The notes under the pieces: model-generated
Databases searched by the model: none
What the model saw: only the letters and a program-made list of their open reading frames with translations
Told to the model about the DNA's origin: nothing
In this document: one piece after another, positions 1-64,000 of the stretch
How the letters are laid out: every line of letters starts with the position of its first letter
Position numbering within the stretch: position 1 is the stretch's first letter
Translations under genes and position numbers: made by a program
Virus record (IMG/VR): IMGVR_UViG_3300007712_000002
Coordinates: 28,504-92,503 of that record
Source: a virus
Length of the DNA stretch: 64,000 nucleotides
Reading direction: 5' to 3' (one strand)

Positions 1-2
1 GA

Positions 3-455
3 TGGTATAACAAAGTCAAGGACAACTTATCAAATATTGTCCCTGCAATCAGTTATTATGAAAAAGAGCTAGAGGAAGCCCGCAAGGAAACATTCTTGTC
101 GGGTAACCTCGAAGCGAACAGCAAACGTATACCAGGTGATGTAGCTTATCGCTTTGCTCAGTTACAAGAGGTTGATGCTATCTTGGAATATCTCAACATC
201 GAACTTCGCAAGATACATCGTGAGAAGTATCGCAAATATCTTGAGCACTATAACAAAGCACTCAGCAGCCGTGATGCTGACAAGTTTGCGGAAGGCGACC
301 AGGACTACATTGACATGGAGCACTTGGTCAATGAGTTTGCACTCGTCCGCAACAAATATCTAGCCATCATGAAGGGACTGGATAACAAAAGCTTCCAAAT
401 TAACAATATCACCAAGCTTCGCACGGCGGGCATGGAAGATATCAGTCTAGATTGA
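3..455 (+). CDS. UvsY-like recombination mediator, 5' end cut by window
   Basis: The reading frame is open from base 3, so the start lies upstream of the window; 150 codons are visible. The product is charged and alpha-helical, and its C-terminus (...DNKSFQINNITKLRTAG) resembles the R/K-x-FQI-x-N pattern near the end of T4 UvsY, which loads the UvsX recombinase onto gp32-coated ssDNA. The presence of a UvsW-like helicase 3.5 kb downstream supports a T4-type recombination block. The similarity is weak and read by eye; another small helical DNA-metabolism protein is possible. Confidence 0.45.
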   Translation, partial: WYNKVKDNLSNIVPAISYYEKELEEARKETFLSGNLEANSKRIPGDVAYRFAQLQEVDAILEYLNIELRKIHREKYRKYLEHYNKALSSRDADKFAEGDQDYIDMEHLVNEFALVRNKYLAIMKGLDNKSFQINNITKLRTAGMEDISLD

Positions 456-505
456 CATGTTGGCGTCGTTCATGTATAGTCAATCAGAAAATAAAGGATT
501 CTAAC

Positions 506-742
506 GTGGATAACCTTATCCAAACAATCATGTATCTGCTCATCGGATACCTTGTTGGCATTTGGCTGGCCGCGCCAGGCATTTTTTCCTGGACGGTGAG
601 TGCAACACAGTGGGGCAACATCTTGGTCTACGTCTACATGTTGTTTTGGCCGTTCATACTTCTCTTCCACTTTGTCTTGTGGATCATCGCTATCGTGTTG
701 ATCTTCATCGTGGTTGCAATGATTTTGGAACGCTACTCCTAA
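506..742 (+). CDS. small two-helix membrane protein
   Basis: I take the GTG at 506 as start because AAAGG lies 7-8 bases upstream; the frame is open further upstream but has no better site. The 78-residue product has two hydrophobic segments, roughly residues 5-35 and 38-75, and almost no charged residues between them, so it should sit in the inner membrane. No family recognised; a holin-like or host-takeover role cannot be told apart from sequence. Confidence 0.6.
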   Translation: MDNLIQTIMYLLIGYLVGIWLAAPGIFSWTVSATQWGNILVYVYMLFWPFILLFHFVLWIIAIVLIFIVVAMILERYS

Positions 743-759
743 AAAAGTTGAAAGAGTGG

Positions 760-788
760 TTGACAAACCAAGCTACCTTGCTTATATT
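760..788 (+). promoter_or_regulatory. sigma70-type early promoter
   Basis: TTGACA at 760-765, 17-base spacer starting AACCAAG, TATATT at 783-788. It is one of a recurrent family here (TTGACAAACCAAG...TTGCtTATA) and lies just before the gene at 808. Confidence 0.75.
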
Positions 789-807
789 GGTAAGGTAAGC
801 AAAGGAG

Positions 808-1116
808 ATGGACATGGCATCCAAAATTGAAATGCTCGCTGCACTGACTCCAGGTTGCAATACTGCGTCTAGCCAGCCTGCAACGATCAGCAGCCGAAAG
901 TTTGATTTCGACAAGAGCAAGAACCTGTTCCTCGCCGAAGTCAGCGAACTCCAAATCCGCGAGATGGGCTGCTTCTACATTCGCAGTGCTCGCACTGGCG
1001 ACACTCGTCTGTTCATGCTCCAGAAAGTGGAGCGTGACGCAAGTGGCGAGGACATTCTCGCCTTTCACTACATCAGCCCGGGACAAGGTCTCAGTGCTGT
1101 TGTGTTCAACGACTAA
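808..1116 (+). CDS. small early protein of unknown function
   Basis: A 102-residue soluble protein with a good ribosome site (AAAGGAGA 6 bases before the ATG) behind a near-consensus promoter. There are no recognisable motifs; the C-terminal half alternates strands and turns (VSELQIREMGCFYIRSA, then LFMLQKVERD). Promoter type and size fit an early host-takeover gene, but that is inference only. Confidence 0.6.
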   Translation: MDMASKIEMLAALTPGCNTASSQPATISSRKFDFDKSKNLFLAEVSELQIREMGCFYIRSARTGDTRLFMLQKVERDASGEDILAFHYISPGQGLSAVVFND

Positions 1117-1135
1117 ACCTCAAAAAGGAACTAAC

Positions 1136-1249
1136 ATGGATATCTTGATTGTTTTGGTAGCTTGCCCGCTTCTGGCGCTTGGAATTGGTTACCTCTATGC
1201 ACTGAAGATTGGTGCAGAACATCGTCCTGAATACGATAAAATTGCTTGA
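1136..1249 (+). CDS. 37-residue single-pass membrane peptide
   Basis: ATG at 1136 follows AAAAAGGA by 6 bases. The product is one hydrophobic helix (ILIVLVACPLLALGIGYLY) and a short charged tail. It is likely co-transcribed with the gene at 808. Function unknown. Confidence 0.55.
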   Translation: MDILIVLVACPLLALGIGYLYALKIGAEHRPEYDKIA

Positions 1250-1275
1250 CGCCCCGGGGCGTCTCGCAGTATACT
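1246..1275 (+). promoter_or_regulatory. sigma70-type early promoter
   Basis: TTGACG at 1246-1251 and TATACT at 1270-1275 with an 18-base spacer, overlapping the end of the preceding peptide gene and reading into the gene at 1314. Confidence 0.6.
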
Positions 1276-1313
1276 AACAACATTAGAAGTATTACAAATC
1301 AGAAGGAAGTCCG

Positions 1314-2087
1314 ATGATTGGATATCGCCCTACAAAAGAAAAATATCCCCTGATGGAGGCACTTGCTGTCGCCGTTGCGATTGATCGCGAACAAGGCTTT
1401 ATCAAGTCCAACCAGGGATACTACGATCAAGATACTGATCAGCGTGTTGATGACAACCGCACGGTTGCTCTCCGCACGTTGCGGGTTCGCCACGGCGCCA
1501 AACCACAGACCAATGGTGATGGTGTGGAACTTTATCGTGTCGAAACCACATCAGAAGATGAACAGAAGGCACAGGAAATCTTCAGCTACTTTGACCAGGT
1601 CTTGCTCATGGACAAGATGGCCGATAACCTTGTCAAGCATGGCCGTGACGGCCTGATCAATGACTACAATCTCCAGTTGAGCAGGATGTTTGACAAAGGT
1701 GAGATTGACGTTAACAAAGAGCTGGCTATGATTGTCAGCCTTCCCAACAGCCGTCGGATGGCCGACAAGCGCGACCAAATGGATGAGTTTCATGCCAGCC
1801 ATAAAGCCAACGGCTACGTTGGTGATTTGCGTCAACGTATCAAGGTCGTGGCCCGGGTCATGGACGTCAAGTTTCTCCCCCGTCATCATATTCATCTTGC
1901 GACAGTTGTTACTGAAGATGAAAAGCTTATCAAGTTCTTCATGAACGAGAAGCTGGGTGATATGGCCCGCACGATCAATGGCAAGACTATTGAGATCACG
2001 GGCACGGTCAAGAAGCAGGAAGTCAATGATTTTACTGGCTGCCAGGAAACAGTGATCAACCGTGTCAAGATCGGAGAAACCCAGTAA
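1314..2087 (+). CDS. conserved-looking phage protein, possible OB-fold C-terminus
   Basis: 257 residues, ATG 6 bases after AGAAGGAAG. The N-terminal two thirds is helical and charged. Residues about 170-255 alternate short strands in an OB-like pattern (RQRIKVVARVMDV, HLATVVTEDEKLIKFF, GKTIEITGTVKKQ, TVINRVKIGET), which would fit nucleic-acid binding. The gene has its own promoter and is closed by a rho-independent terminator, so it is expressed as a single early unit. The fold assignment is inference. Confidence 0.55.
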   Translation: MIGYRPTKEKYPLMEALAVAVAIDREQGFIKSNQGYYDQDTDQRVDDNRTVALRTLRVRHGAKPQTNGDGVELYRVETTSEDEQKAQEIFSYFDQVLLMDKMADNLVKHGRDGLINDYNLQLSRMFDKGEIDVNKELAMIVSLPNSRRMADKRDQMDEFHASHKANGYVGDLRQRIKVVARVMDVKFLPRHHIHLATVVTEDEKLIKFFMNEKLGDMARTINGKTIEITGTVKKQEVNDFTGCQETVINRVKIGETQ

Positions 2088-2108
2088 CCCACTGAAAATA
2101 AAACAGAC

Positions 2109-2134
2109 AAAGGCGCTCCAAGGGGCGCCTTTGT
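2109..2134 (+). terminator. rho-independent terminator
   Basis: AAAGGCGC (2109-2116) pairs with GCGCCTTT (2125-2132) around an 8-base loop that can itself pair further; T-rich downstream. It lies between the gene ending at 2087 and the next promoter. Confidence 0.75.
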
Positions 2135-2136
2135 CA

Positions 2137-2165
2137 TTGACACTACCAATACCTTTTGCTAGATT
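2137..2165 (+). promoter_or_regulatory. sigma70-type early promoter
   Basis: TTGACA 2137-2142, 17-base spacer, TAGATT 2160-2165; directly after the terminator and 26 bases before the ATPase start. Confidence 0.6.
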
Positions 2166-2190
2166 ACATGGGTAAGCAATAGGAGATAAA

Positions 2191-3222
2191 ATGACCGAGA
2201 TCATTGTCAAGCGTGGACGTTACGGAGAGCAAGAAATTGTCAACCAGCCGTTCACCATGGAGCTCAGCCCGCGCATGGGCAAGAAGGGCATGTATGTCAC
2301 AGTTGACGGCACGCCGATCGGACAAAAGCGCAAGGTGCGGGTCCTGATCGACAGCGAAAACGATGTCAAACTCAATGATAGCACCGCTGTTATCCGTCCC
2401 GTGGAAGCACAGGCCGAACCTGAAGTCCAAGCCGAGACTGACGAGCAGATCATGGATCGTATGCGTGAAAAGTTTCAAGTGCTGGATGGTATGACCATGG
2501 CGGCAGTTGAAGGCCATGTCCGCGCTATGATCGTTACAGGTCCTCCTGGTGTTGGCAAAAGCTTTGGTATCGAAACCACGCTGGAGAGCCTGGATGTCAT
2601 GGACAAGGTCACTGACACCGAATTGCATGATGAGACTGCGAAGCGCGGCGTCGAGAAGGTCGCAAGTGCAAGCGCACTGGGCCTTTACCAATTGCTTTGG
2701 GAATACCGTGCAGAAGGAAGCCTGCTTGTTCTGGACGATAGCGACAGCGTCCTAAATGACGAAGCTGGCATCAACATGCTCAAAGCTGCCACTGACTCGG
2801 GCAAGAAGCGCAAGTTGACCTGGCGCACTGAAAGCCGTGTGCTTGAAGATCGCGGCATACCTGACGAGTTCGAGTTTGAAGGTAGCATTATCTTTGTTAC
2901 CAACCTTGACTTTGAAAAGTCGCGCGGCAAGATTGGTGAGCACCTCAAGGCTATTGTTAGCCGCTGCCACTACCTGGACATGGGTATCCACGACAGCCAT
3001 GAAAAGTTTCTCCGCTGCAAGCAGATTGTGCGTGATGGAATGTTGACGTCCTACAAGTTTGATGATGTGATGATTGATCGTATCCTCACTTACATCGAGG
3101 TCAACCAGAAGTCACTGCGCGAACTTAGCCTGCGTATGGTCAAGAAGATTGCGGACCTTGCTCGCATGGATCCTGATAGTTGGCAGACGTATGCAGACCA
3201 GACTTGCTTGCGGGGGAAGTGA
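2191..3222 (+). CDS. AAA+ ATPase (MoxR/CbbQ-like)
   Basis: 343 residues; ATG follows AGGAGATAAA. Walker A GPPGVGKS lies near residue 117, Walker B LLVLDDSD near residue 175, and a sensor-1-like stretch IIFVTNLDF near residue 238. The N-terminal ~90 residues form a separate beta-rich segment. Such stand-alone AAA+ proteins occur in T4-superfamily phages; substrate is unknown. It may act as a remodelling ATPase or as a clamp-loader-like factor. First gene of a three-gene run with the two small genes that follow. Confidence 0.85.
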   Translation: MTEIIVKRGRYGEQEIVNQPFTMELSPRMGKKGMYVTVDGTPIGQKRKVRVLIDSENDVKLNDSTAVIRPVEAQAEPEVQAETDEQIMDRMREKFQVLDGMTMAAVEGHVRAMIVTGPPGVGKSFGIETTLESLDVMDKVTDTELHDETAKRGVEKVASASALGLYQLLWEYRAEGSLLVLDDSDSVLNDEAGINMLKAATDSGKKRKLTWRTESRVLEDRGIPDEFEFEGSIIFVTNLDFEKSRGKIGEHLKAIVSRCHYLDMGIHDSHEKFLRCKQIVRDGMLTSYKFDDVMIDRILTYIEVNQKSLRELSLRMVKKIADLARMDPDSWQTYADQTCLRGK

Positions 3223-3223
3223 C

Positions 3224-3532
3224 ATGAACCTGGAATCGCTTCGTGAATATGCTGATCTGCAGGAGGAAGTCCTGCAGATCGCACAGTGTATTGTGGATAC
3301 AGAAGCGTCTGATCCACAGGAAAACGCAGGCGAGCCGCTCAGAGCATACAGATTTACACCTGAACTCTACGTCACTGAAGTGGACCTTTCGCCTATTAAC
3401 CAAGGCATGATCTCGATCCACTATGTGGAAGACTGGGGACAGGCTGGCAGTGAGAGCAAAATCTTGCATCGCACCATTGAAGAGTTCTGTGATCCTAAAT
3501 ACCTTTTTAAATCGATAGAAGATGGAAACTGA
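3224..3532 (+). CDS. small protein of unknown function
   Basis: 102 residues, ATG one base after the preceding stop codon and 6 bases after GGGGGAAG, so translation is probably coupled to the ATPase. N-terminal helix (LREYADLQEEVLQIAQ) then a strand-rich part. No family recognised. Confidence 0.6.
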   Translation: MNLESLREYADLQEEVLQIAQCIVDTEASDPQENAGEPLRAYRFTPELYVTEVDLSPINQGMISIHYVEDWGQAGSESKILHRTIEEFCDPKYLFKSIEDGN

Positions 3533-3534
3533 TT

Positions 3535-3798
3535 ATGAATATACCAGATGGTATTGATGGATGGGATTTTGATTTTGATAATACAGTTGTCTTCTATCAT
3601 GATAGTCATGTCCAAATGAAAGACATGAAATCCTGGTTCAGATCATTTTTAAATGACGAAGTGCGTTATGTTCCCGTCGCGCGGTCCGGACCATCAGGAC
3701 CATATTCTTGGTGGTTCGAACTTACAGATAACGACTTTGTTATGCTCAAAATAGTATTATCAATCACTGAACCTTCTGCTCCACCACGAACATTCTAA
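3535..3798 (+). CDS. small protein of unknown function
   Basis: 87 residues, starting 2 bases after the preceding stop. Rich in aromatic residues and Asp (DGWDFDFDNTVVFYHD). No recognisable motif. Probably in the same transcript as the ATPase. Confidence 0.5.
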   Translation: MNIPDGIDGWDFDFDNTVVFYHDSHVQMKDMKSWFRSFLNDEVRYVPVARSGPSGPYSWWFELTDNDFVMLKIVLSITEPSAPPRTF

Positions 3799-3815
3799 TT
3801 ACTCAAAGTATCTTC

Positions 3816-3844
3816 TTGACATCATTAAAGAATAAATGTATGTT
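3816..3844 (+). promoter_or_regulatory. sigma70-type promoter with no protein gene directly after it
   Basis: TTGACA 3816-3821, 17-base spacer, TATGTT 3839-3844. The next protein gene has its own promoter 100 bases on, so this one may serve a short RNA. Confidence 0.55.
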
Positions 3845-3851
3845 ATGAATT

Positions 3852-3928
3852 AACCAGCCAGTATCATCTCCTTTCCATCATTGCGTCCCTGGTTGGTCAA
3901 GCGGGTCGGGCAAGAGTCCGACCCGCAC
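3852..3928 (+). ncRNA. possible short RNA ending in a perfect hairpin
   Basis: Downstream of the promoter at 3816 there is no open frame of note, but GCGGGTCGG (3901-3909) pairs perfectly with CCGACCCGC (3918-3926) around an 8-base loop. There is no U-run after the stem, so it may be a processing or regulatory hairpin and not a classical terminator. Confidence 0.35.
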
Positions 3929-3945
3929 TCATCTATGATAAGTAT

Positions 3946-3974
3946 TTGACAATCATAGATAAAAAGTGTATTAT
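3946..3974 (+). promoter_or_regulatory. promoter of uvsW, 7 bases from the ATG
   Basis: TTGACA 3946-3951, 17-base spacer, TATTAT 3969-3974, ATG at 3982. Transcription should start at or next to the A of the ATG, giving a leaderless message; no Shine-Dalgarno sequence is present. Confidence 0.7.
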
Positions 3975-3981
3975 TATTAAC

Positions 3982-5565
3982 ATGGAAGCAAAAATCGAGC
4001 TGCTCGATGAAGTGAATTGTAAAATTCACGGTCTTAACACGTCTACTAGGCGCAAGTTACATGATGAGTTTAGCTTCATGCTACCTCATGCTTATCACGT
4101 CCCGGCTTTTAAAATGGGTAGATGGGACGGCAAGACCAACTTCTTCGCTCTAGGCGGCAAAACATATGTAAATTTGTTAGAAGATATTCTGCCCTCGCTC
4201 CTTGAAGAAGGATACGAGGTCAGTCTAATTGACAATCGCAATAAGTATGATCTAGAACTCACTCCAATTGATGTAGATCACTTTGCGGATCGTGTATGGC
4301 CTGAAGGTCATCCAGTCGCCGGCGAACCTGTTATATTGCGCGACTATCAACTAGAGATCATCAATAACTTTTTGAAGAACCAATCCAGTGTTCAAGAAGT
4401 AGCAACAGGAGCAGGCAAGACACTTATTACAGCCGCCCTGAGCGACCTCATCGAGCGCAGTATGACAGAAGAACAGTTAGTGATGCACAAGCTAACAACT
4501 GGCAGCGACGGCGGCGCTAGAACTATTGTGGTTGTGCCAAACAAAGGCTTGGTTACCCAAACAGAAGAAGACTACCAAAATCTGGGTCTGGATGTGGGAG
4601 TATATTATGGTGATCGCAAAGAATACAATCGCACCCACACCATCTGCACTTGGCAAAGCCTAGAGATCATACAGAAGAATTTCAAGAACGGCAAAAGCGA
4701 CATGAGTCTAGAGGACTTCACACGTGGAGTCATGGCAGTGATTGTTGATGAGGCACACGGCGCCAAGGCTGATGTCCTCAAGGCCATGCTGGTCGGCGCG
4801 TTCCGTAACATACCAATACGTTGGGGGCTAACGGGCACCATACCCCCTGAAGAACACGCCGCAGTGGGCCTCAAGGTATCGTTGGGGCCAGTTGTGGGAG
4901 AGCTAGCAGCCGCTACACTACAAGCTGACGGGGTGCTATCAAACTGTCACGTTGACATAATACAGATGCAAGACAATGTGCTTTATGATAACTATCAGAG
5001 TGAGTTGAGTTATCTTACCACTGACAGCGCAAGACTAGACTACATGGCAGAATTTATCATGGCTATCGCTGGTGAAGAAAATACACTCGTGTTAGTCGAT
5101 AGGGTAAAGGCTGGACGAGGCCTACTAGAGAGGCTACCTGAAGACCGAACCGTGTTTGTTAGTGGCGAGATGAAGAACGAAGACCGCCGCGGACATTACA
5201 AAGATATTTCAAACAGCGATGGAAAGATCATCGTTGCAACCTACGGGGTCGCGGCCGTGGGTATTAACGTTCCCCGAATTTTCAATATGGTGCTTGTGGA
5301 ACCTGGCAAGAGCTTTATCCGTGTGATTCAAAGTATCGGGCGCGGATTGCGCCGTGCTGAGGATAAAGATTTCGTCAACATTTACGACATTTGTAGTTCA
5401 GCCAAGTTTAGTAAACGCCATCTCACGTCAAGGAAGAAGTTTTATAAAAAGGCCGAGTATCCTTTCAAGATCAACAAAGTAGATTGGCGACAAGACCAAA
5501 AACTGATTCGTGAATTAGGGAAACGAGTATTAAAGGAACCCCAAGTTGAAAATCTTAACCAGTGA
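3982..5565 (+). CDS. uvsW: UvsW-type DNA/RNA-DNA helicase
   Basis: 527 residues. N-terminal ~95 residues match the UvsW DNA-binding domain (FKMGRWDGKTNFF, like the RYGNWDGRIRLL segment of T4). Superfamily 2 helicase motifs follow: I ATGAGKT near residue 145, II VDEAHG near 257, III LTGTI near 285, VI QSIGRGLRR near 455. In T4 UvsW unwinds R-loops and branched DNA at stalled forks and drives the switch from origin- to recombination-dependent replication. I start at ATG 3982; the frame runs further upstream only through the promoter. Confidence 0.93.
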   Translation: MEAKIELLDEVNCKIHGLNTSTRRKLHDEFSFMLPHAYHVPAFKMGRWDGKTNFFALGGKTYVNLLEDILPSLLEEGYEVSLIDNRNKYDLELTPIDVDHFADRVWPEGHPVAGEPVILRDYQLEIINNFLKNQSSVQEVATGAGKTLITAALSDLIERSMTEEQLVMHKLTTGSDGGARTIVVVPNKGLVTQTEEDYQNLGLDVGVYYGDRKEYNRTHTICTWQSLEIIQKNFKNGKSDMSLEDFTRGVMAVIVDEAHGAKADVLKAMLVGAFRNIPIRWGLTGTIPPEEHAAVGLKVSLGPVVGELAAATLQADGVLSNCHVDIIQMQDNVLYDNYQSELSYLTTDSARLDYMAEFIMAIAGEENTLVLVDRVKAGRGLLERLPEDRTVFVSGEMKNEDRRGHYKDISNSDGKIIVATYGVAAVGINVPRIFNMVLVEPGKSFIRVIQSIGRGLRRAEDKDFVNIYDICSSAKFSKRHLTSRKKFYKKAEYPFKINKVDWRQDQKLIRELGKRVLKEPQVENLNQ

Positions 5566-6046
5566 AAATCAAACTTACGAGTTGGATTTCGTACCTGATG
5601 AGATTGATGATATTCGCTATTGCGTTCTCGATTACAGTGACAAGCAAAATCCTGATTACTACTTTATGCCGCTCGTATTTTTGGAGATCTTCAATGCTCC
5701 AGCAGCAGTATTACAAGTGGGTGATTATACATTTAAGATGCCTATTGACTGGAGTTTGATCATATGTGACAGCGAAATTGGTGAGCCTGAAGTTATACCT
5801 ATCACGTCACTTAATGACAGAGGGTTTTCAGCGTTTACTATTAATCCTATCTCAAGCTACATGCCCAGCTATCAAACCATTGAAATCGTCAATGTATACA
5901 GCGAGGTTAAATGGCATTTTCCTAAACTCAAACAAGGACATTTGTTAGCAGTGCCAATGGGAGATCAAGACGGATCAAACTGCGCGTTCTTTGTCAAAGA
6001 AACCAGCAAGGTTCCTGATGTGCTCGACATAAGCGAACTATGGTAG
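5546..6046 (+). CDS. conserved phage protein of unknown function
   Basis: 166 residues, TTG start at 5546 supported by AAAGGA 8 bases upstream; overlaps the end of uvsW by 20 bases. Strand-rich, with a well-marked core (MPIDWSLIICDSEIGE, then ITSLNDRGFSAFTINPI, then VKWHFPKLKQGHLLAVP). I recognise no function; its place between UvsW and a gp62-like gene suggests a role in replication or late transcription. Confidence 0.7.
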   Translation: MKILTSENQTYELDFVPDEIDDIRYCVLDYSDKQNPDYYFMPLVFLEIFNAPAAVLQVGDYTFKMPIDWSLIICDSEIGEPEVIPITSLNDRGFSAFTINPISSYMPSYQTIEIVNVYSEVKWHFPKLKQGHLLAVPMGDQDGSNCAFFVKETSKVPDVLDISELW

Positions 6047-6206
6047 ACCGTGCAATTGTATACGCCCCCTATCTACCACTCTTCCCAGGTCAGCTAACGA
6101 CATTGGATGGATCAAAACACTATAATGACCGCCCGTATATGTGTATAATGAATATGTTAGGTCTATTGAATAACGGAAAAACGAGATGCCAACAATTAAA
6201 GAAGAG

Positions 6207-6653
6207 ATGTCTGCGATTGATTTACGCAAGTATAATTGGTATGCCAATCTCAATGAAGACGACAAAAAAGAGTTGAGCATGTGGGTCCTCATGCGTTACT
6301 GTTCTAGCACGAGCAGTAAGGTTGATGACATCAACCATTTTTATCTCAATATGACAAACGAACTAGTCAACGTCAATTTTAACGATCTGCGTCACTATCC
6401 TGATTTGCAGTTTCGTCTCATGCAATGTGTTGGTATTGGCAGTAACCAGTTTCACGCTTGGATCAAACCTGGCAAGAGAAAGAAGTCAAGCAAGGGCAAT
6501 GCAAAGCTTGAGGAATTCTATCTTGGTCTATACCCTCATCTAAAAGACGATGAGTTGGCAATGGCATTGGATTCAATGAGCGAACAAGACGTTCGCGATA
6601 TGCTTGAGGACGCCGGCATACCCAAGAACAAGGTAAAAGAATATCTCAAATGA
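6207..6653 (+). CDS. gp62-like clamp-loader small subunit
   Basis: I prefer the ATG at 6207, which follows AAGAAGAG; an in-frame ATG at 6186 is possible. The 148-residue product is helical, with a central WIKPGKRKK segment followed by repeated short helices, a layout like T4 gp62, the non-ATPase partner of gp44 in the sliding-clamp loader. The C-terminal part (LEEFYLGLYPHLKDDELAMA) resembles cyanophage gp62 proteins. gp44 and gp45 are not in the window. Assignment is by pattern, not by search. Confidence 0.5.
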   Translation: MSAIDLRKYNWYANLNEDDKKELSMWVLMRYCSSTSSKVDDINHFYLNMTNELVNVNFNDLRHYPDLQFRLMQCVGIGSNQFHAWIKPGKRKKSSKGNAKLEEFYLGLYPHLKDDELAMALDSMSEQDVRDMLEDAGIPKNKVKEYLK

Positions 6654-7324
6654 CTTTCAAGTGTGAGTATTGTGGAAATACCTTCAAGCGCGAAAGCTCA
6701 TTGACTAATCACATGTGTAAGATCAAGAAGCGTTTCCTTCAACGCGACGAGCAACATGTTAAATTGGGCCTGAAGTTTTTTGATGATTGGTATCGTATCG
6801 CTATGGGCGCTAGTGGTCATAAAACATACGAACAATTTGCAAAAAGTCAATATTATGGGGCTTTTGTTCGTTTTGGACTTTACGTTCTCGAAACCCGCGT
6901 GTTAGCACCAGAGCGTTATCTAAGCTGGCTGATACGTGAGAAGACGCCCGTAGACAGGTGGTGCAAGGACAGCATATACAACCAATATCTGGCTGAACAA
7001 AGCAAACGGGAAACAGCAGAGCGCGCTCTAGAGCGTTTTGTTATACATGCTGATAGCTGGTCAGAACGCACAGGATATCACTGGACAGAATACTGGCGCG
7101 AGGTCAAACCACATACGTTGGTCAATGATATAAAAATGGGCAAGGTATCTCCATGGGTATTTCTAGGATACAGCAAAGCCAAAGACGCTCTTGATGAATT
7201 ACCAAATGAACTGTTAAATGATATTGCTGAGACAATTGATCTCTCTTATTGGCAACGCAAATTAGAACTGAACCAAAGAGACGTTAAGTGGATTGAAGGA
7301 ATATTAGATGTCAAAACAACCTAA
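6650..7324 (+). CDS. C2H2 zinc-finger protein
   Basis: 224 residues; its ATG overlaps the preceding TGA (ATGA coupling). Residues 4-23 form a C2H2 finger, C-x2-C-x12-H-x3/4-C/H (CEYCGNTFKRESSLTNHMC). The rest is helical with many Trp and charged residues, including RYLSWLIREKTPVDRW. Similar finger proteins occur in T4-superfamily phages next to replication genes; function unknown. Confidence 0.7.
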   Translation: MTFKCEYCGNTFKRESSLTNHMCKIKKRFLQRDEQHVKLGLKFFDDWYRIAMGASGHKTYEQFAKSQYYGAFVRFGLYVLETRVLAPERYLSWLIREKTPVDRWCKDSIYNQYLAEQSKRETAERALERFVIHADSWSERTGYHWTEYWREVKPHTLVNDIKMGKVSPWVFLGYSKAKDALDELPNELLNDIAETIDLSYWQRKLELNQRDVKWIEGILDVKTT

Positions 7325-7547
7325 GTATTTGTTCCTTCCAATAAAAGCAATTGCGTCAGATAGCAGAATCGATTCAGATCAAGACCAAGTCATGATTTTA
7401 TTATCTGATTACACTTATTGGGGCCATCCAAAAATTAATAAGGCTTTGGAAAAATGGTGTGATGAATATGGCGCCGTCCTGGATGGATTGACATTGGTTT
7501 TTCCTGATGATGAAACATTTTTGTTATTTAAGATGACATGGGTATGA
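7308..7547 (+). CDS. small protein of unknown function
   Basis: 79 residues, overlapping the zinc-finger gene by 17 bases, with AAGGAATATTAG before the ATG. No recognisable motif; acidic, with a short hydrophobic core. Confidence 0.5.
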   Translation: MSKQPKYLFLPIKAIASDSRIDSDQDQVMILLSDYTYWGHPKINKALEKWCDEYGAVLDGLTLVFPDDETFLLFKMTWV

Positions 7548-7552
7548 TATAA

Positions 7553-8134
7553 ATGAAACCAGCAGTAACAGATATCGATATTGACACACCAGATCGTGAC
7601 AAAATTCTAAAGCTATTTCGTCATACAATCGCAAGCAACCACAGTGGTAAAAAACCCAGGGCTCATAATACTGGTGTATATTTCCATCGTGTGCCAGAAG
7701 ATCCTTTAACTGGTCGTTGTAGCATTGATTACCAAGAAGCCGAGGATTTGGGATATTTCAAAATTGATGTTCTCAATGTCGGTATCTATAAGGATGTAAA
7801 AGATGAACAGCACATGAATCAATTGCTTGAACGAGAGCCTGTGTGGGAATTGTTAGAGGAAAAAGATTTCTGTGATATGCTATTCCACATACGTGGACAC
7901 CATGACATTTGTCGTCAAATGAAGCCACGCAATGTTGAGCAATTAGCAGCGGTTTTGGCTATGATTCGACCAGCAAAAAGATCACTTGTTGGTAAGGAGT
8001 GGGATCATGTCATGAAACATGTCTGGACCCGCCCACGTAACGACGATTACTACTTTAAGAAAAGCCATGCTGTCGGCTATGCAATGGCTGTCAAATTACA
8101 TATGAATTTATTGGTTGAAAAAATAAATGAATAA
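7553..8134 (+). CDS. short DnaE-like protein (fingers-region remnant)
   Basis: 193 residues that follow the fingers region of bacterial DNA polymerase III alpha: DIDIDTPDR at the start, AHNTGVYF, then LGYFKIDVLNVGIY (compare GLVKFDFLGL), a P-x-NVEQLAAVLAMIRPAKR stretch (compare LIALVALFRPGPL) and FKKSHAVGYAMA (compare FNKSHAAAYA). The PHP domain, the C-terminal domains and the long palm insert are absent. It may be a structural helper of the phage polymerase or an inhibitor of the host replisome. See findings. Confidence 0.6.
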   Translation: MKPAVTDIDIDTPDRDKILKLFRHTIASNHSGKKPRAHNTGVYFHRVPEDPLTGRCSIDYQEAEDLGYFKIDVLNVGIYKDVKDEQHMNQLLEREPVWELLEEKDFCDMLFHIRGHHDICRQMKPRNVEQLAAVLAMIRPAKRSLVGKEWDHVMKHVWTRPRNDDYYFKKSHAVGYAMAVKLHMNLLVEKINE

Positions 8135-8816
8135 AATTGATCATTTAAATGAACATGGATATGCTGTTTGGAAAACCCTCGTTTCACCTACCTCTCTCTA
8201 TAGCCTAGTATATCATAAAGACACATTTGATATTCCTCTGCGTGGTCATGACATAAATGGAAATTATTATGAGTGTTATCACCGCAGTGTTGAATGGGCA
8301 AATTATTGGACACTACCACTCAATCAAAACAATCGAGTCAGAGAAATACGTGCCAATGTTGACCCTGTTGTTGAGCAACTTCTAGATCGTCCGGTTTTTT
8401 ATCATGCTGATGCCAGTGTATTAACAGAATTAAACAATACTATACGACCACATATCGATACACCACATAGACATAAGCCTTGGAATAAAAAAATTGACCG
8501 CAGGCTTGGAATACAAGTTGCAATGCCCATGCATGACATGAAAGTTACAGCTGGCATAACAGCATTTGTTCCTGGTAGTCATCGAAAATACTGGGATATA
8601 AAGAAATGTTATCGTGGAGATTACACACAACAATTTTTAAGGGAATGTGAACAACCTCAAATCACATATGGAGATATGATAGTTTGGGATGCAAGAACAT
8701 TGCATAGCCAAATGCCAAATGTTAGTCATTCAAGTCGATACATGTTAATAATGAATTACCTTGAAGAAGACGTTGTTCAAGATGTGATGCAATATGAAGC
8801 TAGTCTGCACGCCTAA
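8127..8816 (+). CDS. PhyH-type Fe(II)/2-oxoglutarate dioxygenase
   Basis: 229 residues, overlapping the preceding gene by 8 bases. The facial triad is visible: H-x-D in PHIDTPHR near residue 109 and the distal His in RTLHSQMPN near residue 192, followed by SRYMLIMNY, whose Arg would bind 2-oxoglutarate. GITAFVPGSH is the usual PhyH strand. T4-superfamily phages often carry such enzymes, substrates unknown. The gene converges with the minus-strand gene that ends at 8800, overlapping it by 17 bases. Confidence 0.8.
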   Translation: MNKIDHLNEHGYAVWKTLVSPTSLYSLVYHKDTFDIPLRGHDINGNYYECYHRSVEWANYWTLPLNQNNRVREIRANVDPVVEQLLDRPVFYHADASVLTELNNTIRPHIDTPHRHKPWNKKIDRRLGIQVAMPMHDMKVTAGITAFVPGSHRKYWDIKKCYRGDYTQQFLRECEQPQITYGDMIVWDARTLHSQMPNVSHSSRYMLIMNYLEEDVVQDVMQYEASLHA

Positions 8817-9180
8817 TCAGCTGAACATTCTTTCGCTTTACACGTTTTTGCATGATATCCTTGAGACAAACACTTGGCCCATATTTGATCTCAAAATCTT
8901 TGATATTGAATGTTCGCAAGCAATCCTTAAAGGGTGCAAAACGTTTGCCAAGAATGATGTTGATTGGAATCATGCGATTTGTTTCCCACCACCATTCTGC
9001 ACCATATTCTAAAAACGCTTTGCGAAGTTCTGGTGTTTTGATTTCGTCAAATACATACATGCTAATCAAGTTTGCGTCTTGATTTTGTATGATGCCCAAA
9101 TATTCATTCTTGCCGTAAACTGCTACGGTCAAAAAAGGATACTCATCAAGCAAATCTTCTAGTTTAATATTTCCTGTCAT
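8800..9180 (-). CDS. conserved T4-superfamily protein, only minus-strand gene
   Basis: I start at the Met at 9180 (MTGNIKLEDLLDEYPFLTV...); an in-frame ATG lies at 9231. The 126-residue product has a striking core, EWWWETNRMIPINIILG, and a basic end, QKRVKRKNVQLIRR. A late-promoter box (TATAAATA) sits five bases upstream of the 9180 start, so the message should be leaderless. I remember similar proteins in cyanophages but no function. Confidence 0.7.
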   Translation of the reverse strand: MTGNIKLEDLLDEYPFLTVAVYGKNEYLGIIQNQDANLISMYVFDEIKTPELRKAFLEYGAEWWWETNRMIPINIILGKRFAPFKDCLRTFNIKDFEIKYGPSVCLKDIMQKRVKRKNVQLIRRAD

Positions 9181-9185
9181 GCACC

Positions 9186-9193
9186 TATTTATA
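9186..9193 (-). promoter_or_regulatory. T4-type late promoter, five bases from the ATG
   Basis: TATAAATA on the minus strand (TATTTATA on +), 5 bases before the ATG at 9180. It is divergent to the late box at 9218. Confidence 0.7.
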
Positions 9194-9217
9194 CGCAAAA
9201 CGTCTTGGTGATTTTTG

Positions 9218-9224
9218 ATAAATA
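9218..9224 (+). promoter_or_regulatory. T4-type late promoter, five bases from the ATG
   Basis: ATAAATA followed by TCTGC and the ATG at 9230. No Shine-Dalgarno sequence fits between, so the transcript should be leaderless. Confidence 0.7.
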
Positions 9225-9229
9225 TCTGC

Positions 9230-9670
9230 ATGACAGTTTATGTATATAATACGCCACACGTTTCCAGTCCGATCAATGATCGCCGCGCAGGAACATATCG
9301 TGTTGGTAGTGATAGTCCTGATCCAATACAGATTTATAAGGGATGGGACACAGTGTTGTATTTTGCGTTCCGAAACCACACCAATCGAGCTTATTTAACA
9401 GTGGGATCTACCATTACGGCGCGCGTATACAATACAGAAAATGTTGAAGTTTTCGAAGGCACAATGGTAAGTGATCCTTTGATGGACGGCGCTGCAACTT
9501 TGTTTATGAACGCAGCCCAGACTGATATTTTCGAGGCCGGACTATATAGCATGATTGTCGAAGTCACTGATGAGCGCGGCCGCACTTTGGTTGCCCAAAC
9601 CAGCACCCGCAGCCTTCCCCGCTTTGTAATTGAAGTTATTGACCAGACTACAGTGGCTCTAAACATCTGA
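9230..9670 (+). CDS. beta-sandwich virion protein (baseplate/fibre-like)
   Basis: 146 residues from the ATG at 9230. Nearly all beta strands: IQIYKGWDTVLYFAFRN, ITARVYNTENVEVFEG, GLYSMIVEVTDERGRT, resembling the N-terminal Ig-like domain of phage baseplate upper proteins (BppU family). A late promoter and no early promoter agree with a structural role. The exact place in the virion cannot be told. Confidence 0.6.
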   Translation: MTVYVYNTPHVSSPINDRRAGTYRVGSDSPDPIQIYKGWDTVLYFAFRNHTNRAYLTVGSTITARVYNTENVEVFEGTMVSDPLMDGAATLFMNAAQTDIFEAGLYSMIVEVTDERGRTLVAQTSTRSLPRFVIEVIDQTTVALNI

Positions 9671-9699
9671 TAGACACGTCCAGACTATTGTAATATACT
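9671..9699 (+). promoter_or_regulatory. primase promoter, 8 bases from the ATG
   Basis: TAGACA 9671-9676, 17-base spacer, TATACT 9694-9699, ATG at 9708. Another probable leaderless start. Confidence 0.6.
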
Positions 9700-9707
9700 G
9701 ATTCTAA

Positions 9708-10718
9708 ATGCATTTCTTTGTGGAGTTTATTCGCAACCGAACCGTCGGTTGGCGGCCCAGTAGTTCAGGCTGGGTGACAGGAAACTGTCCTGTTTGTGTT
9801 CGCATGGGTGAACCTCGTCCTGATACAAAACAACGTGGTGGTTTTCAATTCTCTGATAATGAATGGGTTTATCATTGCTTCAATTGTGGTTTTAAGACAG
9901 GTTGGTCCAAAGGTCATCGCATGAGTAGTGGTGTTCAGACTCTACTCTCGGGCATGGGATTCGATCGCAGCGATATACAACGTCTAAATATCGAATTGAT
10001 GCGTGAGGAAGAAACTGCAAATCTACTCAATCCGTTACCAGAAGAAAAACCTGCCTATACACCAGACTGGCCTGAAAGAAGCTTACCTGAAGGCACATCA
10101 CTAATATCAGACATTGCGCCAGTCAAAATGAACAAGAACTTTGAAGCTGGATTGGTTATGCTCAGTGATCGTCATCTTTTACATTGGCACGATTGGGCAT
10201 ATACTGATGCTGATTTCAAATATCGAAAACGTATCATCCTGCCTTATAGGTATAAAGGAAAGATAGTTGGCCACAATGCAAGATTTATTGGATCGCCGCC
10301 AGCTAATACACCCAAATATATAGTAATCAAGCCACCACATTTTGTTTTTAATCTTGACAGACAAAAGCCCGAACGGAATGCTGTGATTGTGGTGGAAGGA
10401 GATTTTGACGCCATAAGTATCGATGGTGTTGCACTTGGCACTAACAGTGTCAGCAATGAACAAGCTAGCTTGATCAACCAATTGAACAAGAAGACCGTGC
10501 TGTTACCAGATGCTGACAGGTCAGGTAATTCTCTAATTGGCCCTGCAATTGAGCAGGGATGGCATGTGAGCTTTCCAGAATGGATGGAGTTGTATAAAGA
10601 TGCAAACCAAGCCTGTGAAAAACTTGGTTCGCCTTTTGTATTAAAAAGCATATTGTCAAGCGCAACAGATAACCCAACCAAGATAAGAGTTTTGGCAAAA
10701 AGATTTCTCAAGGACTAA
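9708..10718 (+). CDS. gp61-type DNA primase
   Basis: 336 residues. Zinc-binding module near residues 26-62 (CPVC and CFNC pairs) followed by a helicase-contact linker and a TOPRIM domain: the catalytic Glu in VVEGDFDAI near residue 230 and the metal-binding aspartates in LLPDADRSG near residue 264. This matches the T4 gp61/DnaG-like phage primases that make RNA primers with the gp41 helicase, encoded 0.3 kb downstream. Typical length. Confidence 0.92.
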   Translation: MHFFVEFIRNRTVGWRPSSSGWVTGNCPVCVRMGEPRPDTKQRGGFQFSDNEWVYHCFNCGFKTGWSKGHRMSSGVQTLLSGMGFDRSDIQRLNIELMREEETANLLNPLPEEKPAYTPDWPERSLPEGTSLISDIAPVKMNKNFEAGLVMLSDRHLLHWHDWAYTDADFKYRKRIILPYRYKGKIVGHNARFIGSPPANTPKYIVIKPPHFVFNLDRQKPERNAVIVVEGDFDAISIDGVALGTNSVSNEQASLINQLNKKTVLLPDADRSGNSLIGPAIEQGWHVSFPEWMELYKDANQACEKLGSPFVLKSILSSATDNPTKIRVLAKRFLKD

Positions 10719-10719
10719 A

Positions 10720-11007
10720 TTGCAGGATATTAGAACATTTGATGAGTGGATTGATGAACCAAGATGGTCCTGGTATTATACTCCATTATGGCGCTGTCAT
10801 GCCGTAAGAGTAGAGATACATGAATTAACTTCTACGTCTCGTTTATATCAGTCTGGTGGTTCACTTATGTCAACAAGTCAACTCAGACCCGACCTTATAG
10901 TATACCACATTTATTTTACACCAGAAGAGTTTGTGATGTGGAAATTAGAATCTAATGCATTGAATTATGACAAAACAAATATAGACCAAGGATATGTTTA
11001 CAGTTAA
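10720..11007 (+). CDS. small protein between primase and helicase
   Basis: 95 residues; TTG start at 10720 with AAGGA 5 bases upstream, and its stop overlaps the helicase ATG (TAATG). Strand-rich and aromatic (WSWYYTPLWRCHAVRVEI). Unknown function; translationally coupled to the helicase. Confidence 0.6.
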   Translation: MQDIRTFDEWIDEPRWSWYYTPLWRCHAVRVEIHELTSTSRLYQSGGSLMSTSQLRPDLIVYHIYFTPEEFVMWKLESNALNYDKTNIDQGYVYS

Positions 11008-12383
11008 TGGCTGAAGAATACAATACAGAGTTACAAAGACTATACCTAGAATTCCTAGTAAGTGATCACGAATTATTTGTGCGTTGCAATTCAATTCTGG
11101 ATGAAAGTTATTTTGACCGCAGCATACGTGATAGTGTTAAATTTCTCCGCGAGTATGCTGATGAATATGGTGCGGTTCCTGAGATCAAACAAATAAGAGC
11201 AAAAACAGGTCTGGAATTACAAGACATTGGCAAAGCTGGCGCAGACCATCGTAATTGGTTCCTAGATGATTTTGAACGATTTTGCCGACACAAAGCCCTT
11301 GAAGCAGCTATCCTGCAATCCACAGACAAGTTAGAACGTAAGGAATATGGTGCAGTTGAGGAATTAATCAAACAGGCAGTCCAAATTGGTCTAGCAAAAG
11401 AACTAGGTACCGACTATTGGGAAAATCCGGCAGAACGACTACAGCGTATCATGGAACGCAAGGGTGGAACCAGCACAGGCTGGTCCACGGTTGATTATTA
11501 CTTATACGGCGGCTTCAATCGTGGAGAGCTCAATATTTTTGCTGGAGGAAGCGGCGCGGGCAAGTCACTCTTCCTTCAAAACCTAGCAATCAATTGGGTT
11601 GAAAAAGGATTCAATGTTGTTTACGTGAGTCTCGAACTCAGCGAAGACTTGTGTGCAATGAGACTTGATAGCATGATTACTGGTTTGCAAACCAAAGAGC
11701 TATTCAAGAACATGGAGGACGTTGCGCTCAAAGTTAGCATGAAGAGCAAGAAGTCAGGCAAGTTGCAAATTGTGCAGTTGCCCAATGGCATCAATGTCAA
11801 TGATCTCCGTGCTTATATTAAAGAATATCAGATCCAAAACGACATCCGAGTCGACGCTATCCTAGTTGACTATTTGGATCTTATGATGCCAGCAAAGGCT
11901 AAGGTAAGTGCCGACAACGTGTTTCTCAAGGATAAGCACGTATCAGAAGAATTGCGCAACTTTGCAATGGAAGGTGATTACCTCTTTGCTACGGCAAGCC
12001 AGCTAAACCGTGGTGCTGTTGATGAAGTAGAGTTTGACCACAGCCACATATCAGGTGGATTGAGTAAGATTCAGACAGCAGACAACGTGATTGGTATTTT
12101 CTCCAGTCGTGCCATGCGCGAGCGTGGACGAGTTCAGATACAGTTTATGAAAACTCGTTCAAGCAGCGGTGTTGGACAAAAGGTTGACTTGGGATTTGAT
12201 CTTGATAGTCTTAGAATACGAGATTTGGAAGAAGATGAGGATGATGCTGAAACAGTAACCGGCAATGCTCTTTATGAAAAGCTAGCTAAAAAGCCAAAAG
12301 AAACTGAAGATCGGGTTGATCGAACCGAAAGAGCTATAAACAATGGTGACAAACTAAAGGCCATACTAAAAAGAAGCGAGTGA
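11007..12383 (+). CDS. DnaB-family replicative helicase (gp41-like)
   Basis: 458 residues. Helical N-terminal domain, then a RecA-like core with Walker A GGSGAGKS near residue 180, Walker B ILVDYLDLM near 290, and the DnaB motif TASQLNRGAV near 335. It unwinds DNA ahead of the fork and stimulates the primase. Overlap with the preceding gene by one base. The last 60 residues are acidic then basic, a usual flexible tail. Confidence 0.93.
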   Translation: MAEEYNTELQRLYLEFLVSDHELFVRCNSILDESYFDRSIRDSVKFLREYADEYGAVPEIKQIRAKTGLELQDIGKAGADHRNWFLDDFERFCRHKALEAAILQSTDKLERKEYGAVEELIKQAVQIGLAKELGTDYWENPAERLQRIMERKGGTSTGWSTVDYYLYGGFNRGELNIFAGGSGAGKSLFLQNLAINWVEKGFNVVYVSLELSEDLCAMRLDSMITGLQTKELFKNMEDVALKVSMKSKKSGKLQIVQLPNGINVNDLRAYIKEYQIQNDIRVDAILVDYLDLMMPAKAKVSADNVFLKDKHVSEELRNFAMEGDYLFATASQLNRGAVDEVEFDHSHISGGLSKIQTADNVIGIFSSRAMRERGRVQIQFMKTRSSSGVGQKVDLGFDLDSLRIRDLEEDEDDAETVTGNALYEKLAKKPKETEDRVDRTERAINNGDKLKAILKRSE

Positions 12384-12386
12384 CGG

Positions 12387-12393
12387 ATAAATA
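12387..12393 (+). promoter_or_regulatory. T4-type late promoter
   Basis: ATAAATA 23 bases before the gene at 12416; marks the start of the late head/core block. Confidence 0.6.
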
Positions 12394-12415
12394 ATACTAG
12401 AAAAAGGACCCCGTC

Positions 12416-12688
12416 ATGGTGAAAAAGCGCACTCGCAGTATACTTGAGGAAATCAGTCGTATTGATATCCACAAGGATAAAGAGCACTTTATCGAATCCA
12501 AGGCCCGTAATGTTATCGCAGGCACTGAAAATCTATTGACTCTTATCAATGAGACATATGATGAAGACACGGCACACGATTTGACCAAAAGACTGCTAAA
12601 TGCTATTCGCACACAGGATCCAAAAAAGTTTGAGCGAGGCATAAGGAAGGTCAATGAAAGTCGAAGATATCCTAAGCGGAGGTCATAA
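12416..12688 (+). CDS. small conserved late protein
   Basis: 90 residues, AAAAAGGA before the ATG. Helical and charged (KKRTRSILEEISRIDIHKD; RLLNAIRTQDPKKFERGIRK). I associate this pattern with a short protein found near head genes in T4-type cyanophages, function unknown. It overlaps the next gene by 35 bases. Confidence 0.65.
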   Translation: MVKKRTRSILEEISRIDIHKDKEHFIESKARNVIAGTENLLTLINETYDEDTAHDLTKRLLNAIRTQDPKKFERGIRKVNESRRYPKRRS

Positions 12689-13562
12689 ACGACGCAGCCG
12701 TCGTGGACCACGAAAAGGCAGAATTAAAGGCATTGAACTCGCTCCAATCAAGTTGCGTGAAGGCGGTCATATGGATGGAGTTGGTGCTATTCACATTGAT
12801 GAGATCAAACCAACACTTCAGAAACTTGAACGTGACTTGGGTATTGATCTTCAAAATAATGTTCTTGGCAGCGTAGGAAAGAAAGAATTTAGCGGCGATA
12901 TTGACGTCGCAATTCATATCAAACCAGAAGATTTTGAAAAATTCAAATCACAAGTAGAAAAGTCGCCTATTGTTGATGACACTGTAAAAGGTCCTCTTGT
13001 GCTTATGAGCCGTGTTCAAATTCAAAACTACGATCCTGAACTCAGCACAGATAAAAAGCGCACAGGATATGTGCAAGTTGATTACATGATGGATGAAGAT
13101 CCAGAATGGCTCAAAACGTTTTATCATGCGCCAAGTGAAAAAGAAAGCCGCTATAAAGGAGCTCATCGTAATATTGCAATTGGTGCCCTAAGCCAGTTTG
13201 TTGATCGTGAAGAAGGATCAGAAAAAACTCCTGATGGTCGTCCTGTTGAAGTAGAACGCTATATGTTCTCAAGCACCAAGGGCCTGGTCCGTGTCCGTCG
13301 TCGACTCAAGCCGCGTAAAGATGGCAAGGGCTATACCAAAGCCTGGGAGAATGAAGTAATTGGCGGGCCTTGGAAAACAGGCGATGAGATTGCTGAAAAA
13401 TTGGGACTTGGCACAGCAAAAGACCTTAATAGTTTTGAAACAATTTTTTCAGCAATCAAGAAAAATCATCCCCGCCTAGTTAAGCCTTTCGCACAGGCTA
13501 TAGCAGCAGACAAGACAATCCAAGATATGGGTGTGCCAGACGAGATCAAAGAGTATCTATGA
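12654..13562 (+). CDS. nucleotidyltransferase-fold protein
   Basis: 302 residues. Near residue 71 the sequence LGSVGKKEFSGDIDVAIHI carries the G-S-x10-D-x-D signature of polymerase-beta-type nucleotidyltransferases; a third Asp is plausible in YVQVDYMMDED. The N-terminus is strongly basic. The family includes tRNA nucleotidyltransferases and toxin/antitoxin enzymes; substrate unknown. Immediately followed by a gene with ligase-like motifs, overlapping by 4 bases (ATGA). Confidence 0.7.
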   Translation: MKVEDILSGGHKRRSRRGPRKGRIKGIELAPIKLREGGHMDGVGAIHIDEIKPTLQKLERDLGIDLQNNVLGSVGKKEFSGDIDVAIHIKPEDFEKFKSQVEKSPIVDDTVKGPLVLMSRVQIQNYDPELSTDKKRTGYVQVDYMMDEDPEWLKTFYHAPSEKESRYKGAHRNIAIGALSQFVDREEGSEKTPDGRPVEVERYMFSSTKGLVRVRRRLKPRKDGKGYTKAWENEVIGGPWKTGDEIAEKLGLGTAKDLNSFETIFSAIKKNHPRLVKPFAQAIAADKTIQDMGVPDEIKEYL

Positions 13563-14662
13563 GAATACGTCACCTAATAGAAGCTGACCGCAAAAAGATG
13601 GGCAGGGACCTCAATCACATTGAGGACCTTGTTTTCTTCTATGGAAGTGATGGAGCACAAGAGGCCCTAGAAATACTTCAAGATTTGACAGATGATGATC
13701 GTCATGATCTCAGCATTAAGTGGGATGGCAAGGTTGCGTTGTTTTATGGGCGTGATGAGGATGGTGTGTTCGGAATGGGGACAAAAGGCAATTGGGCCAA
13801 GAACATGCCCATGACAAGCCCAGAGGCAGCCTATGAGTATATTACAACGGCAGGCAAGGGAGAAGACTGGCGGAAAGAAATGGGACAGGATTTCATCAAG
13901 ATATTCCCCATGCTTGAAAACAGTGTGCCACAAAACTTCAGTGGATATGTGACTGGCGATTTGATTTTTTCACCAGTGTTAGCACCCAAGAAAAAAACAC
14001 CAGAAGGTATCCAGTTCAAGAGCAATCAGGTTGTTTACACGGTTGATCCTCAGAGTGAACTTGGCAAGCGTGTAGCACAGGCTGAAGTTGGAATGGCCCT
14101 GCACCTTAAATTTGATTCATGGAATAGTTCAAATAAAGCTGTGATCGGACAAGATACAGTAAAACAGTTGAATTCGCCACAAGTATTGGCACTAGGACAA
14201 ACGTATGCACCCAGCGCACCACGTTTGGACGACAGCGTTCTCAAGAAACTCTCCAGTATGATACAAAAGAACAGCCACGCAATTGATAGTTTAATTGAAC
14301 GTCGCGCCGGACTGAGCGATATACCAAATATCATATACACATTTAATAATCAAATGACTAGAGCAGGCAAAGCAAACGATGTTTCAACACAAGAGTTTTT
14401 CGAGTGGCTTTCTGGAAGCAAAGTAAGTGCTAACAAACAAGCCAAACTAGCTGCAATAAACGAAGAAAATCCTCGTGCTTTCCCAGCACTTTTTGAGTTA
14501 GTTCGTGCAGTTGCTGATGCAAAGAACAATATCATTGATCAGTTAGAAGCCGCTACGACAGATATTCGAGCATCAACAGACGGACAGGCCGGGGGCGAAG
14601 GCTATGTAAGCCTTAAACACAAAGTAAAATTGGTTCCACGCCATCGTTGGCGACCAAGTTAA
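13559..14662 (+). CDS. protein with nucleic-acid-ligase-like motifs
   Basis: 367 residues. SIKWDGKVALFYG near residue 52 looks like ligase motif I (K-x-D-G), VTGDLIF near 135 like motif III, and GEGYVSLKHKVKLVPR near the end like motifs IV/V. Spacing between the last two is unusually short, so it may be a diverged or inactive member. N-terminus MRIRHLIEAD resembles capsid-targeting leaders of T4 internal proteins. The pair with the nucleotidyltransferase suggests RNA or DNA end repair. Confidence 0.5.
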   Translation: MRIRHLIEADRKKMGRDLNHIEDLVFFYGSDGAQEALEILQDLTDDDRHDLSIKWDGKVALFYGRDEDGVFGMGTKGNWAKNMPMTSPEAAYEYITTAGKGEDWRKEMGQDFIKIFPMLENSVPQNFSGYVTGDLIFSPVLAPKKKTPEGIQFKSNQVVYTVDPQSELGKRVAQAEVGMALHLKFDSWNSSNKAVIGQDTVKQLNSPQVLALGQTYAPSAPRLDDSVLKKLSSMIQKNSHAIDSLIERRAGLSDIPNIIYTFNNQMTRAGKANDVSTQEFFEWLSGSKVSANKQAKLAAINEENPRAFPALFELVRAVADAKNNIIDQLEAATTDIRASTDGQAGGEGYVSLKHKVKLVPRHRWRPS

Positions 14663-14673
14663 GGAGAAGACAG

Positions 14674-15111
14674 ATGGCAGAAGGCAAAGGACTCGTGTCA
14701 TGGCTTAAAGCCAATGCTGGTGCAATACTAATACCACTAGCATCAGGTGCAATTGCATTGGTAGTTTCATATGGTTCATCAATCGAAGAAGAAACGCGGC
14801 TTTATAATCGTGTTAGTCAATTAGAGGCAGCAGTTTCATCTCTTGAGAATCAAGACAATGAATTTGACGAAGATATTGACGATCTAGAAGATTTGGTTGA
14901 CGATAAAAGCAGAGCAGTTGAACAGATGGTTATCAGTGAGGGCCGTGATCTTGAACGCAGCATAATTAGATTGGAAGGACGTGTTGAAAATCTTAATCGA
15001 CGCTTGACTTTTCTTGATGGTATTGGTGGTCCAGTCTATGGTCCAACTTATGAAAATTACAGCGTTGACCCATCTAATGACAACATGACACAGCCCTCAG
15101 AAACGGAATAA
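14674..15111 (+). CDS. membrane-anchored coiled-coil protein
   Basis: 145 residues; ATG 9 bases after AAGGAG. One membrane helix (residues about 15-35, AILIPLASGAIALVVSYG) then a long acidic coiled coil (residues 40-115). Late position suggests a virion or lysis-related (spanin-like) protein; the second spanin component is not evident. Confidence 0.6.
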   Translation: MAEGKGLVSWLKANAGAILIPLASGAIALVVSYGSSIEEETRLYNRVSQLEAAVSSLENQDNEFDEDIDDLEDLVDDKSRAVEQMVISEGRDLERSIIRLEGRVENLNRRLTFLDGIGGPVYGPTYENYSVDPSNDNMTQPSETE

Positions 15112-15112
15112 A

Positions 15113-15820
15113 ATGGAATTAAAACTTATTACAGAATTTAACGAAAGCACACAGTATAGAAGCAAAAGTGCCTTCCGCCAGACTGATGCTCGCACAGTCT
15201 GTGATCATGCCTTCATGGACATGATTGCTTTGTGGATTCTATACAACGAAAACGAGTTTGCTCCTTGGGCATTGGAATATGCTAGTCGCACAGTTCAGTT
15301 CAATCGCTTTACTAACTATCGCCAAATGGGCACAGACCTTTATCTCAATTTGCATGTGATTACTGAAAAAAGAACAGATCTTCTCGGAATGAATGACAAG
15401 GATCTAATCATGCTTGACCGCGTCCAACTTGATGTTCCTAATATTGTTCGTTATCTTCGCATGATGTCACAGAACAATATAAACCAAGGAATGGCGAGAA
15501 TGACACTGCAAAAACTTGAACATTCCCTGCACATCAATAATTCAAATTATCGCAGTGTGCGTCGTATTGCACAAAATTGGCCCAATCTTGCAACTAATCA
15601 GAAGCGCATGGTAATCACACGTATGAATTTCTTTTATCAGATGAATGCCCGTCGTTCTGAAGTATTCAAGCAAATTAAATTGCTTGGTAAGAGTCAAGGC
15701 CTAATAGCAAAAGATGCAAATAATCCAGAGATACCCTTTGCTGCTAAAGCAGCGGCCGCCGCCGCTGCTGGCGCTACTGGATATGCAATAGGCCACAGGA
15801 TTGGTAAAAGTCTTCTATGA
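15113..15820 (+). CDS. late protein with C-terminal glycine-zipper helix
   Basis: 235 residues starting one base after the previous stop. The body is helical and rich in Asn and Arg; residues about 205-232 form an Ala-rich helix followed by a glycine zipper (ATGYAIGHRIGKSLL), the kind of segment that inserts in membranes. N-terminus MELKLITEFNES is leader-like. Probably a virion protein; function unknown. Confidence 0.6.
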   Translation: MELKLITEFNESTQYRSKSAFRQTDARTVCDHAFMDMIALWILYNENEFAPWALEYASRTVQFNRFTNYRQMGTDLYLNLHVITEKRTDLLGMNDKDLIMLDRVQLDVPNIVRYLRMMSQNNINQGMARMTLQKLEHSLHINNSNYRSVRRIAQNWPNLATNQKRMVITRMNFFYQMNARRSEVFKQIKLLGKSQGLIAKDANNPEIPFAAKAAAAAAAGATGYAIGHRIGKSLL

Positions 15821-16230
15821 CCCAACAAATATTAGCTTTCACTCTGGTTGATATCACAGATAGTGGCACAACCAGAGTCCGAGATAGCAATACAAAAGAA
15901 TATCATCAGCAACAAAATCTCAACGTTCTTTTGCAGACCATTGGATTGAGAGCGCAGCCGTTCGATCCAGAGGTTCAAATCCTTGAAAATGAATCACTAG
16001 ATAATATGGGATTTGGGGAATTTTTTGGAATCGACCCACAAAGAGTATGGTCATTGAAATTCCAAGTTGAACATGAAATGGCATGGAGCGATGGCGTTGA
16101 TCAATTAGCACTCCTCAAGCAAGATGCAAATGGTGTAGCAATTACTAGTGATCTAGACAACACAGTTGAATTTCCTATAAATGCGTTTGATACCCGGGAT
16201 AATGTAAATCTTTATTTTGCAATCAATTAA
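15817..16230 (+). CDS. small beta-rich late protein
   Basis: 137 residues, ATGA overlap with the preceding gene. Strands dominate (ILAFTLVDITDSGTTRV; VWSLKFQVEHEMAW; DNVNLYFAIN). No family recognised; structural role inferred from context. Confidence 0.6.
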   Translation: MTQQILAFTLVDITDSGTTRVRDSNTKEYHQQQNLNVLLQTIGLRAQPFDPEVQILENESLDNMGFGEFFGIDPQRVWSLKFQVEHEMAWSDGVDQLALLKQDANGVAITSDLDNTVEFPINAFDTRDNVNLYFAIN

Positions 16231-16258
16231 CAGGCTACCTAATTTTTTAACAAGCCCA

Positions 16259-16265
16259 ATAAATA
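16259..16265 (+). promoter_or_regulatory. T4-type late promoter
   Basis: ATAAATA 18 bases before the gene at 16284. Confidence 0.6.
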
Positions 16266-16283
16266 TGATTGTAAGGGAATTAG

Positions 16284-16580
16284 ATGACTACACCTTTTAA
16301 TAGCGAACTTGAGAAAAAGAATCTCGAAGTACACGTTGACATGGAACGTCAACGGTTTGCAATCCTATCTGAAAAAGTCGAGACGTTGGATGAACGCATG
16401 GATGCGGTTTTTAGTGAAATCGGTGATTTTCGCAAAGAACACGCAAAAAACATGCAACAGATACGAGAAGAAAATGCCCTTAACTCACAAGGAACACACA
16501 AGCTGTTCGTAGGAGCAGCAGCAACAGTAATTGGCGGACTCTTGAGCACTATTGTTGTTCTGTTAATTGCTTTTATATAA
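16284..16580 (+). CDS. coiled-coil plus C-terminal membrane helix (holin/XhlA-like layout)
   Basis: 98 residues: a charged coiled coil (residues 8-65) and a membrane helix at the end (FVGAAATVIGGLLSTIVVLL). The layout is that of haemolysin XhlA-type accessory lysis proteins, but also of many tail-anchored phage proteins. Single-gene late unit closed by a terminator. Confidence 0.55.
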   Translation: MTTPFNSELEKKNLEVHVDMERQRFAILSEKVETLDERMDAVFSEIGDFRKEHAKNMQQIREENALNSQGTHKLFVGAAATVIGGLLSTIVVLLIAFI

Positions 16581-16601
16581 AACACTCTTGCATTACAACT
16601 T

Positions 16602-16629
16602 GCGTCGCCTCTAGGGGCGGCGCCTTTTT
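16602..16629 (+). terminator. rho-independent terminator
   Basis: GCGTCGCC (16602-16609) pairs with GGCGGCGC (16616-16623), followed by CTTTTT. Confidence 0.85.
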
Positions 16630-16642
16630 ATTAACGGATAGC

Positions 16643-16649
16643 ATAAATA
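16643..16649 (+). promoter_or_regulatory. T4-type late promoter
   Basis: ATAAATA 16 bases before the gene at 16666, right after the terminator. Confidence 0.65.
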
Positions 16650-16665
16650 CCCAAAAGGAAACGTT

Positions 16666-16950
16666 ATGAAACTGAATGATATTACGGGAGAGAGTGATTC
16701 ACTAGTCGAGACCAAAATGGTCTGGGCAAAGTCAGGTGGAAAAGTCGCCCGCAAATATCGTTGCACATTTGGAAAACGTAAAGGTCGTGTTGTAAGCGAT
16801 CCAAGCCAATGTAGCAAGCCAGTTGACATGAAAAAGCGTTTTACCCTGCGCCGCACCAAAGCGCAAAAAGGTAGTAGAATGACTCGCAAGGCACAACGCA
16901 CCAAACGCACAAATCCAGCGAGCAAGATGGTAAAGGCACTAAACAAATGA
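16666..16950 (+). CDS. highly basic small late protein
   Basis: 94 residues with more than 25 Lys/Arg and very few acidic residues after residue 16. N-terminus MKLNDITGESDSLVE looks like a cleavable capsid-targeting leader, after which the basic body could bind packaged DNA as an internal head protein. This is inference; no family recognised. Overlaps the next gene by 4 bases. Confidence 0.6.
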   Translation: MKLNDITGESDSLVETKMVWAKSGGKVARKYRCTFGKRKGRVVSDPSQCSKPVDMKKRFTLRRTKAQKGSRMTRKAQRTKRTNPASKMVKALNK

Positions 16951-17168
16951 CAGATATTGACAGACTACGCAAACTGAGTGGTATTTCAGAAGATAATGAC
17001 AATTCGACGCTAGAAAAAATCCAAAAAGGTATTAGTAACTACGTTCGTCAGGAAAATGATCATCATTGGCCTTTTGGTTTTGAGCGCGAGTTGGCTGAAT
17101 TTATTCAAGCTGAGTTGGAAAAAGATGAGACAGTTGATAATATGCCACAATGGGGAGAACGCACATGA
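16947..17168 (+). CDS. small late protein with INRLRKLAG-type leader
   Basis: 73 residues. N-terminus MTDIDRLRKLSGISED belongs to the leader family described in the findings. The acidic body has a helix with aromatic patch (HHWPFGFERELAEFIQAELE). ATGA overlap with the preceding gene and 4-base overlap with the next. Confidence 0.65.
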   Translation: MTDIDRLRKLSGISEDNDNSTLEKIQKGISNYVRQENDHHWPFGFERELAEFIQAELEKDETVDNMPQWGERT

Positions 17169-18244
17169 AACTTCTTGAAGCAATCGAAAGCACTTCAGTA
17201 AAAGATGCTATTCAAAAGATGGTAACTGATATGTTCAATGATGAGTTGGACGATAATCGTCTTGATCAAATTATTGATGGTCTTAGCCTTAGCGATCTAC
17301 TTGCCCTTGACCAGGCCTATCAAGATGGCGACAAAGAAACAATTAGCAAAATACTTGGACCTTTTCCAAAATTGGAATACAGCATGGGCGCAGGCCGCCA
17401 ATCCAGCAGCGCAGCAAGCAACCGTCCAGCACCAAGAACCGCAGGCGGCCAGCAAGCAAGCAAAAAACCAGGGACGCAAAAAACAGTAAACACCAACCGT
17501 AACTATAGCAGCGGTGTCCAAAACGCTGTTACCACAAAGAATGTTGATGGTGAAAATGGAGACGATCCTGAAGCAATGGTTAAAGATGATGAACCAGTTG
17601 AAGAAACCAACAGTGGTTCATTCAATGACGAGCGATTCAATTCACATGAAGTTATCCGCGCCCTTGAAGGAATTGCAAGTGATGAAGAAGGCGATGATCC
17701 TGTGTTTTCATCAGGACTACAACAGCTAGCCAATCGCATTAATCAAAGCTATCCTGATAGTGTTACTATCGCAGAAATCGTTAACATGCTACAGGAACCA
17801 CAGCTAAGTTCTATTGATAAAGATGACGTCTTTTATGCCTTGCAAGCTAGTGGAATTATGGATATACAGATGGAAGCAAGCGTCGGCGCGCCTGACTATA
17901 ATCCAGCAGCAGGTCGCCATAACCAATTCCAAAATAGTGACGACGTGATTGTCACAAGTGGTGAATGGGAAGGTAAGACTGGCATGGTTCAATCAGTGCG
18001 CCCTAATAGTGTCACCGTTCGTCTCTATAACCACGATTTCTTAATGGACTTTGAGCCAGATGAGATCGAACACAATGACTATGCAGATAGCGATCAAGAA
18101 GAAGACAACATGCGTTTGAGTATGGGCGACGACGAATATGATCGTATACATGGCGACTTGGGTTACAAAGATGAGTCAGTAACCGAAAATGTTGATGTCG
18201 TCGACATGGTTAAATGGCTCAAGCGTAGAGCAGGGATTGAATAA
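17165..18244 (+). CDS. acidic core-type protein with KOW-like segment
   Basis: 359 residues; ATG at 17165 follows GGGGAGAAC. N-terminus MKLLEAIEST is leader-like; residues 85-150 are low-complexity (Ser, Ala, Gln, Lys); residues about 255-305 form a KOW/SH3-like unit (DDVIVTSGEWEGKTGMV, then SVTVRLYNHDFLMDF). Strongly acidic overall. Likely a prohead-core or internal head protein, by position and composition. Confidence 0.6.
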   Translation: MKLLEAIESTSVKDAIQKMVTDMFNDELDDNRLDQIIDGLSLSDLLALDQAYQDGDKETISKILGPFPKLEYSMGAGRQSSSAASNRPAPRTAGGQQASKKPGTQKTVNTNRNYSSGVQNAVTTKNVDGENGDDPEAMVKDDEPVEETNSGSFNDERFNSHEVIRALEGIASDEEGDDPVFSSGLQQLANRINQSYPDSVTIAEIVNMLQEPQLSSIDKDDVFYALQASGIMDIQMEASVGAPDYNPAAGRHNQFQNSDDVIVTSGEWEGKTGMVQSVRPNSVTVRLYNHDFLMDFEPDEIEHNDYADSDQEEDNMRLSMGDDEYDRIHGDLGYKDESVTENVDVVDMVKWLKRRAGIE

Positions 18245-18468
18245 TGCGCAGTATTGTAACAAAAGGTGGTATTCCTACTTTTGTTTCCAAACATGAGTAT
18301 ACCTTTATTGAAGAAAACTTTGAACATGGAGACATGATTTATAAGAATGAACTTAACGAGCACGAAGCAGAAATTGCTAGAGTGCTAACTACTAGAGGAA
18401 TACTACAGCGTTTTAGTGATGCTGATAAAGGCATTTACTACACGCAAAATATCAATCGAGGAATTTAA
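18244..18468 (+). CDS. small late protein
   Basis: 74 residues, start overlapping the previous stop (TAATG). No motif recognised. Part of the same translationally coupled series. Confidence 0.55.
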   Translation: MRSIVTKGGIPTFVSKHEYTFIEENFEHGDMIYKNELNEHEAEIARVLTTRGILQRFSDADKGIYYTQNINRGI

Positions 18469-18648
18469 ATGTTACCAGTAGAACAGACCTGCCCTAAATG
18501 TCACGGACGATTCATGGGGAGCGATGTCATTGGATATCCATGTCCCAGCTGCACAGGAATAAGTGAGCAAAGCCTCATTGAGGCACTCACATCAATGAAC
18601 CAAATGTATTATCAGGAGGAAGAAAATGACAGACCAAGAACAGACTAA
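18469..18648 (+). CDS. 59-residue zinc-ribbon protein
   Basis: ATG directly after the preceding stop. CPKC near residue 8 and CPSC near residue 25 make a four-cysteine zinc ribbon; the rest is a short helix (LIEALTSMNQMYYQEEE). It overlaps the next gene by 23 bases in another frame, and the overlap region holds that gene's ribosome site (AGGAGGAAG). Confidence 0.65.
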   Translation: MLPVEQTCPKCHGRFMGSDVIGYPCPSCTGISEQSLIEALTSMNQMYYQEEENDRPRTD

Positions 18649-19228
18649 CGCAATGGCTAACATCCTTGGCAAACTGGGCCAAGTTGAAGAAGGCACATAC
18701 GAAAAGACTGGGGGAGGTGCATCTAACGAAGACACAGCAGCAATGGCTGATGTTTTGCGTAAATTACAAGAAACCACTGGTGCGTTTTCACAAGACATTG
18801 TGAATGAAAGCAAGAAGCAACCCGACTTGGGTGTTGCCGTTCAGGCGCAGCGCACAAAGGCTGGCGTCAGTGTCAGCCATTATGATATTCAGACCGAGAA
18901 GAAAACAGTCCATGAAGGTCTTACAAAAACATTCTATCATGTTGTTGACAACAAGACTGGAGAAATAGTTTATGAGGATCTTGGACTATTTGAAACTGCC
19001 ATGGGTATTGTAAAACATCTTCTCTATACCAACAACAGCCAAAAACTATCTCGACTCGTCGACCTTGATCAAGAATATGTCGGGGCAATGATGGAGACAT
19101 ATGGTTATAAAACAAGACTCAAGCGTATTGACGAAAGTTCAGTGAAGTATGATGTGACATCAGCCAAATATTCTAATGCTAAATCACGTCTCGGTGCTGT
19201 CAAGATGAAAATCCTCAAGGCTCTATAA
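18626..19228 (+). CDS. late protein with duplicated leader-like motif
   Basis: 200 residues; ATG 6 bases after AGGAGGAAG. The N-terminus carries two similar units, AMANILGKLGQVEEG near residue 9 and AMADVLRKLQETTGA near residue 38, both reminiscent of capsid-targeting leaders. A globular part follows (residues 75-190). Probably a core or internal virion protein. Confidence 0.6.
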   Translation: MTDQEQTNAMANILGKLGQVEEGTYEKTGGGASNEDTAAMADVLRKLQETTGAFSQDIVNESKKQPDLGVAVQAQRTKAGVSVSHYDIQTEKKTVHEGLTKTFYHVVDNKTGEIVYEDLGLFETAMGIVKHLLYTNNSQKLSRLVDLDQEYVGAMMETYGYKTRLKRIDESSVKYDVTSAKYSNAKSRLGAVKMKILKAL

Positions 19229-19241
19229 CTAGGGCTTTCGC

Positions 19242-19248
19242 ATAAATA
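19242..19248 (+). promoter_or_regulatory. T4-type late promoter
   Basis: ATAAATA 27 bases before the gene at 19276. Confidence 0.6.
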
Positions 19249-19275
19249 CATTACAGACAGTTACGGAGATCTGAT

Positions 19276-20001
19276 ATGATTCTAAAAGAATTTACAACAC
19301 GAGGCGGAACGAAGCTAGAAAAGCTTACTCGCGCCCTCAATGAAAATTACAATTATGATATTAACTTCAAGGGTATGACAGTCGCCCGCGCCGAGCGCCT
19401 AGCTGAGCGAGCACGCCTGAAAGTTGAAGAAAACAGTGATGTCAACAAACGCATTAAATTTGCAATGATTGCAGAGAGCCTCGATCTCTGGATGCAAGCA
19501 AACGTACAAAGTGAACTTACATCATTCAATTTAGCTGAAGGGCTTGATGACGAAAGCATGGAAGAAGCAAAAGTCATCCTTGCAGCAAAAGAATTAAGCG
19601 ATAAGATCCAGGGCATGATTGAAGATGCCGCAAAGATGCAGGTTCAAGACCTGCTTCCAATCGTTGATGCCATGAAAGCTGAATTGGGTGGAAGTGAGGC
19701 AGATGCCTTTGCTACATCCGCAGACGCAGCATTGGGCGGCCTAGTCGACACACTCAAGTCAGCCAAGGAAGAATATGACGGAGCAATTCAAGCTGCTCAA
19801 GGACAAGAACCAGCAACCGACATGGACAACTTTGACATGGACGGCGACATGGGCGACATGGGCGATGAAATGGACACAGACATGGACAACTTTGACATGG
19901 ACGGCGGCGATGATATGGAAGTTGACGATGAATTTGGTGGTGATGATGCAAATGTTGCTGATGACGAACCAACCGGACGTGAGATGAAAGACGAGATCTA
20001 A
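19276..20001 (+). CDS. probable prohead core/scaffold protein
   Basis: 241 residues. Helical, very acidic; the C-terminal 60 residues are Asp/Met/Gly-rich and contain an in-frame duplication: 28 bases (19819-19846) recur exactly 60 bases later (19879-19906), encoding DMDNFDMDG twice. Composition and place agree with T4 gp22-type scaffolding proteins, which are digested during head maturation. Assignment is inferred. Confidence 0.55.
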   Translation: MILKEFTTRGGTKLEKLTRALNENYNYDINFKGMTVARAERLAERARLKVEENSDVNKRIKFAMIAESLDLWMQANVQSELTSFNLAEGLDDESMEEAKVILAAKELSDKIQGMIEDAAKMQVQDLLPIVDAMKAELGGSEADAFATSADAALGGLVDTLKSAKEEYDGAIQAAQGQEPATDMDNFDMDGDMGDMGDEMDTDMDNFDMDGGDDMEVDDEFGGDDANVADDEPTGREMKDEI

Positions 20002-20339
20002 TGCGAGCACACGAGCTGTTTGATAGTGATTATAACGAGGATCTCCGTTCAGAAGTAATCACTCTGCTCACAGCCGTAAGTGCTGAAGGAATAGATCAAG
20101 TTAAAACTCAAAACTTGTTAATTGATCTCGAAAACCAGGGTTATGCAGTTGATGAGCAAAGTTTGCTTGAACTTCTCAATACAATGGAAGTGGTTGCGAC
20201 TGCCAACAGTGATACAATTGAAATTGCCACAAGCGATGCGGACGTAATGGTCGGCCAGGATGCAGATGAAATTGAGCAAGACCGTGTTGATAATTTGGCT
20301 ACTAATCAAGCAACAAAAGACCTGGGAGACGAAATATGA
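20001..20339 (+). CDS. small acidic late protein
   Basis: 112 residues, TAATG overlap with the preceding gene. N-terminus MRAHELFDSD matches MRARELFFES of the gene at 37503. Acidic, helical N-terminal half. No family recognised. Confidence 0.6.
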   Translation: MRAHELFDSDYNEDLRSEVITLLTAVSAEGIDQVKTQNLLIDLENQGYAVDEQSLLELLNTMEVVATANSDTIEIATSDADVMVGQDADEIEQDRVDNLATNQATKDLGDEI

Positions 20340-20590
20340 ACGATTTGAATAGGATGAGACAGCTAGCTGGAGTCAGAGAATGGGATGATGAAGGTGAAGA
20401 TGAATTTGACGGTTCACAATCACTCTGGTTATTGCAAGTATCAGTTAGGCATGAAGGAACATATTTTGCTGGGATTTATTCATCACGAGAATTAGCATGG
20501 GATGCATCTGAAAGACTTGATTTAAATAACGACGAATCTGTTAATGTAACACAAGTTACACTTGATGCAGAACCCGAAACCCTTTACTAA
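20336..20590 (+). CDS. small late protein with INRLRKLAG-type leader
   Basis: 84 residues. Leader MNDLNRMRQLAGVREW, then an acidic stretch and a small alpha/beta body (SLWLLQVSVRHEGTYFAGI). ATGA overlap with the preceding gene. Confidence 0.65.
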   Translation: MNDLNRMRQLAGVREWDDEGEDEFDGSQSLWLLQVSVRHEGTYFAGIYSSRELAWDASERLDLNNDESVNVTQVTLDAEPETLY

Positions 20591-20599
20591 GGAAGATAT

Positions 20600-21229
20600 A
20601 TGGCATATGATTTAACTGCAACCCAAGCCCGCACAGTGTCAACCACAGACCTAGTTATCTACAACGAGATTGACACAATTAGTCGAGCAATTATGGCCGC
20701 TGCACTAACAGGTGAATTAAGCACCACAGTAGATGACGGGACCACAATGACAGAAAGCACACCTACTATTACTGTAACCAGTTCTGGTGCAGGTGCCTTT
20801 ACACCAAGTGAAACCATTGTGCTAGCAGGTTCAACAATTACACTTGGTGATGGTAGTGGTGACGGCACAAATGTCTACCAGGCAACAGCAGATATTAATG
20901 CCGCTGATATTACTGGTCTTACAGCTACAACAGATGGAAGCGAAATTACACTATCATATGAACCACCCCAAGCAACCTGGGGAATAACACTGGCAGAAGG
21001 ATCAGGCTCTGCATTGGCAGATTTGGGCTTTACAGCAGGATCAGAAAGTCCTGCAACACCAGAGAGCGTGGATTATTATAGTGTGTGGAGTGGCGTAACA
21101 GAAGACAGAAAGAAATCATATGAGCTTGCACAAGTTGTAAATCATTTTCAGAATCTAGGATATAATATCCTTGCTAAAAAGAACACAACCACAGCATCGA
21201 GCGTTATTAAATGGGAGATATATTGGTGA
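20600..21229 (+). CDS. virion protein, beta-rich with Thr/Ser/Gly repeats
   Basis: 209 residues; AAGGAAGATAT before the ATG. Starts YDLTATQARTVSTTDLVIYN, then long beta-strand segments with DG turns (residues 45-140). The composition is typical of head-decoration or tail proteins of T4-superfamily phages. Coupled to the next gene by TGATG. Confidence 0.6.
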   Translation: MAYDLTATQARTVSTTDLVIYNEIDTISRAIMAAALTGELSTTVDDGTTMTESTPTITVTSSGAGAFTPSETIVLAGSTITLGDGSGDGTNVYQATADINAADITGLTATTDGSEITLSYEPPQATWGITLAEGSGSALADLGFTAGSESPATPESVDYYSVWSGVTEDRKKSYELAQVVNHFQNLGYNILAKKNTTTASSVIKWEIYW

Positions 21230-21531
21230 TGGATATTAATAGACTGAGACAACTTTCTGGTATGGCAAATAATCCAAAGCCTGCTATTTTTGAAAGTTTT
21301 GATGAGAATACCAAAATAGCTATTGAGAGAAATAAAGGTCGAATAGGCCAACCAGTTCTTGGTCCAAAAGAAAATGAATTACCCAACACAATGGTGCTAT
21401 CTAATGATGGAAATATTATAGCAGTGTCAGCTTCGGGTGGCGCAACTATTGTAATTTATGACACGCTTCTTGAAGAAAAGGAAGATATTTTCTTGCCTGA
21501 CGAGGCAATTCGCGCACTCGTTAACATGTAA
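21229..21531 (+). CDS. tandem-family protein 1 (MDINRLRQLSG leader)
   Basis: 100 residues, start overlapping the preceding stop. Leader MDINRLRQLSGMANN, then a beta-rich body (MVLSNDGNIIAVSASGGATI). First member of the run of small proteins with a common N-terminus at 21229-22863. Confidence 0.7.
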   Translation: MDINRLRQLSGMANNPKPAIFESFDENTKIAIERNKGRIGQPVLGPKENELPNTMVLSNDGNIIAVSASGGATIVIYDTLLEEKEDIFLPDEAIRALVNM

Positions 21532-21559
21532 TCAAACAAAGACTTAAAAAGGAAAGATA

Positions 21560-21781
21560 ATGGATATTAACAGATTAAAGAAGCTCAGTGGTTTAACAGA
21601 AAGCGTGGACCTTGAAGAGCAGGTAGGAAATGAAGGCCTCCTTCGTGCAGCATTGCAATGCTTACAGGCTTGCAAAGAAGGCGATACATCAAGTTGTGAT
21701 GAAGTTATTTCAGCTATCGAGTTTGAGCTTGACGGTCCTGAGTATTACGATCCTTATCCTAATATGGATCATCGTTATTAA
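21560..21781 (+). CDS. tandem-family protein 2
   Basis: 73 residues; AAAAAGGAAAG before the ATG. Leader MDINRLKKLSGLTES, then an acidic helical body with three Cys (LQCLQACKEGDTSSC). Confidence 0.7.
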   Translation: MDINRLKKLSGLTESVDLEEQVGNEGLLRAALQCLQACKEGDTSSCDEVISAIEFELDGPEYYDPYPNMDHRY

Positions 21782-21796
21782 TAGGAAGATAGTAAA

Positions 21797-22048
21797 ATGA
21801 ACATTAACAGATTAAAAAAACTAGCAGGCATGTTAACTGAGTCAATCGATGGTGAGGAAATCGGAGAACATCTTATTGAAATTTCAGAGCATATAGACTA
21901 CACAATTTCACATATAAATCAACTTCATAATCAAATTATTGGAGATGATCCAGAAGCAGATGCTATTTTAGCTGAAGTCTTGGAAACGATGAAAAACCAC
22001 GAAATAAAAATACGCAGGCTTGCAGAGTCTAGAATGACAGGAATTTAA
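21797..22048 (+). CDS. tandem-family protein 3
   Basis: 83 residues; AGGAAG before the ATG. Leader MNINRLKKLAGMLTES, then an acidic helical body (IDGEEIGEHLIEISEHID). Confidence 0.7.
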   Translation: MNINRLKKLAGMLTESIDGEEIGEHLIEISEHIDYTISHINQLHNQIIGDDPEADAILAEVLETMKNHEIKIRRLAESRMTGI

Positions 22049-22058
22049 GGGCAATATA

Positions 22059-22301
22059 ATGGATATTAATAGACTAAGAGCACTTGCAGGCACAGAAGTT
22101 AGTGAAGCTCGACCACGCCGCGGCGAAGTTGGTGCTATGAGCCAAGAAGAAATCACTGAATATGTCTCTGAAGTTGCAGCACTTGTAAACCAGGCAGCAG
22201 ACAAGTTAGAAAGGATCACACCAGAGCTAGGCCTTGATGCCGACGCTGATGGTATTATCCCAGAAATGCGCCGTATTGCAAAAGAACTAGGGAGCATATA
22301 A
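22059..22301 (+). CDS. tandem-family protein 4
   Basis: 80 residues. Leader MDINRLRALAGTEVSE, a short basic patch (ARPRRGE), and a helical body whose end (PELGLDADADGIIPEMRRIA) is similar to that of family protein 6 at 22618, so these two are duplicates along their whole length. Stop overlaps the next ATG. Confidence 0.7.
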   Translation: MDINRLRALAGTEVSEARPRRGEVGAMSQEEITEYVSEVAALVNQAADKLERITPELGLDADADGIIPEMRRIAKELGSI

Positions 22302-22615
22302 TGGATATTAACAGATTAAGAAAACTAGCAGGCATGATAAATGAGTCAGCTCAATTTGATGAAGATACAAGAAAGATGACGAATGAATTGCATCGCATGA
22401 TGGACGAGGGTGAAATTGATCCGCGCACAGTTGCAGATGCGGCACTCATATATATGAGCGAAGATGAAGTTGCAGACATGATGCACTCCAACGAAATGAT
22501 GCCATATGATTCATACGACGATGAAGATGAAGATGAAGATCCAGATTATTTCGACGACCTTGATGCTGGTGATACTGAAATGGATCGCCGTTCAGACCTA
22601 CGTAGAGGATGGTAA
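22301..22615 (+). CDS. tandem-family protein 5
   Basis: 104 residues, TAATG coupling. Leader MDINRLRKLAGMINES, helical acidic body, then an Asp/Glu run (YDDEDEDEDPDYFDDLD). Confidence 0.7.
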   Translation: MDINRLRKLAGMINESAQFDEDTRKMTNELHRMMDEGEIDPRTVADAALIYMSEDEVADMMHSNEMMPYDSYDDEDEDEDPDYFDDLDAGDTEMDRRSDLRRGW

Positions 22616-22617
22616 AA

Positions 22618-22863
22618 ATGGATATTGATCGACTAAAACAACTATCAGGATTGAATGAACTTGGTTATGACAGCCCACCTGGTCGCGGCAAGCCTATGGG
22701 CGTTGAAGAAATCAACGCCAAAGTTGAAGCTGCAAAAGACAAGGCAATGGACCTCGCACGTGACCTTGAAGCACTGGCCCCACATCTTGGGCTTGACGAC
22801 GCAGAGGTCCGTGAGATGAGCGATTGGCTAGCAGGACTAGCTGGCGATTTGGATAGTATTTAA
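22618..22863 (+). CDS. tandem-family protein 6
   Basis: 81 residues from the ATG at 22618, chosen because all relatives start MDI; an in-frame ATG at 22609 exists. Leader MDIDRLKQLSGLNEL, then a helical body ending APHLGLDDAEVREMS, similar to family protein 4. Confidence 0.7.
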   Translation: MDIDRLKQLSGLNELGYDSPPGRGKPMGVEEINAKVEAAKDKAMDLARDLEALAPHLGLDDAEVREMSDWLAGLAGDLDSI

Positions 22864-22871
22864 GATTTTTC

Positions 22872-22900
22872 TAGACTTTTCAACATTTTACATGTAATAT
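22872..22900 (+). promoter_or_regulatory. nuclease promoter, 6 bases from the ATG
   Basis: TAGACT 22872-22877, 17-base spacer, TAATAT 22895-22900, ATG at 22907: probable leaderless start. Confidence 0.55.
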
Positions 22901-22906
22901 GGTGGT

Positions 22907-23584
22907 ATGATTGTTGAAAAATTCCCTTATCAAGAAATCAAACGCAAGCGCGTTGAAGGCAAGCGACTCTACGATACCGAGAGTGGCTTTCTTCCTTCTG
23001 TAACAACTATCCTTGACAAAACCAAACCAGCTGAAGCAGTTCGAAAGCTTAACGAGTGGCGACGACGTGTAGGGCAGGAAGAAGCCCAACGCATCACAAA
23101 CGAAGCTGCTAACGTCGGAACTCTTATGCACGGGTTCCTAGAGGAATGGTTACTGACTAACGACTTCAATGCCGGCAAAAACATGCCAAACATAGTGGCA
23201 AAGAAAATGGCTGAAACGGTCATTGGAAACATACAAGACGATTTAGACGAAGCTTGGGGCACAGAAATTGGTCTTTACTATCCTGGGCTTTACGCAGGAA
23301 CAACTGACCTCGTAGGTGTATGGAAAGGCCGCCCAACCATCATGGATTTCAAGCAAACAAATCGTCCTAAGAAGCGTGAATGGATCGAAGATTATTTCAT
23401 GCAAGGCGCAGCATATGGCCAAGCCCATAACGCTCTTTTTGATACTGACATTGAAAATGTCGCTATCTTTATGTGCTCACGCGATTGTGAGTTTCAATTA
23501 TTTGAGCTTGATCAAAACGAGTTCAAAGAGTATAGTGAAAAATTTGCTTATCGAGTGGGCAGATTTTACGAACTCGATAAATAA
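22907..23584 (+). CDS. PD-(D/E)XK exonuclease (MGME1/Cas4-like)
   Basis: 225 residues. SVTTILDKT near residue 25 and a GTLMHGFLEEWL helix are typical of this class; the catalytic core is YAGTTDLVGVWKGRPTIMDF (Asp) with K in the following KQTNRPKK, preceded by TEIGL. T4-type cyanophages encode the same family, thought to process DNA ends in replication or repair. Own promoter, no Shine-Dalgarno site. Confidence 0.82.
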   Translation: MIVEKFPYQEIKRKRVEGKRLYDTESGFLPSVTTILDKTKPAEAVRKLNEWRRRVGQEEAQRITNEAANVGTLMHGFLEEWLLTNDFNAGKNMPNIVAKKMAETVIGNIQDDLDEAWGTEIGLYYPGLYAGTTDLVGVWKGRPTIMDFKQTNRPKKREWIEDYFMQGAAYGQAHNALFDTDIENVAIFMCSRDCEFQLFELDQNEFKEYSEKFAYRVGRFYELDK

Positions 23585-23671
23585 AAACAAGCGGGATAGA
23601 CGCAACATATAGTGTCATTAATACACTATGAGCGCACTATACGTTGTTGAAAAACAATATTAGTCAACACT

Positions 23672-24184
23672 GTGGAACAACTGAACATTAGTCAGTTACG
23701 AAATTTGTGGTTGCGTTCACCCGATGAACGTCTAGCAGGTTGGAGAGAGTTTAGGATTGAACTTCAGTCCTCGTATGACCTATACGAGGCAAACGGCACT
23801 GACGCGGATGACAAAATCCTTCTGTCTTGTCTACAAGCTATTAGCACGTGGTGGGAACAAACACCGCTTGTTAGCGTAGCTATTGATCCGTTCGATTCTA
23901 GCTCATGGCCAACTGTCTGGGAAATCATTGATCAAGGTGAATGCTGTAAGTATAGTAGAGGCCTTGCAATGGCGTATAACATGCATTATATGGATACAAA
24001 CGTCAAAATCACCCTAGACCGGGTGCACGACCTCACCTTCAATGACGAATACATGATTGCCAATTTTGGTGACAAGTATGCCTTGAACTCACTACATGGA
24101 CAAATTATAGACCCTCATGTTGACTCTTTGGATATAAGAGAGTCGTGGGACATACAACGATCTCTCCTAGAAAATCAATACTAA
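23672..24184 (+). CDS. conserved protein upstream of ribonucleotide reductase
   Basis: 170 residues from a GTG at 23672 without a clear ribosome site. Features: WPTVWEIIDQGECCKYSRGL and a late WDIQRSLLENQ. I associate this layout with a protein next to nrd genes in cyanophages; function unknown. Confidence 0.6.
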   Translation: MEQLNISQLRNLWLRSPDERLAGWREFRIELQSSYDLYEANGTDADDKILLSCLQAISTWWEQTPLVSVAIDPFDSSSWPTVWEIIDQGECCKYSRGLAMAYNMHYMDTNVKITLDRVHDLTFNDEYMIANFGDKYALNSLHGQIIDPHVDSLDIRESWDIQRSLLENQY

Positions 24185-24200
24185 ACAACAGGAGAACGTG

Positions 24201-26411
24201 ATGAAAGATATCGATACCCGTGCCCTTATGGGAGAAGCCAAATTCTATGAAGGATATAGTCGCTGGGATGATGACTTAGGCAGGTATGAAACATGGGAAG
24301 AAAGTGTTGCCCGTGTTATGAATATGCACCGTGAGTTTTACAAAGACAATATGACAGAAGAGTTGTCATTGCTCATTGATGAAGCAGAGGCACTTTACAA
24401 ACTCAAATATGTGTTAGGTGCACAACGAGCACTTCAATTTGGTGGTGAGCAGATCCTCAAGCACCAGATGCGTATGTATAATTGCACTTCGTCGTATGCT
24501 GATCGCCCAGCTTTTTTTGGCGAACTATTTTACGTTCTCCTATGTGGAGCGGGCGCGGGTTTCTCAGTTCAGAAACACCACGTTGCGAAGTTGCCAAAAG
24601 TGGCGCAGCGCAAGGGCCAAGCCAAGATCCACGAAGTAGAAGACAGCATTGAAGGCTGGGCTACAGCACTAGACGTCCTCATGTCAAGTTTCTTTGAAGA
24701 TGGCGGCAAGCACCCAGAATATATAGGTCGTCGAGTTTATTTCGACCTCAACAAAATACGTCCTCGTGGCGCAATGATCTCAGGAGGATTCAAGGCACCT
24801 GGTCCAGAGCCTCTACGCAAGGCACTTGACAAGATCGAGCATCTTGTGCAAGGTGCAGTGCTAGCAGGTCGCAACACACTCAAGCCCATTGAAGTGTATG
24901 ACATTTGTATGCACGCCGCTGATGCTGTTCTAGCCGGCGGTGTTCGTCGTTCAGCCACCATCTGCTTGTTTAGCCCTGATGATCGTGAAATGATCGAGGC
25001 AAAAACAGGCGACTGGTATATCCGTAACCCGCAGCGTGGACGTTCAAACAACAGCGCAGTGATTGTGCGTAAACAAGCAGACCGTGAACAGTTTTCAGAA
25101 ATCATGAAGAGCATTCGCCAATTTGGAGAACCAGGTTTTGTGTTTACTGAAAGCACAGAGCATACATACAATCCTTGTGTTGAAATCGGCAAATATCCGG
25201 TCCTCATTGAAGGCAAGAAAAAGCGCAGCGGCTGGCAAGGCTGTAACCTAAGTGAACTTAATGGCGCCAAAGCGACTACTAAGGAAGAGTTTCTCAAAGC
25301 TTGCCGTGTAGGTGCTATATTGGGCACCCTGCAAGCAGGTTACACAGATTTCAAATTCCTTGATGAAACCAGCAAGAAGATTTTTGACCGTGAAGCACTT
25401 ATTGGAGTGAGCATTACAGGGTGGATGAACTCACCAGACGTCTTGTTTGATGAAAAGATCCTCAAAGAAGGTGCAGAGCTTGTCAAGCGTGTCAACCGTC
25501 AGGTTGCCAAGCTACTAGGAATCAATCCAGCGGCGCGAACAACATGTGTCAAGCCAAGCGGTAACGCTAGTGTTCTCCTAGGCACATCAAGTGGTATTCA
25601 TGGTGATCATTCACCTAGATATATTCGTCATGTTCAAATGAACAAAGATACGGAAGTTGCACAACTATTTGCCAAGACCAATCCATATATGGTTGAGGAA
25701 AGTGTCTGGTCAACAAACAACACTGACTATCAGATTGCTTTCCCAGTCATTGCCCCAAAAGAGTCGCTGTTCAAGCGAGACCTCTACGGCGTTAACTTGC
25801 TTGACAAAGTCAAGCTTGTTCAAAATAGCTGGGTTGAGTATGGCACAGACGAGAGTCTTTGTGTCGACCCAACAGTGCGCCACAATGTGAGTAACACAGT
25901 TCAGGTTGCAAACGATCAATGGGATGAAGTTGAAGAATATTTGTTCACTAACCGTGATAGTTTTGCGGGTATCAGTTTTATCTCTGTTAGTGGTGACAAA
26001 GACTTCAACCAAGCACCATTTACAGAAGTTCTGACTGAAGAACAGATTGTTGCAAAATATGGAAGAGCAGCTATGTTTGCCAGTGGATTGATTGTCGAGT
26101 CAACCAAAGGGTTTGGAGATTTGTGGTCAGCAACATTTGCAGCACAACAAGACCAAGAGCAACGAGGCGAACAAGCTGACCTAGGTGCTGAATGGACCCG
26201 ACGTTTCAAGAAGTTCTCCAACAATTATTTTGATGGTGATGAAAAGAAGGCTGAGTATTGTCTCAAAGATGTCTACTTGTTACACAAATGGACAAAAATC
26301 CAACAAAACATGCAGCCAGTTGATTTCTTGACAGGCCTATCTAAGAAAATGTATACTGACATAGATCAAATGGGCGCTCAAGCTTGCGCGGCAGGAGGTT
26401 GTGAGATTTGA
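24201..26411 (+). CDS. adenosylcobalamin-dependent (class II) ribonucleoside-triphosphate reductase
   Basis: 736 residues, ATG 6 bases after AGGAGA (a GTG three bases earlier is less likely). Monomeric RTPR type: MYNCTSSYADRP with the first active-site Cys near residue 91, NPCVEIGKYPV with the radical Cys and Glu near 322, and the C-terminal redox pair in ACAAGGCEI. It makes deoxynucleotides for phage DNA and needs host cobalamin. The glutaredoxin 1.2 kb downstream is the likely electron donor. Confidence 0.95.
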   Translation: MKDIDTRALMGEAKFYEGYSRWDDDLGRYETWEESVARVMNMHREFYKDNMTEELSLLIDEAEALYKLKYVLGAQRALQFGGEQILKHQMRMYNCTSSYADRPAFFGELFYVLLCGAGAGFSVQKHHVAKLPKVAQRKGQAKIHEVEDSIEGWATALDVLMSSFFEDGGKHPEYIGRRVYFDLNKIRPRGAMISGGFKAPGPEPLRKALDKIEHLVQGAVLAGRNTLKPIEVYDICMHAADAVLAGGVRRSATICLFSPDDREMIEAKTGDWYIRNPQRGRSNNSAVIVRKQADREQFSEIMKSIRQFGEPGFVFTESTEHTYNPCVEIGKYPVLIEGKKKRSGWQGCNLSELNGAKATTKEEFLKACRVGAILGTLQAGYTDFKFLDETSKKIFDREALIGVSITGWMNSPDVLFDEKILKEGAELVKRVNRQVAKLLGINPAARTTCVKPSGNASVLLGTSSGIHGDHSPRYIRHVQMNKDTEVAQLFAKTNPYMVEESVWSTNNTDYQIAFPVIAPKESLFKRDLYGVNLLDKVKLVQNSWVEYGTDESLCVDPTVRHNVSNTVQVANDQWDEVEEYLFTNRDSFAGISFISVSGDKDFNQAPFTEVLTEEQIVAKYGRAAMFASGLIVESTKGFGDLWSATFAAQQDQEQRGEQADLGAEWTRRFKKFSNNYFDGDEKKAEYCLKDVYLLHKWTKIQQNMQPVDFLTGLSKKMYTDIDQMGAQACAAGGCEI

Positions 26412-27208
26412 CCGGAGATGTTATTCATTCAGATGCTGTTACAACAATGCGACAGCATCTGAATGATAATTCGATTGATCTTGTTTTGACCAGTCCGCCT
26501 TATGATGATTTGAGAACATACAATGATTCAATACAGTGGAGTTGGTCGGTTTTTGAAGAATCTGCCGCTGACCTAACGAGAGTAATCAAACCTGGCGGCG
26601 TGATTGTTTGGAATACAGGCGATCAAACTATTAATGGTAGTGAAACAGGAAACAGTTTTAGACAAGCATTGCATTTTAAAGACCAATGCGGATTGCGACT
26701 TCACGACACTATGATCTGGCAAAAGAGCAATTTTAGCAATCCAAGTCGCAATCGTTATCACCAGGTATTTGAATACGTTTTTATATTGAGTAAAGGCGCA
26801 CCAAAAACATTTAATCCCATCATTGATCGCAAAAATGTCTATGGAGGTCAACCTGGATCATTTGGTGAAAATACGGTTACAAATCGTGATGGCAGCAAAA
26901 GTGTTCGTGATCGCAAAATCAATCGCGAGTATGGTATGAGGCATAATGTATGGATTGTAAATACTGCTGGACAAGAACGAACGGCGCGGCGCTGGGGTCA
27001 CCCAGCCATGTTTAGTCTCGAATTTGCTATGGATCAAATGCGTTCGTGGAGCAACCCTGGTGATCTGGTTTACGATCCTTTTGGTGGTAGTGGCACTACA
27101 GCAGAGGCAGCGATACGTCTTGATAGAGATTTTGTAATCAGTGAAATTGATCAATCATATTGTGAGATCATAAAGGAAAGAATTGATGCTACATTACGTA
27201 AAGGGTGA
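26408..27208 (+). CDS. beta-class DNA N4-C/N6-A methyltransferase
   Basis: 266 residues; TTG start at 26408 with AGGAGG 9 bases upstream, overlapping the reductase stop. Catalytic motif TSPPYDD near residue 30 precedes the SAM-binding motif DPFGGSGTTAEAA near residue 225, the order of beta-class enzymes. No partner restriction gene is seen, so it probably protects phage DNA. Target sequence cannot be predicted. Confidence 0.88.
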   Translation: MTGDVIHSDAVTTMRQHLNDNSIDLVLTSPPYDDLRTYNDSIQWSWSVFEESAADLTRVIKPGGVIVWNTGDQTINGSETGNSFRQALHFKDQCGLRLHDTMIWQKSNFSNPSRNRYHQVFEYVFILSKGAPKTFNPIIDRKNVYGGQPGSFGENTVTNRDGSKSVRDRKINREYGMRHNVWIVNTAGQERTARRWGHPAMFSLEFAMDQMRSWSNPGDLVYDPFGGSGTTAEAAIRLDRDFVISEIDQSYCEIIKERIDATLRKG

Positions 27209-27617
27209 TGTAACCGATGCAAAACAACAGGTCGTTGCCCACGGCGTGAATTGTTCCGGCGGCTTTGGTAGTGGCGTTGCTGGCGCTATTCGCCGTAAAT
27301 ATCCTGAAATACGAGAAGCATATATCAAACACGAACCCAAAATGTTGGGAACCTGTCAATTTGTTGAACATGCTGATCGCATCTGGGTAAATGCATTTAC
27401 TCAACAAAACTACGGCTATGATGGTGCACAATATGCTGACCTCACAGCCGTTGGACTTTGCTTTGCTGAGATCGCAGACTATATGGACGAGCATGGCCTT
27501 GTAACTATTGCCATGCCAAAAATTGGCTGCGGACTTGGAGGACTCGACTGGGATCAAGTAAGTGTTCTAGTTGAAGGACTATTTGAAGACCACGAGGTCT
27601 ACGTTTACGAACTATAG
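27186..27617 (+). CDS. macro-domain protein (ADP-ribose binding)
   Basis: 143 residues; ATG at 27186 after AAAGGAAAG. VKGDVTDAKQQVVAHGVNCSG and GSGVAGAI are the ADP-ribose-binding loops; MPKIGCGLGGLDW is the second loop. Macro domains remove or read ADP-ribose; in phages they can undo DarT-type DNA ADP-ribosylation. That it acts against such a defence here is inference. It overlaps the methyltransferase by 23 bases. Confidence 0.85.
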   Translation: MLHYVKGDVTDAKQQVVAHGVNCSGGFGSGVAGAIRRKYPEIREAYIKHEPKMLGTCQFVEHADRIWVNAFTQQNYGYDGAQYADLTAVGLCFAEIADYMDEHGLVTIAMPKIGCGLGGLDWDQVSVLVEGLFEDHEVYVYEL

Positions 27618-27626
27618 GAAAATAAT

Positions 27627-27902
27627 ATGTCAGAAACTATTATATGGAGCAAAAATGGCTGCCCATATTGCGATCAAGCTAAAGTATTGCTTGATGGTTC
27701 GGGTATTGAATATCAAGAGCGCAATATTAGTGAACAACCAGAGCTAAGAGAAACACTACTTGAAACACTGGATCAGGTCAATCCTGGTGCACCAAAAACT
27801 GTCCCGCAAATCTGGCTGCATGGTAAGTTTGTTGGAGATTATCGCGCTCTTTGTCAATATTATGAAGATCACAATATGTGGTCTGGAAACACAGGAGTTT
27901 AA
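27627..27902 (+). CDS. glutaredoxin
   Basis: 91 residues, AGGAAAATAAT before the ATG. Redox motif GCPYCDQAK at residues 10-18, cis-Pro in KTVPQIWLHGK and the GSH-site GDY. Likely reduces the class II ribonucleotide reductase encoded upstream. Confidence 0.92.
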   Translation: MSETIIWSKNGCPYCDQAKVLLDGSGIEYQERNISEQPELRETLLETLDQVNPGAPKTVPQIWLHGKFVGDYRALCQYYEDHNMWSGNTGV

Positions 27903-28232
27903 ATGTTAACACCAAAGATAAATGAAGTTGTAACCCTCAAACTTGTTTCAGGGGAAGAAGTAATAGGATATTTTGTTGCTGAAGACGCAGAATCAATTGT
28001 TTTGCGAAAACCACTGGTTCCAGTCGCAACAGGACAAGGGTCAATAGGACTAGCGCCTTTTGTGATGTCAAGCGACTACCTCAAACCAGGTGCGAATGTA
28101 GATATCCCTTTCAATAAACAAACTATTATTTCCACTGTGCCTACAGAAAAGCAATTTGCTGACGCTTATACACAACAAGTAAGCGGTATTGATATGTCGG
28201 CATCTGGAAAGCCAGGACTGATTACTACATAA
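27903..28232 (+). CDS. Sm-like beta-barrel protein
   Basis: 109 residues, starting right after the glutaredoxin stop with AGGAG upstream. VVTLKLVSGEEVIGYFVAED then SIVLRKPLVPV follow the Sm/LSm pattern seen in short proteins of T4-type marine phages. Function unknown; RNA binding possible but not shown. Confidence 0.6.
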   Translation: MLTPKINEVVTLKLVSGEEVIGYFVAEDAESIVLRKPLVPVATGQGSIGLAPFVMSSDYLKPGANVDIPFNKQTIISTVPTEKQFADAYTQQVSGIDMSASGKPGLITT

Positions 28233-28235
28233 ATA
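28229..28235 (+). promoter_or_regulatory. T4-type late promoter
   Basis: ATAAATA overlapping the end of the preceding gene, 17 bases before the gene at 28253. Confidence 0.6.
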
Positions 28236-28252
28236 CTCCGTGAGGAGTATGT

Positions 28253-29200
28253 ATGAACGTTCCAGTCCATCGCAATACAGACAGTCGTATTTGCGGCGCA
28301 TCAACAACAGTTAAAGGACAGAGCAATGTCTTCGTGAATAATCTGCTTGCAAGTGTGCAAGGAGATACCAATACTCACGGCGGCGGAGCTCTTTCTGCAT
28401 CTGTAAATGATGGAACAGTGTTTATAAATGGCGTCAAGGTCGTTTTACAAGGCAGTGCTGCTTCTCCAGACAGTCTATGCCCGCCCCGTGGTCAACCACA
28501 TTGTAACCCTCGAAGCTCTAGCGGTAGTCCAGACGTTTTTGCATGTAACGGCGTAGCAGGTGGTGGAACGGGGAGCTCTGGGGCAGGCGCTGGTGGACGC
28601 GATCAAGCAGCGGACAGCACTACCCAAGCACAAGGCCAGGCGCCTGATCCCAACGCTACACCAGAAGAAGATCTGGCTGATGATTATACAGATCCAAATG
28701 GTGAAAAATCATTTGATCGCTCAGCCTTTAGTGAAGAAGATCTTGCACGTATCGATGAATTAGAAAGTGATCCGGCTTGGCGTAGTGAATTGGAAGCATT
28801 GGAAGCAAAGTATCCAAACTTGGATCGAACCGAGCTATACCAAATTGTAAATGGTGAAAGCGACTTCGATCCACAAGCAACAAACCCGAGCGGTGCAACT
28901 GGACTCTTCCAGCTGATGCCTGACAGCGCTCGTGAGATTGGATACTCTACTACTCAGATTTATAATCAGACACCAGCGCAGCAACTCAATACCTATGGCA
29001 AGTATCTGGACCGTTGGAATTACAATTCCAACAATTCTTTGGGTATGATGCAAGCCGCCCCTGCTTATGCAAGCAGAGCTCCAAACGAAGTTGTTTATGG
29101 TGTAAACAGTGCGGCTTGGAAACAAAATCCAGGCTGGCGTTCTAGTAGAAATGGACCGATCACTGTGGGAAGCATTAACGACTATTATAGGAAAACCTGA
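28253..29200 (+). CDS. PAAR spike fused to lytic transglycosylase
   Basis: 315 residues. Residues 1-100 form a PAAR repeat (HRNTDSRICGASTTVKGQ, VQGDTNTHGGGAL, CPPRGQPHC), the metal-binding tip of the tail tube. A disordered acidic linker follows, and residues about 195-300 are an SLT domain: catalytic Glu in VNGESDFD, then NPSGATGLFQLMPDSA. The tip would pierce the outer membrane and the enzyme open peptidoglycan during entry. Start by AGGAG. Confidence 0.88.
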   Translation: MNVPVHRNTDSRICGASTTVKGQSNVFVNNLLASVQGDTNTHGGGALSASVNDGTVFINGVKVVLQGSAASPDSLCPPRGQPHCNPRSSSGSPDVFACNGVAGGGTGSSGAGAGGRDQAADSTTQAQGQAPDPNATPEEDLADDYTDPNGEKSFDRSAFSEEDLARIDELESDPAWRSELEALEAKYPNLDRTELYQIVNGESDFDPQATNPSGATGLFQLMPDSAREIGYSTTQIYNQTPAQQLNTYGKYLDRWNYNSNNSLGMMQAAPAYASRAPNEVVYGVNSAAWKQNPGWRSSRNGPITVGSINDYYRKT

Positions 29201-31044
29201 TGGCATTTACTGATTTCCCAAACGGCCTCGGAAGCGCCGCCGACTATCTTAGTGCAAACAACAGCACTCGTGCCGAGTTGACTGGCAGTGTTGCTGATAT
29301 TGGGCGTTTGGTTGTCAGTGCTGAGCTGGATTTCAACCTCAAAGAAATCATTTGTAGTTTGTTGGCAGGGCGAGGACTCAAGCTGCCAAATATTCAGATC
29401 TGTATCAGCCTCAATCTCAAAGAGCTGTTGGGAACTATTTTTGGTCAAGTGCAACAGGTTCTCTACGATGCATTGGCATCCTTGGATGCAGCATTTGATC
29501 GTTTCCTTGATCATCTTAAACTAGATGAAGTTTTGGGACGAATCAATAATGTATTGGGCGAAGTCACACAGATCGCCAACATGATCAACTTCTGCTCTGC
29601 ACCCCTTGATCCGATCCAAATTCCAAACGTGCTAGAGAATGCCATGGACAGTTTCCTGGGTGCTGGTAAATCAATCATTGATTCTATCGGACAGATATTG
29701 CCAGGTGAGATTGGTGGTTGTTTAATTGATGGCCAGTTCAACGGCAGCATTTTTAATGGCGGTATCCTCAAGAAGATTTGGGATAACTTTGACGATCTTG
29801 ATACCATAGCAGATACGATCATCAATGACGCTAACTCTGTCATTAGACAAATCGATGACCTCATTGATCGAGAAAACAACGTGTCAGGTGTATACGATCA
29901 AGGTGGTAGCGATCTACTTGAAGATGATGATCGTCCAGTGAACGACGGCATAGGTGCGCTATACAACTCACAAGATGAAGGCATCCAGGGCGCAGTTTAC
30001 GCGGCAGGCCAACTTTGGTCCTCATATCAAAACCTTGCAAGTTATCAGGTTGTTGGTAGCGACGGCACTGTATACAACAATATTTTTGAAACATTCTGTG
30101 AGCCAGAACTGTTACGCATATTGCGCAGAACACCAGATCCCCGCCCAGAGATCGCAGAACGTGAGCCAGTATTCAACTACTGTGGTGAAATCATTGGTTA
30201 CACGAAAGTTACAACACAAGAGTCTCCGACGACCAGTGTAGGCAAGGTTCCTGGTGAAATTGATCAACCAGGATTCGACGCAGGAGGCCTGTCAACCAGT
30301 CCAATCGCTGAAGCTATTGAGATCGCCGCAACAGGAAGCGGTTCTTCAACGTCTGGCGATACTACTATCATCAATAATATTGACGGCACTGGTGTCCTGT
30401 TTGCTGAGAGTGAAGCAGCTCAACTCAGTCTCGGAACAACAGAAGGACAACTTGTCTACAGGACCGATACTGGAACCACATATGTTGATAACGGAGGAAC
30501 CAGCAACACTATATCAGACTTCAATGTGGTTGGCGGTGCATCAGGTGCGAATGTTGGTGCTGGCTCTCAAGTTTATGCTGGTCTTTCAGGGCAAGAATTG
30601 CAATTTCGCACGATTACCAGCGGCGAATATATCAACCTAACACAAACACTCAACGAGATCGAAGTATCTGCAGACATTGCCCGTTACGAAGGAACGTTAC
30701 TCACCACAGATGCTACCCTGACTGAAGTGTTGTTTGACACTGTGCCCAATCCTACTCCTGGCACCAACACAACGTGGTTCCTAACCATCACCGCTGTGGC
30801 CAACCGCAGAAACACCAACGACGCAGTTGCTATCCGAATGGAAACTGTGATCGACAACGCCACTGGCACCGTTTCCGTGGTTGGCGTGGGCGGAAACAAA
30901 ACTGTCTACAACGCATCAGCAGCGACCGCCAACTATGATCTCGTGGTTGACGTATCCAGCAACCAAACTCGTGTTAGAGTTCAAGGGGATACAGCGCACA
31001 ATGTTGACTGGAAGGTGCGCATGGAATATATTGCAAGTCCGTAA
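29200..31044 (+). CDS. large tail/baseplate structural protein
   Basis: 614 residues, TGATG overlap with the preceding gene. Residues 1-260 are helical with several Ile/Leu-rich segments; residues 360-480 are glycine/serine-rich with fibre-like repeats (VLFAESEAAQLSLGTTEGQL); the last 130 residues form a beta domain. The pairing with the PAAR protein suggests a baseplate or short-fibre component. No enzyme motif. Confidence 0.7.
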   Translation: MAFTDFPNGLGSAADYLSANNSTRAELTGSVADIGRLVVSAELDFNLKEIICSLLAGRGLKLPNIQICISLNLKELLGTIFGQVQQVLYDALASLDAAFDRFLDHLKLDEVLGRINNVLGEVTQIANMINFCSAPLDPIQIPNVLENAMDSFLGAGKSIIDSIGQILPGEIGGCLIDGQFNGSIFNGGILKKIWDNFDDLDTIADTIINDANSVIRQIDDLIDRENNVSGVYDQGGSDLLEDDDRPVNDGIGALYNSQDEGIQGAVYAAGQLWSSYQNLASYQVVGSDGTVYNNIFETFCEPELLRILRRTPDPRPEIAEREPVFNYCGEIIGYTKVTTQESPTTSVGKVPGEIDQPGFDAGGLSTSPIAEAIEIAATGSGSSTSGDTTIINNIDGTGVLFAESEAAQLSLGTTEGQLVYRTDTGTTYVDNGGTSNTISDFNVVGGASGANVGAGSQVYAGLSGQELQFRTITSGEYINLTQTLNEIEVSADIARYEGTLLTTDATLTEVLFDTVPNPTPGTNTTWFLTITAVANRRNTNDAVAIRMETVIDNATGTVSVVGVGGNKTVYNASAATANYDLVVDVSSNQTRVRVQGDTAHNVDWKVRMEYIASP

Positions 31045-31054
31045 AACTTTTTGG

Positions 31055-31083
31055 TTGACAGGCAAAGCCGTTTGCCATATAGT
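31055..31083 (+). promoter_or_regulatory. sigma70-type early promoter
   Basis: TTGACA 31055-31060, 17-base spacer, TATAGT 31078-31083; starts a set of five small genes. Confidence 0.75.
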
Positions 31084-31117
31084 CTTGGTATATTGATTCT
31101 AACCAAGGACTGAAAAT

Positions 31118-31420
31118 ATGAGATCCAAAATCTGCGAAGACGGCAAAGCACGTATCCTTGCCAAGGTGGTTGTTCCCATGGGCGTCCAGGAAATCACGCT
31201 GTTCGCTATGGCAAATCCTCGGTTCCACGAGAATGATGAGGCCATGAATGACTTCGAAAACCTCAATAAGCGTCAGCTGTTCAATGTTGCCAAGGAGAGC
31301 GTTGCTCTTCGTGGCGATAACATCGAACTGGCCGACAACATTGTTGTGGACAACTGGACGACTCGTCAGATCGCTCGTGCAACACAACATGTCAAGCGGC
31401 TCTTTCCTGAGGTCGACTGA
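31118..31420 (+). CDS. small early protein
   Basis: 100 residues, AAGGA before the ATG. Alpha/beta; no motif recognised. First gene behind the promoter at 31055; its stop overlaps the next ATG (TGATG). Confidence 0.6.
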   Translation: MRSKICEDGKARILAKVVVPMGVQEITLFAMANPRFHENDEAMNDFENLNKRQLFNVAKESVALRGDNIELADNIVVDNWTTRQIARATQHVKRLFPEVD

Positions 31421-31683
31421 TGGCAAGTATTTACGATTACCCGCCTGGAACATATGTTCAAGGCAAGGAAGACGACTGGATCGGAACGGTCGAATACCTG
31501 TCTGTCAATCCATATGGTGAGCCGTGTTTGGTTATTCGCATGATCAAACGCTCATTCACCAATAACAAGGGAATGCACGATTTGGGTTGGACACCGATAG
31601 ACCAATCCTGTGAATTTTGGCGGCGCACAGACAGGATGCATCACGGAAACATTAAACTTCTTGAAGAAGAAATGAGGGTATAA
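31420..31683 (+). CDS. small early protein
   Basis: 87 residues. Strand-rich with a basic patch (LVIRMIKRSFTNNKG). Coupled to its neighbours. Function unknown. Confidence 0.55.
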   Translation: MASIYDYPPGTYVQGKEDDWIGTVEYLSVNPYGEPCLVIRMIKRSFTNNKGMHDLGWTPIDQSCEFWRRTDRMHHGNIKLLEEEMRV

Positions 31684-31684
31684 G

Positions 31685-31927
31685 ATGTGGTTGGTTGTCT
31701 GGCTGGCAGGAGAAGCCAGCATGATCATGGGTGGCAACACGGGCATGAGCGTTGTATTTTGTAACACAATGCGAGAAGTGGTCATCACTGACATTGCAGA
31801 AGGTGTGCGGCAAGATACTGACGGAACGCTCTGGGTAGAAGCTGAAAATGGTGATCGTCTTCCTTTCCAGGAATGGTCGGTTACATGTGAAGAAACACGT
31901 CCTGTGCTAGGCGATGTGAGGAAATAA
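31685..31927 (+). CDS. small early protein
   Basis: 80 residues, one base after the preceding stop. Small beta-barrel pattern (SVVFCNTMREVVITDIAEGV, LWVEAENGDRLPF). Function unknown. Confidence 0.5.
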   Translation: MWLVVWLAGEASMIMGGNTGMSVVFCNTMREVVITDIAEGVRQDTDGTLWVEAENGDRLPFQEWSVTCEETRPVLGDVRK

Positions 31928-32139
31928 TGACAAAGACAACGCAAGACTTTATCGAAAACCCTGGTCTATCTGACTGTCTCATGAACATCATGCCGTTTCT
32001 GGTTTGGTCAGCAGACATGGACGAGATACACGGCGGCGTTCACGCTCGCGACGCCCTAGCTAGTTTCCGTCACATACTAGGCTGGGAACAAGAACGTTTT
32101 GACGCATTGTGTGATATCTTTCGCCAGGAACCAGAATGA
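31927..32139 (+). CDS. small early protein
   Basis: 70 residues, TAATG overlap. Helical with aromatic residues. Function unknown. Confidence 0.5.
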   Translation: MTKTTQDFIENPGLSDCLMNIMPFLVWSADMDEIHGGVHARDALASFRHILGWEQERFDALCDIFRQEPE

Positions 32140-32471
32140 CACGTTACAGCCTTTTCATTGATGACGAACGCTTGCCACCTCGCAATGACGGCCGCAATTG
32201 GGTCGTCGCTCGAGACTGGGAAGATGTCATGATGAACCTGCGTATTCGCGGAATGCCAGGATTTGTCAGCTTTGACCATGATCTCGGCGAAGACCTTCAC
32301 ACTGGCTACGACATCGCCAAGTTCTTGGTTGAGCTAGATATGGGTGGCGATGATGCTTTTGTTATCCCAGATGAGTTTGATTTCTACGTGCACAGCCAAA
32401 ATCCTGTGGGCAAAGCAAACATCGAACATTATCTTAACAACTATTTGGAGCACCGAAAAAATGTGGTATGA
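32136..32471 (+). CDS. cyclic-phosphate-processing receiver-like domain (cREC)
   Basis: 111 residues, ATGA overlap. SLFIDDERLPP at the N-terminus, GFVSFDHDLGEDLHTGYDIAKFL in the middle (positions 47-69) and VHSQNPVGKANIEHYL near the end match the cREC family, which is predicted to act on 2',3'-cyclic phosphates in RNA processing. In a phage with a large tRNA set it could belong to tRNA repair; that link is inference. Confidence 0.75.
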   Translation: MTRYSLFIDDERLPPRNDGRNWVVARDWEDVMMNLRIRGMPGFVSFDHDLGEDLHTGYDIAKFLVELDMGGDDAFVIPDEFDFYVHSQNPVGKANIEHYLNNYLEHRKNVV

Positions 32472-32925
32472 TATTGTTAGCTTTATTGGCAGTAACTATG
32501 CTCAATTTATCTTGTGGCTGGGTGGCGGCGCCGCCAGTGCAGAAATTTGGCTGTTGCTTATTGCAGTGGTTCCTGCTATGATATTCATGGCTGTTCCCCT
32601 TTTCTGCGTGGCTCGGCTGACAGCCGAGCCGGGACGGACCGGGACGCAGACAGGAGCAATTTTTGCTTTTTTGAGTGTTCCTCTGTTTGTCTTGGGATTT
32701 ATGTTATCCATGATCTTTGGGATCAATGGAAATGTTCATTTCCAAGAAAACTTTCGCGAGTGTGTGCAGTTTGAAGACATAACTATAGAGGCTCAAACTC
32801 CTGTGATGGTTCTCATGTGCCGCTACCGTGATCATGTTGACAACGATTTCAGCCCCTGGGAACCACGCCGAGCACTTTATGGCACCAAATTTCTTGATGC
32901 TGATGTTGTTGACGAAATGCCTTGA
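32461..32925 (+). CDS. inner-membrane protein with two helices
   Basis: 154 residues; ATG at 32461, overlapping the previous gene by 11 bases. Hydrophobic segments near residues 25-55 and 68-88, then a soluble C-terminal domain with Cys residues. No family recognised. Confidence 0.6.
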   Translation: MWYDIVSFIGSNYAQFILWLGGGAASAEIWLLLIAVVPAMIFMAVPLFCVARLTAEPGRTGTQTGAIFAFLSVPLFVLGFMLSMIFGINGNVHFQENFRECVQFEDITIEAQTPVMVLMCRYRDHVDNDFSPWEPRRALYGTKFLDADVVDEMP

Positions 32926-32950
32926 CAAGCACGAATAAATCTGCTAAACA
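32922..32950 (+). promoter_or_regulatory. sigma70-type promoter
   Basis: TTGACA 32922-32927, 17-base spacer, TAAACA 32945-32950, 30 bases before the hydrolase gene. Confidence 0.55.
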
Positions 32951-32980
32951 AAACTTCTGTAAGTAACTAGAGAGACAGAT

Positions 32981-33532
32981 ATGATTCGTCTAACGGTTTT
33001 TCTAACTCAGTTAGCAGGCATCGCAGCCGTAACGGCAAGTGCAGAGCCCGTGTCTATCACCTTGCTTCCATCATCATATGAAAAGGAAGCCCATGAACAG
33101 GACAAAATTGACCCACAATCACACCATTGTCTAACCGAAGCCATCTACTGGGAAGGGCGAAACCAGGACGGATTTGCCATGGCTGCGATTGGTCATGTGA
33201 TCATGAATCGTGTTCGCAGTCCTGATTTTCCTGATGCGGTATGTGACGTAGTCCATCAAGGACCTCTTGATGGAGGCCCTATCGAATTGAATCGCTGCCA
33301 GTTTAGTTACTACTGTGACGGCAAAAGTGACACGCCTCCCCTTGAAAACATATTAGAAATAACCGCATGGGATTTTTCTCATATTATTGCAGAGCTCATC
33401 TTGTATGGAGAAAGCGAAGATTTAACCAGCGGTAGCACCTACTATCATGCAACTTATGTTGAACCATTTTGGAGCAAAGAATACCAAGAAGTTGCAATGT
33501 TGGGAGATCACATCTTTTATCGACACTACTAA
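32981..33532 (+). CDS. SleB-like cell-wall hydrolase with signal peptide
   Basis: 183 residues. N-terminal signal-like segment (residues 1-22, LTVFLTQLAGIAAVTASAEP), then a Hydrolase_2/SleB domain: catalytic Glu in IYWEGRNQDGFAMAAIGHVI, a CQFSYYCDG segment and the closing ATYVEPFW. It should reach the periplasm and cut peptidoglycan, so it is the best endolysin candidate here; a signal peptide would make it holin-independent or pinholin-type. Confidence 0.82.
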   Translation: MIRLTVFLTQLAGIAAVTASAEPVSITLLPSSYEKEAHEQDKIDPQSHHCLTEAIYWEGRNQDGFAMAAIGHVIMNRVRSPDFPDAVCDVVHQGPLDGGPIELNRCQFSYYCDGKSDTPPLENILEITAWDFSHIIAELILYGESEDLTSGSTYYHATYVEPFWSKEYQEVAMLGDHIFYRHY

Positions 33533-33554
33533 ACAACTTATACGTGCACAAGCC

Positions 33555-33583
33555 ATCCCCTGCCTAGAAATAGTGCAGGGGAT
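33555..33583 (+). terminator. strong hairpin overlapping a late promoter
   Basis: ATCCCCTGC (33555-33563) pairs perfectly with GCAGGGGAT (33575-33583). No U-run; its 3' arm ends inside the ATAAATA box at 33582. Confidence 0.5.
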
Positions 33584-33588
33584 AAATA
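33582..33588 (+). promoter_or_regulatory. T4-type late promoter
   Basis: ATAAATA 29 bases before the gene at 33618. Confidence 0.55.
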
Positions 33589-33617
33589 TGATGACATAAC
33601 AAAAAGAGGCTTGTAAA

Positions 33618-33926
33618 ATGCACGAATATCCATGCCGTATGATCCGGATCATAAACGGCAATACAATTGAGGCTGATATCGATCTGGGATTTGGTATATC
33701 TATTAGACAGAATATCAAACTTTACGGTATCGACAATACTGAAGAAAGTATGGCTGCTCTAATCAAAACACTACCACGAAAATTCATCTGTAGGACCATT
33801 TATAATAAGCGGGGGAGAACAGGGCGAGTATTGGGATATGTCTTCAGTGAAGACAGTCAAGGCGATCTAATAAATATTAACGATCAATTAATAGAACAAG
33901 GTGTCGCCAAAAAATACAACTCATGA
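33618..33926 (+). CDS. staphylococcal-nuclease-like protein
   Basis: 102 residues, shorter than the usual ~150. VIRIINGNTIEADIDLGFG-type opening, IKLYGIDNTEES at the position of the calcium/Glu site, and RGRTGRVLGYVF then INDQLIEQGVAKKY as in SNase C-termini. The family cuts DNA and RNA 5' phosphates. Whether all catalytic residues are kept is uncertain. ATGA overlap with the next gene. Confidence 0.75.
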   Translation: MHEYPCRMIRIINGNTIEADIDLGFGISIRQNIKLYGIDNTEESMAALIKTLPRKFICRTIYNKRGRTGRVLGYVFSEDSQGDLININDQLIEQGVAKKYNS

Positions 33927-35386
33927 GATTAATTTTTGGAATTTGGACAATGATCGTCGCTCTGACAGTCAGTGTCGTTGCCGCATATTATAGTATTGTC
34001 GGTCTCACAGCAATTTTTGCTGCGGCAGTTATTCCGATTATTATTATGGGCGCTACACTTGAGGTTGCAAAAGTTACAGCCGCGGTGTGGCTACACAGTT
34101 TCTGGCAGGAAGGAGCATTTCTAACTAAAGCGTATTTGGTTAGCGCAGTAGTTATACTCATGTTCATTACCAGCATGGGCATTTTTGGCTTTCTATCCAA
34201 AGCACATATAGAACAAGCTGCCAACAGTGGTGGTCTTGTGGCTCAAATCGAACGTGTTGATCAAGAAATATCACGCGAACAGCAAATAATAGAACGTGCT
34301 AATATTGCAATAACAGGCTACGGAGAGCGTGTCGAAAGCGCAGACACAGGCATCCAACGACGTATTGAAGCACAGGAACGTCTGATAGCAGACATTAGCG
34401 ATCGCCTCGAACGTGATATTGCCACACAAAATCAAATAATTAGCCAAAGTAATAACCTATTGGCACCATTGCAACAAGAACTCGAACGCATCGAAGAGCG
34501 CAGGAACGAGCTCAGAGCAGCCCAAGCAAGCGGCGATGTGGTAGCACTACAGGCACTCGTTGGTGCCGATCCTGATGGTGTGTTGGGGCCACAAACACAA
34601 CAGAGCATTCAGGAATTCCAGGATGATCTAGATACCCGCCGAACAGAAACAATCACACAGCTAGAGAGAGTGTCCAATACAGATGATCCAGCCGTTGTGG
34701 CAGCTCGTGCCGAAATAACACGATTACAACAGGCAGCAAATGCTGAGATTGCGCGAGCACAAGAAGCCATCAATGCTTTTCGTGAACAGTTGGTTTCAGT
34801 TACAACACAAGACAACACATCTGATATCCAAGCACAAGAAGAAACTATACGCACATCAAATGAACGTATCGATGAACTTCTTGATCGTAAATTTGAGTTA
34901 CAAGGTGAGTTGAGAGTTTTGGAAACAGAAGTGGGTCCTGTGCGTTATGTTGCAGAACTTGTATACGGTGACACCAACACAGAGTTACTTGAAGAAGCAG
35001 TTAGGTGGGTCATCATTATCATCGTTCTTGTGTTTGATCCTCTTGCTATTGTTTTGGTTCTTGCTGGTCTCAGCATCTTGCATCCCAAGCAAACACTTGA
35101 CAATGATGATGAAGTGCTGCATAATGAGAACAATGAAACATCAGATGAGTCTAGCGAAGGTTCTGTTCAAGGACAGCACCCGCAGTCTCCGTCTAGTTTT
35201 GCTGATCAACCAGCAAAAAATTTATCAGAAGTTCAGAAGGACATTATGTATGGCGCAAGCACCTCAGAAACCCAAGACGCAAAAGTAAAGAGTGCACCTT
35301 CTGAAAAACCTAAAGGTCGAGCGACTGGATTCGCAGGAATTCATGTAACGCCAATTGACAATGGATCAAAAAATAATGACAACTAA
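33923..35386 (+). CDS. membrane-anchored long coiled-coil protein
   Basis: 487 residues. Three hydrophobic segments in the first 95 residues, a coiled coil from about 105 to 350 with a peptidoglycan-binding-like insert (DPDGVLGPQTQQSIQEFQ), another membrane helix near 365-390, and a polar tail. T4-type cyanophages carry a protein of this layout (FGFLSKAHIEQ after the third helix). Function unknown; tape-measure-like or envelope-spanning. Confidence 0.75.
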   Translation: MRLIFGIWTMIVALTVSVVAAYYSIVGLTAIFAAAVIPIIIMGATLEVAKVTAAVWLHSFWQEGAFLTKAYLVSAVVILMFITSMGIFGFLSKAHIEQAANSGGLVAQIERVDQEISREQQIIERANIAITGYGERVESADTGIQRRIEAQERLIADISDRLERDIATQNQIISQSNNLLAPLQQELERIEERRNELRAAQASGDVVALQALVGADPDGVLGPQTQQSIQEFQDDLDTRRTETITQLERVSNTDDPAVVAARAEITRLQQAANAEIARAQEAINAFREQLVSVTTQDNTSDIQAQEETIRTSNERIDELLDRKFELQGELRVLETEVGPVRYVAELVYGDTNTELLEEAVRWVIIIIVLVFDPLAIVLVLAGLSILHPKQTLDNDDEVLHNENNETSDESSEGSVQGQHPQSPSSFADQPAKNLSEVQKDIMYGASTSETQDAKVKSAPSEKPKGRATGFAGIHVTPIDNGSKNNDN

Positions 35387-35810
35387 AAACACGGTGTATA
35401 CTGTTACACCGCCAGATCTACGAATCAATATGATAGGTCCCAGTGTTCTATTATTAGGAACCGATCTTGAACACTGCCAGGATTATACACAACTTTACGA
35501 TAAATTGTTTCCAGAGGTTGAGATTACTTTCTTTGTTGGAGAAGAAGGATTCAACCCAGGCCTAGCACATTGGTATCGTGCAACGGCAGGAATGGCAAGC
35601 AATATTTTTGTTAATTTAGACAATATCACAGCAGAAGAAATTTTCTTGGCAATGCAAGCAGAGCACGAAAATCGCGCCCTGGTATTTTGGGTTGCTAAAG
35701 ATAAAACATACCCAGCAATGGTTTCGTTACTAAACAGCTATCAATATCAAGTTTTTAATTCTCTTGACGAAGTAGAGAAATTTATGCTTGACGAATTTAA
35801 CAAGAGTTAG
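35361..35810 (+). CDS. conserved T4-superfamily protein
   Basis: 149 residues from the ATG at 35361 (another ATG lies at 35376); overlaps the preceding gene. YTVTPPDLRINMIGPSVLLLG then LFPEVEITFFVGE and LAHWYRATAGM. I recall this pattern from cyanophage genomes; it looks like a Rossmann-type alpha/beta protein. Function unknown. Confidence 0.65.
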   Translation: MDQKIMTTKNTVYTVTPPDLRINMIGPSVLLLGTDLEHCQDYTQLYDKLFPEVEITFFVGEEGFNPGLAHWYRATAGMASNIFVNLDNITAEEIFLAMQAEHENRALVFWVAKDKTYPAMVSLLNSYQYQVFNSLDEVEKFMLDEFNKS

Positions 35811-35816
35811 TATACT
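35788..35816 (+). promoter_or_regulatory. infC promoter
   Basis: TTGACG 35788-35793, 17-base spacer, TATACT 35811-35816, inside the end of the preceding gene. Seven bases later begins a nine-codon open frame (ATG 35824). Confidence 0.65.
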
Positions 35817-35823
35817 GATAGAA

Positions 35824-35853
35824 ATGGGTTACTCAAAGGATTTAACCAGTTAA
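35824..35853 (+). CDS. nine-codon leader peptide of infC (putative)
   Basis: ATG at 35824 lies 7 bases after the -10 box; the frame reads MGYSKDLTS and its TAA overlaps the infC ATG (TAATG). AAAGGA inside it is the ribosome site of infC. Translational coupling is likely if this frame is translated. Confidence 0.35.
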   Translation: MGYSKDLTS

Positions 35854-36401
35854 TGAAAAATAGGTCACGGATTTTGGCCAATAGTGATATTCGTCACAAG
35901 AGTGTTCGAGTTGTCACAGATGATGGTAGTGCAGTTTTGCACACAAGCGCAGCTATTAAGCAAGCTGAAGATCAAGGCTTGGATCTCATTTTGATCAATG
36001 AGAAAGCTGATCCACCCATATGTAAAATACTCGAACTTGGTAAGTATCGTTACGAACAGCAGCAACAAGAAAAACAAGCCGCCAAGAGACAGAGAGAAAG
36101 TCGGGTCACCATCAAAGAGGTGCAGTTCAAACCCAATATTGATGTTCATGATTTTGAAACCAAGTGTGGAAAAATAAACAAGTTCATCGAAAAAGGCAAC
36201 AAGGTAAAGCTGTTGGTTCAATTCCGTGGACGAGAGCGTCAACATACCGATCTCGGATACGATATTATTGATCGTGTCCTTGAGTTGGTAGAAAACGTAG
36301 AACTAGACGGCAAGCCGCAGTTTAGTGGCAACCGTATTACAGCAATTCTAAAAGGAAACAAGGATGGCCAGACAAACGCCAAACCAAAAGAAACAACATA
36401 G
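35853..36401 (+). CDS. infC: translation initiation factor IF-3
   Basis: 182 residues, full length. N-domain with [12 protein letters not shown], linker helix ([18 protein letters not shown]) and C-domain with [20 protein letters not shown] and [12 protein letters not shown], all hallmarks of IF-3. IF-3 binds 30S, keeps subunits apart and checks the start codon. It starts with ATG, not the AUU used by many bacteria to autoregulate infC. Overlaps the bS21 gene by 38 bases. A phage copy could favour phage messages. Confidence 0.95.
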
Positions 36402-36609
36402 CGGACCTCGTGGAACACGAGTTGAAGTCCGTGACGGAAATATAAATCAAGCACTTCGACGACTCAAAAAGATTATGCAAAGCGAAGGTGTTTTTAAAGA
36501 GATTCGTGATCGCCGCTATTTTGAAAAGCCCAGCATGACACGCAAAAAGGCTCGTGCGGCGGCGCGGAAACGCTGGCAAAAAGAAGTTGCTCGGCGTGAC
36601 GACTGGTAA
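36364..36609 (+). CDS. rpsU: ribosomal protein bS21
   Basis: 81 residues. [20 protein letters not shown] then [20 protein letters not shown] and a basic Arg/Lys/Ala tail match bS21, including the alphaproteobacterial-like long C-terminus. bS21 sits at the 30S platform near the anti-Shine-Dalgarno site. Phage copies are known in alphaproteobacterial phages. Nested at the end of infC, so both should be made together. Confidence 0.93.
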
Positions 36610-36615
36610 TAAATA
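36609..36615 (+). promoter_or_regulatory. T4-type late promoter
   Basis: ATAAATA at the bS21 stop codon, 58 bases before the Hsp20 gene. Confidence 0.55.
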
Positions 36616-36673
36616 CCAGCGAGGATGCCAATGAGGGTCCTCAATACAATCTTGCTTAACTAAGGAGATAGAA

Positions 36674-37120
36674 ATGAACAAGACACTTACAACTAGAACT
36701 CTGCCTGGATTTCTCAATGAAAGAGGAATCGGATTTGATAACATGTTCGAACTTTTTGACGAAGCCGTCGGACATGCTAGCAGCGTAGCTTATCCACCAT
36801 ACAACTTGATCAAAGTAAGCGACGATGATTTTGTCGTTGAGGTTGCTCTTGCTGGCTTCACAATTGACGATCTTGAGATCACTCAAGACGGCAAGAAGCT
36901 GACAATCGAAGGCCGCAAGCCTGAGATCAAGGATGATGAGGTGACATACCTACATCGCGGAATTAGCTCACGCGCATTTACACGTGAGTTCGTTCTTGCA
37001 GAACATGTGGAAGTCGTTGAGGCAGAAATGGAAGACGGTGTGCTTCTAGTCAAGTTGCACCGTGAGTTGCCAGAATCAATGAAACCACGTCAAATTGAAA
37101 TCAAAAAGATCGGCAAGTAA
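36674..37120 (+). CDS. small heat-shock protein Hsp20 (IbpA class)
   Basis: 148 residues; AAGGAGATAGAA before the ATG. Alpha-crystallin domain from about residue 38 to 130 (YPPYNLIKVSDDDFVVEVAL, then KKLTIEGRK, YLHRGISSRAFTREFVL, GVLLVKLHRELPE). It holds unfolded proteins for refolding; common in cyanophages, where it may assist capsid assembly. Confidence 0.93.
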   Translation: MNKTLTTRTLPGFLNERGIGFDNMFELFDEAVGHASSVAYPPYNLIKVSDDDFVVEVALAGFTIDDLEITQDGKKLTIEGRKPEIKDDEVTYLHRGISSRAFTREFVLAEHVEVVEAEMEDGVLLVKLHRELPESMKPRQIEIKKIGK

Positions 37121-37145
37121 CAACACTAGTTGTTACGATCAGAAG

Positions 37146-37170
37146 AGGGGAGGGGACTACCCTCCCCTTG
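37146..37170 (+). terminator. terminator-like hairpin
   Basis: AGGGGAGGG (37146-37154) pairs with CCCTCCCCT (37160-37168) around GACTA. Only two further T residues follow, so efficiency is uncertain. Confidence 0.6.
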
Positions 37171-37184
37171 AATAAGAGGACAAT

Positions 37185-37481
37185 ATGTCTGATACTGATG
37201 TAGTTGAAAAGACTGAAACTCGGTTAGAAGAACCCCGTAAATGGGCTGTTATCGTTCACAACGATGATGTAACGCCCATGGACTTTGTGGTTGAATTACT
37301 TCATTATGTATTCAAACTGGACGTAAAGTCTGCTACAGACCTAATGGTCAAGATACACATGGAAGGCCGAGGCGTTGCTGGTGTGTATCCATATGAAATT
37401 GCAGAGCAGAAATATTCCGAAGCAAATGTCCTTATCAAGTTGAGTTCAATGCAGCTCAAACTCAGTCTTGAAGAAGAATGA
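37185..37481 (+). CDS. clpS: ClpS, ATP-dependent protease adaptor
   Basis: 98 residues; AGAGGACAAT before the ATG. WAVIVHNDDVTPMDFVVELL then KIHMEGRGVAGVYPYEIAE are the ClpS signature, including the N-degron pocket residues. ClpS delivers N-end-rule substrates to ClpAP and inhibits ClpAP from degrading ssrA-tagged proteins, which may matter because this phage also encodes tmRNA. Confidence 0.95.
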   Translation: MSDTDVVEKTETRLEEPRKWAVIVHNDDVTPMDFVVELLHYVFKLDVKSATDLMVKIHMEGRGVAGVYPYEIAEQKYSEANVLIKLSSMQLKLSLEEE

Positions 37482-37489
37482 AGAACTTG

Positions 37490-37497
37490 TATAAATA
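37490..37497 (+). promoter_or_regulatory. T4-type late promoter, five bases from the ATG
   Basis: Full TATAAATA box, then GACAT and the ATG at 37503; no ribosome site can fit, so a leaderless message is expected. Confidence 0.7.
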
Positions 37498-37502
37498 GAC
37501 AT

Positions 37503-38780
37503 ATGAGAGCTCGTGAATTATTTTTTGAATCCAAAAAGGAAAAAAATGAATTGTCTGATCTAGTTCGCAATTCAGACAATGTTGGTCTATTGACCAAGAT
37601 CGCAAATTATCTCAGCAGCAAGATACAAGCTGAAGAGCCCCGGCCTGATTCTGAAGAAAACATTGATAATGTCAATGAAGAGATGGCAGGTAATGTCAAA
37701 AACACAGTGCTAGCCATGCTTGACAAACTGGACGACAACAGTCCTGAGTGGGCTAAAATTATCGACATCCTTCGACGAGATGAAGTATCAGAACTTTCAA
37801 CACAAGTCGTTCAAACTAAACTGGGTTCTGTTAATGGATACCTAGATAAAAAGTTACGAGATCTTGTAATGCGTTCCAAAGCCCCATTTGAGCAAAAGGA
37901 AGAGTTTCTAAGGAAACTAGCATCTGGTGATGGTTACTTTGATGGTAAAGAACTACTCAATCAACGCAGCGGCAACATTTATCAGATGTTGAGCTCCAAT
38001 CCTGTTGCAGCTGATCTCGGTCCTAAAATGGCTTTGGAATTCCGTGGTGACATGGGATATGGTCCAGACCAGGGTCCTGGTGAAATCATGATGACATTAC
38101 TAGGCAAAAACATTCAGTTAGCATCAAAAGGCGACCTTAAGATTGGTAACCAAGTCGCCGAAGTCAAAGCAACAAGCCGTAGCAAAAAAGGAAAAAAAGG
38201 ATTTAGTGGAGGCCGCCTATATAGCACCACTGGATATGGTTCAGGATTTGCTATCAAGAAAGATCTATACAAAAATCTACTTGCTGTTGGTATTCCAGAA
38301 CAAGCATTGCTTGAATATGGTTTGCCTACTAGAAAGGCTGCAACGGACTCTGGTGTTGAAGTCAAAAAGGGTGGCGTTAATTTGAACTTGAGTGGATTAG
38401 CCAATATAAATGGACTGTTTAAAGAATATGAAGTTTCACCTGATCAAGCAAAAACTGTGATCAAAGGTATAGTTGATGGACTATACACTAAATTACCGTC
38501 GGGCATGGAAAAAGGTATTCTCAATCTGATACAAAATGATGGAACATTTGATCCACAAGACTTCCTAATTGAAATGACCAAGCTTGCACATGTTTACTAC
38601 ATGGGTCTTGAAGGACATGACTCTCTTATGCTTTTCAACACAGACTCTGGTAACTATGCTGTGATGTATACTGCCGAAGACGTTGAAAAACTCTTGAGGG
38701 ACGGAATCATATCTCTAACATCACATATTGATCTTGAAGATGATCGAGGCAAAGGAAGCAGCCAATTAATCATTAAATGA
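37503..38780 (+). CDS. probable virion PD-(D/E)XK-type protein
   Basis: 425 residues. N-terminus MRARELFFES resembles capsid-targeting leaders. Near residue 205 GPGEIMMTLLGKNIQLASKGD and GNQVAEVKATSR give the E...D-x(n)-E-x-K order of PD-(D/E)XK nucleases. Together with a late leaderless promoter this suggests an internal protein injected with the DNA. Neither nuclease activity nor packaging is proven by sequence. Confidence 0.55.
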   Translation: MRARELFFESKKEKNELSDLVRNSDNVGLLTKIANYLSSKIQAEEPRPDSEENIDNVNEEMAGNVKNTVLAMLDKLDDNSPEWAKIIDILRRDEVSELSTQVVQTKLGSVNGYLDKKLRDLVMRSKAPFEQKEEFLRKLASGDGYFDGKELLNQRSGNIYQMLSSNPVAADLGPKMALEFRGDMGYGPDQGPGEIMMTLLGKNIQLASKGDLKIGNQVAEVKATSRSKKGKKGFSGGRLYSTTGYGSGFAIKKDLYKNLLAVGIPEQALLEYGLPTRKAATDSGVEVKKGGVNLNLSGLANINGLFKEYEVSPDQAKTVIKGIVDGLYTKLPSGMEKGILNLIQNDGTFDPQDFLIEMTKLAHVYYMGLEGHDSLMLFNTDSGNYAVMYTAEDVEKLLRDGIISLTSHIDLEDDRGKGSSQLIIK

Positions 38781-38859
38781 GTTATGCACTCAACGCATTT
38801 CGACTTTGTTGATATTGCAGTAGTAAAACCCCTGACTTTATAGTAAATATTAGTATGCA

Positions 38860-38881
38860 GGTGCAGCAATATGGCTGCGCC
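38860..38881 (+). terminator. terminator-like hairpin
   Basis: GGTGCAGC (38860-38867) pairs with GCTGCGCC (38874-38881), followed by ATTTTC, 24 bases before the next ATG. Confidence 0.55.
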
Positions 38882-38904
38882 ATTTTCATGTCAGGAGTAA
38901 AAAA

Positions 38905-39039
38905 ATGTTTTCACGTCTATTTAATCGCACGCCACGAGCCCGCCGCAGCGATATCGAACGTTATGTTCGCATGGAATACAAGCCAGAGGATTTTGGTCCA
39001 ATGGTAGAAGAGCTATCACGTAAGTGGAATGCACGATGA
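38905..39039 (+). CDS. 44-residue basic peptide
   Basis: AGGAG 9 bases before the ATG. MFSRLFNRTPRARRSD then a helical end (VEELSRKWNAR). First of three tiny overlapping genes. The style recalls the small DUF1127/DUF3563 proteins of alphaproteobacteria, but the match is loose. Confidence 0.55.
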   Translation: MFSRLFNRTPRARRSDIERYVRMEYKPEDFGPMVEELSRKWNAR

Positions 39040-39182
39040 TTACCAGTATATTTCGCAGCATATCTGATTTCTTTAACAGAATCCACAACTATAATGAAGT
39101 TGATGATTATCTGTCACGTGCAGTAAGTCCAGAAGATCTCGAACGTCGCATCAAAAATCTACAACGCAATGGAAAACTATGA
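39036..39182 (+). CDS. 48-residue DUF3563-like peptide
   Basis: ATGA overlap with the preceding gene. YLSRAVSPEDLERRIKNLQR resembles the YL-x2-A-x-D-x-x-DLERR pattern of DUF3563. Helical; function unknown. Confidence 0.5.
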   Translation: MITSIFRSISDFFNRIHNYNEVDDYLSRAVSPEDLERRIKNLQRNGKL

Positions 39183-39301
39183 TGAAATTTATGAACCGAA
39201 TCCAACGCCACGGCTACTTGCGGGCCGCCGGTGAACTGTATAGGCAGGGTTATCCCCAACTAGCAGCTAAACTTAAAAAGCAAGCAGACAACTTAGAGTG
39301 A
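39182..39301 (+). CDS. 39-residue basic peptide
   Basis: TGATG overlap with the preceding gene. Helical and basic (RIQRHGYLRAAGELYRQGY). Its last codons form the 5' arm of a terminator. Confidence 0.5.
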   Translation: MKFMNRIQRHGYLRAAGELYRQGYPQLAAKLKKQADNLE

Positions 39302-39327
39302 GCCACTGTGCTCACTCTAATCTTTTT
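39294..39327 (+). terminator. rho-independent terminator
   Basis: TAGAGTGAGC (39294-39303) pairs perfectly with GCTCACTCTA (39310-39319), followed by ATCTTTTT. Confidence 0.9.
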
Positions 39328-39353
39328 GACATATCTCTCAAGATAAGTATAAT
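39326..39353 (+). promoter_or_regulatory. consensus sigma70 promoter
   Basis: TTGACA 39326-39331, 16-base spacer, TATAAT 39348-39353, both boxes perfect; drives the gene at 39374. Confidence 0.85.
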
Positions 39354-39373
39354 GGACAAGAGAGGAACATACC

Positions 39374-39922
39374 ATGTCAAAACCCAACGAGGGCAAAATA
39401 CTTATCGCAACACCCAAAGTTACGAATAAGATATTTCAGAAAACTGTGATTTACATACACACTGACGACGATACTGGTGCGATTGGTGTTATGCTTAATG
39501 TTCCAATGGATTATGATATGGCAACCAAATGGTCACAGGAAATCTCCTGGTCATATCCAGAAAAGATATACCATGGCGGCCCTGTTGAGAGACAGATCGG
39601 ATACGTGTTGCACGGTAGCGACTATGCAAAAGATTCAACCATATATCTCAATGATCACATTTCATATACTGGCGGCAGAAGCATTGTCAATGATATCAAT
39701 CGTGGCATGGGTCCTTGTGGTTTCATGCTTTTGACAGGATACTGTCAGTGGCAGCCCAAGCAATTACAAACGGAAATTGACAGTGGAATGTGGATGACTG
39801 TTGATTTTGATCCAGAATTCTTCTTCCATGATCTCGATCGTGAAGAAGGCTGGGAGTTTGCAATCAACATTGCTGCTGGGAATACCACACAAAAACTTCT
39901 TGATGTGGTTGACAGCATTTAA
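39374..39922 (+). CDS. YqgE/AlgH (UPF0301) family protein
   Basis: 182 residues, AGAGAGGAA before the ATG. GKILIATPKVTNKIFQKTVI and GAIGVMLN then YHGGPVE and GYCQWQPKQLQTEI match the UPF0301 family. In bacteria it affects alginate genes and is widespread, but the molecular role is unknown. Its strong promoter marks it as an early, well-expressed gene. A phage copy is unusual. Confidence 0.88.
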   Translation: MSKPNEGKILIATPKVTNKIFQKTVIYIHTDDDTGAIGVMLNVPMDYDMATKWSQEISWSYPEKIYHGGPVERQIGYVLHGSDYAKDSTIYLNDHISYTGGRSIVNDINRGMGPCGFMLLTGYCQWQPKQLQTEIDSGMWMTVDFDPEFFFHDLDREEGWEFAINIAAGNTTQKLLDVVDSI

Positions 39923-39962
39923 AAACCGTGCTATCTAACATGCTCACACCCAGGGAGAGTAG

Positions 39963-40124
39963 ATGTTTGAAGTAGTAATAATCAAAAATGACGAAAAAAA
40001 CGAGACATGGGATTGTCTTGATGAAATGCAGGCTGAATGTGTTTTCTTCCGCTCCCGCATGAGAAAGGATGTTCAATATGTCGAAATCAACGAGATTATC
40101 GACCTTGAATCCTTTGCCACTTGA
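39963..40124 (+). CDS. 53-residue protein
   Basis: ATG at 39963 with GGGAGAG 6 bases upstream. Mixed charged, strand then helix (FEVVIIKNDEKNETWDCLDE). Overlaps the next gene by 47 bases in another frame. Unknown function. Confidence 0.5.
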   Translation: MFEVVIIKNDEKNETWDCLDEMQAECVFFRSRMRKDVQYVEINEIIDLESFAT

Positions 40125-40584
40125 TAGTCAAGATAGACTGATGCTCAAGGACCGTGATAACCGATATAGTCGTTCCTTGACTTTTAGCGAGCAACCAAAT
40201 TGGACCCATGCATACATCTATTGCAGACATGTAATGGAAAATCTCCAATATCATACAAAATATTATAAGATTTATAGTGCATCAGAAGTCATCAGATCTA
40301 AGATGTCAGATAGCCGAACAATGCAAGAGTTTCAATTTATTTACACGCCAGAATATATGTATTTGTTCATCTGTGATCGTTCAAGTTATAAGCTCAAGGG
40401 CCGCGCGGGTGCTGATACCAGAATAATGATACCTGCCGACGAAGTAGTTGAATTTGAAAACTTTCGTGATCTAGAAACAATTCATTATATAAAATGTCGA
40501 TCTGAGGATGTGCGGGCACAAGATAAGCACATACATAAAGAAAAATTCATTCGTGATTTCATGGAACGCACTGAATTGCAATAA
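40078..40584 (+). CDS. protein of unknown function
   Basis: 168 residues from the ATG at 40078, 8 bases after AAAGGA; an in-frame ATG at 40069 overlaps that ribosome site. Aromatic, basic-acidic mix (FQFIYTPEYMYLFICDRSSY). No family recognised. Confidence 0.6.
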   Translation: MSKSTRLSTLNPLPLDSQDRLMLKDRDNRYSRSLTFSEQPNWTHAYIYCRHVMENLQYHTKYYKIYSASEVIRSKMSDSRTMQEFQFIYTPEYMYLFICDRSSYKLKGRAGADTRIMIPADEVVEFENFRDLETIHYIKCRSEDVRAQDKHIHKEKFIRDFMERTELQ

Positions 40585-40587
40585 ATA
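40581..40587 (+). promoter_or_regulatory. T4-type late promoter
   Basis: ATAAATA at the preceding stop codon, 30 bases before the gene at 40618. Confidence 0.55.
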
Positions 40588-40617
40588 CCTTTGCGATAAA
40601 GCAAAGGAGATTTTATC

Positions 40618-40806
40618 ATGGAATTCTTTACAAACATTTGGGATTGGTTTCTAGCACGTTGGGCAGAACGCACAACTTGGGATGGTAGCGTTATCATCGC
40701 TCTTGGCGTCGTGGTCCTCGTATTCCAAACCCTACTACCATATGCAGCATGGGCAGCAATTGCTTATGGTGCTTGGACACTACTAAAGGGTGAAGGCTCT
40801 GAGTGA
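40618..40806 (+). CDS. 62-residue membrane protein
   Basis: AAAGGAGA before the ATG. Trp-rich N-terminus (FTNIWDWFLARWAER) and one or two hydrophobic helices (VIIALGVVVLVFQTLLPYAA). First of three tiny membrane proteins; lysis or envelope role possible. Confidence 0.6.
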   Translation: MEFFTNIWDWFLARWAERTTWDGSVIIALGVVVLVFQTLLPYAAWAAIAYGAWTLLKGEGSE

Positions 40807-40907
40807 AGCCCGGAACCTACAAAAAGCTCAAGTATGAACTTGGACAGCTAGTCTTTTGGGCTATAGTATTCGGTATCGTTTTACTAGGGTTGGCCCTATT
40901 TGCATAG
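40803..40907 (+). CDS. 34-residue membrane peptide
   Basis: GTG start overlapping the preceding TGA (GTGA). Basic start (KPGTYKKLKY) and one membrane helix (VFWAIVFGIVLLGLALFA). Confidence 0.5.
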   Translation: MKPGTYKKLKYELGQLVFWAIVFGIVLLGLALFA

Positions 40908-40921
40908 AGGAGGTAGCTCGG

Positions 40922-41032
40922 TTGGTAGCTGAGTATATCGCCGTCGGCGCATTTGTACTTTTCATTATATGGGTAGTAGCAATGGGCGTTGGGGCGTTTG
41001 ACCGTAATGATAAATCCAACACAGATAATTGA
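40922..41032 (+). CDS. 36-residue membrane peptide
   Basis: TTG start 5-8 bases after AGAGGAGG. One membrane helix (IAVGAFVLFIIWVVAMGVGA) and a polar end. Overlaps the next frame by 26 bases. Confidence 0.45.
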   Translation: MVAEYIAVGAFVLFIIWVVAMGVGAFDRNDKSNTDN

Positions 41033-41129
41033 GCTTGCAAAAGAAATTGAAGAGGGAGATCCGATCGACTGGTTAGGTCTCCCTCTCAATCGCGTGATGC
41101 AGTATACAACATGTTGGGTTTATTTGTAA
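41007..41129 (+). CDS. 40-residue acidic peptide
   Basis: ATG at 41007; MINPTQIIELAKEIEEGDP then DWLGLPLNRVMQY. No clear ribosome site, so weaker than its neighbours. Confidence 0.35.
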   Translation: MINPTQIIELAKEIEEGDPIDWLGLPLNRVMQYTTCWVYL

Positions 41130-41187
41130 TGGAGCGTATTGAGGGCGCTGCTGGATTCACGCTGACCATCTCGTTTTAATAACACAC

Positions 41188-41218
41188 TTGACATGTCCAC
41201 AGGTTTCCTGTATAAATA
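41188..41218 (+). promoter_or_regulatory. dual early/late promoter of the tmRNA gene
   Basis: TTGACA 41188-41193, 17-base spacer, TATAAA 41211-41216, which is also the start of a perfect late box TATAAATA (41211-41218). The RNA gene could thus be read both early and late. Confidence 0.65.
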
Positions 41219-41225
41219 AAACTGT

Positions 41226-41521
41226 ATTGATGACGTTCATCATGATGTAGGACGGACCGGGGTTCAATTCCCCGCACCTCCACCAAATCAGACTGGTGCC
41301 TGACACCATCAAGGTAGTGCTTGTAAATAACTGGATGATGATTACTATGGGGGTGATATGGGATCGACGTATGCTGATAGGTGAAAAGAGATGCCCGGAT
41401 GTAAGCTCGGTTAACGCGAACGAATCTATAACTGCAAACACAAACGCAGCGCCAGAAATGGCAATCGCAGCCTAAGGGCAGCACGAGGTATGGGCTCCAC
41501 CTTGTTACCAAACGGGCCCAT
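41226..41521 (+). ncRNA. ssrA: circularly permuted two-piece tmRNA
   Basis: The acceptor piece comes first: T arm CGGGG-TTCAATT-CCCCG (41258-41274), then CACCTCC (41275-41281) and encoded ACCA ending at 41285. After a 63-base spacer that can fold (TGGTG/CACCA) the coding piece begins GGGGGTGATATGGGATCGACG at 41349; GGGGGTG pairs with CACCTCC, with the G3-U70 pair that marks alanine acceptors. A 19-residue tag frame follows (41416-41475). ATGGGCTC/GGGCCCAT closes the 3' end near 41521. This is the architecture of alphaproteobacterial tmRNA; ends are approximate. Confidence 0.93.
41416..41475 (+). CDS. tmRNA proteolysis tag reading frame
   Basis: Resume codon GCG; tag ANESITANTNAAPEMAIAA then TAA. 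It starts AN(E/D), as in most tags, and ends in small residues (AIAA) like the LAA/VAA ends read by ClpXP. It is longer than the common 10-14 residues. Confidence 0.85.
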   Translation, partial: ANESITANTNAAPEMAIAA

Positions 41522-41544
41522 TTTCTTGATTGGATGATAACAAT

Positions 41545-42906
41545 ATGCCATTTAAAGAGGAGTGTGGTGTTTTTGGGGTCTACAATAGCCCAGATGCAGC
41601 AGCACTCACCGTCTTAGGACTACACGCCCTGCAACACAGAGGTCAAGAGGCGGCTGGTATTATTAGCTATGATGGCGATTTTCATATTGAAAAGACCCAG
41701 GGACTAGTAGGCGACCATTTCAACCGCAAGTCAGTGGTAGAAAAGTTGACAGGCAATGCGGCCATCGGACATACAAGATATTCGACATCGGGTGAATATA
41801 ATTCTCTAAACAATGTTCAACCCATGTTTGCTGAATTTGATCGCGGTGGGTTTGCCATTGCACACAATGGCAACTTGACCAATCAGAAAAAATTGCGTCG
41901 TGAACTAATCGAGAGCGGAGCCCTATTTTATAGTTCAAGCGACACTGAAATCTTTATTCACTTGATGGCTCGTTCACAAGCAAAAACTGTGGTAGAACGT
42001 TTTCAAGACGCCTTGAACCAAACACAAGGTGCATTTTCTATTGTGGCTGTTACTACAAAAAAGATGATTGGTGCTAGAGATCCAAATGGATTTCGTCCAT
42101 TGTCTCTGGGTTACCACAATGGTGCTTATTTCCTATCAAGTGAAACTTGCGCATTTGATATTACTGGTGCTGATTTTGTTCGTGACGTCGAACCTGGTGA
42201 GATTGTGGTTATAACAGAAGACGGTGTGGAAAGTATCAAGTATGCAGATCGTGCCAGACATTTTTGTATTTTTGAGTTTGTTTACTTTAGCCGACCTGAC
42301 AGTGTGATTGACGACAAAAACGTTCACGAAGTAAGAAAGCAGATTGGCCGTGAATTGGCTTCAGAGCACATGGTTGATGCAGACTTGGTGGTTCCGGTCC
42401 CTGACAGCGGCATCCCCGCAGCAATGGGCTATTCTCAACAATCCAAAATTCCATATGACTTGGGCATTACAAGAAATCACTATGTAGGGCGAACATTCAT
42501 TGAGCCTGAGGATCATGTTCGTCACCTGGGCGTTAAGATGAAACACAACGCAAACGCAAGTGTTCTCCGTGATCAGCGTGTTGCTCTGATAGATGACAGT
42601 ATTGTGAGAGGCACAACCAGCCGCAAGCTTGTTGACATGATTCGTAATGCTGGTGCCCGTGAAATACATCTGCTCATAGCAAGTCCGCCGACAATAAACA
42701 GTTGTTATTATGGAGTTGATACACCAACAAAAACAGAACTCATTGCTAATAATATGAGTGTTGATGAAATGTGTGAATACATCGGAGCAGATTCACTAAA
42801 TTTTTTATCGATTCAAGGAATGCACCGCGCCGTGAAAATGAACGGCATGTGTGATGCTTGCTTTTCCAACAACTATCCAATACAGATTTTTGACAATGAA
42901 AACTAA
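41545..42906 (+). CDS. purF: amidophosphoribosyltransferase PurF
   Basis: 453 residues from ATG 41545. EECGVFGVYN holds the N-terminal nucleophile Cys after a six-residue propeptide; HRGQEAAGI, GHTRYSTSGEYNSLNNVQP and HNGNLTN are the glutaminase motifs; VALIDDSIVRGTTSRKLV is the PRPP-binding loop. It makes phosphoribosylamine, the first step of purine synthesis. Length agrees with the Bacillus type, but the iron-sulfur cysteines are not all present. Cyanophages also carry purine genes. Confidence 0.95.
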   Translation: MPFKEECGVFGVYNSPDAAALTVLGLHALQHRGQEAAGIISYDGDFHIEKTQGLVGDHFNRKSVVEKLTGNAAIGHTRYSTSGEYNSLNNVQPMFAEFDRGGFAIAHNGNLTNQKKLRRELIESGALFYSSSDTEIFIHLMARSQAKTVVERFQDALNQTQGAFSIVAVTTKKMIGARDPNGFRPLSLGYHNGAYFLSSETCAFDITGADFVRDVEPGEIVVITEDGVESIKYADRARHFCIFEFVYFSRPDSVIDDKNVHEVRKQIGRELASEHMVDADLVVPVPDSGIPAAMGYSQQSKIPYDLGITRNHYVGRTFIEPEDHVRHLGVKMKHNANASVLRDQRVALIDDSIVRGTTSRKLVDMIRNAGAREIHLLIASPPTINSCYYGVDTPTKTELIANNMSVDEMCEYIGADSLNFLSIQGMHRAVKMNGMCDACFSNNYPIQIFDNEN

Positions 42907-43273
42907 ACTCACAATGGTTCTTGTCACAGGCGGACGCGGCTACAATGATGTCGGAACGGTGTTTGATTGCCTAACCAAATTGAATGCTCAGTTTGAACGC
43001 CTAGTGGTCATTCACGGAGCGGCAAAAGGCGCAGACAGCCTGGCAGGTGAAGTTTGTGCGGAAGCAGGCATTGAATTTGTTACCGTTCCCGCAGCCTGGA
43101 AGAAATACAGCCGCGCCGCCGGCCCTATTAGGAATCAGCTGATGCTTGACCTGTTCCCCAAACTTGATATGGTCCTTGCTTTTCCAGGTGGTGATGGAAC
43201 AGCTGATATGATGTCACAAGCAAAAAAACGAAATATACCTGTGATTGAATCTCAAGATTTGTTGCAGGATTAG
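42896..43273 (+). CDS. SLOG-superfamily protein (DUF2493/YspA-like)
   Basis: 125 residues from ATG 42896, overlapping purF by 11 bases. MVLVTGGRGYND, VVIHGAAKGADSLAGEV and LAFPGGDGTADMMSQA are the phosphate-binding loops of the SLOG fold. Members bind nucleotides or ADP-ribose-type ligands; role in phages unknown. Confidence 0.8.
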   Translation: MKTKLTMVLVTGGRGYNDVGTVFDCLTKLNAQFERLVVIHGAAKGADSLAGEVCAEAGIEFVTVPAAWKKYSRAAGPIRNQLMLDLFPKLDMVLAFPGGDGTADMMSQAKKRNIPVIESQDLLQD

Positions 43274-43300
43274 AAGGGGTGAGAGCCAAAAATAACTCCG

Positions 43301-43325
43301 TGTCAGGCCAATGGTTAGCCTGACA
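43301..43325 (+). terminator. hairpin, possible terminator
   Basis: TGTCAGGC (43301-43308) pairs with GCCTGACA (43318-43325). No U-run follows. Confidence 0.45.
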
Positions 43326-43337
43326 GCCACGAGCTTG

Positions 43338-43344
43338 ATAAATA
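43338..43344 (+). promoter_or_regulatory. T4-type late promoter
   Basis: ATAAATA 20 bases before the gene at 43365. Confidence 0.6.
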
Positions 43345-43364
43345 TCCTATAACAAGGAGAGCTA

Positions 43365-43907
43365 ATGGCTGATATTCAACTAAGCACACTCGGATCAGTA
43401 ATCAAGACGGCATACGAAGGTGAAGCAGATACAAATGTATTTACTGATTCTGAAAAGTCCAAATTAACAGGCATTGCTTCTGGTGCAACAGCTGACCAAA
43501 CAGGTGCTGAAATCAAATCACTTTACGAGGCCGAATCAGATACCAATGCATTTACTGATGCTGAACAAACCAAGTTATCCGGTCTTGGCACAAATGTAAA
43601 CCCTCAAACAGGAACATCATATACTCTAGCATTAGATGATCAATATGATGTTGTTACGATGGATAACGCTGGCGCAAACACAGTGTTAATCGACCCTGTA
43701 GGAACCACAAATTACCCAGTGGGATATACTGTGGAAATCATTCAACTTGGAGCCGGAGCAACATCAATAGAAGCCGGCGCCGGCGTAACGCTGAACGGTG
43801 TTTCAACAGGAAGCGGCACTATTACTGCACAATATGATGTCATAAAACTGCGCCACGTCGCAAGCGACGAATGGATTGTTAGTGGTGACGTTGGTGCTAT
43901 TTCATAA
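43365..43907 (+). CDS. tail-fibre-type protein
   Basis: 180 residues, AAGGAGAGCT before the ATG. Two copies of the fibre repeat IKTAYEGEADTNVFTDSEK / IKSLYEAESDTNAFTDAEQ, each followed by KL(T/S)G, then a beta-helix-like domain. Such repeats are typical of phage fibre shafts. Late promoter. Confidence 0.75.
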   Translation: MADIQLSTLGSVIKTAYEGEADTNVFTDSEKSKLTGIASGATADQTGAEIKSLYEAESDTNAFTDAEQTKLSGLGTNVNPQTGTSYTLALDDQYDVVTMDNAGANTVLIDPVGTTNYPVGYTVEIIQLGAGATSIEAGAGVTLNGVSTGSGTITAQYDVIKLRHVASDEWIVSGDVGAIS

Positions 43908-43922
43908 TACGTAGATATTAAT

Positions 43923-44609
43923 ATGATCAATATACGTCCTTGGACATGGTTTCATAAAAAGCCGATAACGGTAGCAGTTGAACCCCCACATATACATGAA
44001 GATCATGTCCCCTTGCCAAGTATCGTTCTCATACATGGAGCACATCAGAGCAATGTGACATTTGAATATTTGCGACATGCCTTGCCTGCATTCCGCTACA
44101 TCAATATTGAATGGAGCACAGTGAACGGGTTTGACAACAATCTATTAGAGATGATCGATGCTCTCAAAAACACAGGCCCTATCTATTTTGTTGGTCACAG
44201 CATGGGTTGTATTTACGCAGCACACTTATCACAGCACGTAGAGTGTATTGGTGGTGCAGCAATCAGCGCACCATGGGGAGGCAGTAGACAAGCAGATTGG
44301 GTGCGATACATGATGCCTAGTTATCCGCTCTACAAGGAAGTAGGCACCAAGAGTGACATCGTTGCCTTTGCCCGTGGGTGTGAACTACCAGGACGCTGGA
44401 CCAATTACGTGAGCACAGAAGGCAATGTGCCAGGCATGGGCGAACAGAACGATTGTGTATTGACACTCTCCAGTATGACCGCTCGCAAAGACCTACACAC
44501 CAAATACATCAAAGCTACTCACTACGAAATCGTCATGGCGACAGAACTGGTGCACAGTGTAGGGAAAAACTTTCTCCGCGCCAGCGAAAAATATTCAATG
44601 ATGTCTTGA
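43923..44609 (+). CDS. alpha/beta-hydrolase
   Basis: 228 residues. IVLIHGAHQS gives the oxyanion loop, VGHSMGCIYAA near residue 97 the nucleophile elbow, and KATHYEIV near 197 the catalytic His. Substrate unknown: esterase, lipase or acyl-transfer. No Shine-Dalgarno site is visible before the ATG. Confidence 0.8.
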   Translation: MINIRPWTWFHKKPITVAVEPPHIHEDHVPLPSIVLIHGAHQSNVTFEYLRHALPAFRYINIEWSTVNGFDNNLLEMIDALKNTGPIYFVGHSMGCIYAAHLSQHVECIGGAAISAPWGGSRQADWVRYMMPSYPLYKEVGTKSDIVAFARGCELPGRWTNYVSTEGNVPGMGEQNDCVLTLSSMTARKDLHTKYIKATHYEIVMATELVHSVGKNFLRASEKYSMMS

Positions 44610-44634
44610 CAAACCAAGGCATATTGCCTATAAT
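44606..44634 (+). promoter_or_regulatory. consensus sigma70 promoter, 6 bases from the ATG
   Basis: TTGACA 44606-44611, 17-base spacer, TATAAT 44629-44634, ATG at 44641. Both boxes are perfect and the message should be leaderless. Confidence 0.85.
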
Positions 44635-44640
44635 CAAGAT

Positions 44641-45093
44641 ATGAATGTAAAAGAATCTATGTATGACGGGTATCGTGCTCTATACGCACTTGATCTTCCT
44701 GTTCAAGTCAAACACCGTATGTTCACGGAATTGTCCTCGATCAATCCATCAAACTGGCGGGTGGTTGGCATGACCCTTGCAGCTCTTGACGAGTTCGTCC
44801 GTCACGGGTTGGATCGTCCACGAACTGTTTGTCGTGCTCATGCTGTTACACGTATGCAAACCAGCCGCGAGATGTTTGAAGGTCCCATGATGGACATGGA
44901 CGTTTGGTGGGAGTTTTATACCAGCCGCGACAAAACAGTGATCGCTACCAAGAGCGAAAACATGCGCAAGGAAGCTGAAGTATCCGCATTTGAGGTTCCT
45001 GAGGGCCTGTTCCCGTCAAGAGGTTTTGCATTTCGAGTAGGCAAAGAGGAACGTGAGTTTCTTTTGTCAAAAAAAGATGAATTTTATACTTGA
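44641..45093 (+). CDS. early protein of unknown function
   Basis: 150 residues; leaderless start. Helical N-terminal half and a mixed C-terminal part; no recognised motif. One of four genes under the TTGACAAACCAAG-type promoters. Confidence 0.6.
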   Translation: MNVKESMYDGYRALYALDLPVQVKHRMFTELSSINPSNWRVVGMTLAALDEFVRHGLDRPRTVCRAHAVTRMQTSREMFEGPMMDMDVWWEFYTSRDKTVIATKSENMRKEAEVSAFEVPEGLFPSRGFAFRVGKEEREFLLSKKDEFYT

Positions 45094-45118
45094 CAAACCA
45101 AGGCGTATTGCTTATATT
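45090..45118 (+). promoter_or_regulatory. sigma70-type early promoter
   Basis: TTGACA 45090-45095, 17-base spacer starting AACCAAG, TATATT 45113-45118, overlapping the preceding stop codon. Confidence 0.8.
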
Positions 45119-45143
45119 AATACTGTAAGCAAAGGAGATACCC

Positions 45144-45551
45144 ATGTCGGCTTTCGATCTTATCCGTGACCTCCACAAAGATGCACGTGGCTTTCGTCCT
45201 AGCCAGGGCTGGATGGAAATCTTCGAAGGGCTGTCAGACGCCGCCCAAGAAGAAACCTGGAACAGCCTTTGTGATGAGATGGCTGAGCGCGAAGCCGAAC
45301 AAGCTCGCGCTGAACTCGCCGCCCAGCGCGAATATGAAACTCGCATCGGTGGAATGATCGACGATTATGGCATCGACCGTGCCACTGCCATCCGTTGGGA
45401 CGCAGAAGCCTTTGAACTTGACACGGCCAGCGCCATCCAGTATCATGGTTGTGCAGACCAAGAAATCGAGTTCTTCCTTTACAAGCAAGGTATTTCGACT
45501 CGAATGTTCCCCATGTATGTGGCGGAAATCACCGCCTCCCTGGACGTTTAA
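45144..45551 (+). CDS. early protein of unknown function
   Basis: 135 residues, AAAGGAGA before the ATG. Highly helical with a Glu/Ala/Arg-rich coiled coil at residues 48-70. First of a tightly packed run of small genes ending at 47042. Confidence 0.55.
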   Translation: MSAFDLIRDLHKDARGFRPSQGWMEIFEGLSDAAQEETWNSLCDEMAEREAEQARAELAAQREYETRIGGMIDDYGIDRATAIRWDAEAFELDTASAIQYHGCADQEIEFFLYKQGISTRMFPMYVAEITASLDV

Positions 45552-45564
45552 AATAGGAGAACCA

Positions 45565-45867
45565 ATGGCTGATCATGTCCCTTTTCAACGCTGGAAGATT
45601 TTCTGGTGGTCCATGAAGATGGCCATCGCCAGCGGTCATAACCGCGAAGACAACCCAGAGCTCGCAAGAGTATATTACGAACTTGCTGAGATGGGTAACC
45701 AAGCTCTGAAAGCTTGCGAGGAAGGACAACAAGACGCCTTCATCGAGAAGATTGAATCCCTCAACGGACAATCTGTTATGAAGCAATTTAGTAATGATGA
45801 TCTTGAAAGGATGTTGGACGGCACTCATGAAGACGTTCCTGAATGGTTGAGAAAAGATCGCAAATGA
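45565..45867 (+). CDS. early protein of unknown function
   Basis: 100 residues, AGGAGA before the ATG at 45565. Helical, with a Trp-rich start (WKIFWWSMKMA). ATGA overlap with the next gene. Confidence 0.55.
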   Translation: MADHVPFQRWKIFWWSMKMAIASGHNREDNPELARVYYELAEMGNQALKACEEGQQDAFIEKIESLNGQSVMKQFSNDDLERMLDGTHEDVPEWLRKDRK

Positions 45868-46061
45868 GTTCACCATCAACCACTATCAAGACTGTGATTC
45901 TCAGTCAAACTGATGATAAAAGGTTTGTTCTGGGATCTATTGAGATGGTTAATGGGGCAAGATATAATCTCAGTGAAGAACGAACTCTTGAGATTTTGCG
46001 CGATCTTGAATTTGACGCAGTAAATCTTCTACGGAAAGAACTTGGAGATATTGAATACTAA
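45864..46061 (+). CDS. early protein of unknown function
   Basis: 65 residues. Strands then a helix (RTLEILRDLEFDAVNLLRKE). Stop overlaps the next ATG (TAATG). Confidence 0.5.
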   Translation: MSSPSTTIKTVILSQTDDKRFVLGSIEMVNGARYNLSEERTLEILRDLEFDAVNLLRKELGDIEY

Positions 46062-46282
46062 TGAGCAATCAACGACCAGCAAAGACCTATCGAGCAGCCG
46101 CCCCCAACGAAGGTGGCTTGAATATCACACGGCTGAAAGAATTTGCTGCTGAGGCTGAAAGACTTTTGGAGGAAAAGGGTGAAGAAGACGCTGCGTTCTA
46201 TTTTGGTCAACTCGCCGAATACATCCAACGCCACCCGGAAAAAGGGCTCAGTGAGAGCGTCGCTCGAATCCTTGGTATTTGA
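46061..46282 (+). CDS. early protein of unknown function
   Basis: 73 residues; helical (LKEFAAEAERLLEEKGEED). Overlaps the next gene by 32 bases. Confidence 0.5.
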   Translation: MSNQRPAKTYRAAAPNEGGLNITRLKEFAAEAERLLEEKGEEDAAFYFGQLAEYIQRHPEKGLSESVARILGI

Positions 46283-46553
46283 TCCACAAACCCTCCCTGT
46301 GGTTTCTGAAATAGAAGCTCACCGCCTTGCCAGTCAGCATGAATTAGTTAGCGTAGGCATGGCGCGTCACGCCCTTCGTAAAGGTTGTAAATATTTCCTC
46401 AAAGTTCGCAGAGAATACGCACAACAAGCCGGCGTGGATATCATCAATTGGTATGGTGATATTTCTATGCCTGGTGTGGTATATTATGCGGACGGAAAAA
46501 TCTTTCTAAGTGATGAGGAACTATATACCATTTTGAAGATGCTGTATTCATGA
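46251..46553 (+). CDS. early protein of unknown function
   Basis: 100 residues from a GTG at 46251 with AAAGGG just upstream; a TTG at 46272 is the alternative. Helix-rich then a short beta part (DIINWYGDISMPGVVYYADG). Confidence 0.45.
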   Translation: MRASLESLVFDPQTLPVVSEIEAHRLASQHELVSVGMARHALRKGCKYFLKVRREYAQQAGVDIINWYGDISMPGVVYYADGKIFLSDEELYTILKMLYS

Positions 46554-46762
46554 TTACGAATATGTCATGCGCACAGTGCGGCACACTTGACATCAAATCA
46601 AAGTCAGTGTATTTTGGTCGCAACAATGAGTTTTTGGGTGAATGGCCTCTCTATTACTTTGGAGCAGGACCAAACAACCCACAAGATGCAGAAGTTTACT
46701 TTTGTGGCGCGGGGTGCGCTAACCTATATCACAAGGAGATTGGTGATGCCACGCAAGGGTGA
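46550..46762 (+). CDS. small zinc-binding protein
   Basis: 70 residues, ATGA overlap. CAQC near residue 7 and CGAGC near residue 52 give four Cys ligands, a treble-clef or ribbon type. Function unknown. Confidence 0.55.
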   Translation: MITNMSCAQCGTLDIKSKSVYFGRNNEFLGEWPLYYFGAGPNNPQDAEVYFCGAGCANLYHKEIGDATQG

Positions 46763-47042
46763 AATGAGCGAACAAGATGCAGCGGATGAGCTGGTTCGCC
46801 AAAACGCTGCTTATTACAATGTGGTTCTCTATGTTCCACAACGAAATAGTCGCGTCCATTTTAGCAGCGAGAATATTGACGACGCTGTAGAATTCGCTGA
46901 AACTGTTTACGATGACAAAAACCTTCCTCGTGTTCGCAGCGCAATGATCTATGCGGTCCAAGAAGATGGTCGGTTCGCCATGGTCGGAAGCACCAATCGC
47001 TTTGATCGAAAATACAAGCCAGTCAAGGTCAAAATCTATTGA
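46746..47042 (+). CDS. early protein of unknown function
   Basis: 98 residues from ATG 46746, 8 bases after AAGGAG. Alpha/beta layout (NVVLYVPQRNSRVHF; FAMVGSTNRFD). Overlaps the zinc protein by 17 bases. Confidence 0.5.
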   Translation: MPRKGEMSEQDAADELVRQNAAYYNVVLYVPQRNSRVHFSSENIDDAVEFAETVYDDKNLPRVRSAMIYAVQEDGRFAMVGSTNRFDRKYKPVKVKIY

Positions 47043-47103
47043 CATGGCGAAATTAGTGGCTGGTTAGCGCACAAACTAAATCTACTCACTAAATAAAAAT
47101 GTG

Positions 47104-47146
47104 TTGACAGGGTCATGAGGATCGTGTTAGCTTGATTATGTATAGT
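47104..47146 (+). promoter_or_regulatory. possible promoter region
   Basis: TTGACA at 47104-47109 has no good -10 at 17 bases; TATAGT at 47141-47146 is well placed for transcription of the gene at 47186 but lacks a -35. A late-like CTAAATA lies at 47089-47095. Confidence 0.35.
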
Positions 47147-47185
47147 CCGAGAATACATCTAAAAGGAAAAGAAATGAGATAGAAA

Positions 47186-47698
47186 ATGTATACCCAAGGA
47201 ACAGTAGCTAACTTCAGCCCAGAACAGGTTGAAGAAATCGTGGACTTACTCTCCACACTTGACACAGACACAAAAATTTATTTCGGTTGTGACTCTGTCC
47301 GAACACGTAGAAAAGGTCGTTGGTATGCGACATTCGCGGCAGTTTTTATCGTTCACATGAACGGAAAAAACGGTTGTCGTCTGTTCAGCCACATGAGCAC
47401 AGAACCAGACTACGATGTGAAGATCGACCGTCCAAAGATGCGCATGATGAAGGAAGTCCAAAAGGTGTGTGAACTATATACGCAAATGATTCCATTCATT
47501 GATGAGTTTGACATTGAGGTCCACCTCGACATCAACACTGATCCAAAGCACGGATCAAACTGCGCCGCAACCGAAGCCGCAGGCTACGTTCTTGGCGTAA
47601 CAGGTCTCCCGGAAGAGCAGATCAAGCTCAAGCCGGAGAGCTTTGCTGCTAGCTTTGGTGCAGACGCCGCTGCACACGGTCGCTTCGAAAGAAGTTGA
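47186..47698 (+). CDS. YkuK-like (DUF458) RNase H-fold protein
   Basis: 170 residues. YFGCDSVRTRRKGRWYATFAAV is an RNase H-type first strand with Asp; EVHLDINTDPKHGSN and AAGYVLGVTGL, then KPESFAASFGADAAA, match the DUF458/YkuK family of predicted RNase H-like nucleases. Substrate unknown. Confidence 0.8.
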   Translation: MYTQGTVANFSPEQVEEIVDLLSTLDTDTKIYFGCDSVRTRRKGRWYATFAAVFIVHMNGKNGCRLFSHMSTEPDYDVKIDRPKMRMMKEVQKVCELYTQMIPFIDEFDIEVHLDINTDPKHGSNCAATEAAGYVLGVTGLPEEQIKLKPESFAASFGADAAAHGRFERS

Positions 47699-47727
47699 CC
47701 TATAGCAGGACAGATATAAAAGAGATG

Positions 47728-47747
47728 CGGGCAGGTTTACCTGCCCG
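47728..47747 (+). other. perfect hairpin
   Basis: CGGGCAGGT (47728-47736) pairs perfectly with ACCTGCCCG (47739-47747) on a two-base loop, between two genes; no U-run. May attenuate or stabilise the downstream message. Confidence 0.4.
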
Positions 47748-47793
47748 TATCAACCGAATAAAAGAACGTCAACAACTTAAACGCGAGGAGCCG

Positions 47794-48297
47794 ATGAGCT
47801 ACACTCTAAGGTTTTCAACCCGTAAATTTGATGGATTGTTTGGAACGGCTTATCCCCGTCTTAAAAAAATTCCTAACCATAAACGCGAAAGCATCATTTC
47901 ATTATACCTTAGTCACATAAGCAATAATTCCAAGGTGACTGTGGATTACAATGAAATTACACCATTTACCAGTGCTTATAGCATCATTATTGATACTGGA
48001 GGCAGGCAAGGATATAATGCTGCTCTTGAAATCGAACAAATTTGTCGTGGCTTTAAACGATTGAACTTTCTTAGTCCGCCACGGTGGTGGAATCGATTTG
48101 CTCCATTCCGTCATCCGAGCGACACTTTCATGATCAACGATCTTGAAATGGGTCCTGTCATTGAATGGCTACTAGAGAACTGCAAAACCAGTGACTACCA
48201 GATTTTTACTAAGTTTGAAAAGGACATCAGTATTGGCTTCCGCGACGGTGAAAATGCTGCAATGTTTAAGTTGACATTTGGCGAAGAAGAGATCTAA
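47794..48297 (+). CDS. protein of unknown function
   Basis: 167 residues from ATG 47794, 6 bases after GAGGAG; the frame is open back to 47695. Alpha/beta; no family recognised. Last protein gene before the RNase P RNA. Confidence 0.55.
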   Translation: MSYTLRFSTRKFDGLFGTAYPRLKKIPNHKRESIISLYLSHISNNSKVTVDYNEITPFTSAYSIIIDTGGRQGYNAALEIEQICRGFKRLNFLSPPRWWNRFAPFRHPSDTFMINDLEMGPVIEWLLENCKTSDYQIFTKFEKDISIGFRDGENAAMFKLTFGEEEI

Positions 48298-48304
48298 TAA
48301 CACA

Positions 48305-48519
48305 TGCTCACTGAGGCGGCCGCACTGACAACCTAGTTGGAGTGAGGACAAGCTCAGGACAGGCCCAGAACCTGTGGGAGGCTATCGCCGCTCGTACCAC
48401 TGATACCGCAAGGGGGCTTGCAACGGAAACAGGTCGAGGTAAGTTCTATCCTGTGAGACCGGGTTCCGGCCAATAGACGAATGGTCGCCCTTGACAGAAT
48501 CCTGGCTATTATGTGAGTT
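48305..48519 (+). ncRNA. rnpB: RNase P RNA, minimised
   Basis: About 215 bases against ~400 in bacteria. P1: GCTCAC (48306-48311) with GTGAGT (48513-48518). P2: GGCGGCC (48315-48321) with GGTCGCC (48483-48489). P4: AGCTCAGGA (48351-48359) with TCCTGGCT (48500-48507), leaving U48354 bulged exactly where P4 has its universal bulged U. Conserved strings GAGGACAAG (CR-I), GAGGTAAG and GTGAGACC, and AGACGAATGG...GACAGAATCCTGGCT (CR-IV/V) are all in order. It would cut 5' leaders of the tRNAs that follow, with the host RnpA protein. Confidence 0.92.
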
Positions 48520-48521
48520 AG

Positions 48522-48528
48522 ATAAATA
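48522..48528 (+). promoter_or_regulatory. T4-type late promoter
   Basis: ATAAATA directly after the RNase P RNA, followed by GGAG and an ATG at 48551. Confidence 0.5.
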
Positions 48529-48550
48529 CAAGGTAATTGGAGAATAAAAC

Positions 48551-48574
48551 ATGCTAAAAGATATTTGGGTATAA
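48551..48574 (+). CDS. seven-codon open frame
   Basis: MLKDIWV with GGAG 10 bases upstream and a late promoter before it. Too short to judge; may be a leader peptide. Confidence 0.2.
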   Translation: MLKDIWV

Positions 48575-48608
48575 ACTACCAGTATTCATATTGCAACTAA
48601 AAAACTTC

Positions 48609-48637
48609 TTGACAACTGATGTCAAGCCATATATAGT
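48609..48637 (+). promoter_or_regulatory. sigma70-type promoter
   Basis: TTGACA 48609-48614, 17-base spacer, TATAGT 48632-48637. Confidence 0.7.
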
Positions 48638-48655
48638 GTCGAGTAAGAGTTGTGC

Positions 48656-48662
48656 ATAAATA
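48656..48662 (+). promoter_or_regulatory. T4-type late promoter
   Basis: ATAAATA 21 bases before the metallothionein-like gene, which therefore has an early and a late promoter. Confidence 0.6.
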
Positions 48663-48683
48663 CCAGCACAACAGGAGAACGAA

Positions 48684-48818
48684 ATGACTTTTGAAGGATA
48701 TAGAGATGGAATTGTTCGTGGCGATGGCGGCACTGCTACTGTGTGCCCATGCGGTGAAAACTGTCAGTGCAGCCCATGCACTTGCGGTGGCAATTCCTGT
48801 GAAGGTTGGGGCGGCTAG
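48684..48818 (+). CDS. metallothionein-like peptide
   Basis: 44 residues, AGGAG 7 bases before the ATG. The second half has seven Cys in CPCGENCQCSPCTCGGNSC, the C-x-C and C-x2-C spacing of metallothioneins. It should bind zinc, copper or cadmium. It has its own early and late promoters and a terminator, so it is a dedicated unit. Phage metallothioneins are little known. Confidence 0.75.
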   Translation: MTFEGYRDGIVRGDGGTATVCPCGENCQCSPCTCGGNSCEGWGG

Positions 48819-48843
48819 ACAATAGCTCAACCTTAAAGGATAC

Positions 48844-48868
48844 AAGCCCCGCCTAGTGTGGGGCTTTA
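48844..48868 (+). terminator. rho-independent terminator
   Basis: AAGCCCC (48844-48850) pairs with GGGGCTT (48860-48866), followed by TATC. Confidence 0.75.
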
Positions 48869-48881
48869 TCATTTGAATTAT

Positions 48882-48963
48882 GTTGCGGGGCCCGGACGGG
48901 AAGGGGCCGGATTGCAAATCCGAGGCACGAAAGTAGCGAGTTCGACTCTCGCCCGCAACTCCA
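48882..48963 (+). tRNA. tRNA-Cys (GCA)
   Basis: Acceptor GTTGCGG/CCGCAAC, anticodon loop TTGCAAA, T loop TTCGACT, encoded TCCA. The variable region is longer than usual. First tRNA of the cluster. Confidence 0.85.
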
Positions 48964-48969
48964 AAAAAT

Positions 48970-49043
48970 GTGCTCGTGGCGGAAAGGCGACGCGCCGGAC
49001 TGCAACTCCGGTCATGCAGGTTCGAGTCCTGCCGAGCACTCCA
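48970..49043 (+). tRNA. tRNA-Cys (GCA)
   Basis: Acceptor GTGCTCG/CGAGCAC, loop CTGCAAC between CCGGA and TCCGG, T arm CAGG-TTCGAGT-CCTG, encoded TCCA. Second Cys tRNA in a row. Confidence 0.9.
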
Positions 49044-49165
49044 ATATATCCTATTACTATGCGGTTGTCCTCGTGGGGACCCCTTAAAACGAGAGTAAAG
49101 CTGAGCCTCAGCCGGTAGTCGCAATATAGGACAGTGTCATTAGACGTGAGATGGCACACCAACGA

Positions 49166-49194
49166 TTGACAATATTGTGTTCACATGTTAAATT
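49166..49194 (+). promoter_or_regulatory. sigma70-type promoter, 6 bases from the ATG
   Basis: TTGACA 49166-49171, 17-base spacer, TAAATT 49189-49194, ATG at 49201: probable leaderless start. Confidence 0.65.
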
Positions 49195-49200
49195 GAAAAT

Positions 49201-49509
49201 ATGAGCTATTTTCGTGATTTAAAAGTCTACAAATTGTTCCCCGAACTCAGGGCTACAATTAGACAAACATACATTGCAAAGTTGGCTGGGTTGTTGACTT
49301 TGCTTTTGTTTTCGCCACTCATAGCGATTGGTGTCATATCCATTGGTCTTGTCCATCTATTTGATTTGGTTGGGCAATACTCACTCTGGCCAGCACACAA
49401 GATAACCAACTGGCTTCATGACTATCAGCGTGATCAGATACGCTCAGCCCATTCTGTCGTCCCCATTGACAAAATCCAAGAGAGATTGGGAGATCAAGAT
49501 GACGACTAA
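49201..49509 (+). CDS. small membrane protein
   Basis: 102 residues; one or two hydrophobic helices between residues 28 and 60 (LAGLLTLLLFSPLIAIGVIS). Leaderless start. Overlaps the next gene by 11 bases. Confidence 0.6.
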   Translation: MSYFRDLKVYKLFPELRATIRQTYIAKLAGLLTLLLFSPLIAIGVISIGLVHLFDLVGQYSLWPAHKITNWLHDYQRDQIRSAHSVVPIDKIQERLGDQDDD

Positions 49510-50638
49510 CATCAAATACTTTGACCGGTATTATGTTGGTCAACGGAACCAGGATACTGCCAGTGGCAAACCGTTGGCTTTTGCTGTTCCTGACGGTGAC
49601 GATGCCGCAGCAAAAAAACGCAAGGCAACAGTTGATGCCTGGGTCGCAGGATATTGGTCAGCACGAGACACTCGCGGTCGCCTCCGCAAAGACCTCAAAG
49701 AGATGGGCGAGGTTTACGATAATAAACCCATGACAGGTTTCCGCCTCACTGACTGGAGTGACCGTTACATCACTGACAACAAGGTAGTTCGTGTGCTTGA
49801 CCCAAGAGGATTCGAGCTTGAGATCTACATTCCCAACCTCATGGACATCATCCTTAACTCGGAAGTTGACCACGGCGAAATCAAGGATGAGCTGGTATGG
49901 CTGCGCGAAGGCAGCAACAATCGTCTGGTGCGCACATCAGATCCTGCTTTTGCTGAGGCTAAACAAAATATGGTTCGGGCTGCAAAGAAGAAAGCTGCAC
50001 CCAAGAAAAGTCACGAAGTTGGAGATATCATTTCCAACACCTGGGGCACATTCCTCTACATGGGACTCATGGACGTAGAGTTCGTTGTGCCTCGTGGCAA
50101 GCGCGTGGTTGACGACGAGATGACTCGTCAGTTCGGCACGCGCCGAGTTGGTGGTTTCTTTGGCTTTCCAGGTAACGGACCCATTCGTGAAGAAGTTTAC
50201 CAGACCTACTATCGAATCGACGATGACCGCCTTGAAAGCGTGAGCATTGGCCGCCGCCATGTTTACCAAGATGTTAATAGAGGTTGGAATGGGCATGTGG
50301 CAAGGGATACCATCACGTTCCGCAAGAGCAAGATGGCGACGCAACAAGTAGTGAGCTCTAATAACCTGCTACCTCCTGTAGGTGAGGAAAGTTATTATCA
50401 CGTTGACTATGAAGTGTTCATGTATTACGACGAGGATGGCCGGCTTTACACACAGAAAGAGCATTATGATCTGGAAGAAGATCTTAACAAGAACATACAG
50501 CGTCCGAATGAGCACAAATATCTTGAAGGCATACGCCAATGGAAGACCTGTGTCGTTCGGGTCAACGATGGACCACTTGAAACTGATCCAGTAAAAGGTC
50601 GCTTCCGTGAAGAACTGATTAGGGGTCAATATCATTGA
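49499..50638 (+). CDS. protein of unknown function
   Basis: 379 residues from ATG 49499, with GGGAG 7 bases upstream. Basic linker near residues 155-175 (RAAKKKAAPKKS) divides two alpha/beta parts; the second is rich in Tyr and charged residues. Its position with small early genes suggests host interaction. No family recognised. Confidence 0.6.
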   Translation: MTTNIKYFDRYYVGQRNQDTASGKPLAFAVPDGDDAAAKKRKATVDAWVAGYWSARDTRGRLRKDLKEMGEVYDNKPMTGFRLTDWSDRYITDNKVVRVLDPRGFELEIYIPNLMDIILNSEVDHGEIKDELVWLREGSNNRLVRTSDPAFAEAKQNMVRAAKKKAAPKKSHEVGDIISNTWGTFLYMGLMDVEFVVPRGKRVVDDEMTRQFGTRRVGGFFGFPGNGPIREEVYQTYYRIDDDRLESVSIGRRHVYQDVNRGWNGHVARDTITFRKSKMATQQVVSSNNLLPPVGEESYYHVDYEVFMYYDEDGRLYTQKEHYDLEEDLNKNIQRPNEHKYLEGIRQWKTCVVRVNDGPLETDPVKGRFREELIRGQYH

Positions 50639-50871
50639 AGATCGACCTTCACGGATACACCATCCATGAAGCATGGAAGACTTTCAATACTGCGATTGAT
50701 CAGGCTTATTGGGCGGGCCGTCGCACTGTCGTGGTCGTGACAGGGCAAGGGGCTATGATGCAAGAGTTTGAGACCTGGGCCCGTAACCACACCAGAGTGC
50801 GCGAAGTCACTCAACACCAACACAATCCTGGAAGCTGGTCAGTCAAACTGAAAAAGTTCAAAAAAAGTTGA
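50635..50871 (+). CDS. Smr-domain protein
   Basis: 78 residues, TTG start overlapping the preceding stop (TTGA). KIDLHGYTIHEAWKTFNTAI and VVVVTGQGAMM carry the two Smr signatures (DLHG, TGxG). Smr domains nick nucleic acids; in MutS2/SmrB they cleave mRNA in collided ribosomes. A free Smr domain beside a tmRNA-bearing genome could link to ribosome rescue; that is inference. Confidence 0.82.
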   Translation: MKIDLHGYTIHEAWKTFNTAIDQAYWAGRRTVVVVTGQGAMMQEFETWARNHTRVREVTQHQHNPGSWSVKLKKFKKS

Positions 50872-50879
50872 AAAAGTTC

Positions 50880-50908
50880 TTGACCTTTTGGTTTTGATAC
50901 ACTATATA
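50880..50908 (+). promoter_or_regulatory. sigma70-type promoter without protein gene
   Basis: TTGACC 50880-50885, 17-base spacer, TATATA 50903-50908. The next 300 bases hold no convincing frame. Confidence 0.5.
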
Positions 50909-51120
50909 TGAATGGTAACGACGAAGGATTGCTGTTGTTCCTACCGAGGCGCTAACGGTCCAGACCCAAAAGGTCTCTAAGGATGCCGCCCGCCCAAACA
51001 AGTTTCGGTTAACAACAGACCGAATTACAATACTACACTGTTCGATTATGATAACAAAATTGGTAATGCGACGCCTTGGCAGCTGGGCTTTATTCAGCGG
51101 CCCCGAAAAAAGATCGAAAA
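50909..51120 (+). ncRNA. possible structured RNA of unknown type
   Basis: Region behind the promoter at 50880 without a gene. Local hairpins: AGACC-CAAAA-GGTCT near 50962-50976, and a GC-rich segment around 51075-51105. Not a tRNA, RNase P or tmRNA by motif. It may be a leader or an RNA gene. Confidence 0.3.
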
Positions 51121-51126
51121 AAGTTG

Positions 51127-51155
51127 TTGACAACGTGCTTTTTTCCGTGTAGTGT
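51127..51155 (+). promoter_or_regulatory. sigma70-type promoter
   Basis: TTGACA 51127-51132, 17-base spacer, TAGTGT 51150-51155. A late box ATAAATA follows at 51168-51174. Confidence 0.55.
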
Positions 51156-51224
51156 GGTTTTACAGAGATAAATAACCGTAACAACGACAGTGAGTCAGCG
51201 TTACACATACTAGAAGAGAAACTG

Positions 51225-51377
51225 ATGCAACTATTTGTTCAACATATCACCAAGCTGGCGAGCCTCGCCGCCTCCGTGATGTCCAATACATGGGCGTTGA
51301 ATTATGGTGGCCAGATTAGCTCAGTCCTCGGAGGCAAAGATCGCTTTGAACCTACCAAGGAGGGTGAACGAGACTAG
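51225..51377 (+). CDS. 50-residue peptide
   Basis: ATG 8 bases after AGAAGAG. MQLFVQHITKLASLAASVM then a glycine-rich, charged end (GGKDRFEPTKEGERD). Has early and late promoters before it and a terminator after it, so it is a stand-alone unit. Confidence 0.55.
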   Translation: MQLFVQHITKLASLAASVMSNTWALNYGGQISSVLGGKDRFEPTKEGERD

Positions 51378-51406
51378 AAGTGTAGAATACGCACACTTAC
51401 TCGACG

Positions 51407-51437
51407 CCCTCCAAGCAGAAGCTTAGGAGGGTTTTTT
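51407..51437 (+). terminator. rho-independent terminator
   Basis: CCCTCCAAGC pairs with GCTT(A)GGAGGG around AGAA, followed by six T residues. Confidence 0.9.
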
Positions 51438-51504
51438 AATGGACTAACTAGGATAACATTTTTCAAAGACTTCAAAAAAAGATAGAAATTTTTGAAAAAA
51501 GTTG

Positions 51505-51533
51505 TTGACATTGCTAACCAACCAAAGTATATT
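51505..51533 (+). promoter_or_regulatory. sigma70-type promoter at the head of the tRNA region
   Basis: TTGACA 51505-51510, 17-base spacer, TATATT 51528-51533. No long protein frame follows; it probably drives the tRNA precursor. Confidence 0.65.
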
Positions 51534-51539
51534 GGTTTA

Positions 51540-51845
51540 GTAAAGACAAAAAGTAGAATGCGGAACGCGACTGCACCACTACTATAAAAAAGGGAATGGG
51601 CGTGTTTGGGGATGGAGCCGAAAGGTGAAAAAACCAGACTAGGGGCCAACAACCTGAGCGTGTTGGTCGCGGGCTACCCAAATGACCCTGGGCTCATAGG
51701 ACCGCGGAGGTGATCAAGAAATTGGTTGCTGATAAACATGGGGCACGAAGTTGAGTTACTCATCTTTCAAGAAAGAAGAGTGATGCAGATTGTATTTTCG
51801 CCAGCGTCCGACAACGTAGTCGACGACGTTAAAATAACTGAGCTG
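51540..51845 (+). other. gene-free transcribed stretch
   Basis: About 300 bases without a credible protein or tRNA. One clear hairpin, CCAACAAC...GTGTTGG near 51645-51670; other GC-rich pairs are possible. Function unknown. Confidence 0.4.
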
Positions 51846-51849
51846 GTGT

Positions 51850-51912
51850 ATAGGTTATGATCACGCTGACTGCAAATTAGAACAGGTTCGAATCCTGTCA
51901 GGGCGGGAGCCT
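51850..51912 (+). pseudogene. tRNA-like remnant with GCA loop
   Basis: CTGA-CTGCAAA-TTAG gives a Cys-type anticodon loop and ACAGG-TTCGAAT-CCTGT a good T arm, but no 5' acceptor strand pairs with CAGGGCG. Its 3' half (CAAATTAGAACAGGTTCGAA) is similar to that of the odd tRNA at 62575. Confidence 0.4.
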
Positions 51913-51985
51913 TGTAGTGTATGTGGAAGCACGGGTTGCACAAAGCAGTGATACTTAACACAGCACACTGGCGGTGAGCAAGTTA

Positions 51986-52159
51986 ATGGCTAGCGTAACA
52001 GCACCACCATTAATGCAATATCCCGCCGGAGGAGCAGAGGTTGGGCTCTGGCGCAAATACAATCAAACAGAATACGGTGCAGGACGGGTAGTAGGGCCAA
52101 CTGTAAAAAGGAAACCCCGAGTAGCAACATTGCGTAAAAACGGCTTGCATCGTAATTAA
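51986..52159 (+). CDS. possible 57-residue basic protein
   Basis: ATG at 51986 (GTG at 51974 in frame). Basic C-terminus (VVGPTVKRKPRVATLRKNG). Ribosome site weak; it lies in a region otherwise made of RNA genes. Confidence 0.3.
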   Translation: MASVTAPPLMQYPAGGAEVGLWRKYNQTEYGAGRVVGPTVKRKPRVATLRKNGLHRN

Positions 52160-52163
52160 TAAC

Positions 52164-52258
52164 GTGTTCTTTGCTCTGCACGGCTCCTCTAGGCGGGGAG
52201 AGCTGGCTGTTAACCAGTTTGTGAAAGGTTCGAATCCTTTGTGCAGAGCAAAGAACAC
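52164..52258 (+). tRNA. tRNA-Asn (GTT) inside an 18-bp closing stem
   Basis: Mature part 52175-52248: acceptor TCTGCAC/GTGCAGA, D stem CTCC/GGAG, loop CTGTTAA, T arm AAAGG-TTCGAAT-CCTTT. CCA is not encoded. The flanks continue the acceptor pairing: GTGTTCTTTGCTCTGCAC (52164-52181) is the exact complement of 52241-52258. Such a long duplex would hinder RNase P and suggests another maturation route. Confidence 0.8.
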
Positions 52259-52369
52259 TAGCTTGTTGTTACTCGAAAAGAGTAGGTATACTTGCACAAA
52301 GCCGCGAGGCAAAGCGGTGAGGCGGACAAGCAAGCAAGGACAATGCAAGCGGACCTTGCTAAAGAATTT

Positions 52370-52445
52370 GGTGCTATCGTATAATGGCTGATTATAACTC
52401 GTTGTCTGCGAGAGGATCGGGGTTCGATTCCCCGTAGCGCCGCCA
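52370..52445 (+). tRNA. tRNA-Asp (GTC)
   Basis: Acceptor GGTGCTA/TAGCGCC, loop TTGTCTG, T arm CGGGG-TTCGATT-CCCCG, encoded GCCA. Confidence 0.9.
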
Positions 52446-52566
52446 AAGTTTCCAGTCTTAGTTTGTGCGATCTCTCAGTTAAAAGCTGTCGCACAGTAAA
52501 GCAACGCCCAATATGGCTTGCTCCTAAGGTAGCTGGAAAGCCAATAGGTACTGATCTAGACCCAGG

Positions 52567-52602
52567 GTCAGTTAAATCGCAGGATGACGGACCTGTAGAG
52601 CC
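52567..52602 (+). repeat. conserved element before tRNA-Trp, copy 1
   Basis: GTCAGTTAAAT, then GCAGGATG, GGACC and GAGCC. A similar block sits at 53158-53190, in both cases 11-12 bases before a tRNA. Confidence 0.5.
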
Positions 52603-52614
52603 GGCTACATACAT

Positions 52615-52692
52615 AGGGGTGTGTTCTTAATTGGATATGATGCGGGTCTCCAAAACCTTGCGACGGGGGTTCGATTCCCTCCACCCTTGCCA
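52615..52692 (+). tRNA. tRNA-Trp (CCA)
   Basis: Acceptor AGGGGTG/CACCCTT, loop CTCCAAA, T loop TTCGATT, encoded GCCA. Anticodon stem has one mismatch. Confidence 0.85.
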
Positions 52693-52701
52693 AAATTTCA
52701 T

Positions 52702-52776
52702 ACAGCGCAGCTGGATAGCTTCCAGACAGCATATGGGCCTGATCAGCCTTAGTAGGTGCGAGTCCTACCCGCTGTA
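52702..52776 (+). tRNA. tRNA-Ile (GAT), no encoded CCA
   Basis: Loop CTGATCA, T arm GTAGG-TGCGAGT-CCTAC (T loop lacks the usual TTC), acceptor ACAGCG/CGCTGT. Pairing runs beyond the mature ends (TCATACAGCG with CGCTGTATGA). Confidence 0.65.
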
Positions 52777-52786
52777 TGATTCAAAA

Positions 52787-52869
52787 TTACTGCACTTCCT
52801 GGTCCCTAGGGGAGGCAAGTCCGGTTTAAATCCGGTGTAGCGGTGTAAGTCCGAAAGGTAGGGGCAGAA
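52787..52869 (+). tRNA. degenerate tRNA-Leu-like (TAA)
   Basis: CCGG-TTTAAAT-CCGG would carry a UAA anticodon; D-like arm CCCTAGGGGAGGC; no canonical T arm. Acceptor pairing CTGC...GCAG is imperfect. May be decayed. Confidence 0.3.
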
Positions 52870-52873
52870 TTCA

Positions 52874-52949
52874 TTCCCATTAGCTCAGTTGGTAGAGCAA
52901 GCGCCTGTTAAGCGAAAGGTCCCTGGTTCGAGCCCAGGATGGGGAGCCA
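52874..52949 (+). tRNA. tRNA-Asn (GTT)
   Basis: Acceptor TTCCCAT/ATGGGGA, classic D arm TAGCTCAGTTGGTAGAGC, loop CTGTTAA, T arm CCTGG-TTCGAGC-CCAGG, encoded GCCA. Confidence 0.92.
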
Positions 52950-53157
52950 ACGTGGTATCCTGTAGTCTACAAGACACCGCAGGACTAAGACGCCCGACGA
53001 AGGGTAGTGCCGGACACATATAGCAGTAACGTGGTGCGGTAGGTGCACACTGAGCCACGCGGAATGCTCGACGTTAGGGAGGTAGACCTCTAAAGGGTCC
53101 GCTGCGGCGACGTCGTTAAATTGAAGCCTCCTAGAAATCACGGTGCTGGCCGAAGGC
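52950..53157 (+). other. gene-free spacer with structured potential
   Basis: About 210 bases between tRNA-Asn and the repeat copy at 53158; several GC-rich inverted segments (for example GGTAGACCTC/GAGG) but no recognisable RNA. Confidence 0.3.
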
Positions 53158-53190
53158 GTCAGTTAAATGCGGAGGATGGTCCGGACAGCC
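53158..53190 (+). repeat. conserved element before tRNA-Arg, copy 2
   Basis: GTCAGTTAAAT, GGAGGATG, GTCCGGACAGCC; compare 52567-52602. It lies 11 bases before tRNA-Arg. Confidence 0.5.
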
Positions 53191-53201
53191 AATCACATAA
53201 T

Positions 53202-53277
53202 GCTCAGGTAGTGAAACTGGAGATAACGCGAGTCTACGAAACTCGAGATGAGGGTTCGAGTCCTTCCCTGAGCACCA
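53202..53277 (+). tRNA. tRNA-Arg (ACG)
   Basis: Acceptor GCTCAGG/CCTGAGC, loop CTACGAA between CGAGT and ACTCG, T loop TTCGAGT, encoded ACCA. A34 would need TadA to become inosine. Confidence 0.88.
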
Positions 53278-53280
53278 AAG

Positions 53281-53355
53281 ATTTGGTTGGTTGTAATCAC
53301 CCCTTGTGAGGGTGGCCCAGGAAACTGGTCAAAGAGGCAAACCTCCCAACCAAAT
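53281..53355 (+). ncRNA. 75-nt four-way-junction RNA of unknown type
   Basis: ATTTGGTTGG (53281-53290) pairs perfectly with CCAACCAAAT (53346-53355). Inside are three hairpins: CACCC/GGGTG, CCAG-GAAA-CTGG and GAGG-CAAA-CCTC. The size and cloverleaf layout are those of a tRNA, but two arms end in tetraloops and there is no anticodon or T loop. Confidence 0.55.
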
Positions 53356-53363
53356 ACTAATAT

Positions 53364-53394
53364 TAGCGCAGGTGAATAGCCGTAAGCCGCAAGA
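53364..53394 (+). repeat. 31-bp repeat, copy 1
   Basis: TAGCGCAGGTGAATAGCCG then TAAGCCGCAAGA; matches 54834-54864 at 29 of 31 bases. Confidence 0.75.
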
Positions 53395-53482
53395 GATATG
53401 CGCGTGTGTGGACAAATTGTGGTAAAGTCGCCTGGATTAGACCACTGCCCCGCGCACCAAGTTAAGTCGGACTTCGTAAATG

Positions 53483-53489
53483 ATAAATA
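53483..53489 (+). promoter_or_regulatory. T4-type late promoter
   Basis: ATAAATA 18 bases before the HNH endonuclease gene. Confidence 0.5.
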
Positions 53490-53507
53490 ATCAGAACAGA
53501 GTTCGAT

Positions 53508-54023
53508 ATGCAAATAATTGAAAAAACTTGTCCTAGTTGTAAGACAGAGTTTACACAGGAAATCAAAAAAGGTTACGGAAGAACATACTGTAGCCGTTCA
53601 TGTGCTAACAGAAGAACACATAGTGATGCTACTAAGCAAAAAATTGGTAGAACTGTAAAAAACACATGGAATGCCAAATCTGAAGAAGGTAAGAAAAAAG
53701 CACTAGATGCATTAAAGAAAGGCCAAGAAACACGGAGACAAAATTGGCTTAAATTCTTACAAGAATCCAATACCGAAGATTTAGCACACGAAAGTCGTAA
53801 ACGAAAAGTTTTTCTTGAACAAGATGAATCTTGCTTACAATGTGGTATTGCAGACTGGCAAGGACAACCTTTAACGTTTGAGCTTGATCATATCGACGGC
53901 GACAAGTTAAACAATACTAGAGAAAACTTGCGTGTATTATGTCCAAATTGCCATGCACAGACTGATACATGGAGAGGTAGAAAAAATACGCTCGTGAGTC
54001 CGAATGGTGAGGGCCTCAGCTGA
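53508..54023 (+). CDS. HNH endonuclease in the tRNA cluster
   Basis: 171 residues. N-terminal zinc finger (CPSCKTEF and CSRSC), a basic helical middle, and an HNH domain at residues 110-155: CLQC, ELDHIDGDKLNNTRENLRVL and CPNCH. Free-standing homing-type endonucleases of this kind spread into phage genomes. Its last 11 codons and stop are read from the 5' half of tRNA-Ile at 53990. Confidence 0.88.
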   Translation: MQIIEKTCPSCKTEFTQEIKKGYGRTYCSRSCANRRTHSDATKQKIGRTVKNTWNAKSEEGKKKALDALKKGQETRRQNWLKFLQESNTEDLAHESRKRKVFLEQDESCLQCGIADWQGQPLTFELDHIDGDKLNNTRENLRVLCPNCHAQTDTWRGRKNTLVSPNGEGLS

Positions 54024-54064
54024 TAACTGAGTGGTAGATTGTTCGATTCAATCCGCGAGCACCA
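53990..54064 (+). tRNA. tRNA-Ile (GAT)
   Basis: Acceptor GCTCGTG/CGCGAGC, loop CTGATAA between CTCAG and CTGAG, T arm GATTG-TTCGATT-CAATC, encoded ACCA. Overlaps the HNH gene by 34 bases. Confidence 0.9.
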
Positions 54065-54076
54065 ATTATTAATGTC

Positions 54077-54104
54077 GAAGGTTCGATTCTTCTCAGGACA
54101 ACCA
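54077..54104 (+). pseudogene. orphan 3' part of a tRNA
   Basis: GAAGG-TTCGATT-CTTCT T arm, CAGGACA acceptor strand and encoded ACCA, but no 5' half nearby (TGTCCTG is absent upstream). Confidence 0.6.
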
Positions 54105-54112
54105 AAGTTTAT

Positions 54113-54196
54113 GTCGGGGACAAGCACCGGGCGCTGATGAGGCTCATAACCTCATGCCATTTGGCAAAGTGGGTTCGATTCCCACCCCCGCTACCA
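54113..54196 (+). tRNA. tRNA-Met (CAT)
   Basis: Loop CTCATAA on the stem ATGAGG/CCTCAT, T arm GTGGG-TTCGATT-CCCAC, acceptor GTCGGGG/CCCCGCT with one mismatch, encoded ACCA. Variable region contains a mini hairpin GCC/GGC. Could also be Ile2 (CAU) if modified. Confidence 0.8.
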
Positions 54197-54376
54197 AGTT
54201 ATGGGTGAAATTATATCCTGTTACCAGGAAGTAGCCCACCAGAAGCGCCGGTCTCGCATAGTTGCGTGAAGGGGGAGTCATGACCCCTGGAAGAATGGAT
54301 AAAATGCGTGTTAGACGGTCATGACCCGTTTGTGACATACGCAGGGTGCAATAACCCCCGCCGGACTCCAAATTAT
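54197..54376 (+). other. spacer with CCA-ended hairpins and tRNA debris
   Basis: TGGG...CCCA followed by CCA closes a 40-base element with an inner CCTG-TTAC-CAGG hairpin (54199-54240). GTCATGACCC occurs twice (near 54277 and 54318). No complete tRNA can be built. Confidence 0.35.
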
Positions 54377-54464
54377 GAAGTGATGGGTAATTGGCCTGCC
54401 CATGCAGTGGATGCAGCCTCGACTCGCGTCGGGGTGGACGGTTCGACTCCGTCACGCTTCACCA
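54377..54464 (+). tRNA. class II tRNA, probably Ser (GGA)
   Basis: Acceptor GAAGTG/CGCTTC, D stem GGG/CCC, long variable arm CCTCGAC-TCGC-GTCGGGG, T arm GACGG-TTCGACT-CCGTC, encoded ACCA. The anticodon arm is compressed (TGCA-GTGGA-TGCA); GGA is the only Ser-like triplet. Confidence 0.55.
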
Positions 54465-54493
54465 GATTGACGCCTACCGCAGTGCGGTCACCT

Positions 54494-54541
54494 GTCCATT
54501 AGTGGCAGCGAGTGTCGTAGGTTCGATTCTTACAGTGGATA
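54494..54541 (+). pseudogene. 48-nt tRNA-like RNA lacking the anticodon arm
   Basis: Acceptor GTCCATT/AGTGGAT pairs at all seven positions and T arm GTAGG-TTCGATT-CTTAC is intact, but only 16 bases lie between them. No CCA encoded. A second orphan T arm (CAAGG-TTCGAAT-CC) follows at 54544. Confidence 0.5.
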
Positions 54542-54644
54542 AGCAAGGTTCGAATCCGTAGGGTGTCATATAGTTAGGCTTTGCCGAGCCTTACCTAGGA
54601 CGACAGGCCAAGTGCTTTGCGCGGCAACGCATCGCCAAGTGCCT

Positions 54645-54714
54645 GACATGTTAGCTCAGATGGAAGAGCAGCGCCGGAAGGCGTTGGTCATGGGTTCGAG
54701 TCCCATACATGTAT
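54645..54714 (+). tRNA. tRNA-like with GNRA tetraloop in place of the anticodon loop
   Basis: Acceptor ACATGT/ACATGT, classic D arm GCTC-AGATGGA-AGAGC, variable TGGTC, T arm ATGGG-TTCGAGT-CCCAT. The anticodon arm is GCGCC-GGAA-GGCGT, five perfect pairs on a GGAA tetraloop, so no anticodon exists. CCA not encoded. Confidence 0.6.
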
Positions 54715-54735
54715 TGCGGACTAGGTAGAATATTC

Positions 54736-54827
54736 GGGAGATGCAAGTAAGGCTAGGTGGTCCTGGCAGCAGGCTGTAAACCTGTTCCGGTAACGGCATG
54801 AGGTTCGAATCCGTCCTTCTCCCACCA
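54736..54827 (+). tRNA. tRNA-Tyr (GTA)
   Basis: Class II: loop CTGTAAA on GCAGG/CCTGT, variable arm TCCGGTAACGG, T loop TTCGAAT, acceptor GGGAGA/TCTCCC, encoded ACCA. T stem is imperfect. Confidence 0.82.
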
Positions 54828-54833
54828 AAATAC

Positions 54834-54864
54834 TAGCGCAGGTTAATAGCCGTAAGTCGCAAGA
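54834..54864 (+). repeat. 31-bp repeat, copy 2
   Basis: TAGCGCAGGTTAATAGCCG then TAAGTCGCAAGA; see 53364-53394. Located just before tRNA-Leu. Confidence 0.75.
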
Positions 54865-54868
54865 ATTT

Positions 54869-54946
54869 GCCCTTGCGATGTAAATGGAATAGCATACTAC
54901 CCTTAGAAGGTAGGTTTTGGAGGTTCGAATCCTCTCAGGGGCACCA
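54869..54946 (+). tRNA. tRNA-Leu (TAG) with a short variable loop
   Basis: Acceptor GCCCTTG/CAGGGGC, loop CTTAGAA on CTACC/GGTAG, T arm GGAGG-TTCGAAT-CCTCT, encoded ACCA. The variable loop has about five bases, whereas bacterial tRNA-Leu normally has a long arm. Confidence 0.78.
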
Positions 54947-54949
54947 AGA

Positions 54950-55031
54950 TAGCTAGTGGTGTAACATGAGAAGCTTTAACATTCTTGGTTCTGAGCCAGG
55001 AGATGCGGGTGCCAATCCCGCCTAGCAACCA
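54950..55031 (+). tRNA. tRNA-Gln (CTG)
   Basis: Loop TTCTGAG on CTTGG/CCAGG, T arm GCGGG-TGCCAAT-CCCGC, acceptor GCTAG/CTAGC, encoded ACCA. T loop lacks TTC. Confidence 0.7.
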
Positions 55032-55037
55032 CTTCAT

Positions 55038-55115
55038 TGGGGGACGTAGCAGACCGGTGATGCATCAGACTTTGAATCTGATTTTTGGGAGGTTCGATTC
55101 CTTCTCCCCCAGCCA
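55038..55115 (+). tRNA. tRNA-Gln (TTG)
   Basis: Acceptor TGGGGGA/TCCCCCA, loop CTTTGAA on TCAGA/TCTGA, T loop TTCGATT, encoded GCCA. Confidence 0.9.
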
Positions 55116-55142
55116 ACACATAAAACTGAATAGGAGGCTACA

Positions 55143-55442
55143 ATGGCCAAGATGTCAACAAAGGATGCCGCAACAGAGGCTCTAATAATTTGTGATAGAC
55201 TCGACGCTGTTGAGGATCTCAACAAAAATTCACGTGCTATCGTCGATTCTGTTCGCGCCATGATTGATACTAACCCTGACTCATATGCAAGGTTTGCTCT
55301 CAAGCATGTGCAAAGTGCAGATTATATGCATTATTTTTTCACTAACATGCATCCAGCAGACAAGGACAGCGTGTCCTACAAGACAATGCGCAATGATCCT
55401 ACTAGCAGGTTGTATCATATTGAATATTGCCCGTTGGTCTAA
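55143..55442 (+). CDS. small protein between tRNA genes
   Basis: 99 residues, AGGAGG 6 bases before the ATG. Helical (LIICDRLDAVEDLNKNSRAI). The last five codons and stop lie in the next tRNA, so maturation of that tRNA would cut the message. Function unknown. Confidence 0.6.
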   Translation: MAKMSTKDAATEALIICDRLDAVEDLNKNSRAIVDSVRAMIDTNPDSYARFALKHVQSADYMHYFFTNMHPADKDSVSYKTMRNDPTSRLYHIEYCPLV

Positions 55443-55503
55443 TTGGCAGGACGTCTGATTTTGGTTCAGAAGATTCCAGGTTCGAGCCCTGGACGGGCAT
55501 CCA
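55428..55503 (+). tRNA. tRNA-Gln (TTG)
   Basis: Acceptor TGCCCGT/ACGGGCA, loop TTTTGGT on TCTGA/TCAGA, T arm CCAGG-TTCGAGC-CCTGG, encoded TCCA. Confidence 0.88.
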
Positions 55504-55530
55504 AAGATTGGTTATTGACCAAGAGAACAT

Positions 55531-55609
55531 GGCCCCTCGGTCTAATTGGCATTTGGACGCTGGCCTCTCAAGCCAGAGGGTGCGGGTTCGACTCCCGCAG
55601 GGGCTACCA
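55531..55609 (+). tRNA. tRNA-Glu (CTC)
   Basis: Acceptor GGCCCCT/AGGGGCT, loop CTCTCAA on CTGGC/GCCAG, T arm GCGGG-TTCGACT-CCCGC, encoded ACCA. Confidence 0.9.
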
Positions 55610-55694
55610 ATACTAATGTTCGTCTGTGCTGGCCGACGCCTTCCTTGATTGGATCGCGCTTACAAGAATATCGGGAAAACAGACACTAATTCAT

Positions 55695-55773
55695 GGCCCC
55701 ACGGTCTAAGTGGTATATGGATGCCGGTCTTTCAAACCGGAGGGTGCGGGTTCGAACCCCGCTGGGGCTACCA
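55695..55773 (+). tRNA. tRNA-Glu (TTC)
   Basis: Acceptor GGCCCCA/TGGGGCT, loop CTTTCAA on CCGGT/ACCGG, T arm GCGGG-TTCGAAC-CCCGC, encoded ACCA. Close relative of the CTC isoacceptor at 55531. Confidence 0.92.
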
Positions 55774-55788
55774 ATTACACTGCATTAA

Positions 55789-55862
55789 CTGGGTATAATG
55801 AAGTGGTATCATGCCTGTCTCGGACACAGGCAGCGGAAGTTCGATTCTTCCTACCCAGACCA
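55789..55862 (+). tRNA. tRNA-Pro (CGG)
   Basis: Acceptor CTGGGTA/TACCCAG, loop CTCGGAC on CCTGT/ACAGG, T arm GGAAG-TTCGATT-CTTCC, encoded ACCA. Confidence 0.9.
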
Positions 55863-55871
55863 ATTCAAGAG

Positions 55872-55989
55872 ATGCGCAGACGAGCGTGAAGCTGTATTTA
55901 CCAGGTGCGGCGGGTAGCGTGGCGTCAGTAAAACTAACTCAGTGCTGGTAACACGAGTTGGGTGGTTGGTTCGAGTCCAACTGCGCAGT
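55872..55989 (+). tRNA. tRNA-Thr-like (GGT) with a ~45-nt insertion
   Basis: Outer stem TGCGCA/TGCGCA pairs, T arm GTTGG-TTCGAGT-CCAAC and loop CTGGTAA on GTG/CAC are present, but the D side is about 60 bases long. 118 bases in total and no CCA. Either an intron-like insertion or a decayed gene. It is the only Thr candidate with a full arm set. Confidence 0.5.
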
Positions 55990-55995
55990 TATTAA

Positions 55996-56072
55996 CGGCC
56001 GAAACTATGGTTGTAGTCGGGTATCTTGACATGATACCGTCAGTGTTGGGTTCGATCCCCATAGGCCGACCA
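55996..56072 (+). tRNA. tRNA-Val (GAC)
   Basis: Loop TTGACAT on GTATC/GATAC, T loop TTCGATC, acceptor CGGCC/GGCCG, encoded ACCA. Confidence 0.82.
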
Positions 56073-56081
56073 ATAATGTCA

Positions 56082-56110
56082 TTGACATCGTTGATTATCA
56101 ATGCTATGTT
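56082..56110 (+). promoter_or_regulatory. sigma70-type promoter inside the tRNA cluster
   Basis: TTGACA 56082-56087, 17-base spacer, TATGTT 56105-56110, before the gene at 56140. Confidence 0.6.
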
Positions 56111-56139
56111 GGTGTGCAACAGTAACAATGAGGTTAAAT

Positions 56140-56355
56140 ATGAAAATTGGAATCCTATCCATTGATGATGAAATTGTAATCGTCAAAGACGTCGGCAATG
56201 TTGATGCAGTAATTGAGAAATTAAAGTCCTATGGTCGCACTGTAAATAACGGTTGGGTTATGGACTTTGACAATCTGCCTGAGGGATTTGGAACTATCGA
56301 ACTACCTACATCCATTGCATGTTATGATGCAGAAGAAATGAATTTTGACTTTTAG
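56140..56355 (+). CDS. small acidic protein between tRNA genes
   Basis: 71 residues from ATG 56140 with GAGG upstream. Alpha/beta (KIGILSIDDEIVIVKDVGNV). Its stop codon overlaps the first base pair of tRNA-Val. Function unknown. Confidence 0.55.
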   Translation: MKIGILSIDDEIVIVKDVGNVDAVIEKLKSYGRTVNNGWVMDFDNLPEGFGTIELPTSIACYDAEEMNFDF

Positions 56356-56430
56356 GCGTAAACCATGGTGTGGTCGGGGATCTTTACACGGTCCTGTCGG
56401 TGGTTGAGTTCGATCCTCACGCGCCTACCA
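56354..56430 (+). tRNA. tRNA-Val (TAC)
   Basis: Acceptor AGGCGT/GCGCCT, loop TTTACAC on GGATC/GGTCC, T loop TTCGATC, encoded ACCA. Confidence 0.85.
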
Positions 56431-56440
56431 ATACACACAT

Positions 56441-56515
56441 CAGGGTGTGGGAAAGTGGTAATCCGTCTGGTTTGGAACCAGAAGATCGCGAGTTCGATCC
56501 TCGCCACCCTGACCA
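56441..56515 (+). tRNA. tRNA-Pro (TGG)
   Basis: Acceptor CAGGGTG/CACCCTG, loop TTTGGAA on TCTGG/CCAGA, T arm GCGAG-TTCGATC-CTCGC, encoded ACCA. Confidence 0.92.
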
Positions 56516-56524
56516 AAACAAAGG

Positions 56525-56553
56525 TTGACAAACCAAGTCATCCTGACTAAATC
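56525..56553 (+). promoter_or_regulatory. sigma70-type early promoter
   Basis: TTGACA 56525-56530 followed by AACCAAG, TAAATC 56548-56553, 17-base spacer. A late box ATAAATA lies at 56590-56596. Confidence 0.5.
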
Positions 56554-56589
56554 GTAATTTTAGTATTGGCAGGTAATAAGCTATTTTGC

Positions 56590-56596
56590 ATAAATA
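56590..56596 (+). promoter_or_regulatory. T4-type late promoter
   Basis: ATAAATA 24 bases before the gene at 56621. Confidence 0.6.
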
Positions 56597-56620
56597 AGTT
56601 GAAGCGAGAGAGAGATAACC

Positions 56621-57403
56621 ATGTATTCATCTGAAATGCGTCAAATAATAAATACGCTAAGTAACCTAACCGAATCCACTGTTCCAACCATAAATGATCT
56701 GGACCAGGAAGCACTGATTTCTCATTATCAAAAAAATGGATTCACAGCGTTCCGTCATAATAATCAGATTTGGGCACCCAAGACTGCGACCGCAAAGAAT
56801 ACGAACAAGTTGGTTTTAAACTGGACATCAACATTTCAAAGGAAAGACCAATTAAAATTTCGTGACGCTGCCTTCACATATGCAAGACTCATGATTAATC
56901 CCCTTACCAATGACATAATAGGGGCACAAGTGCAAGGCAACGCACAAGACATTCAGCGCAAGGCTGATGCTGAATCTGAAGAAAAATCTTTGAAAGATAG
57001 TCATCGAGAAATTGTTGGCAAGATCAAACAAGCAATCGAAAACGATCCAGAAGTTAAAAAACATTACGAAGCAACACTTGATGAACTCATACCAAGAGCT
57101 GGTCCTATAATAAAAAAGAATTATTCTGAATCAGAACTGGAACAATTCTATCGTGACATGAAAAAATTTGAACCAGAAGTTGAGGTTTATGTTGTCAAAA
57201 GACGAGGGAAAACAACCTATGTTGTGCGTCTGACAGATTTACTTACTACTGATTACATGTACCTGGACAAATATCCATATAAAGAAGAACGATTGCGAGC
57301 AGCAGTTGACGCAGCAGTTGAAGCTATTGGTCCTGAAAAGGTAGCTAGAACGACAATCAATACCAGACTATATGTTGATTTTTCAATCACTCTCAAAGAT
57401 TGA
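56621..57403 (+). CDS. late protein with leader-type N-terminus
   Basis: 260 residues, GAGAGAGAT before the ATG. N-terminus MYSSEMRQIINTLSNLTES is of the capsid-targeting style. Body is mixed, with a basic-acidic coiled segment (residues 105-150) and a C-terminal alpha/beta domain (EVEVYVVKRRGKTTYVVRLT). Possibly an internal virion protein. Confidence 0.6.
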   Translation: MYSSEMRQIINTLSNLTESTVPTINDLDQEALISHYQKNGFTAFRHNNQIWAPKTATAKNTNKLVLNWTSTFQRKDQLKFRDAAFTYARLMINPLTNDIIGAQVQGNAQDIQRKADAESEEKSLKDSHREIVGKIKQAIENDPEVKKHYEATLDELIPRAGPIIKKNYSESELEQFYRDMKKFEPEVEVYVVKRRGKTTYVVRLTDLLTTDYMYLDKYPYKEERLRAAVDAAVEAIGPEKVARTTINTRLYVDFSITLKD

Positions 57404-57463
57404 TGAAAGCTTTGCTGATTTGGCGGATCGATATTACAACACTTAACTTAAAAGGAGACAGTT

Positions 57464-57493
57464 ATGAAACGCAAGGTGAACAAAAAGCCGTAA
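57464..57493 (+). CDS. Lys-rich nine-residue leader peptide before tRNA-Lys genes
   Basis: AAAAGGAG 6 bases before the ATG; the peptide is MKRKVNKKP, four Lys in nine residues using both AAA and AAG. Two bases after the stop a perfect hairpin begins (57496). Three tRNA-Lys genes follow. The layout is that of an attenuator leader. Confidence 0.4.
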   Translation: MKRKVNKKP

Positions 57494-57495
57494 CT

Positions 57496-57523
57496 GTCCT
57501 GGAAGCCCGCAACGGTCCAGGAC
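57496..57523 (+). promoter_or_regulatory. hairpin after the Lys-rich leader
   Basis: GTCCTGGA (57496-57503) pairs perfectly with TCCAGGAC (57516-57523). No U-run, so it may act by anti-pairing, RNA cleavage or rho. Confidence 0.5.
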
Positions 57524-57551
57524 GGAGTGACAGACGATGTTGCACTATCTT

Positions 57552-57629
57552 GGACCGGTAGCTGAGTTGGTTTTAGCGGGAGGCTCTTACCCTCCGTCAA
57601 CGTGGGTTCGAATCCCACCCGGTTCTCCA
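57552..57629 (+). tRNA. tRNA-Lys (CTT)
   Basis: Acceptor GGACCGG/CCGGTTC, loop CTCTTAC on GGAGG/CCTCC, T arm GTGGG-TTCGAAT-CCCAC, encoded TCCA. Confidence 0.9.
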
Positions 57630-57648
57630 AAATACTTTGTATCTTCGT

Positions 57649-57731
57649 GGACCGGTAGACGAAAGGCGATGTGGATTGCTAACGGGCTTTTAATCCGTGG
57701 TCAAGGAGTTCGACTCTCCACCGGTTCTCCA
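57649..57731 (+). tRNA. tRNA-Lys (TTT)
   Basis: Acceptor GGACCGG/CCGGTTC, loop CTTTTAA on ACGGG/TCCGT, T arm GGAG-TTCGACT-CTCC, encoded TCCA. D region is about six bases longer than normal. Confidence 0.85.
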
Positions 57732-57856
57732 ACATACAAAGTTGTCCTTTAAAGATTAGCTGCGGGGGTGCCCAATATGCTAACGCCAGTGACAAGGACG
57801 TGGAGGCATACACAGCCAGAAGCGAATGAGTTACGACACGGTAGGTATTTTGATAT

Positions 57857-57931
57857 GGACCGGTAGCTCAGAGGCAGAGCAGCGGACTCTTAATCCGCGT
57901 GTCGAGATTTCGAAATTCTCCCGGTTCACCA
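57857..57931 (+). tRNA. tRNA-Lys (CTT)
   Basis: Acceptor GGACCGG/CCGGTTC, D arm TAGCTCAGAGGCAGAGC, loop CTCTTAA on GCGGA/TCCGC, T arm GAGAT-TTCGAAA-TTCTC, encoded ACCA. Confidence 0.92.
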
Positions 57932-57947
57932 ACCTTGCTGTTGACAG

Positions 57948-57954
57948 CTAAATA
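57948..57954 (+). promoter_or_regulatory. late-promoter variant
   Basis: CTAAATA 22 bases before the gene at 57977; TTGACA at 57941 has no good -10. Confidence 0.4.
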
Positions 57955-57976
57955 AGATTACTGTAGGAGTAACACG

Positions 57977-58456
57977 ATGAGCAACAGCCAAGAGATGCGC
58001 CGTATCATGACACTAATGGAAGCGCCAAGTGCAACCCAAGAACTCGGTATGGATTTTGATAAATTCGAAAGTCTTTTGATGAGACTCACGGCAGATGAGG
58101 CTCGTGAATGGCAAGACCATGCTCAAAAAGGATATACTGACCGTCCAGCGGCACCCAATACTGGATCATTTGTTTCTCGGGGTTATGGAATGATTGAGCC
58201 AAAATATAATATTGACATATCAGCTGGCTATCAGGGAATGTTCACTCGTCGTTATGTGGCACTTCTCCAGATTGGGTCAAACATTTCTCTAGAAATACGC
58301 AAAGAAATCATCAACGACTTCAAAATTGCCCTTGCGGACAAAACAGGTTTCGATCCCGAACAGTCAACAGTGGCCGAGACTGATGATGGCGTTAGGCTAC
58401 ATTTTGACACAGTGAGCGGCACCGCATGGGGCGGTGTTGGTGTTTGGAAAGAATAA
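57977..58456 (+). CDS. late-type protein with leader-like N-terminus
   Basis: 159 residues, AGGAG before the ATG. N-terminus MSNSQEMRRIMTLMEA; body alpha/beta (YNIDISAGYQGMFTRRYVAL). No family recognised. Confidence 0.6.
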   Translation: MSNSQEMRRIMTLMEAPSATQELGMDFDKFESLLMRLTADEAREWQDHAQKGYTDRPAAPNTGSFVSRGYGMIEPKYNIDISAGYQGMFTRRYVALLQIGSNISLEIRKEIINDFKIALADKTGFDPEQSTVAETDDGVRLHFDTVSGTAWGGVGVWKE

Positions 58457-58467
58457 CCCACAATATA

Positions 58468-58599
58468 ATTTGATGACGGCCCTCAGGCGGTGGAAAGCAC
58501 TACAAGGCTCTCGGTTAGACGAAAGTTTGCCATTCTTTGGGAGAATGGTTGGGAGTCAGGAGACAAGTCCGGAGAGGAAGTTGCAACCCGTCATCAAAT
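58468..58599 (+). ncRNA. 132-nt structured RNA closed by a 12-bp stem
   Basis: ATTTGATGACGG (58468-58479) is the exact complement of CCGTCATCAAAT (58588-58599). Inside, CCATTCT-TTGGG-AGAATGG is a perfect 7-bp hairpin, and the rest is GC-rich. It ends 6 bases before tRNA-Ile. No known RNA type recognised. Confidence 0.5.
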
Positions 58600-58605
58600 C
58601 AATAT

Positions 58606-58681
58606 GCTAGTTACTCTCTATCGGAAAGAGACGCGGCCGATAACCGTGGATGACAAGGTTCGACTCCTTGAACTAGCACCA
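58606..58681 (+). tRNA. tRNA-Ile (GAT)
   Basis: Acceptor GCTAGTT/AACTAGC, D stem CTCT/AGAG, loop CCGATAA (C33 in place of U33) on CGCGG/CCGTG, T arm CAAGG-TTCGACT-CCTTG, encoded ACCA. Third Ile (GAT) gene. Confidence 0.82.
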
Positions 58682-58693
58682 AAAACTACACTC

Positions 58694-58700
58694 ATAAATA
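58694..58700 (+). promoter_or_regulatory. T4-type late promoter
   Basis: ATAAATA 26 bases before the gene at 58727. Confidence 0.6.
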
Positions 58701-58726
58701 AGTAAGATATATGGAAGGTATAGAAA

Positions 58727-59254
58727 ATGTCAAATATCAATGAAGAATCCTTTGATAGATTACGTCAGTTGGCAGGATTGAAGCCTTCAAAAACAGAGAC
58801 CGCGCCGTCAACAGCAACACCTCTAGTGGCGAGGGTCAAACTCGAGTCATTGAAACCTAGATATGTTAGGGTTGGATCTAAAGATGTTGTCGCTGCACTT
58901 TTGGGTGTGAACAACACTGTTGATCAAATACTTGCTAAAGTTGCAGAACACTATAAAGAAACGGACTCCTCTACAACGCCTCCTTTTGAAGCTAAGATAG
59001 TGGATGTAGATCCTTCTAAAGCGTCAAAAGTGCAAGATTTAAAAGAGCTCAAGCTTGAAACCGTCCAGAATCTGGACGCCACTCTCAAGGAAATGTGGGA
59101 TGAGCATGATTTGGCTGATGGATGGGAAATTGTGGTAGGCGACGGCTATCCTATTGAACATGCAATAAAAATGGTTTTGCATGATTTTATTGATGACTAT
59201 GTTGCTGATAATCCATTAAGGCATTCCAGCAACATAACATCTTATAGTATATAA
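58727..59254 (+). CDS. late-type protein with INRLRKLAG-type leader
   Basis: 175 residues. MSNINEESFDRLRQLAGLKPS carries the leader motif offset by five residues; a Thr/Ser linker and an alpha/beta body follow. Likely an internal virion protein, by analogy with the family at 21-23 kb. Confidence 0.6.
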   Translation: MSNINEESFDRLRQLAGLKPSKTETAPSTATPLVARVKLESLKPRYVRVGSKDVVAALLGVNNTVDQILAKVAEHYKETDSSTTPPFEAKIVDVDPSKASKVQDLKELKLETVQNLDATLKEMWDEHDLADGWEIVVGDGYPIEHAIKMVLHDFIDDYVADNPLRHSSNITSYSI

Positions 59255-59260
59255 ATTTAT

Positions 59261-59334
59261 TGCCCGATCTTCTAATGGCAGGAAAGCTGGCTCTGAACCA
59301 GACAATGGTGGTTCGACCCCACCTCGGGCATCCA
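59261..59334 (+). tRNA. tRNA-Gln (CTG)
   Basis: Acceptor TGCCCGA/TCGGGCA, loop CTCTGAA on GCTGG/CCAGA, T arm GGTGG-TTCGACC-CCACC, encoded TCCA. Confidence 0.9.
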
Positions 59335-59342
59335 AATTTGAC

Positions 59343-59442
59343 AAGCAAGTGACGAGAATTGGCAGACGTGGCTGGTTAACAACCGGCTGAAGGATCCGTG
59401 AGAATTTAGGCCTTCGTGTGGGTTCAAATCCCACCTTGCTTG
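59343..59442 (+). tRNA. class II tRNA with Leu-type D arm and AAC loop
   Basis: Acceptor AAGCAAG/CTTGCTT, D arm GAATTGGCAGACG typical of tRNA-Leu, loop TTAACAA on GCTGG/CCGGC, long variable arm GAAGG...CCTTC, T arm GTGGG-TTCAAAT-CCCAC. CCA not encoded; acceptor pairing extends four more pairs (TGACAAGCAAG). The AAC triplet would read Val codons; identity is uncertain. Confidence 0.6.
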
Positions 59443-59445
59443 TCA

Positions 59446-59453
59446 TATAAATA
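59446..59453 (+). promoter_or_regulatory. T4-type late promoter, five bases from the ATG
   Basis: TATAAATA, then CACAC and the ATG at 59459; leaderless message expected. It begins three bases after the preceding tRNA-like gene. Confidence 0.7.
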
Positions 59454-59458
59454 CACAC

Positions 59459-59755
59459 ATGGTAACAAAATTCTCAACCAACACTAGCAGCCAAGTTGCA
59501 ATCTATATCACTGGTAACGAAGCTAGTGGATATCGCATCACATACGAATTTTTGGAAAATGTGACAGATGAACAGGCTATTGCTATACGCACTAGACTAC
59601 TAAAAAGCTTTTCACTAGGACGACAGTTTGTAGATGCAAAACTATTGTCAGGTGCGCAACGCAAGGCAAATTTGATGAAGACCATATTTAGACAAGAATA
59701 TGGTCTATTAGCAAATACAGTTACGTTAACCAACGAAAGAAATAACGCGGGGTAA
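59459..59755 (+). CDS. small late protein
   Basis: 98 residues; leaderless late start. Alpha/beta (QVAIYITGNEASGYRITYEF). Its last two codons and stop overlap tRNA-Gly. Function unknown. Confidence 0.6.
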   Translation: MVTKFSTNTSSQVAIYITGNEASGYRITYEFLENVTDEQAIAIRTRLLKSFSLGRQFVDAKLLSGAQRKANLMKTIFRQEYGLLANTVTLTNERNNAG

Positions 59756-59829
59756 GCCTAATGGAGACTGGTGTCTTCAGCAGCCTTCCAAGCTGTGCGC
59801 AAGGAGTTCGATTCTCCTGCTCCGCTCCA
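59747..59829 (+). tRNA. tRNA-Gly (TCC)
   Basis: Acceptor GCGGGGT/GCTCCGC, loop CTTCCAA on GCAGC/GCTGT, T arm AGGAG-TTCGATT-CTCCT, encoded TCCA. Confidence 0.88.
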
Positions 59830-59841
59830 ATCAAGTCAGAA

Positions 59842-59867
59842 GGCCACGGTTCGAGTCCGTGTTTAGG
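59842..59867 (+). pseudogene. orphan tRNA T arm
   Basis: CACGG-TTCGAGT-CCGTG followed by TTTAGGT; no matching 5' half and no CCA. The remaining spacer to 59937 has no recognised gene. Confidence 0.5.
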
Positions 59868-59937
59868 TCAAGGGAAGACCACTGGCCCGTAACCTGCGGT
59901 AAACTGGTGACTGGGGGAGAGACCCCAACAGAATTTC

Positions 59938-60012
59938 GCTCCTATAGTGATAATGGTAGCACAGCCCTTTGGTAGGGGGCCAGCAAAGGTTCGATTCCTT
60001 TTAGGAGCACCA
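59938..60012 (+). tRNA. tRNA-Pro (TGG)
   Basis: Acceptor GCTCCTA/TAGGAGC, loop TTTGGTA, T arm AAAGG-TTCGATT-CCTTT, encoded ACCA. Anticodon stem has a G-G opposition. Confidence 0.82.
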
Positions 60013-60014
60013 GA

Positions 60015-60021
60015 ATAAATA
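60015..60021 (+). promoter_or_regulatory. late-promoter box between tRNAs
   Basis: ATAAATA immediately followed by ATGG; could start a transcript covering the tRNAs downstream. Confidence 0.4.
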
Positions 60022-60105
60022 ATGGCACGATACAACAATGCCCAGAATGTAAAGCGGAACTTGGACACGGAGATTGGTGCCCGCAGTGCCGTGTAAGAAG
60101 ATAAT

Positions 60106-60196
60106 GGAAGTGACAATCTGTGAGGGTTCCAGGGAGGGATTGCTAATCCCATCGTGGTCGCAAGGCCATTGAGTTCGAGTCTCAGCACTTCCGCCA
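60106..60196 (+). tRNA. tRNA-Ser (GCT)
   Basis: Class II: acceptor GGAAGTG/CACTTCC, loop TTGCTAA on GGGA/TCCC, variable arm GTGGTCGCAAGGCCAT, T arm TGAG-TTCGAGT-CTCA, encoded GCCA. Confidence 0.9.
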
Positions 60197-60224
60197 ACAT
60201 CGTTGGATTCTTCAGTTTCCAACA

Positions 60225-60270
60225 ATCCTTGTCCTATATGCTGTGAAAGCGATCAGAACTGGACAAGGAT
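60225..60270 (+). other. stem-loop in tRNA spacer
   Basis: ATCCTTGTCC (60225-60234) pairs perfectly with GGACAAGGAT (60261-60270); 26-base loop. Just before tRNA-Arg. Confidence 0.5.
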
Positions 60271-60277
60271 CTATATT

Positions 60278-60353
60278 GCATCCGTAACTCAGGGGACAGA
60301 GTGTCGCGCTTCGAACGCGATGGACGGGGGTTCGAATCCTCCCGGGTGCTCCA
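60278..60353 (+). tRNA. tRNA-Arg (TCG)
   Basis: Acceptor GCATCCG/CGGGTGC, loop CTTCGAA on TCGCG/CGCGA, T loop TTCGAAT, encoded TCCA. Confidence 0.9.
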
Positions 60354-60452
60354 AATCAAGCAGTGTTGGTGATGTGTTAGATCATATCACCCTTCCTTGC
60401 AAGAGTATTCTAAGCAGCGTATGCTATGCTACGAGAATTCAAAGAGAATCAA

Positions 60453-60959
60453 ATGCCAAGACTTTATTCAATTGATGATGATTTTAGTGGAAAAACTCCG
60501 CGACACAATCCGGCGCATTTCTTCCCATCAGCAATTTGGACTAGAGGGATGAGCTCAGATTACTTTTGGAAATACGATTTAGAAGGAGATTTTCCAGCCC
60601 GTTCTTACATACATTGTGATGATCTTGATGATAAAGATACAGGGTTTTGGATTGAGTTGCGTAAAGATGTAGAACGTAGATTTTTAGGAGACGTATTTTA
60701 CCTGTATCAGCGCATGGATTATCGCCGATGGTGGAATAGAAACGCTAGTGAATACAGCAAAGAATACGAAAGACAACGACATGGTTACTGGACTTTCTAC
60801 TTTGAAAACGAAGGCGACCATGCTATGTTTATAATGCAGCACGGTGAAAGGTTAAGTGATAAGCGTTATAGGTTTCACCCTATCATGGGTATTAGTTGTG
60901 AAGATCATCGTTACGATGTTCCAAAGGACGAAGAGGTAGCTAATGCCTGGAGAATTTAG
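60453..60959 (+). CDS. protein of unknown function between tRNA genes
   Basis: 168 residues from ATG 60453 with AAAGAGA upstream; an in-frame ATG at 60426 directly abuts a TATGCT box. Rich in aromatic and charged residues (RRWWNRNASEYSKEYERQRH). Its stop shares a base with tRNA-Arg. Confidence 0.6.
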   Translation: MPRLYSIDDDFSGKTPRHNPAHFFPSAIWTRGMSSDYFWKYDLEGDFPARSYIHCDDLDDKDTGFWIELRKDVERRFLGDVFYLYQRMDYRRWWNRNASEYSKEYERQRHGYWTFYFENEGDHAMFIMQHGERLSDKRYRFHPIMGISCEDHRYDVPKDEEVANAWRI

Positions 60960-61031
60960 CCCCGGCCGACTGGAATGGTCCCAGGCCTCCTAAGCCAGGG
61001 TGAAGCGGTTCGAGTCCGCTCCGGGGCTCCA
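60959..61031 (+). tRNA. tRNA-Arg (CCT)
   Basis: Acceptor GCCCCGG/CCGGGGC, loop CTCCTAA, T arm AGCGG-TTCGAGT-CCGCT, encoded TCCA. Confidence 0.88.
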
Positions 61032-61050
61032 AAAAAAGTGAAAACAGTGG

Positions 61051-61079
61051 TTGACAACCAATGTGCTTTGCTGTATTGT
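61051..61079 (+). promoter_or_regulatory. sigma70-type early promoter
   Basis: TTGACA 61051-61056, 17-base spacer, TATTGT 61074-61079. Confidence 0.6.
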
Positions 61080-61116
61080 GATAGAGTAAGTTAAGCAAAC
61101 AGACAAGGAAATACAC

Positions 61117-61398
61117 ATGTCGACTTTTACCGCTGCTGATGTCAAAGCACTCAACTCGCTTTTGGCCAACGCTGATTCCGACGACCTCCGCCTCATGGCA
61201 GATCTCATGAAACGGCGCCGGGACCTGATCGGACGGCTGAATATGGGTCGGCTCACGATCGGACAAAAAGTCCAGTTTACGGGCAAGCGTGGTGCCACAC
61301 TCACCGGAACCATCCAAAAGGTCAACCGCAAAAAGTGTGTTGTCCAGACGCCAACCGGACTGTGGAACGTCCCGGGCACCATGCTCAAGGCAGTTTAA
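61117..61398 (+). CDS. small early protein, KOW/SH3-like end
   Basis: 93 residues, AAGGAAATA before the ATG. Helical N-terminal half; residues 45-93 are strand-rich (LTIGQKVQFTGKRGATLTG, CVVQTPTGLWNVPG), like a KOW/SH3 barrel. Function unknown. Confidence 0.6.
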   Translation: MSTFTAADVKALNSLLANADSDDLRLMADLMKRRRDLIGRLNMGRLTIGQKVQFTGKRGATLTGTIQKVNRKKCVVQTPTGLWNVPGTMLKAV

Positions 61399-61413
61399 CG
61401 CCCAACAAAATAC

Positions 61414-61488
61414 TCTGGGGAAGTGTTGATGGATACACGCCTGGTTGTGGACCAGGAATATAGGGTTCGATACCCTACCCCAGGACCA
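61414..61488 (+). tRNA. tRNA-His (GTG), A73 and no G-1
   Basis: Acceptor TCTGGGG/CCCCAGG, loop TTGTGGA on CCTGG/CCAGG, T arm TAGGG-TTCGATA-CCCTA, encoded ACCA. The base before the acceptor is C and position 73 is A, the arrangement of one alphaproteobacterial clade, not of most bacteria (G-1:C73). Confidence 0.9.
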
Positions 61489-61568
61489 ATTGGGACTTGG
61501 CTTCGGCGAGTCCAACCGTGCCCCTTGTAATGCTCTAATTGGTCAAGAGCTCACAAGATAATTAGAAG

Positions 61569-61612
61569 CCGGGCGACTGGTGAAAGGGTTGCGACGGAGA
61601 CAACAGTCCCGG
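61569..61612 (+). other. stem-loop in tRNA spacer
   Basis: CCGGG(C)GACTG pairs with CAGTCCCGG (61604-61612). No known RNA recognised in 61490-61644; a second nested hairpin CTTGT..GCTCT/AGAGC..ACAAG precedes it. Confidence 0.4.
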
Positions 61613-61644
61613 AAAGGTTTGACCAACCAACTGTTACGAGATTT

Positions 61645-61719
61645 GGCCCTATGGTATATGGTTTATTACACCGGTCTGTCTAACCGGGGAACGGAGTTAG
61701 AGTCTCCGTAGGGTCGCCA
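61645..61719 (+). tRNA. tRNA-Asp (GTC)
   Basis: Acceptor GGCCCTA/TAGGGTC, loop CTGTCTA on CCGGT/ACCGG, T arm CGGAG-TTAGAGT-CTCCG, encoded GCCA. T loop TTAGAGT departs from TTCGA. Confidence 0.85.
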
Positions 61720-61729
61720 AAATAACTAT

Positions 61730-61800
61730 GGCGGGATGGTGAGGGTAACACGAAGGCCAAAGCATCAGAACTTTTGAGGGTTCGATTCCCTCTCCTGCTA
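61730..61800 (+). tRNA. tRNA-like, anticodon uncertain (CAG possible)
   Basis: Acceptor GGCGGGA/TCCTGCT, T arm GAGGG-TTCGATT-CCCTC. AAAG...CTTT brackets ATCAGAA, which would give a CAG (Leu) anticodon but leaves no variable loop. Ends ACTA, not ACCA. Confidence 0.45.
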
Positions 61801-61809
61801 CTAAATTTT

Positions 61810-61884
61810 GGGGACGTAGTGCTAACGGGAACACACTGCCGTGGCACGGCAGAATTGAGGGTTCGATTCCCTCCGTCTCCACCA
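61810..61884 (+). tRNA. tRNA-Ala (GGC)
   Basis: Acceptor GGGGACG/CGTCTCC, loop GTGGCAC on CTGCC/GGCAG, T arm GAGGG-TTCGATT-CCCTC, encoded ACCA. Confidence 0.88.
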
Positions 61885-61966
61885 AAGGCGTAGCTGCTCA
61901 TCTGCGATAACAGAGCAGTGAAAAACCCGGCCGCGCAGGGCTGGGTCCAAAATACGAAGTAGACAC

Positions 61967-62040
61967 GGGGCACGTCTATGGGTAGCGGCTGATCCTTGCA
62001 AGATTGGCGTCACGGGGTTCGATTCCCCGGTGCTCCACCA
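61967..62040 (+). tRNA. tRNA-Ala (TGC)
   Basis: Acceptor GGGGCAC/GTGCTCC, loop CTTGCAA on TGATC/GATTG, T arm CGGGG-TTCGATT-CCCCG, encoded ACCA. Confidence 0.9.
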
Positions 62041-62048
62041 AAATCACC

Positions 62049-62113
62049 TTGGCGGCCGAGCGCGATGGCCGCGCATTAGAAATTTGATATGGGTTCGAAT
62101 CCCAGGCAGTCAA
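62049..62113 (+). pseudogene. tRNA-like remnant
   Basis: CCTTGGC pairs with GTCAAGG, and TGGG-TTCGAAT-CCCA resembles a T arm, but five extra bases separate them and the central arm is GCGCG-ATGGC-CGCGC. No CCA. Confidence 0.35.
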
Positions 62114-62124
62114 GGAGAAATCAT

Positions 62125-62201
62125 GGCACTATAGCTGAGTAGGTTCAAGCGCCCGGCTCATAACTGGGAGTAGGTCAGTTCGATCCTGACTAGTGCCACC
62201 A
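62125..62201 (+). tRNA. tRNA-Met (CAT)
   Basis: Acceptor GGCACTA/TAGTGCC, loop CTCATAA on CCCGG/CTGGG, T arm GTCAG-TTCGATC-CTGAC, encoded ACCA. Acceptor pairs at all positions, so elongator type. Confidence 0.9.
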
Positions 62202-62209
62202 AATAAATA
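62202..62209 (+). promoter_or_regulatory. T4-type late promoter, four bases from the ATG
   Basis: AATAAATA directly after the CCA of tRNA-Met, then CGGT and the ATG at 62214. Confidence 0.65.
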
Positions 62210-62213
62210 CGGT

Positions 62214-62573
62214 ATGAGAGTCAAACAACTTCAAGAAAACGTTGGATTTAGACGTGACTGGAATCGAGCTAAAAAATCACTAGCTGCTCAAGTCACGCTA
62301 GATCAACCAGATCCACATCTTGGAGATGGCGTATACATTGATTTGATATCTACGGCCGGCGCTCAACGAGGCCAGGGCCACGGCACCCAAGCAATGAATG
62401 CACTCATGAAGATAGCTGACCGTCACAGCATAGATTTGTTCCTTAGTCCTGAAGCATTAGGACAAGGACGTGACGGTGCTCTCAGCCAACAAGCTTTAGA
62501 AAAATGGTATAAGCGTCAGGGATTTGAACCAGTCGAAAATGATGACAGAGTTTGGGTCAGACGTTCAAGATAA
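62214..62573 (+). CDS. GNAT-family N-acetyltransferase
   Basis: 119 residues. VYIDLISTAGAQRGQGHGTQAM carries the acetyl-CoA loop (R/Q-x2-G-x-G) near residues 46-52, and ALEKWYKRQGFEPV the usual motif B. Short for the family, without the first helices. N-terminus MRVKQLQENV is leader-like and the start is leaderless late, so it could be a virion protein that acetylates a host target; this is inference. Confidence 0.8.
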   Translation: MRVKQLQENVGFRRDWNRAKKSLAAQVTLDQPDPHLGDGVYIDLISTAGAQRGQGHGTQAMNALMKIADRHSIDLFLSPEALGQGRDGALSQQALEKWYKRQGFEPVENDDRVWVRRSR

Positions 62574-62574
62574 C

Positions 62575-62691
62575 GGGCGGTTGTTTGGACCACTGGCAGG
62601 TCCATAGGCACCTACTAACTTGCACACCTGGCAAGCTCTAGTAGACGATGCTGGTCAATTAGAACGGGTTCGAATCCCTAACTGTCCACCA
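62575..62691 (+). tRNA. 117-nt tRNA-like with extra hairpins
   Basis: Acceptor GGGCGGT/ACTGTCC pairs at seven positions, T arm CGGG-TTCGAAT-CCC, encoded ACCA. Between them lie GGACC/GGTCC, CTACTA/TAGTAG and CTTGC-ACACCTG-GCAAG hairpins and a CTGG-TCAA-TTAG arm where an anticodon loop would be. Identity cannot be assigned. Confidence 0.5.
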
Positions 62692-62695
62692 ATTT

Positions 62696-62769
62696 GCGGG
62701 TATCGTATAAAGGTATTACAACTGGTTGCCAATCAGTAGACAGGGGATCGTTACCCCTTACCCGCTCCA
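62696..62769 (+). tRNA. tRNA-Gly (GCC)
   Basis: Acceptor GCGGGTA/TACCCGC, loop TTGCCAA on ACTGG/TCAGT, T arm AGGGG-ATCGTTA-CCCCT, encoded TCCA. Confidence 0.88.
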
Positions 62770-63003
62770 AGATCGTAAGCCACCGCATCAAGGGGCAACT
62801 GAAGATCCAAACTGCAAGACCGTGTGGAAGCAAGGTGGAAGCGGCGTGGAACCGTCATGTAGCATGTTGCAAAGCGTTAAAAACCGTGAGCTGGGGAAGG
62901 GCCAGACAGGCATGACGGGAAAGCAAAGTGAAAGCTGAGTGAAAGCGCGGACACTACAGGGCGAGGGCGCAGGAAGAACTTGATGTAGGAGCGGACCGAG
63001 CAG
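62770..63003 (+). other. gene-free spacer, purine-rich
   Basis: About 230 bases with repeated GTGAAAGC/GGAAGC motifs; no protein frame with a ribosome site and no tRNA arm seen. Confidence 0.4.
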
Positions 63004-63090
63004 TAGGCACGTCGTCTAACGGTAGGACACCGGCATAGCATTGCAGCATTTGAAGCCGGAAATGTGAGTTCAACTCTCACCGTAAATACT
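63004..63090 (+). pseudogene. tRNA-Gln/Glu-like with 13-nt loop insertion
   Basis: D arm GTCTAACGGTAGGAC and stem CCGGC/GCCGG are typical, T arm GTGAG-TTCAACT-CTCAC is good, but the anticodon loop holds 20 bases with a GCAT repeat and the acceptor strands pair poorly. Confidence 0.5.
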
Positions 63091-63116
63091 GTTTAATTTT
63101 ACACATAGAGGTAATC

Positions 63117-63299
63117 ATGCAACTTTTTAAGAACCTATTCAACTCATTTAAAACTGAACCAACTGAACTAGAACTCAAGAGACATGAGCTAGCAGCTGAT
63201 CTTAGCGATGTCAACTTCGACCAGCGTTGTCGTATTCTTGACAACCTGATGCATACTGATCCTGAACTTTATGCAAGTTGGATGCAAGATCCTTATTGA
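63117..63299 (+). CDS. 60-residue helical protein
   Basis: AGAGGTAATC before the ATG. MQLFKNLFNSFKTEP then an acidic helix (LELKRHELAADLSDVNFD). Layout recalls the tiny proteins at 38.9-39.3 kb. Function unknown. Confidence 0.55.
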   Translation: MQLFKNLFNSFKTEPTELELKRHELAADLSDVNFDQRCRILDNLMHTDPELYASWMQDPY

Positions 63300-63301
63300 C
63301 T

Positions 63302-63553
63302 ATGTATCGACATATGACAAATGAAGAAAAGCAAGCGTTCTATGCGCGATGTGGTGAAATACTCGGTATAGAACACGACTGGAATACGCCAGTCAAACGA
63401 AGAAATAGATGGAACGCCCGACGCCTAGGAAATGGACGTTACCCAGGATTTGGGCTCATAAGAGTTTATGGTAGTGATGTGATGGTTACCAGCAAAGCTG
63501 GAACACGTTGGTTCAAAACTGCTGAAGAAGTATACGAATATTTGCACAGGTAG
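63302..63553 (+). CDS. small protein overlapping tRNA-Phe
   Basis: 83 residues from ATG 63302 (a second ATG at 63314). Basic middle (VKRRNRWNARRLGNGRYPG). The last three codons and stop lie in tRNA-Phe. Confidence 0.5.
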   Translation: MYRHMTNEEKQAFYARCGEILGIEHDWNTPVKRRNRWNARRLGNGRYPGFGLIRVYGSDVMVTSKAGTRWFKTAEEVYEYLHR

Positions 63554-63619
63554 CTCAGCTGGTAGAGCAGTGGTTTGAAGCACCACGTGTCGGGGGTTCG
63601 AGACCCTCCTTGTGCACCA
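63544..63619 (+). tRNA. tRNA-Phe (GAA)
   Basis: Acceptor GCACAGG/CTTGTGC, D arm TAGCTCAGCTGGTAGAGC, loop TTGAAGC on GTGGT/ACCAC, T loop TTCGAGA, encoded ACCA. Confidence 0.92.
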
Positions 63620-63625
63620 ATTCTT

Positions 63626-63705
63626 GCAGCTCGCGAATGGCTGGTCCGCGTGTTCGCCGGTCTGAAAAACCGGAGGTCAAGGTTCGATTCCTTGGGGCTG
63701 CACCA
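63626..63705 (+). tRNA. tRNA-Phe (GAA)
   Basis: Acceptor GCAGCTC/GGGCTGC, loop CTGAAAA on CCGGT/ACCGG, T arm CAAGG-TTCGATT-CCTTG, encoded ACCA. Confidence 0.9.
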
Positions 63706-63714
63706 AAATATTAG

Positions 63715-63743
63715 TTGACAATCAAAACATCTTACTTTATATT
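63715..63743 (+). promoter_or_regulatory. sigma70-type early promoter
   Basis: TTGACA 63715-63720, 17-base spacer, TATATT 63738-63743. Confidence 0.75.
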
Positions 63744-63767
63744 TGTAAAGTAAACAAGGAAGATTAG

Positions 63768-63986
63768 ATGGATAAGACGATACAAGAACGTCAAGCCCGT
63801 ATTGAAGATGCTATCCAATGGCTCGAACAGCGTGGCAACGAAGCACCAGAAATTGCTAAAGATCCTTGGTTCAGTCGCGCCAACGTTTTGAAGGCATATG
63901 CCCGCCGCAGCATGGAAAGTGCTGAAGATTTTATCCAAAACGGTGATAATTTTCTTGGCGGGTGGCCTGATCCTTTTGAGTCCTGA
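63768..63986 (+). CDS. small early protein
   Basis: 72 residues, AAGGAAG before the ATG. Helical (MDKTIQERQARIEDAIQWLE); ends DPFES. Function unknown. Confidence 0.6.
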   Translation: MDKTIQERQARIEDAIQWLEQRGNEAPEIAKDPWFSRANVLKAYARRSMESAEDFIQNGDNFLGGWPDPFES

Positions 63987-64000
63987 TAATTTATAACTAT

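Follow-up and report, generated by a model that had tools for sequence, protein, structure and literature searches.

The window analyzed in this study is a stretch of 64,000 nt comprising positions 28,504 to 92,503 of the IMG/VR record IMGVR_UViG_3300007712_000002. The whole record (92.5 kb) is that of a phage and carries genes for a terminase, DnaB and other helicases, a primase, tail fibres and a ribonucleotide reductase; genes for a B12-type ribonucleotide reductase, Hsp20, an AlgH-like DUF179 protein and an amidophosphoribosyltransferase-like protein were located in the window (Table 1). An RNase H-like gene and an ORF of no known family precede an RNA element of about 215 nt, which is followed by a small ORF for a cysteine-rich peptide, a terminator-like hairpin and a cluster of tRNA genes. 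The nearest tRNA is found about 360 nt downstream of the RNA, past the small ORF and the hairpin. ARAGORN detected about 33 plus-strand tRNAs in the window, fewer than the some forty counted in the initial annotation. The first tRNA of the cluster, Cys-like and with an enlarged variable region, was missed by ARAGORN and stayed under the Rfam cut-off in the window. The 3′-terminal CCA is encoded by 31 of the 33 window tRNAs, and a U at position −1 occurs in 24 of them (24/33 vs 28% background, P = 1e-7). A permuted, two-piece tmRNA is encoded ahead of the element.

RNase P RNA is the ribozyme that trims the 5′ ends of tRNAs, and RNase P is among the near-universal ribozymes of cells. The Rfam family RF00010 (RNaseP_bact_a) matched the element over the full model (positions 1-367) with 26.9 bits (E = 1.7e-6; 800 nt vs 4227 Rfam families) and was the sole one of the 4227 families to match the region at E up to 10; the other Rfam models of the RNase P clan, archaeal ones included, gave no match at E up to 10. 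Over the whole 92.5-kb record, the element was the single RF00010 match (E = 4.6e-8). The score lies far under the gathering cut-off of 100 bits, owing to the loss of the greater part of the specificity domain (S-domain), so that a default Rfam search omits this RNA. The covariance model R1, for which 15 related viral RNAs were used and the window was excluded, matched positions 48313-48509 with 137.1 bits (E = 2.6e-35 over 64 kb, R1 E-values being rough). The initial annotation had read the element as RNase P RNA and had proposed a significant covariance-model match as a check; with such matches obtained for both RF00010 and R1, its interpretation was largely right. A second R1 match in the window (27365-27419, 12 bits) was rejected as noise. 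Folding of the single sequence by minimum free energy (MFE) gave no signal (z = +1.2) because P4 and P6 are pseudoknots.

In the window RNA, the helices P1, P2, P3, P4, P5, P6, P15 and P16 can all be formed. P1, P2 and P4 had already been recognized in the initial annotation, and the bulged U of P4 sits exactly where it had been placed. The conserved strings named there are also present, but GAGGTAAG (48436-48443) is not a motif of the specificity domain and instead forms the 5′ side of P17/L17. GUUCU, which starts at the last base of this string, provides the 3′ strand for the P6 pseudoknot. This pairing of L17 with the strand after P5 is a feature of type A RNAs and is absent from type B. 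The suggested loss of much of the specificity domain turned out to be correct: a single 28-nt hairpin is left, holding GGC(UAUC)GCC and a GAG...CGUNNNUA-like internal loop, and P18 is gone as well as P8-P14, with no room for either. The GGU of L15 is the element that pairs with the 3′ CCA of tRNAs, and the CCA encoded by the window tRNAs is its partner. P3 of the window RNA exceeds that of the other minimal viral RNAs in length. Its J3/4 (GAGGACAAG) is longer than the GAGGAAG of its relatives, and for this reason the window RNA may be less active than they are. Since the full specificity domain (P7-P14 with CR-II and CR-III) and P18 of a typical member are missing, the RNA is classed as a type A core in a reduced variant.

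Table 1. Position of the RNA element, its predicted parts and neighboring features in the window.
Feature	Position	Strand	Basis or remark
B12-type ribonucleotide reductase gene	24198-26411		
Hsp20 gene	36674-37120		
AlgH-like DUF179 protein gene	39374-39922		
Permuted (two-piece) tmRNA of alphaproteobacterial (alpha) type, tag AAPEMAIAA	41184-41566 or 41193-41566	+	ARAGORN; Rfam tmRNA_permuted, 110 bits
Amidophosphoribosyltransferase-like gene	41530-42906		
RNase H-like gene, upstream of RNA	47186-47698		Used as query for relatives
ORF directly upstream of RNA, no known family	47695-48297	+	Syntenic in L002
Whole element: predicted RNase P RNA, type A-like with reduced S-domain	48304-48524	+	RF00010 full-model match; blind R1 match
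P1, GCUCAC/GUGAGU	48306-48311/48513-48518	+	Sequence; covaries in minimal viral RNAs
P2, GGCGGCC/GGUCGCC	48315-48321/48483-48489	+	Sequence; family covariation
P3 hairpin, CACU/AGUG with inner AAC/GUU	48323-48344	+	Sequence
J3/4 GAGGACA and P4 5′ strand AGCUCAGGA	48344-48359	+	P4 covariation in family
P4, AGC(U)CAGGA/UCCUGGCU	48351-48359/48500-48507	+	Bulged U exactly at 48354
P5, CAGGCCC/GGGCUUG	48360-48366/48414-48420	+	Family covariation
P6 pseudoknot, AGAAC/GUUCU	48367-48371/48443-48447 (3′ strand in L17)	+	Exact 5-bp complement
Residual specificity domain, single 28-nt hairpin GUGG/CCAC	48373-48400	+	Sequence
J5/15, GCAA	Region 48420-48468	+	Column invariant in family
P15, CGG/CCG	48424-48426/48466-48468	+	Family covariation
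P16, GGUC/GACC	48432-48435/48457-48460	+	Family covariation
P17, AGG/CCU	48437-48439/48450-48452	+	Sequence
L15 GGU, tRNA-CCA-binding	48462-48464, within CGGGU 48460-48464	+	CGGGU invariant in family
CR-V, AGACGAAUG	48475-48483	+	(Nearly) invariant throughout the viral RNAs
J2/4, ACAGAA	48494-48499, then P4 3′ strand UCCUGGCU	+	RF00010 match; covariation
Small cysteine-rich peptide ORF	48683-48819		Between RNA and first tRNA; L002 counterpart ~11289-11405
Terminator-like hairpin	48844-48866		
tRNA cluster following RNA, ~33 tRNAs	48881-63705	+	ARAGORN
Cys-like tRNA, first of cluster	~48881-48962	+	By eye; matches L002:11442-11524

For the analysis of covariation, 17 minimal viral RNAs including that of the window were aligned (alignment A1), and P1, P2, P3, P4, P5, P6, P7, P15, P16 and P17 were annotated, P4 and P6 as pseudoknots; the reference for the drawn structure was L117 and not the window. 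The window row is out of register at P1-P3 because of its longer P3, and these helices were assigned by hand. Standard pairs occupied 83.7% of the pair cells of the 17 RNAs, compared with 34-43% after sliding the partners by 1-3 columns. Two-sided changes were counted in 182 cells (66.9 ± 6.2 in shuffled alignments) and the covariation score was 0.515 (0.186 shuffled), values that were each reached in none of 500 shuffles. Among the individual helices of this set, P4 was paired in 100% of the sequences, with covariation and an invariant bulged U, followed by P15 (98.0%) and P16 (97.1%), both with covariation, P3 (92%), P5 (91.9%, two-sided changes in 5 of 6 pairs), P2 (84%, 5 of 6 pairs), P1 (70.6%, 9 of 9 pairs) and the residual S-domain hairpin (68%); in P6, two-sided changes affected all 5 pairs. 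Over 62 sequences, 480 of the 494 P4 pairs were standard. Compensatory changes in related viral RNAs, which the initial annotation had named as a further check, thus support P1, P2 and P4. The catalytic landmarks, namely P4 with its bulged U, J2/4 ACAGAA, CR-V, J5/15 GCAA and L15 CGGGU, are invariant or nearly so. Homology and a fold borne out by covariation are shown by these results, and the element is best explained as an RNase P RNA which the phage itself encodes, with a type A (bacterial) catalytic domain and a specificity domain reduced to one hairpin.

Scanning of IMG/VR with the degenerate pattern AGCCNNGNTTCTGTN{4,34}CATTCNTCT, representing the complement of CR-V, P2 and P4 3′, in combination with covariance models revealed RNase P RNAs in about 60 viral contigs, several of which are near-duplicates of one another. 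The pattern itself matched 69 viral contigs, and about 60 of these were real by RF00010 or R1. RF00010 confirmed an RNase P RNA in 37 of the 69 records (E < 1e-9, up to 255 bits), 16 of which exceeded the gathering cut-off, the larger viral homologues spanning 102-255 bits. R1 added about 25 minimal-form RNAs missed by RF00010 alone, about 12 of which had been used for building R1. The size of the viral RNAs forms a continuum from 150 to 326 nt (J3/4 to P4 3′) and includes near-full-size forms with S-domains. Comparison of the flanks showed few proteins common to the RNA-bearing contigs and the window phage, which indicates that the RNA is present in unrelated phages. No match in IMG/VR was obtained with strict DNA patterns derived from the window or from canonical rnpB, and RF00010 matches in G041 (11 bits) and G105 (15 bits) were not counted as full RNAs.

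By blastn of eight RNAs against 50,697 phage records, no phage homologue was detected. The weak matches H62 (BUCT-ZZ01), H63, H64, H65 (DSS3_MAL1) and H66 were rejected since they are located inside coding genes, and H61 since it is a bacterial contig; covariance-model searches of the records of BUCT-ZZ01, DSS3_MAL1 and H66 (MW202615) found no RNase P RNA. Fifteen named phage records, among them Atu_ph07, XacN1, G, PTm1, SCTP-2, CcrColossus and RaK2, were also searched; ten of these phages (149-498 kb) had been chosen for size or tRNA content or as earlier matches. None of the fifteen contained an RNase P RNA except MW495066. This record (MW495066.1, 'Microcystis phage MaAM05', wastewater) contains the bacterial-type genes ispG and purF as well as an RNase P RNA of full bacterial size at 115284-115683 (L218, 252 bits), and looks like a mislabelled bacterial fragment.

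Some of the viral loci showed further peculiarities. A 130-aa ORF (L169:6157-6549, minus strand) with an HNH-like CxxC...HH...CxxCH motif and no Pfam match at E 1e-4 splits the RNase P RNA of a 360-kb viral contig (G090, L169:6001-6650; L126 has the same region), as if the ribozyme gene had been invaded by a homing endonuclease. At L141:3538-3687, the 3′ half of an RNase P RNA alone is recognizable and an ORF reading into it replaces the 5′ half, which may represent an assembly chimera, a pseudogene or a split gene. A 300-kb viral contig (G114, L189) contains a 255-bit RNase P RNA near four tRNA-Pro and two tRNA-Met genes, along with RNA-ligase-like, ClpB-like and epimerase genes; both phage and bacterial origin are possible.

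A tRNA is present within 500 nt of the RNA in 48 of 61 RNA-bearing viral loci, often 5-20 nt away on one or both sides. All 865 tRNAs within 6 kb of the RNA in these 61 loci share its strand, a count that does not represent independent events, as it includes near-duplicate loci and long same-strand gene blocks. A permuted tmRNA was found a few kb from the RNase P RNA in three further loci (L179, L180, L184), and the precursor of permuted tmRNA also needs 5′ cleavage by RNase P. A profile search for rnpA (PF00825), which detected the gene in 10 of 14 control genomes, gave no match in the 92.5-kb record, in line with the initial annotation for the window, and none in 49 further viral records that carry the RNA and of which some reach 300-360 kb; all these records may be incomplete.

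Judged from the sequences, the element most likely acts as an active RNase P RNA which, together with host RnpA, matures phage tRNAs and possibly the two-piece tmRNA. The transcript of the minimal viral RNA would assemble with the host RnpA (C5), proposed as partner because no rnpA was detected in the phage record. The hybrid enzyme would then cleave the 5′ leaders off the long precursors of the phage's own tRNAs during infection, and the permuted tmRNA is perhaps a further substrate. Since other phages have the RNA inserted between the tRNAs of one array, it is probably co-transcribed with its tRNA substrates. The catalytic domain (C-domain) of E. coli RNase P RNA alone is active and depends on P6-like pairing and not on P18, while removal of the S-domain reduces the rate about 120-fold (PMC5839562), a cost that weighs against this reading. 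P18 is absent from the minimal viral RNA, in which P6, the active-site helices and L15 have been retained; this matches the pairing requirements and makes an active ribozyme the simplest reading. We infer that the RNA is expressed, is catalytically active with host RnpA and is of benefit to the phage, and that it may let the phage control the maturation of its tRNAs, as suggested in the initial annotation. It also appears probable that a widespread class of bacterial phages encodes its own RNase P RNA, which in some lineages, in parallel to archaeal type T, has shrunk to little more than the catalytic domain, and that this RNA recruits host RnpA into a hybrid enzyme dedicated to the phage tRNA arrays.

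The catalytic domain could also bind up host RnpA and thereby weaken host tRNA maturation, without processing any tRNA itself. This would agree with the missing phage rnpA and with the nearly complete loss of the S-domain, the reader of the tRNA T-stem/loop, but is unlikely since the bulged U, J2/4 and the L15 GGU hardly vary across very divergent viral RNAs, most viral contigs have the RNA inside or next to a tRNA array, and near-full-size viral forms with S-domains exist. A cis-acting or protein-free RNA, which processes its own long precursor in a cleavage that also frees its own end, could be imagined from the close tRNA spacing in many loci and from some phages in which the 5′ end of the adjacent tRNA is within about 20 nt of the 3′ end of the RNA. 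Protein-free RNase P RNA, however, needs high salt or Mg2+, and in the window even the nearest tRNA is separated from the RNA by an ORF and a hairpin, making such action quite unlikely.

With the RNase H-like gene as query, 80 viral loci were found as well as named phages, e.g. Rhodobacter phage RcXuper and Ruegeria phage RpAliso, which are tRNA-rich and 147-149 kb in size. In 50 records related by this gene, no RNase P RNA was detected by RF00010 (one 11-bit match apart) or R1. The nearest relative, L002, is syntenic with respect to the upstream gene, the small cysteine-rich peptide and the Cys tRNA and has no RNA in between, so that the RNA represents a gain or loss within the window lineage; as the closest relatives by the RNase H-like gene lack it, it is dispensable there. 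Together with the low RF00010 score, this distribution could suggest a decaying, non-functional relic of a captured host rnpB. However, helices that covary across dozens of divergent viral contigs, together with the invariance of catalytic positions, demonstrate long-term selection, and the window RNA forms all helices, so that a relic is very unlikely. The (near-)invariance of the catalytic positions over great divergence makes both a relic and mere sequestration of RnpA less likely.

Host contamination or an assembly artefact instead of a phage gene, for which one could cite mislabelled records such as MW495066 and a terminase profile matching 10 of 45 other records, is practically negligible in view of the phage genes and tens of tRNAs of the window record, the about 60 viral contigs carrying the RNA mostly inside tRNA arrays, and a strict minimal-form pattern that matches only 1 of 84,980 species genomes, on a phage-like contig. 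With the window record included, the terminase profile (PF03237) matches 11 of 46 records, a count which neither proves nor disproves phage origin for the others because the contigs are mostly fragments and many terminases escape a single profile. The sole match among the species genomes (L202, JALVDN010000438.1) is an 11.4-kb contig binned into a Flavobacteriales MAG. It shows a dense array of tRNAs within the 3.4 kb examined, and looks like a mis-binned phage contig.

If the viral RNAs are active RNase P RNAs operating with host RnpA, the 5′ maturation of tRNAs is a step open to viral takeover, and phages rich in tRNAs may not have to depend on the level of RNase P RNA in the host, e.g. if host RNAs are degraded. 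Beyond the initial annotation, it was found that the RNA is widespread, that P6 and the CCA-binding motif of L15 are kept, and that near-full-size forms exist in other viral contigs. The graded viral series, ranging from near-full-size to S-domain-less, is a natural deletion series of the enzyme. It shows what can be removed from a bacterial-type RNase P RNA whose substrates are a fixed set of tRNAs, and it fits the biochemical claim that P6 is important in an RNA without the S-domain, and P18 is not. Most viral RNase P RNAs will escape annotation pipelines because of the 100-bit Rfam cut-off. In the full text of 5.39 million open papers (preprints and subscription papers outside the scope), no report on phage-encoded RNase P was found. 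Phage RNase P is not mentioned in the main texts of the huge-phage paper (PMC7162821), jumbo-phage overviews (PMC7824862, PMC13282480) and a large jumbo-phage survey (PMC13037316), nor are phages in the main text of the rnpB-finder paper (PMC7191817).

In comparison with known systems, the viral RNA shares with bacterial type A RNAs (RF00010, E. coli M1 RNA) the order and geometry of P1-P2-P3-P4-P5-P6-P15-P16-P17 as well as the P4 bulged U, CR-V, J2/4 and the L15 GGU. It differs by its size of about 215 nt instead of about 370, the missing P18 and P8-P14, the one hairpin in place of the S-domain, a score under the family cut-off, and by being encoded by a virus, inside or close to an array of tRNAs. 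Theta ribozymes located next to phage tRNAs are likewise phage-encoded ribozymes linked to tRNA maturation (PMC10879173), but they are small, self-cleaving and HDV-like, act on tRNA 3′ ends and are not RNase P. RNase P RNAs of CPR bacteria have also lost helices such as P12-P14 and P18 and score below the Rfam threshold (PMC8172020); in contrast to these cellular genes, the viral RNAs have lost a larger part of the S-domain and retain the GGU that is absent from some CPR RNAs. The archaeal type T of Pyrobaculum and other Thermoproteaceae resembles the viral RNA in its degenerate S-domain, the proposed P6, the absence of P18 and the small size (PMC5839562, PMC7191817), whereas the viral RNA is bacterial-like, with the L15 GGU kept and a match to RF00010, and occurs in phages of bacteria. 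The reduction of the viral RNA would have taken place independently of that of archaeal type T.
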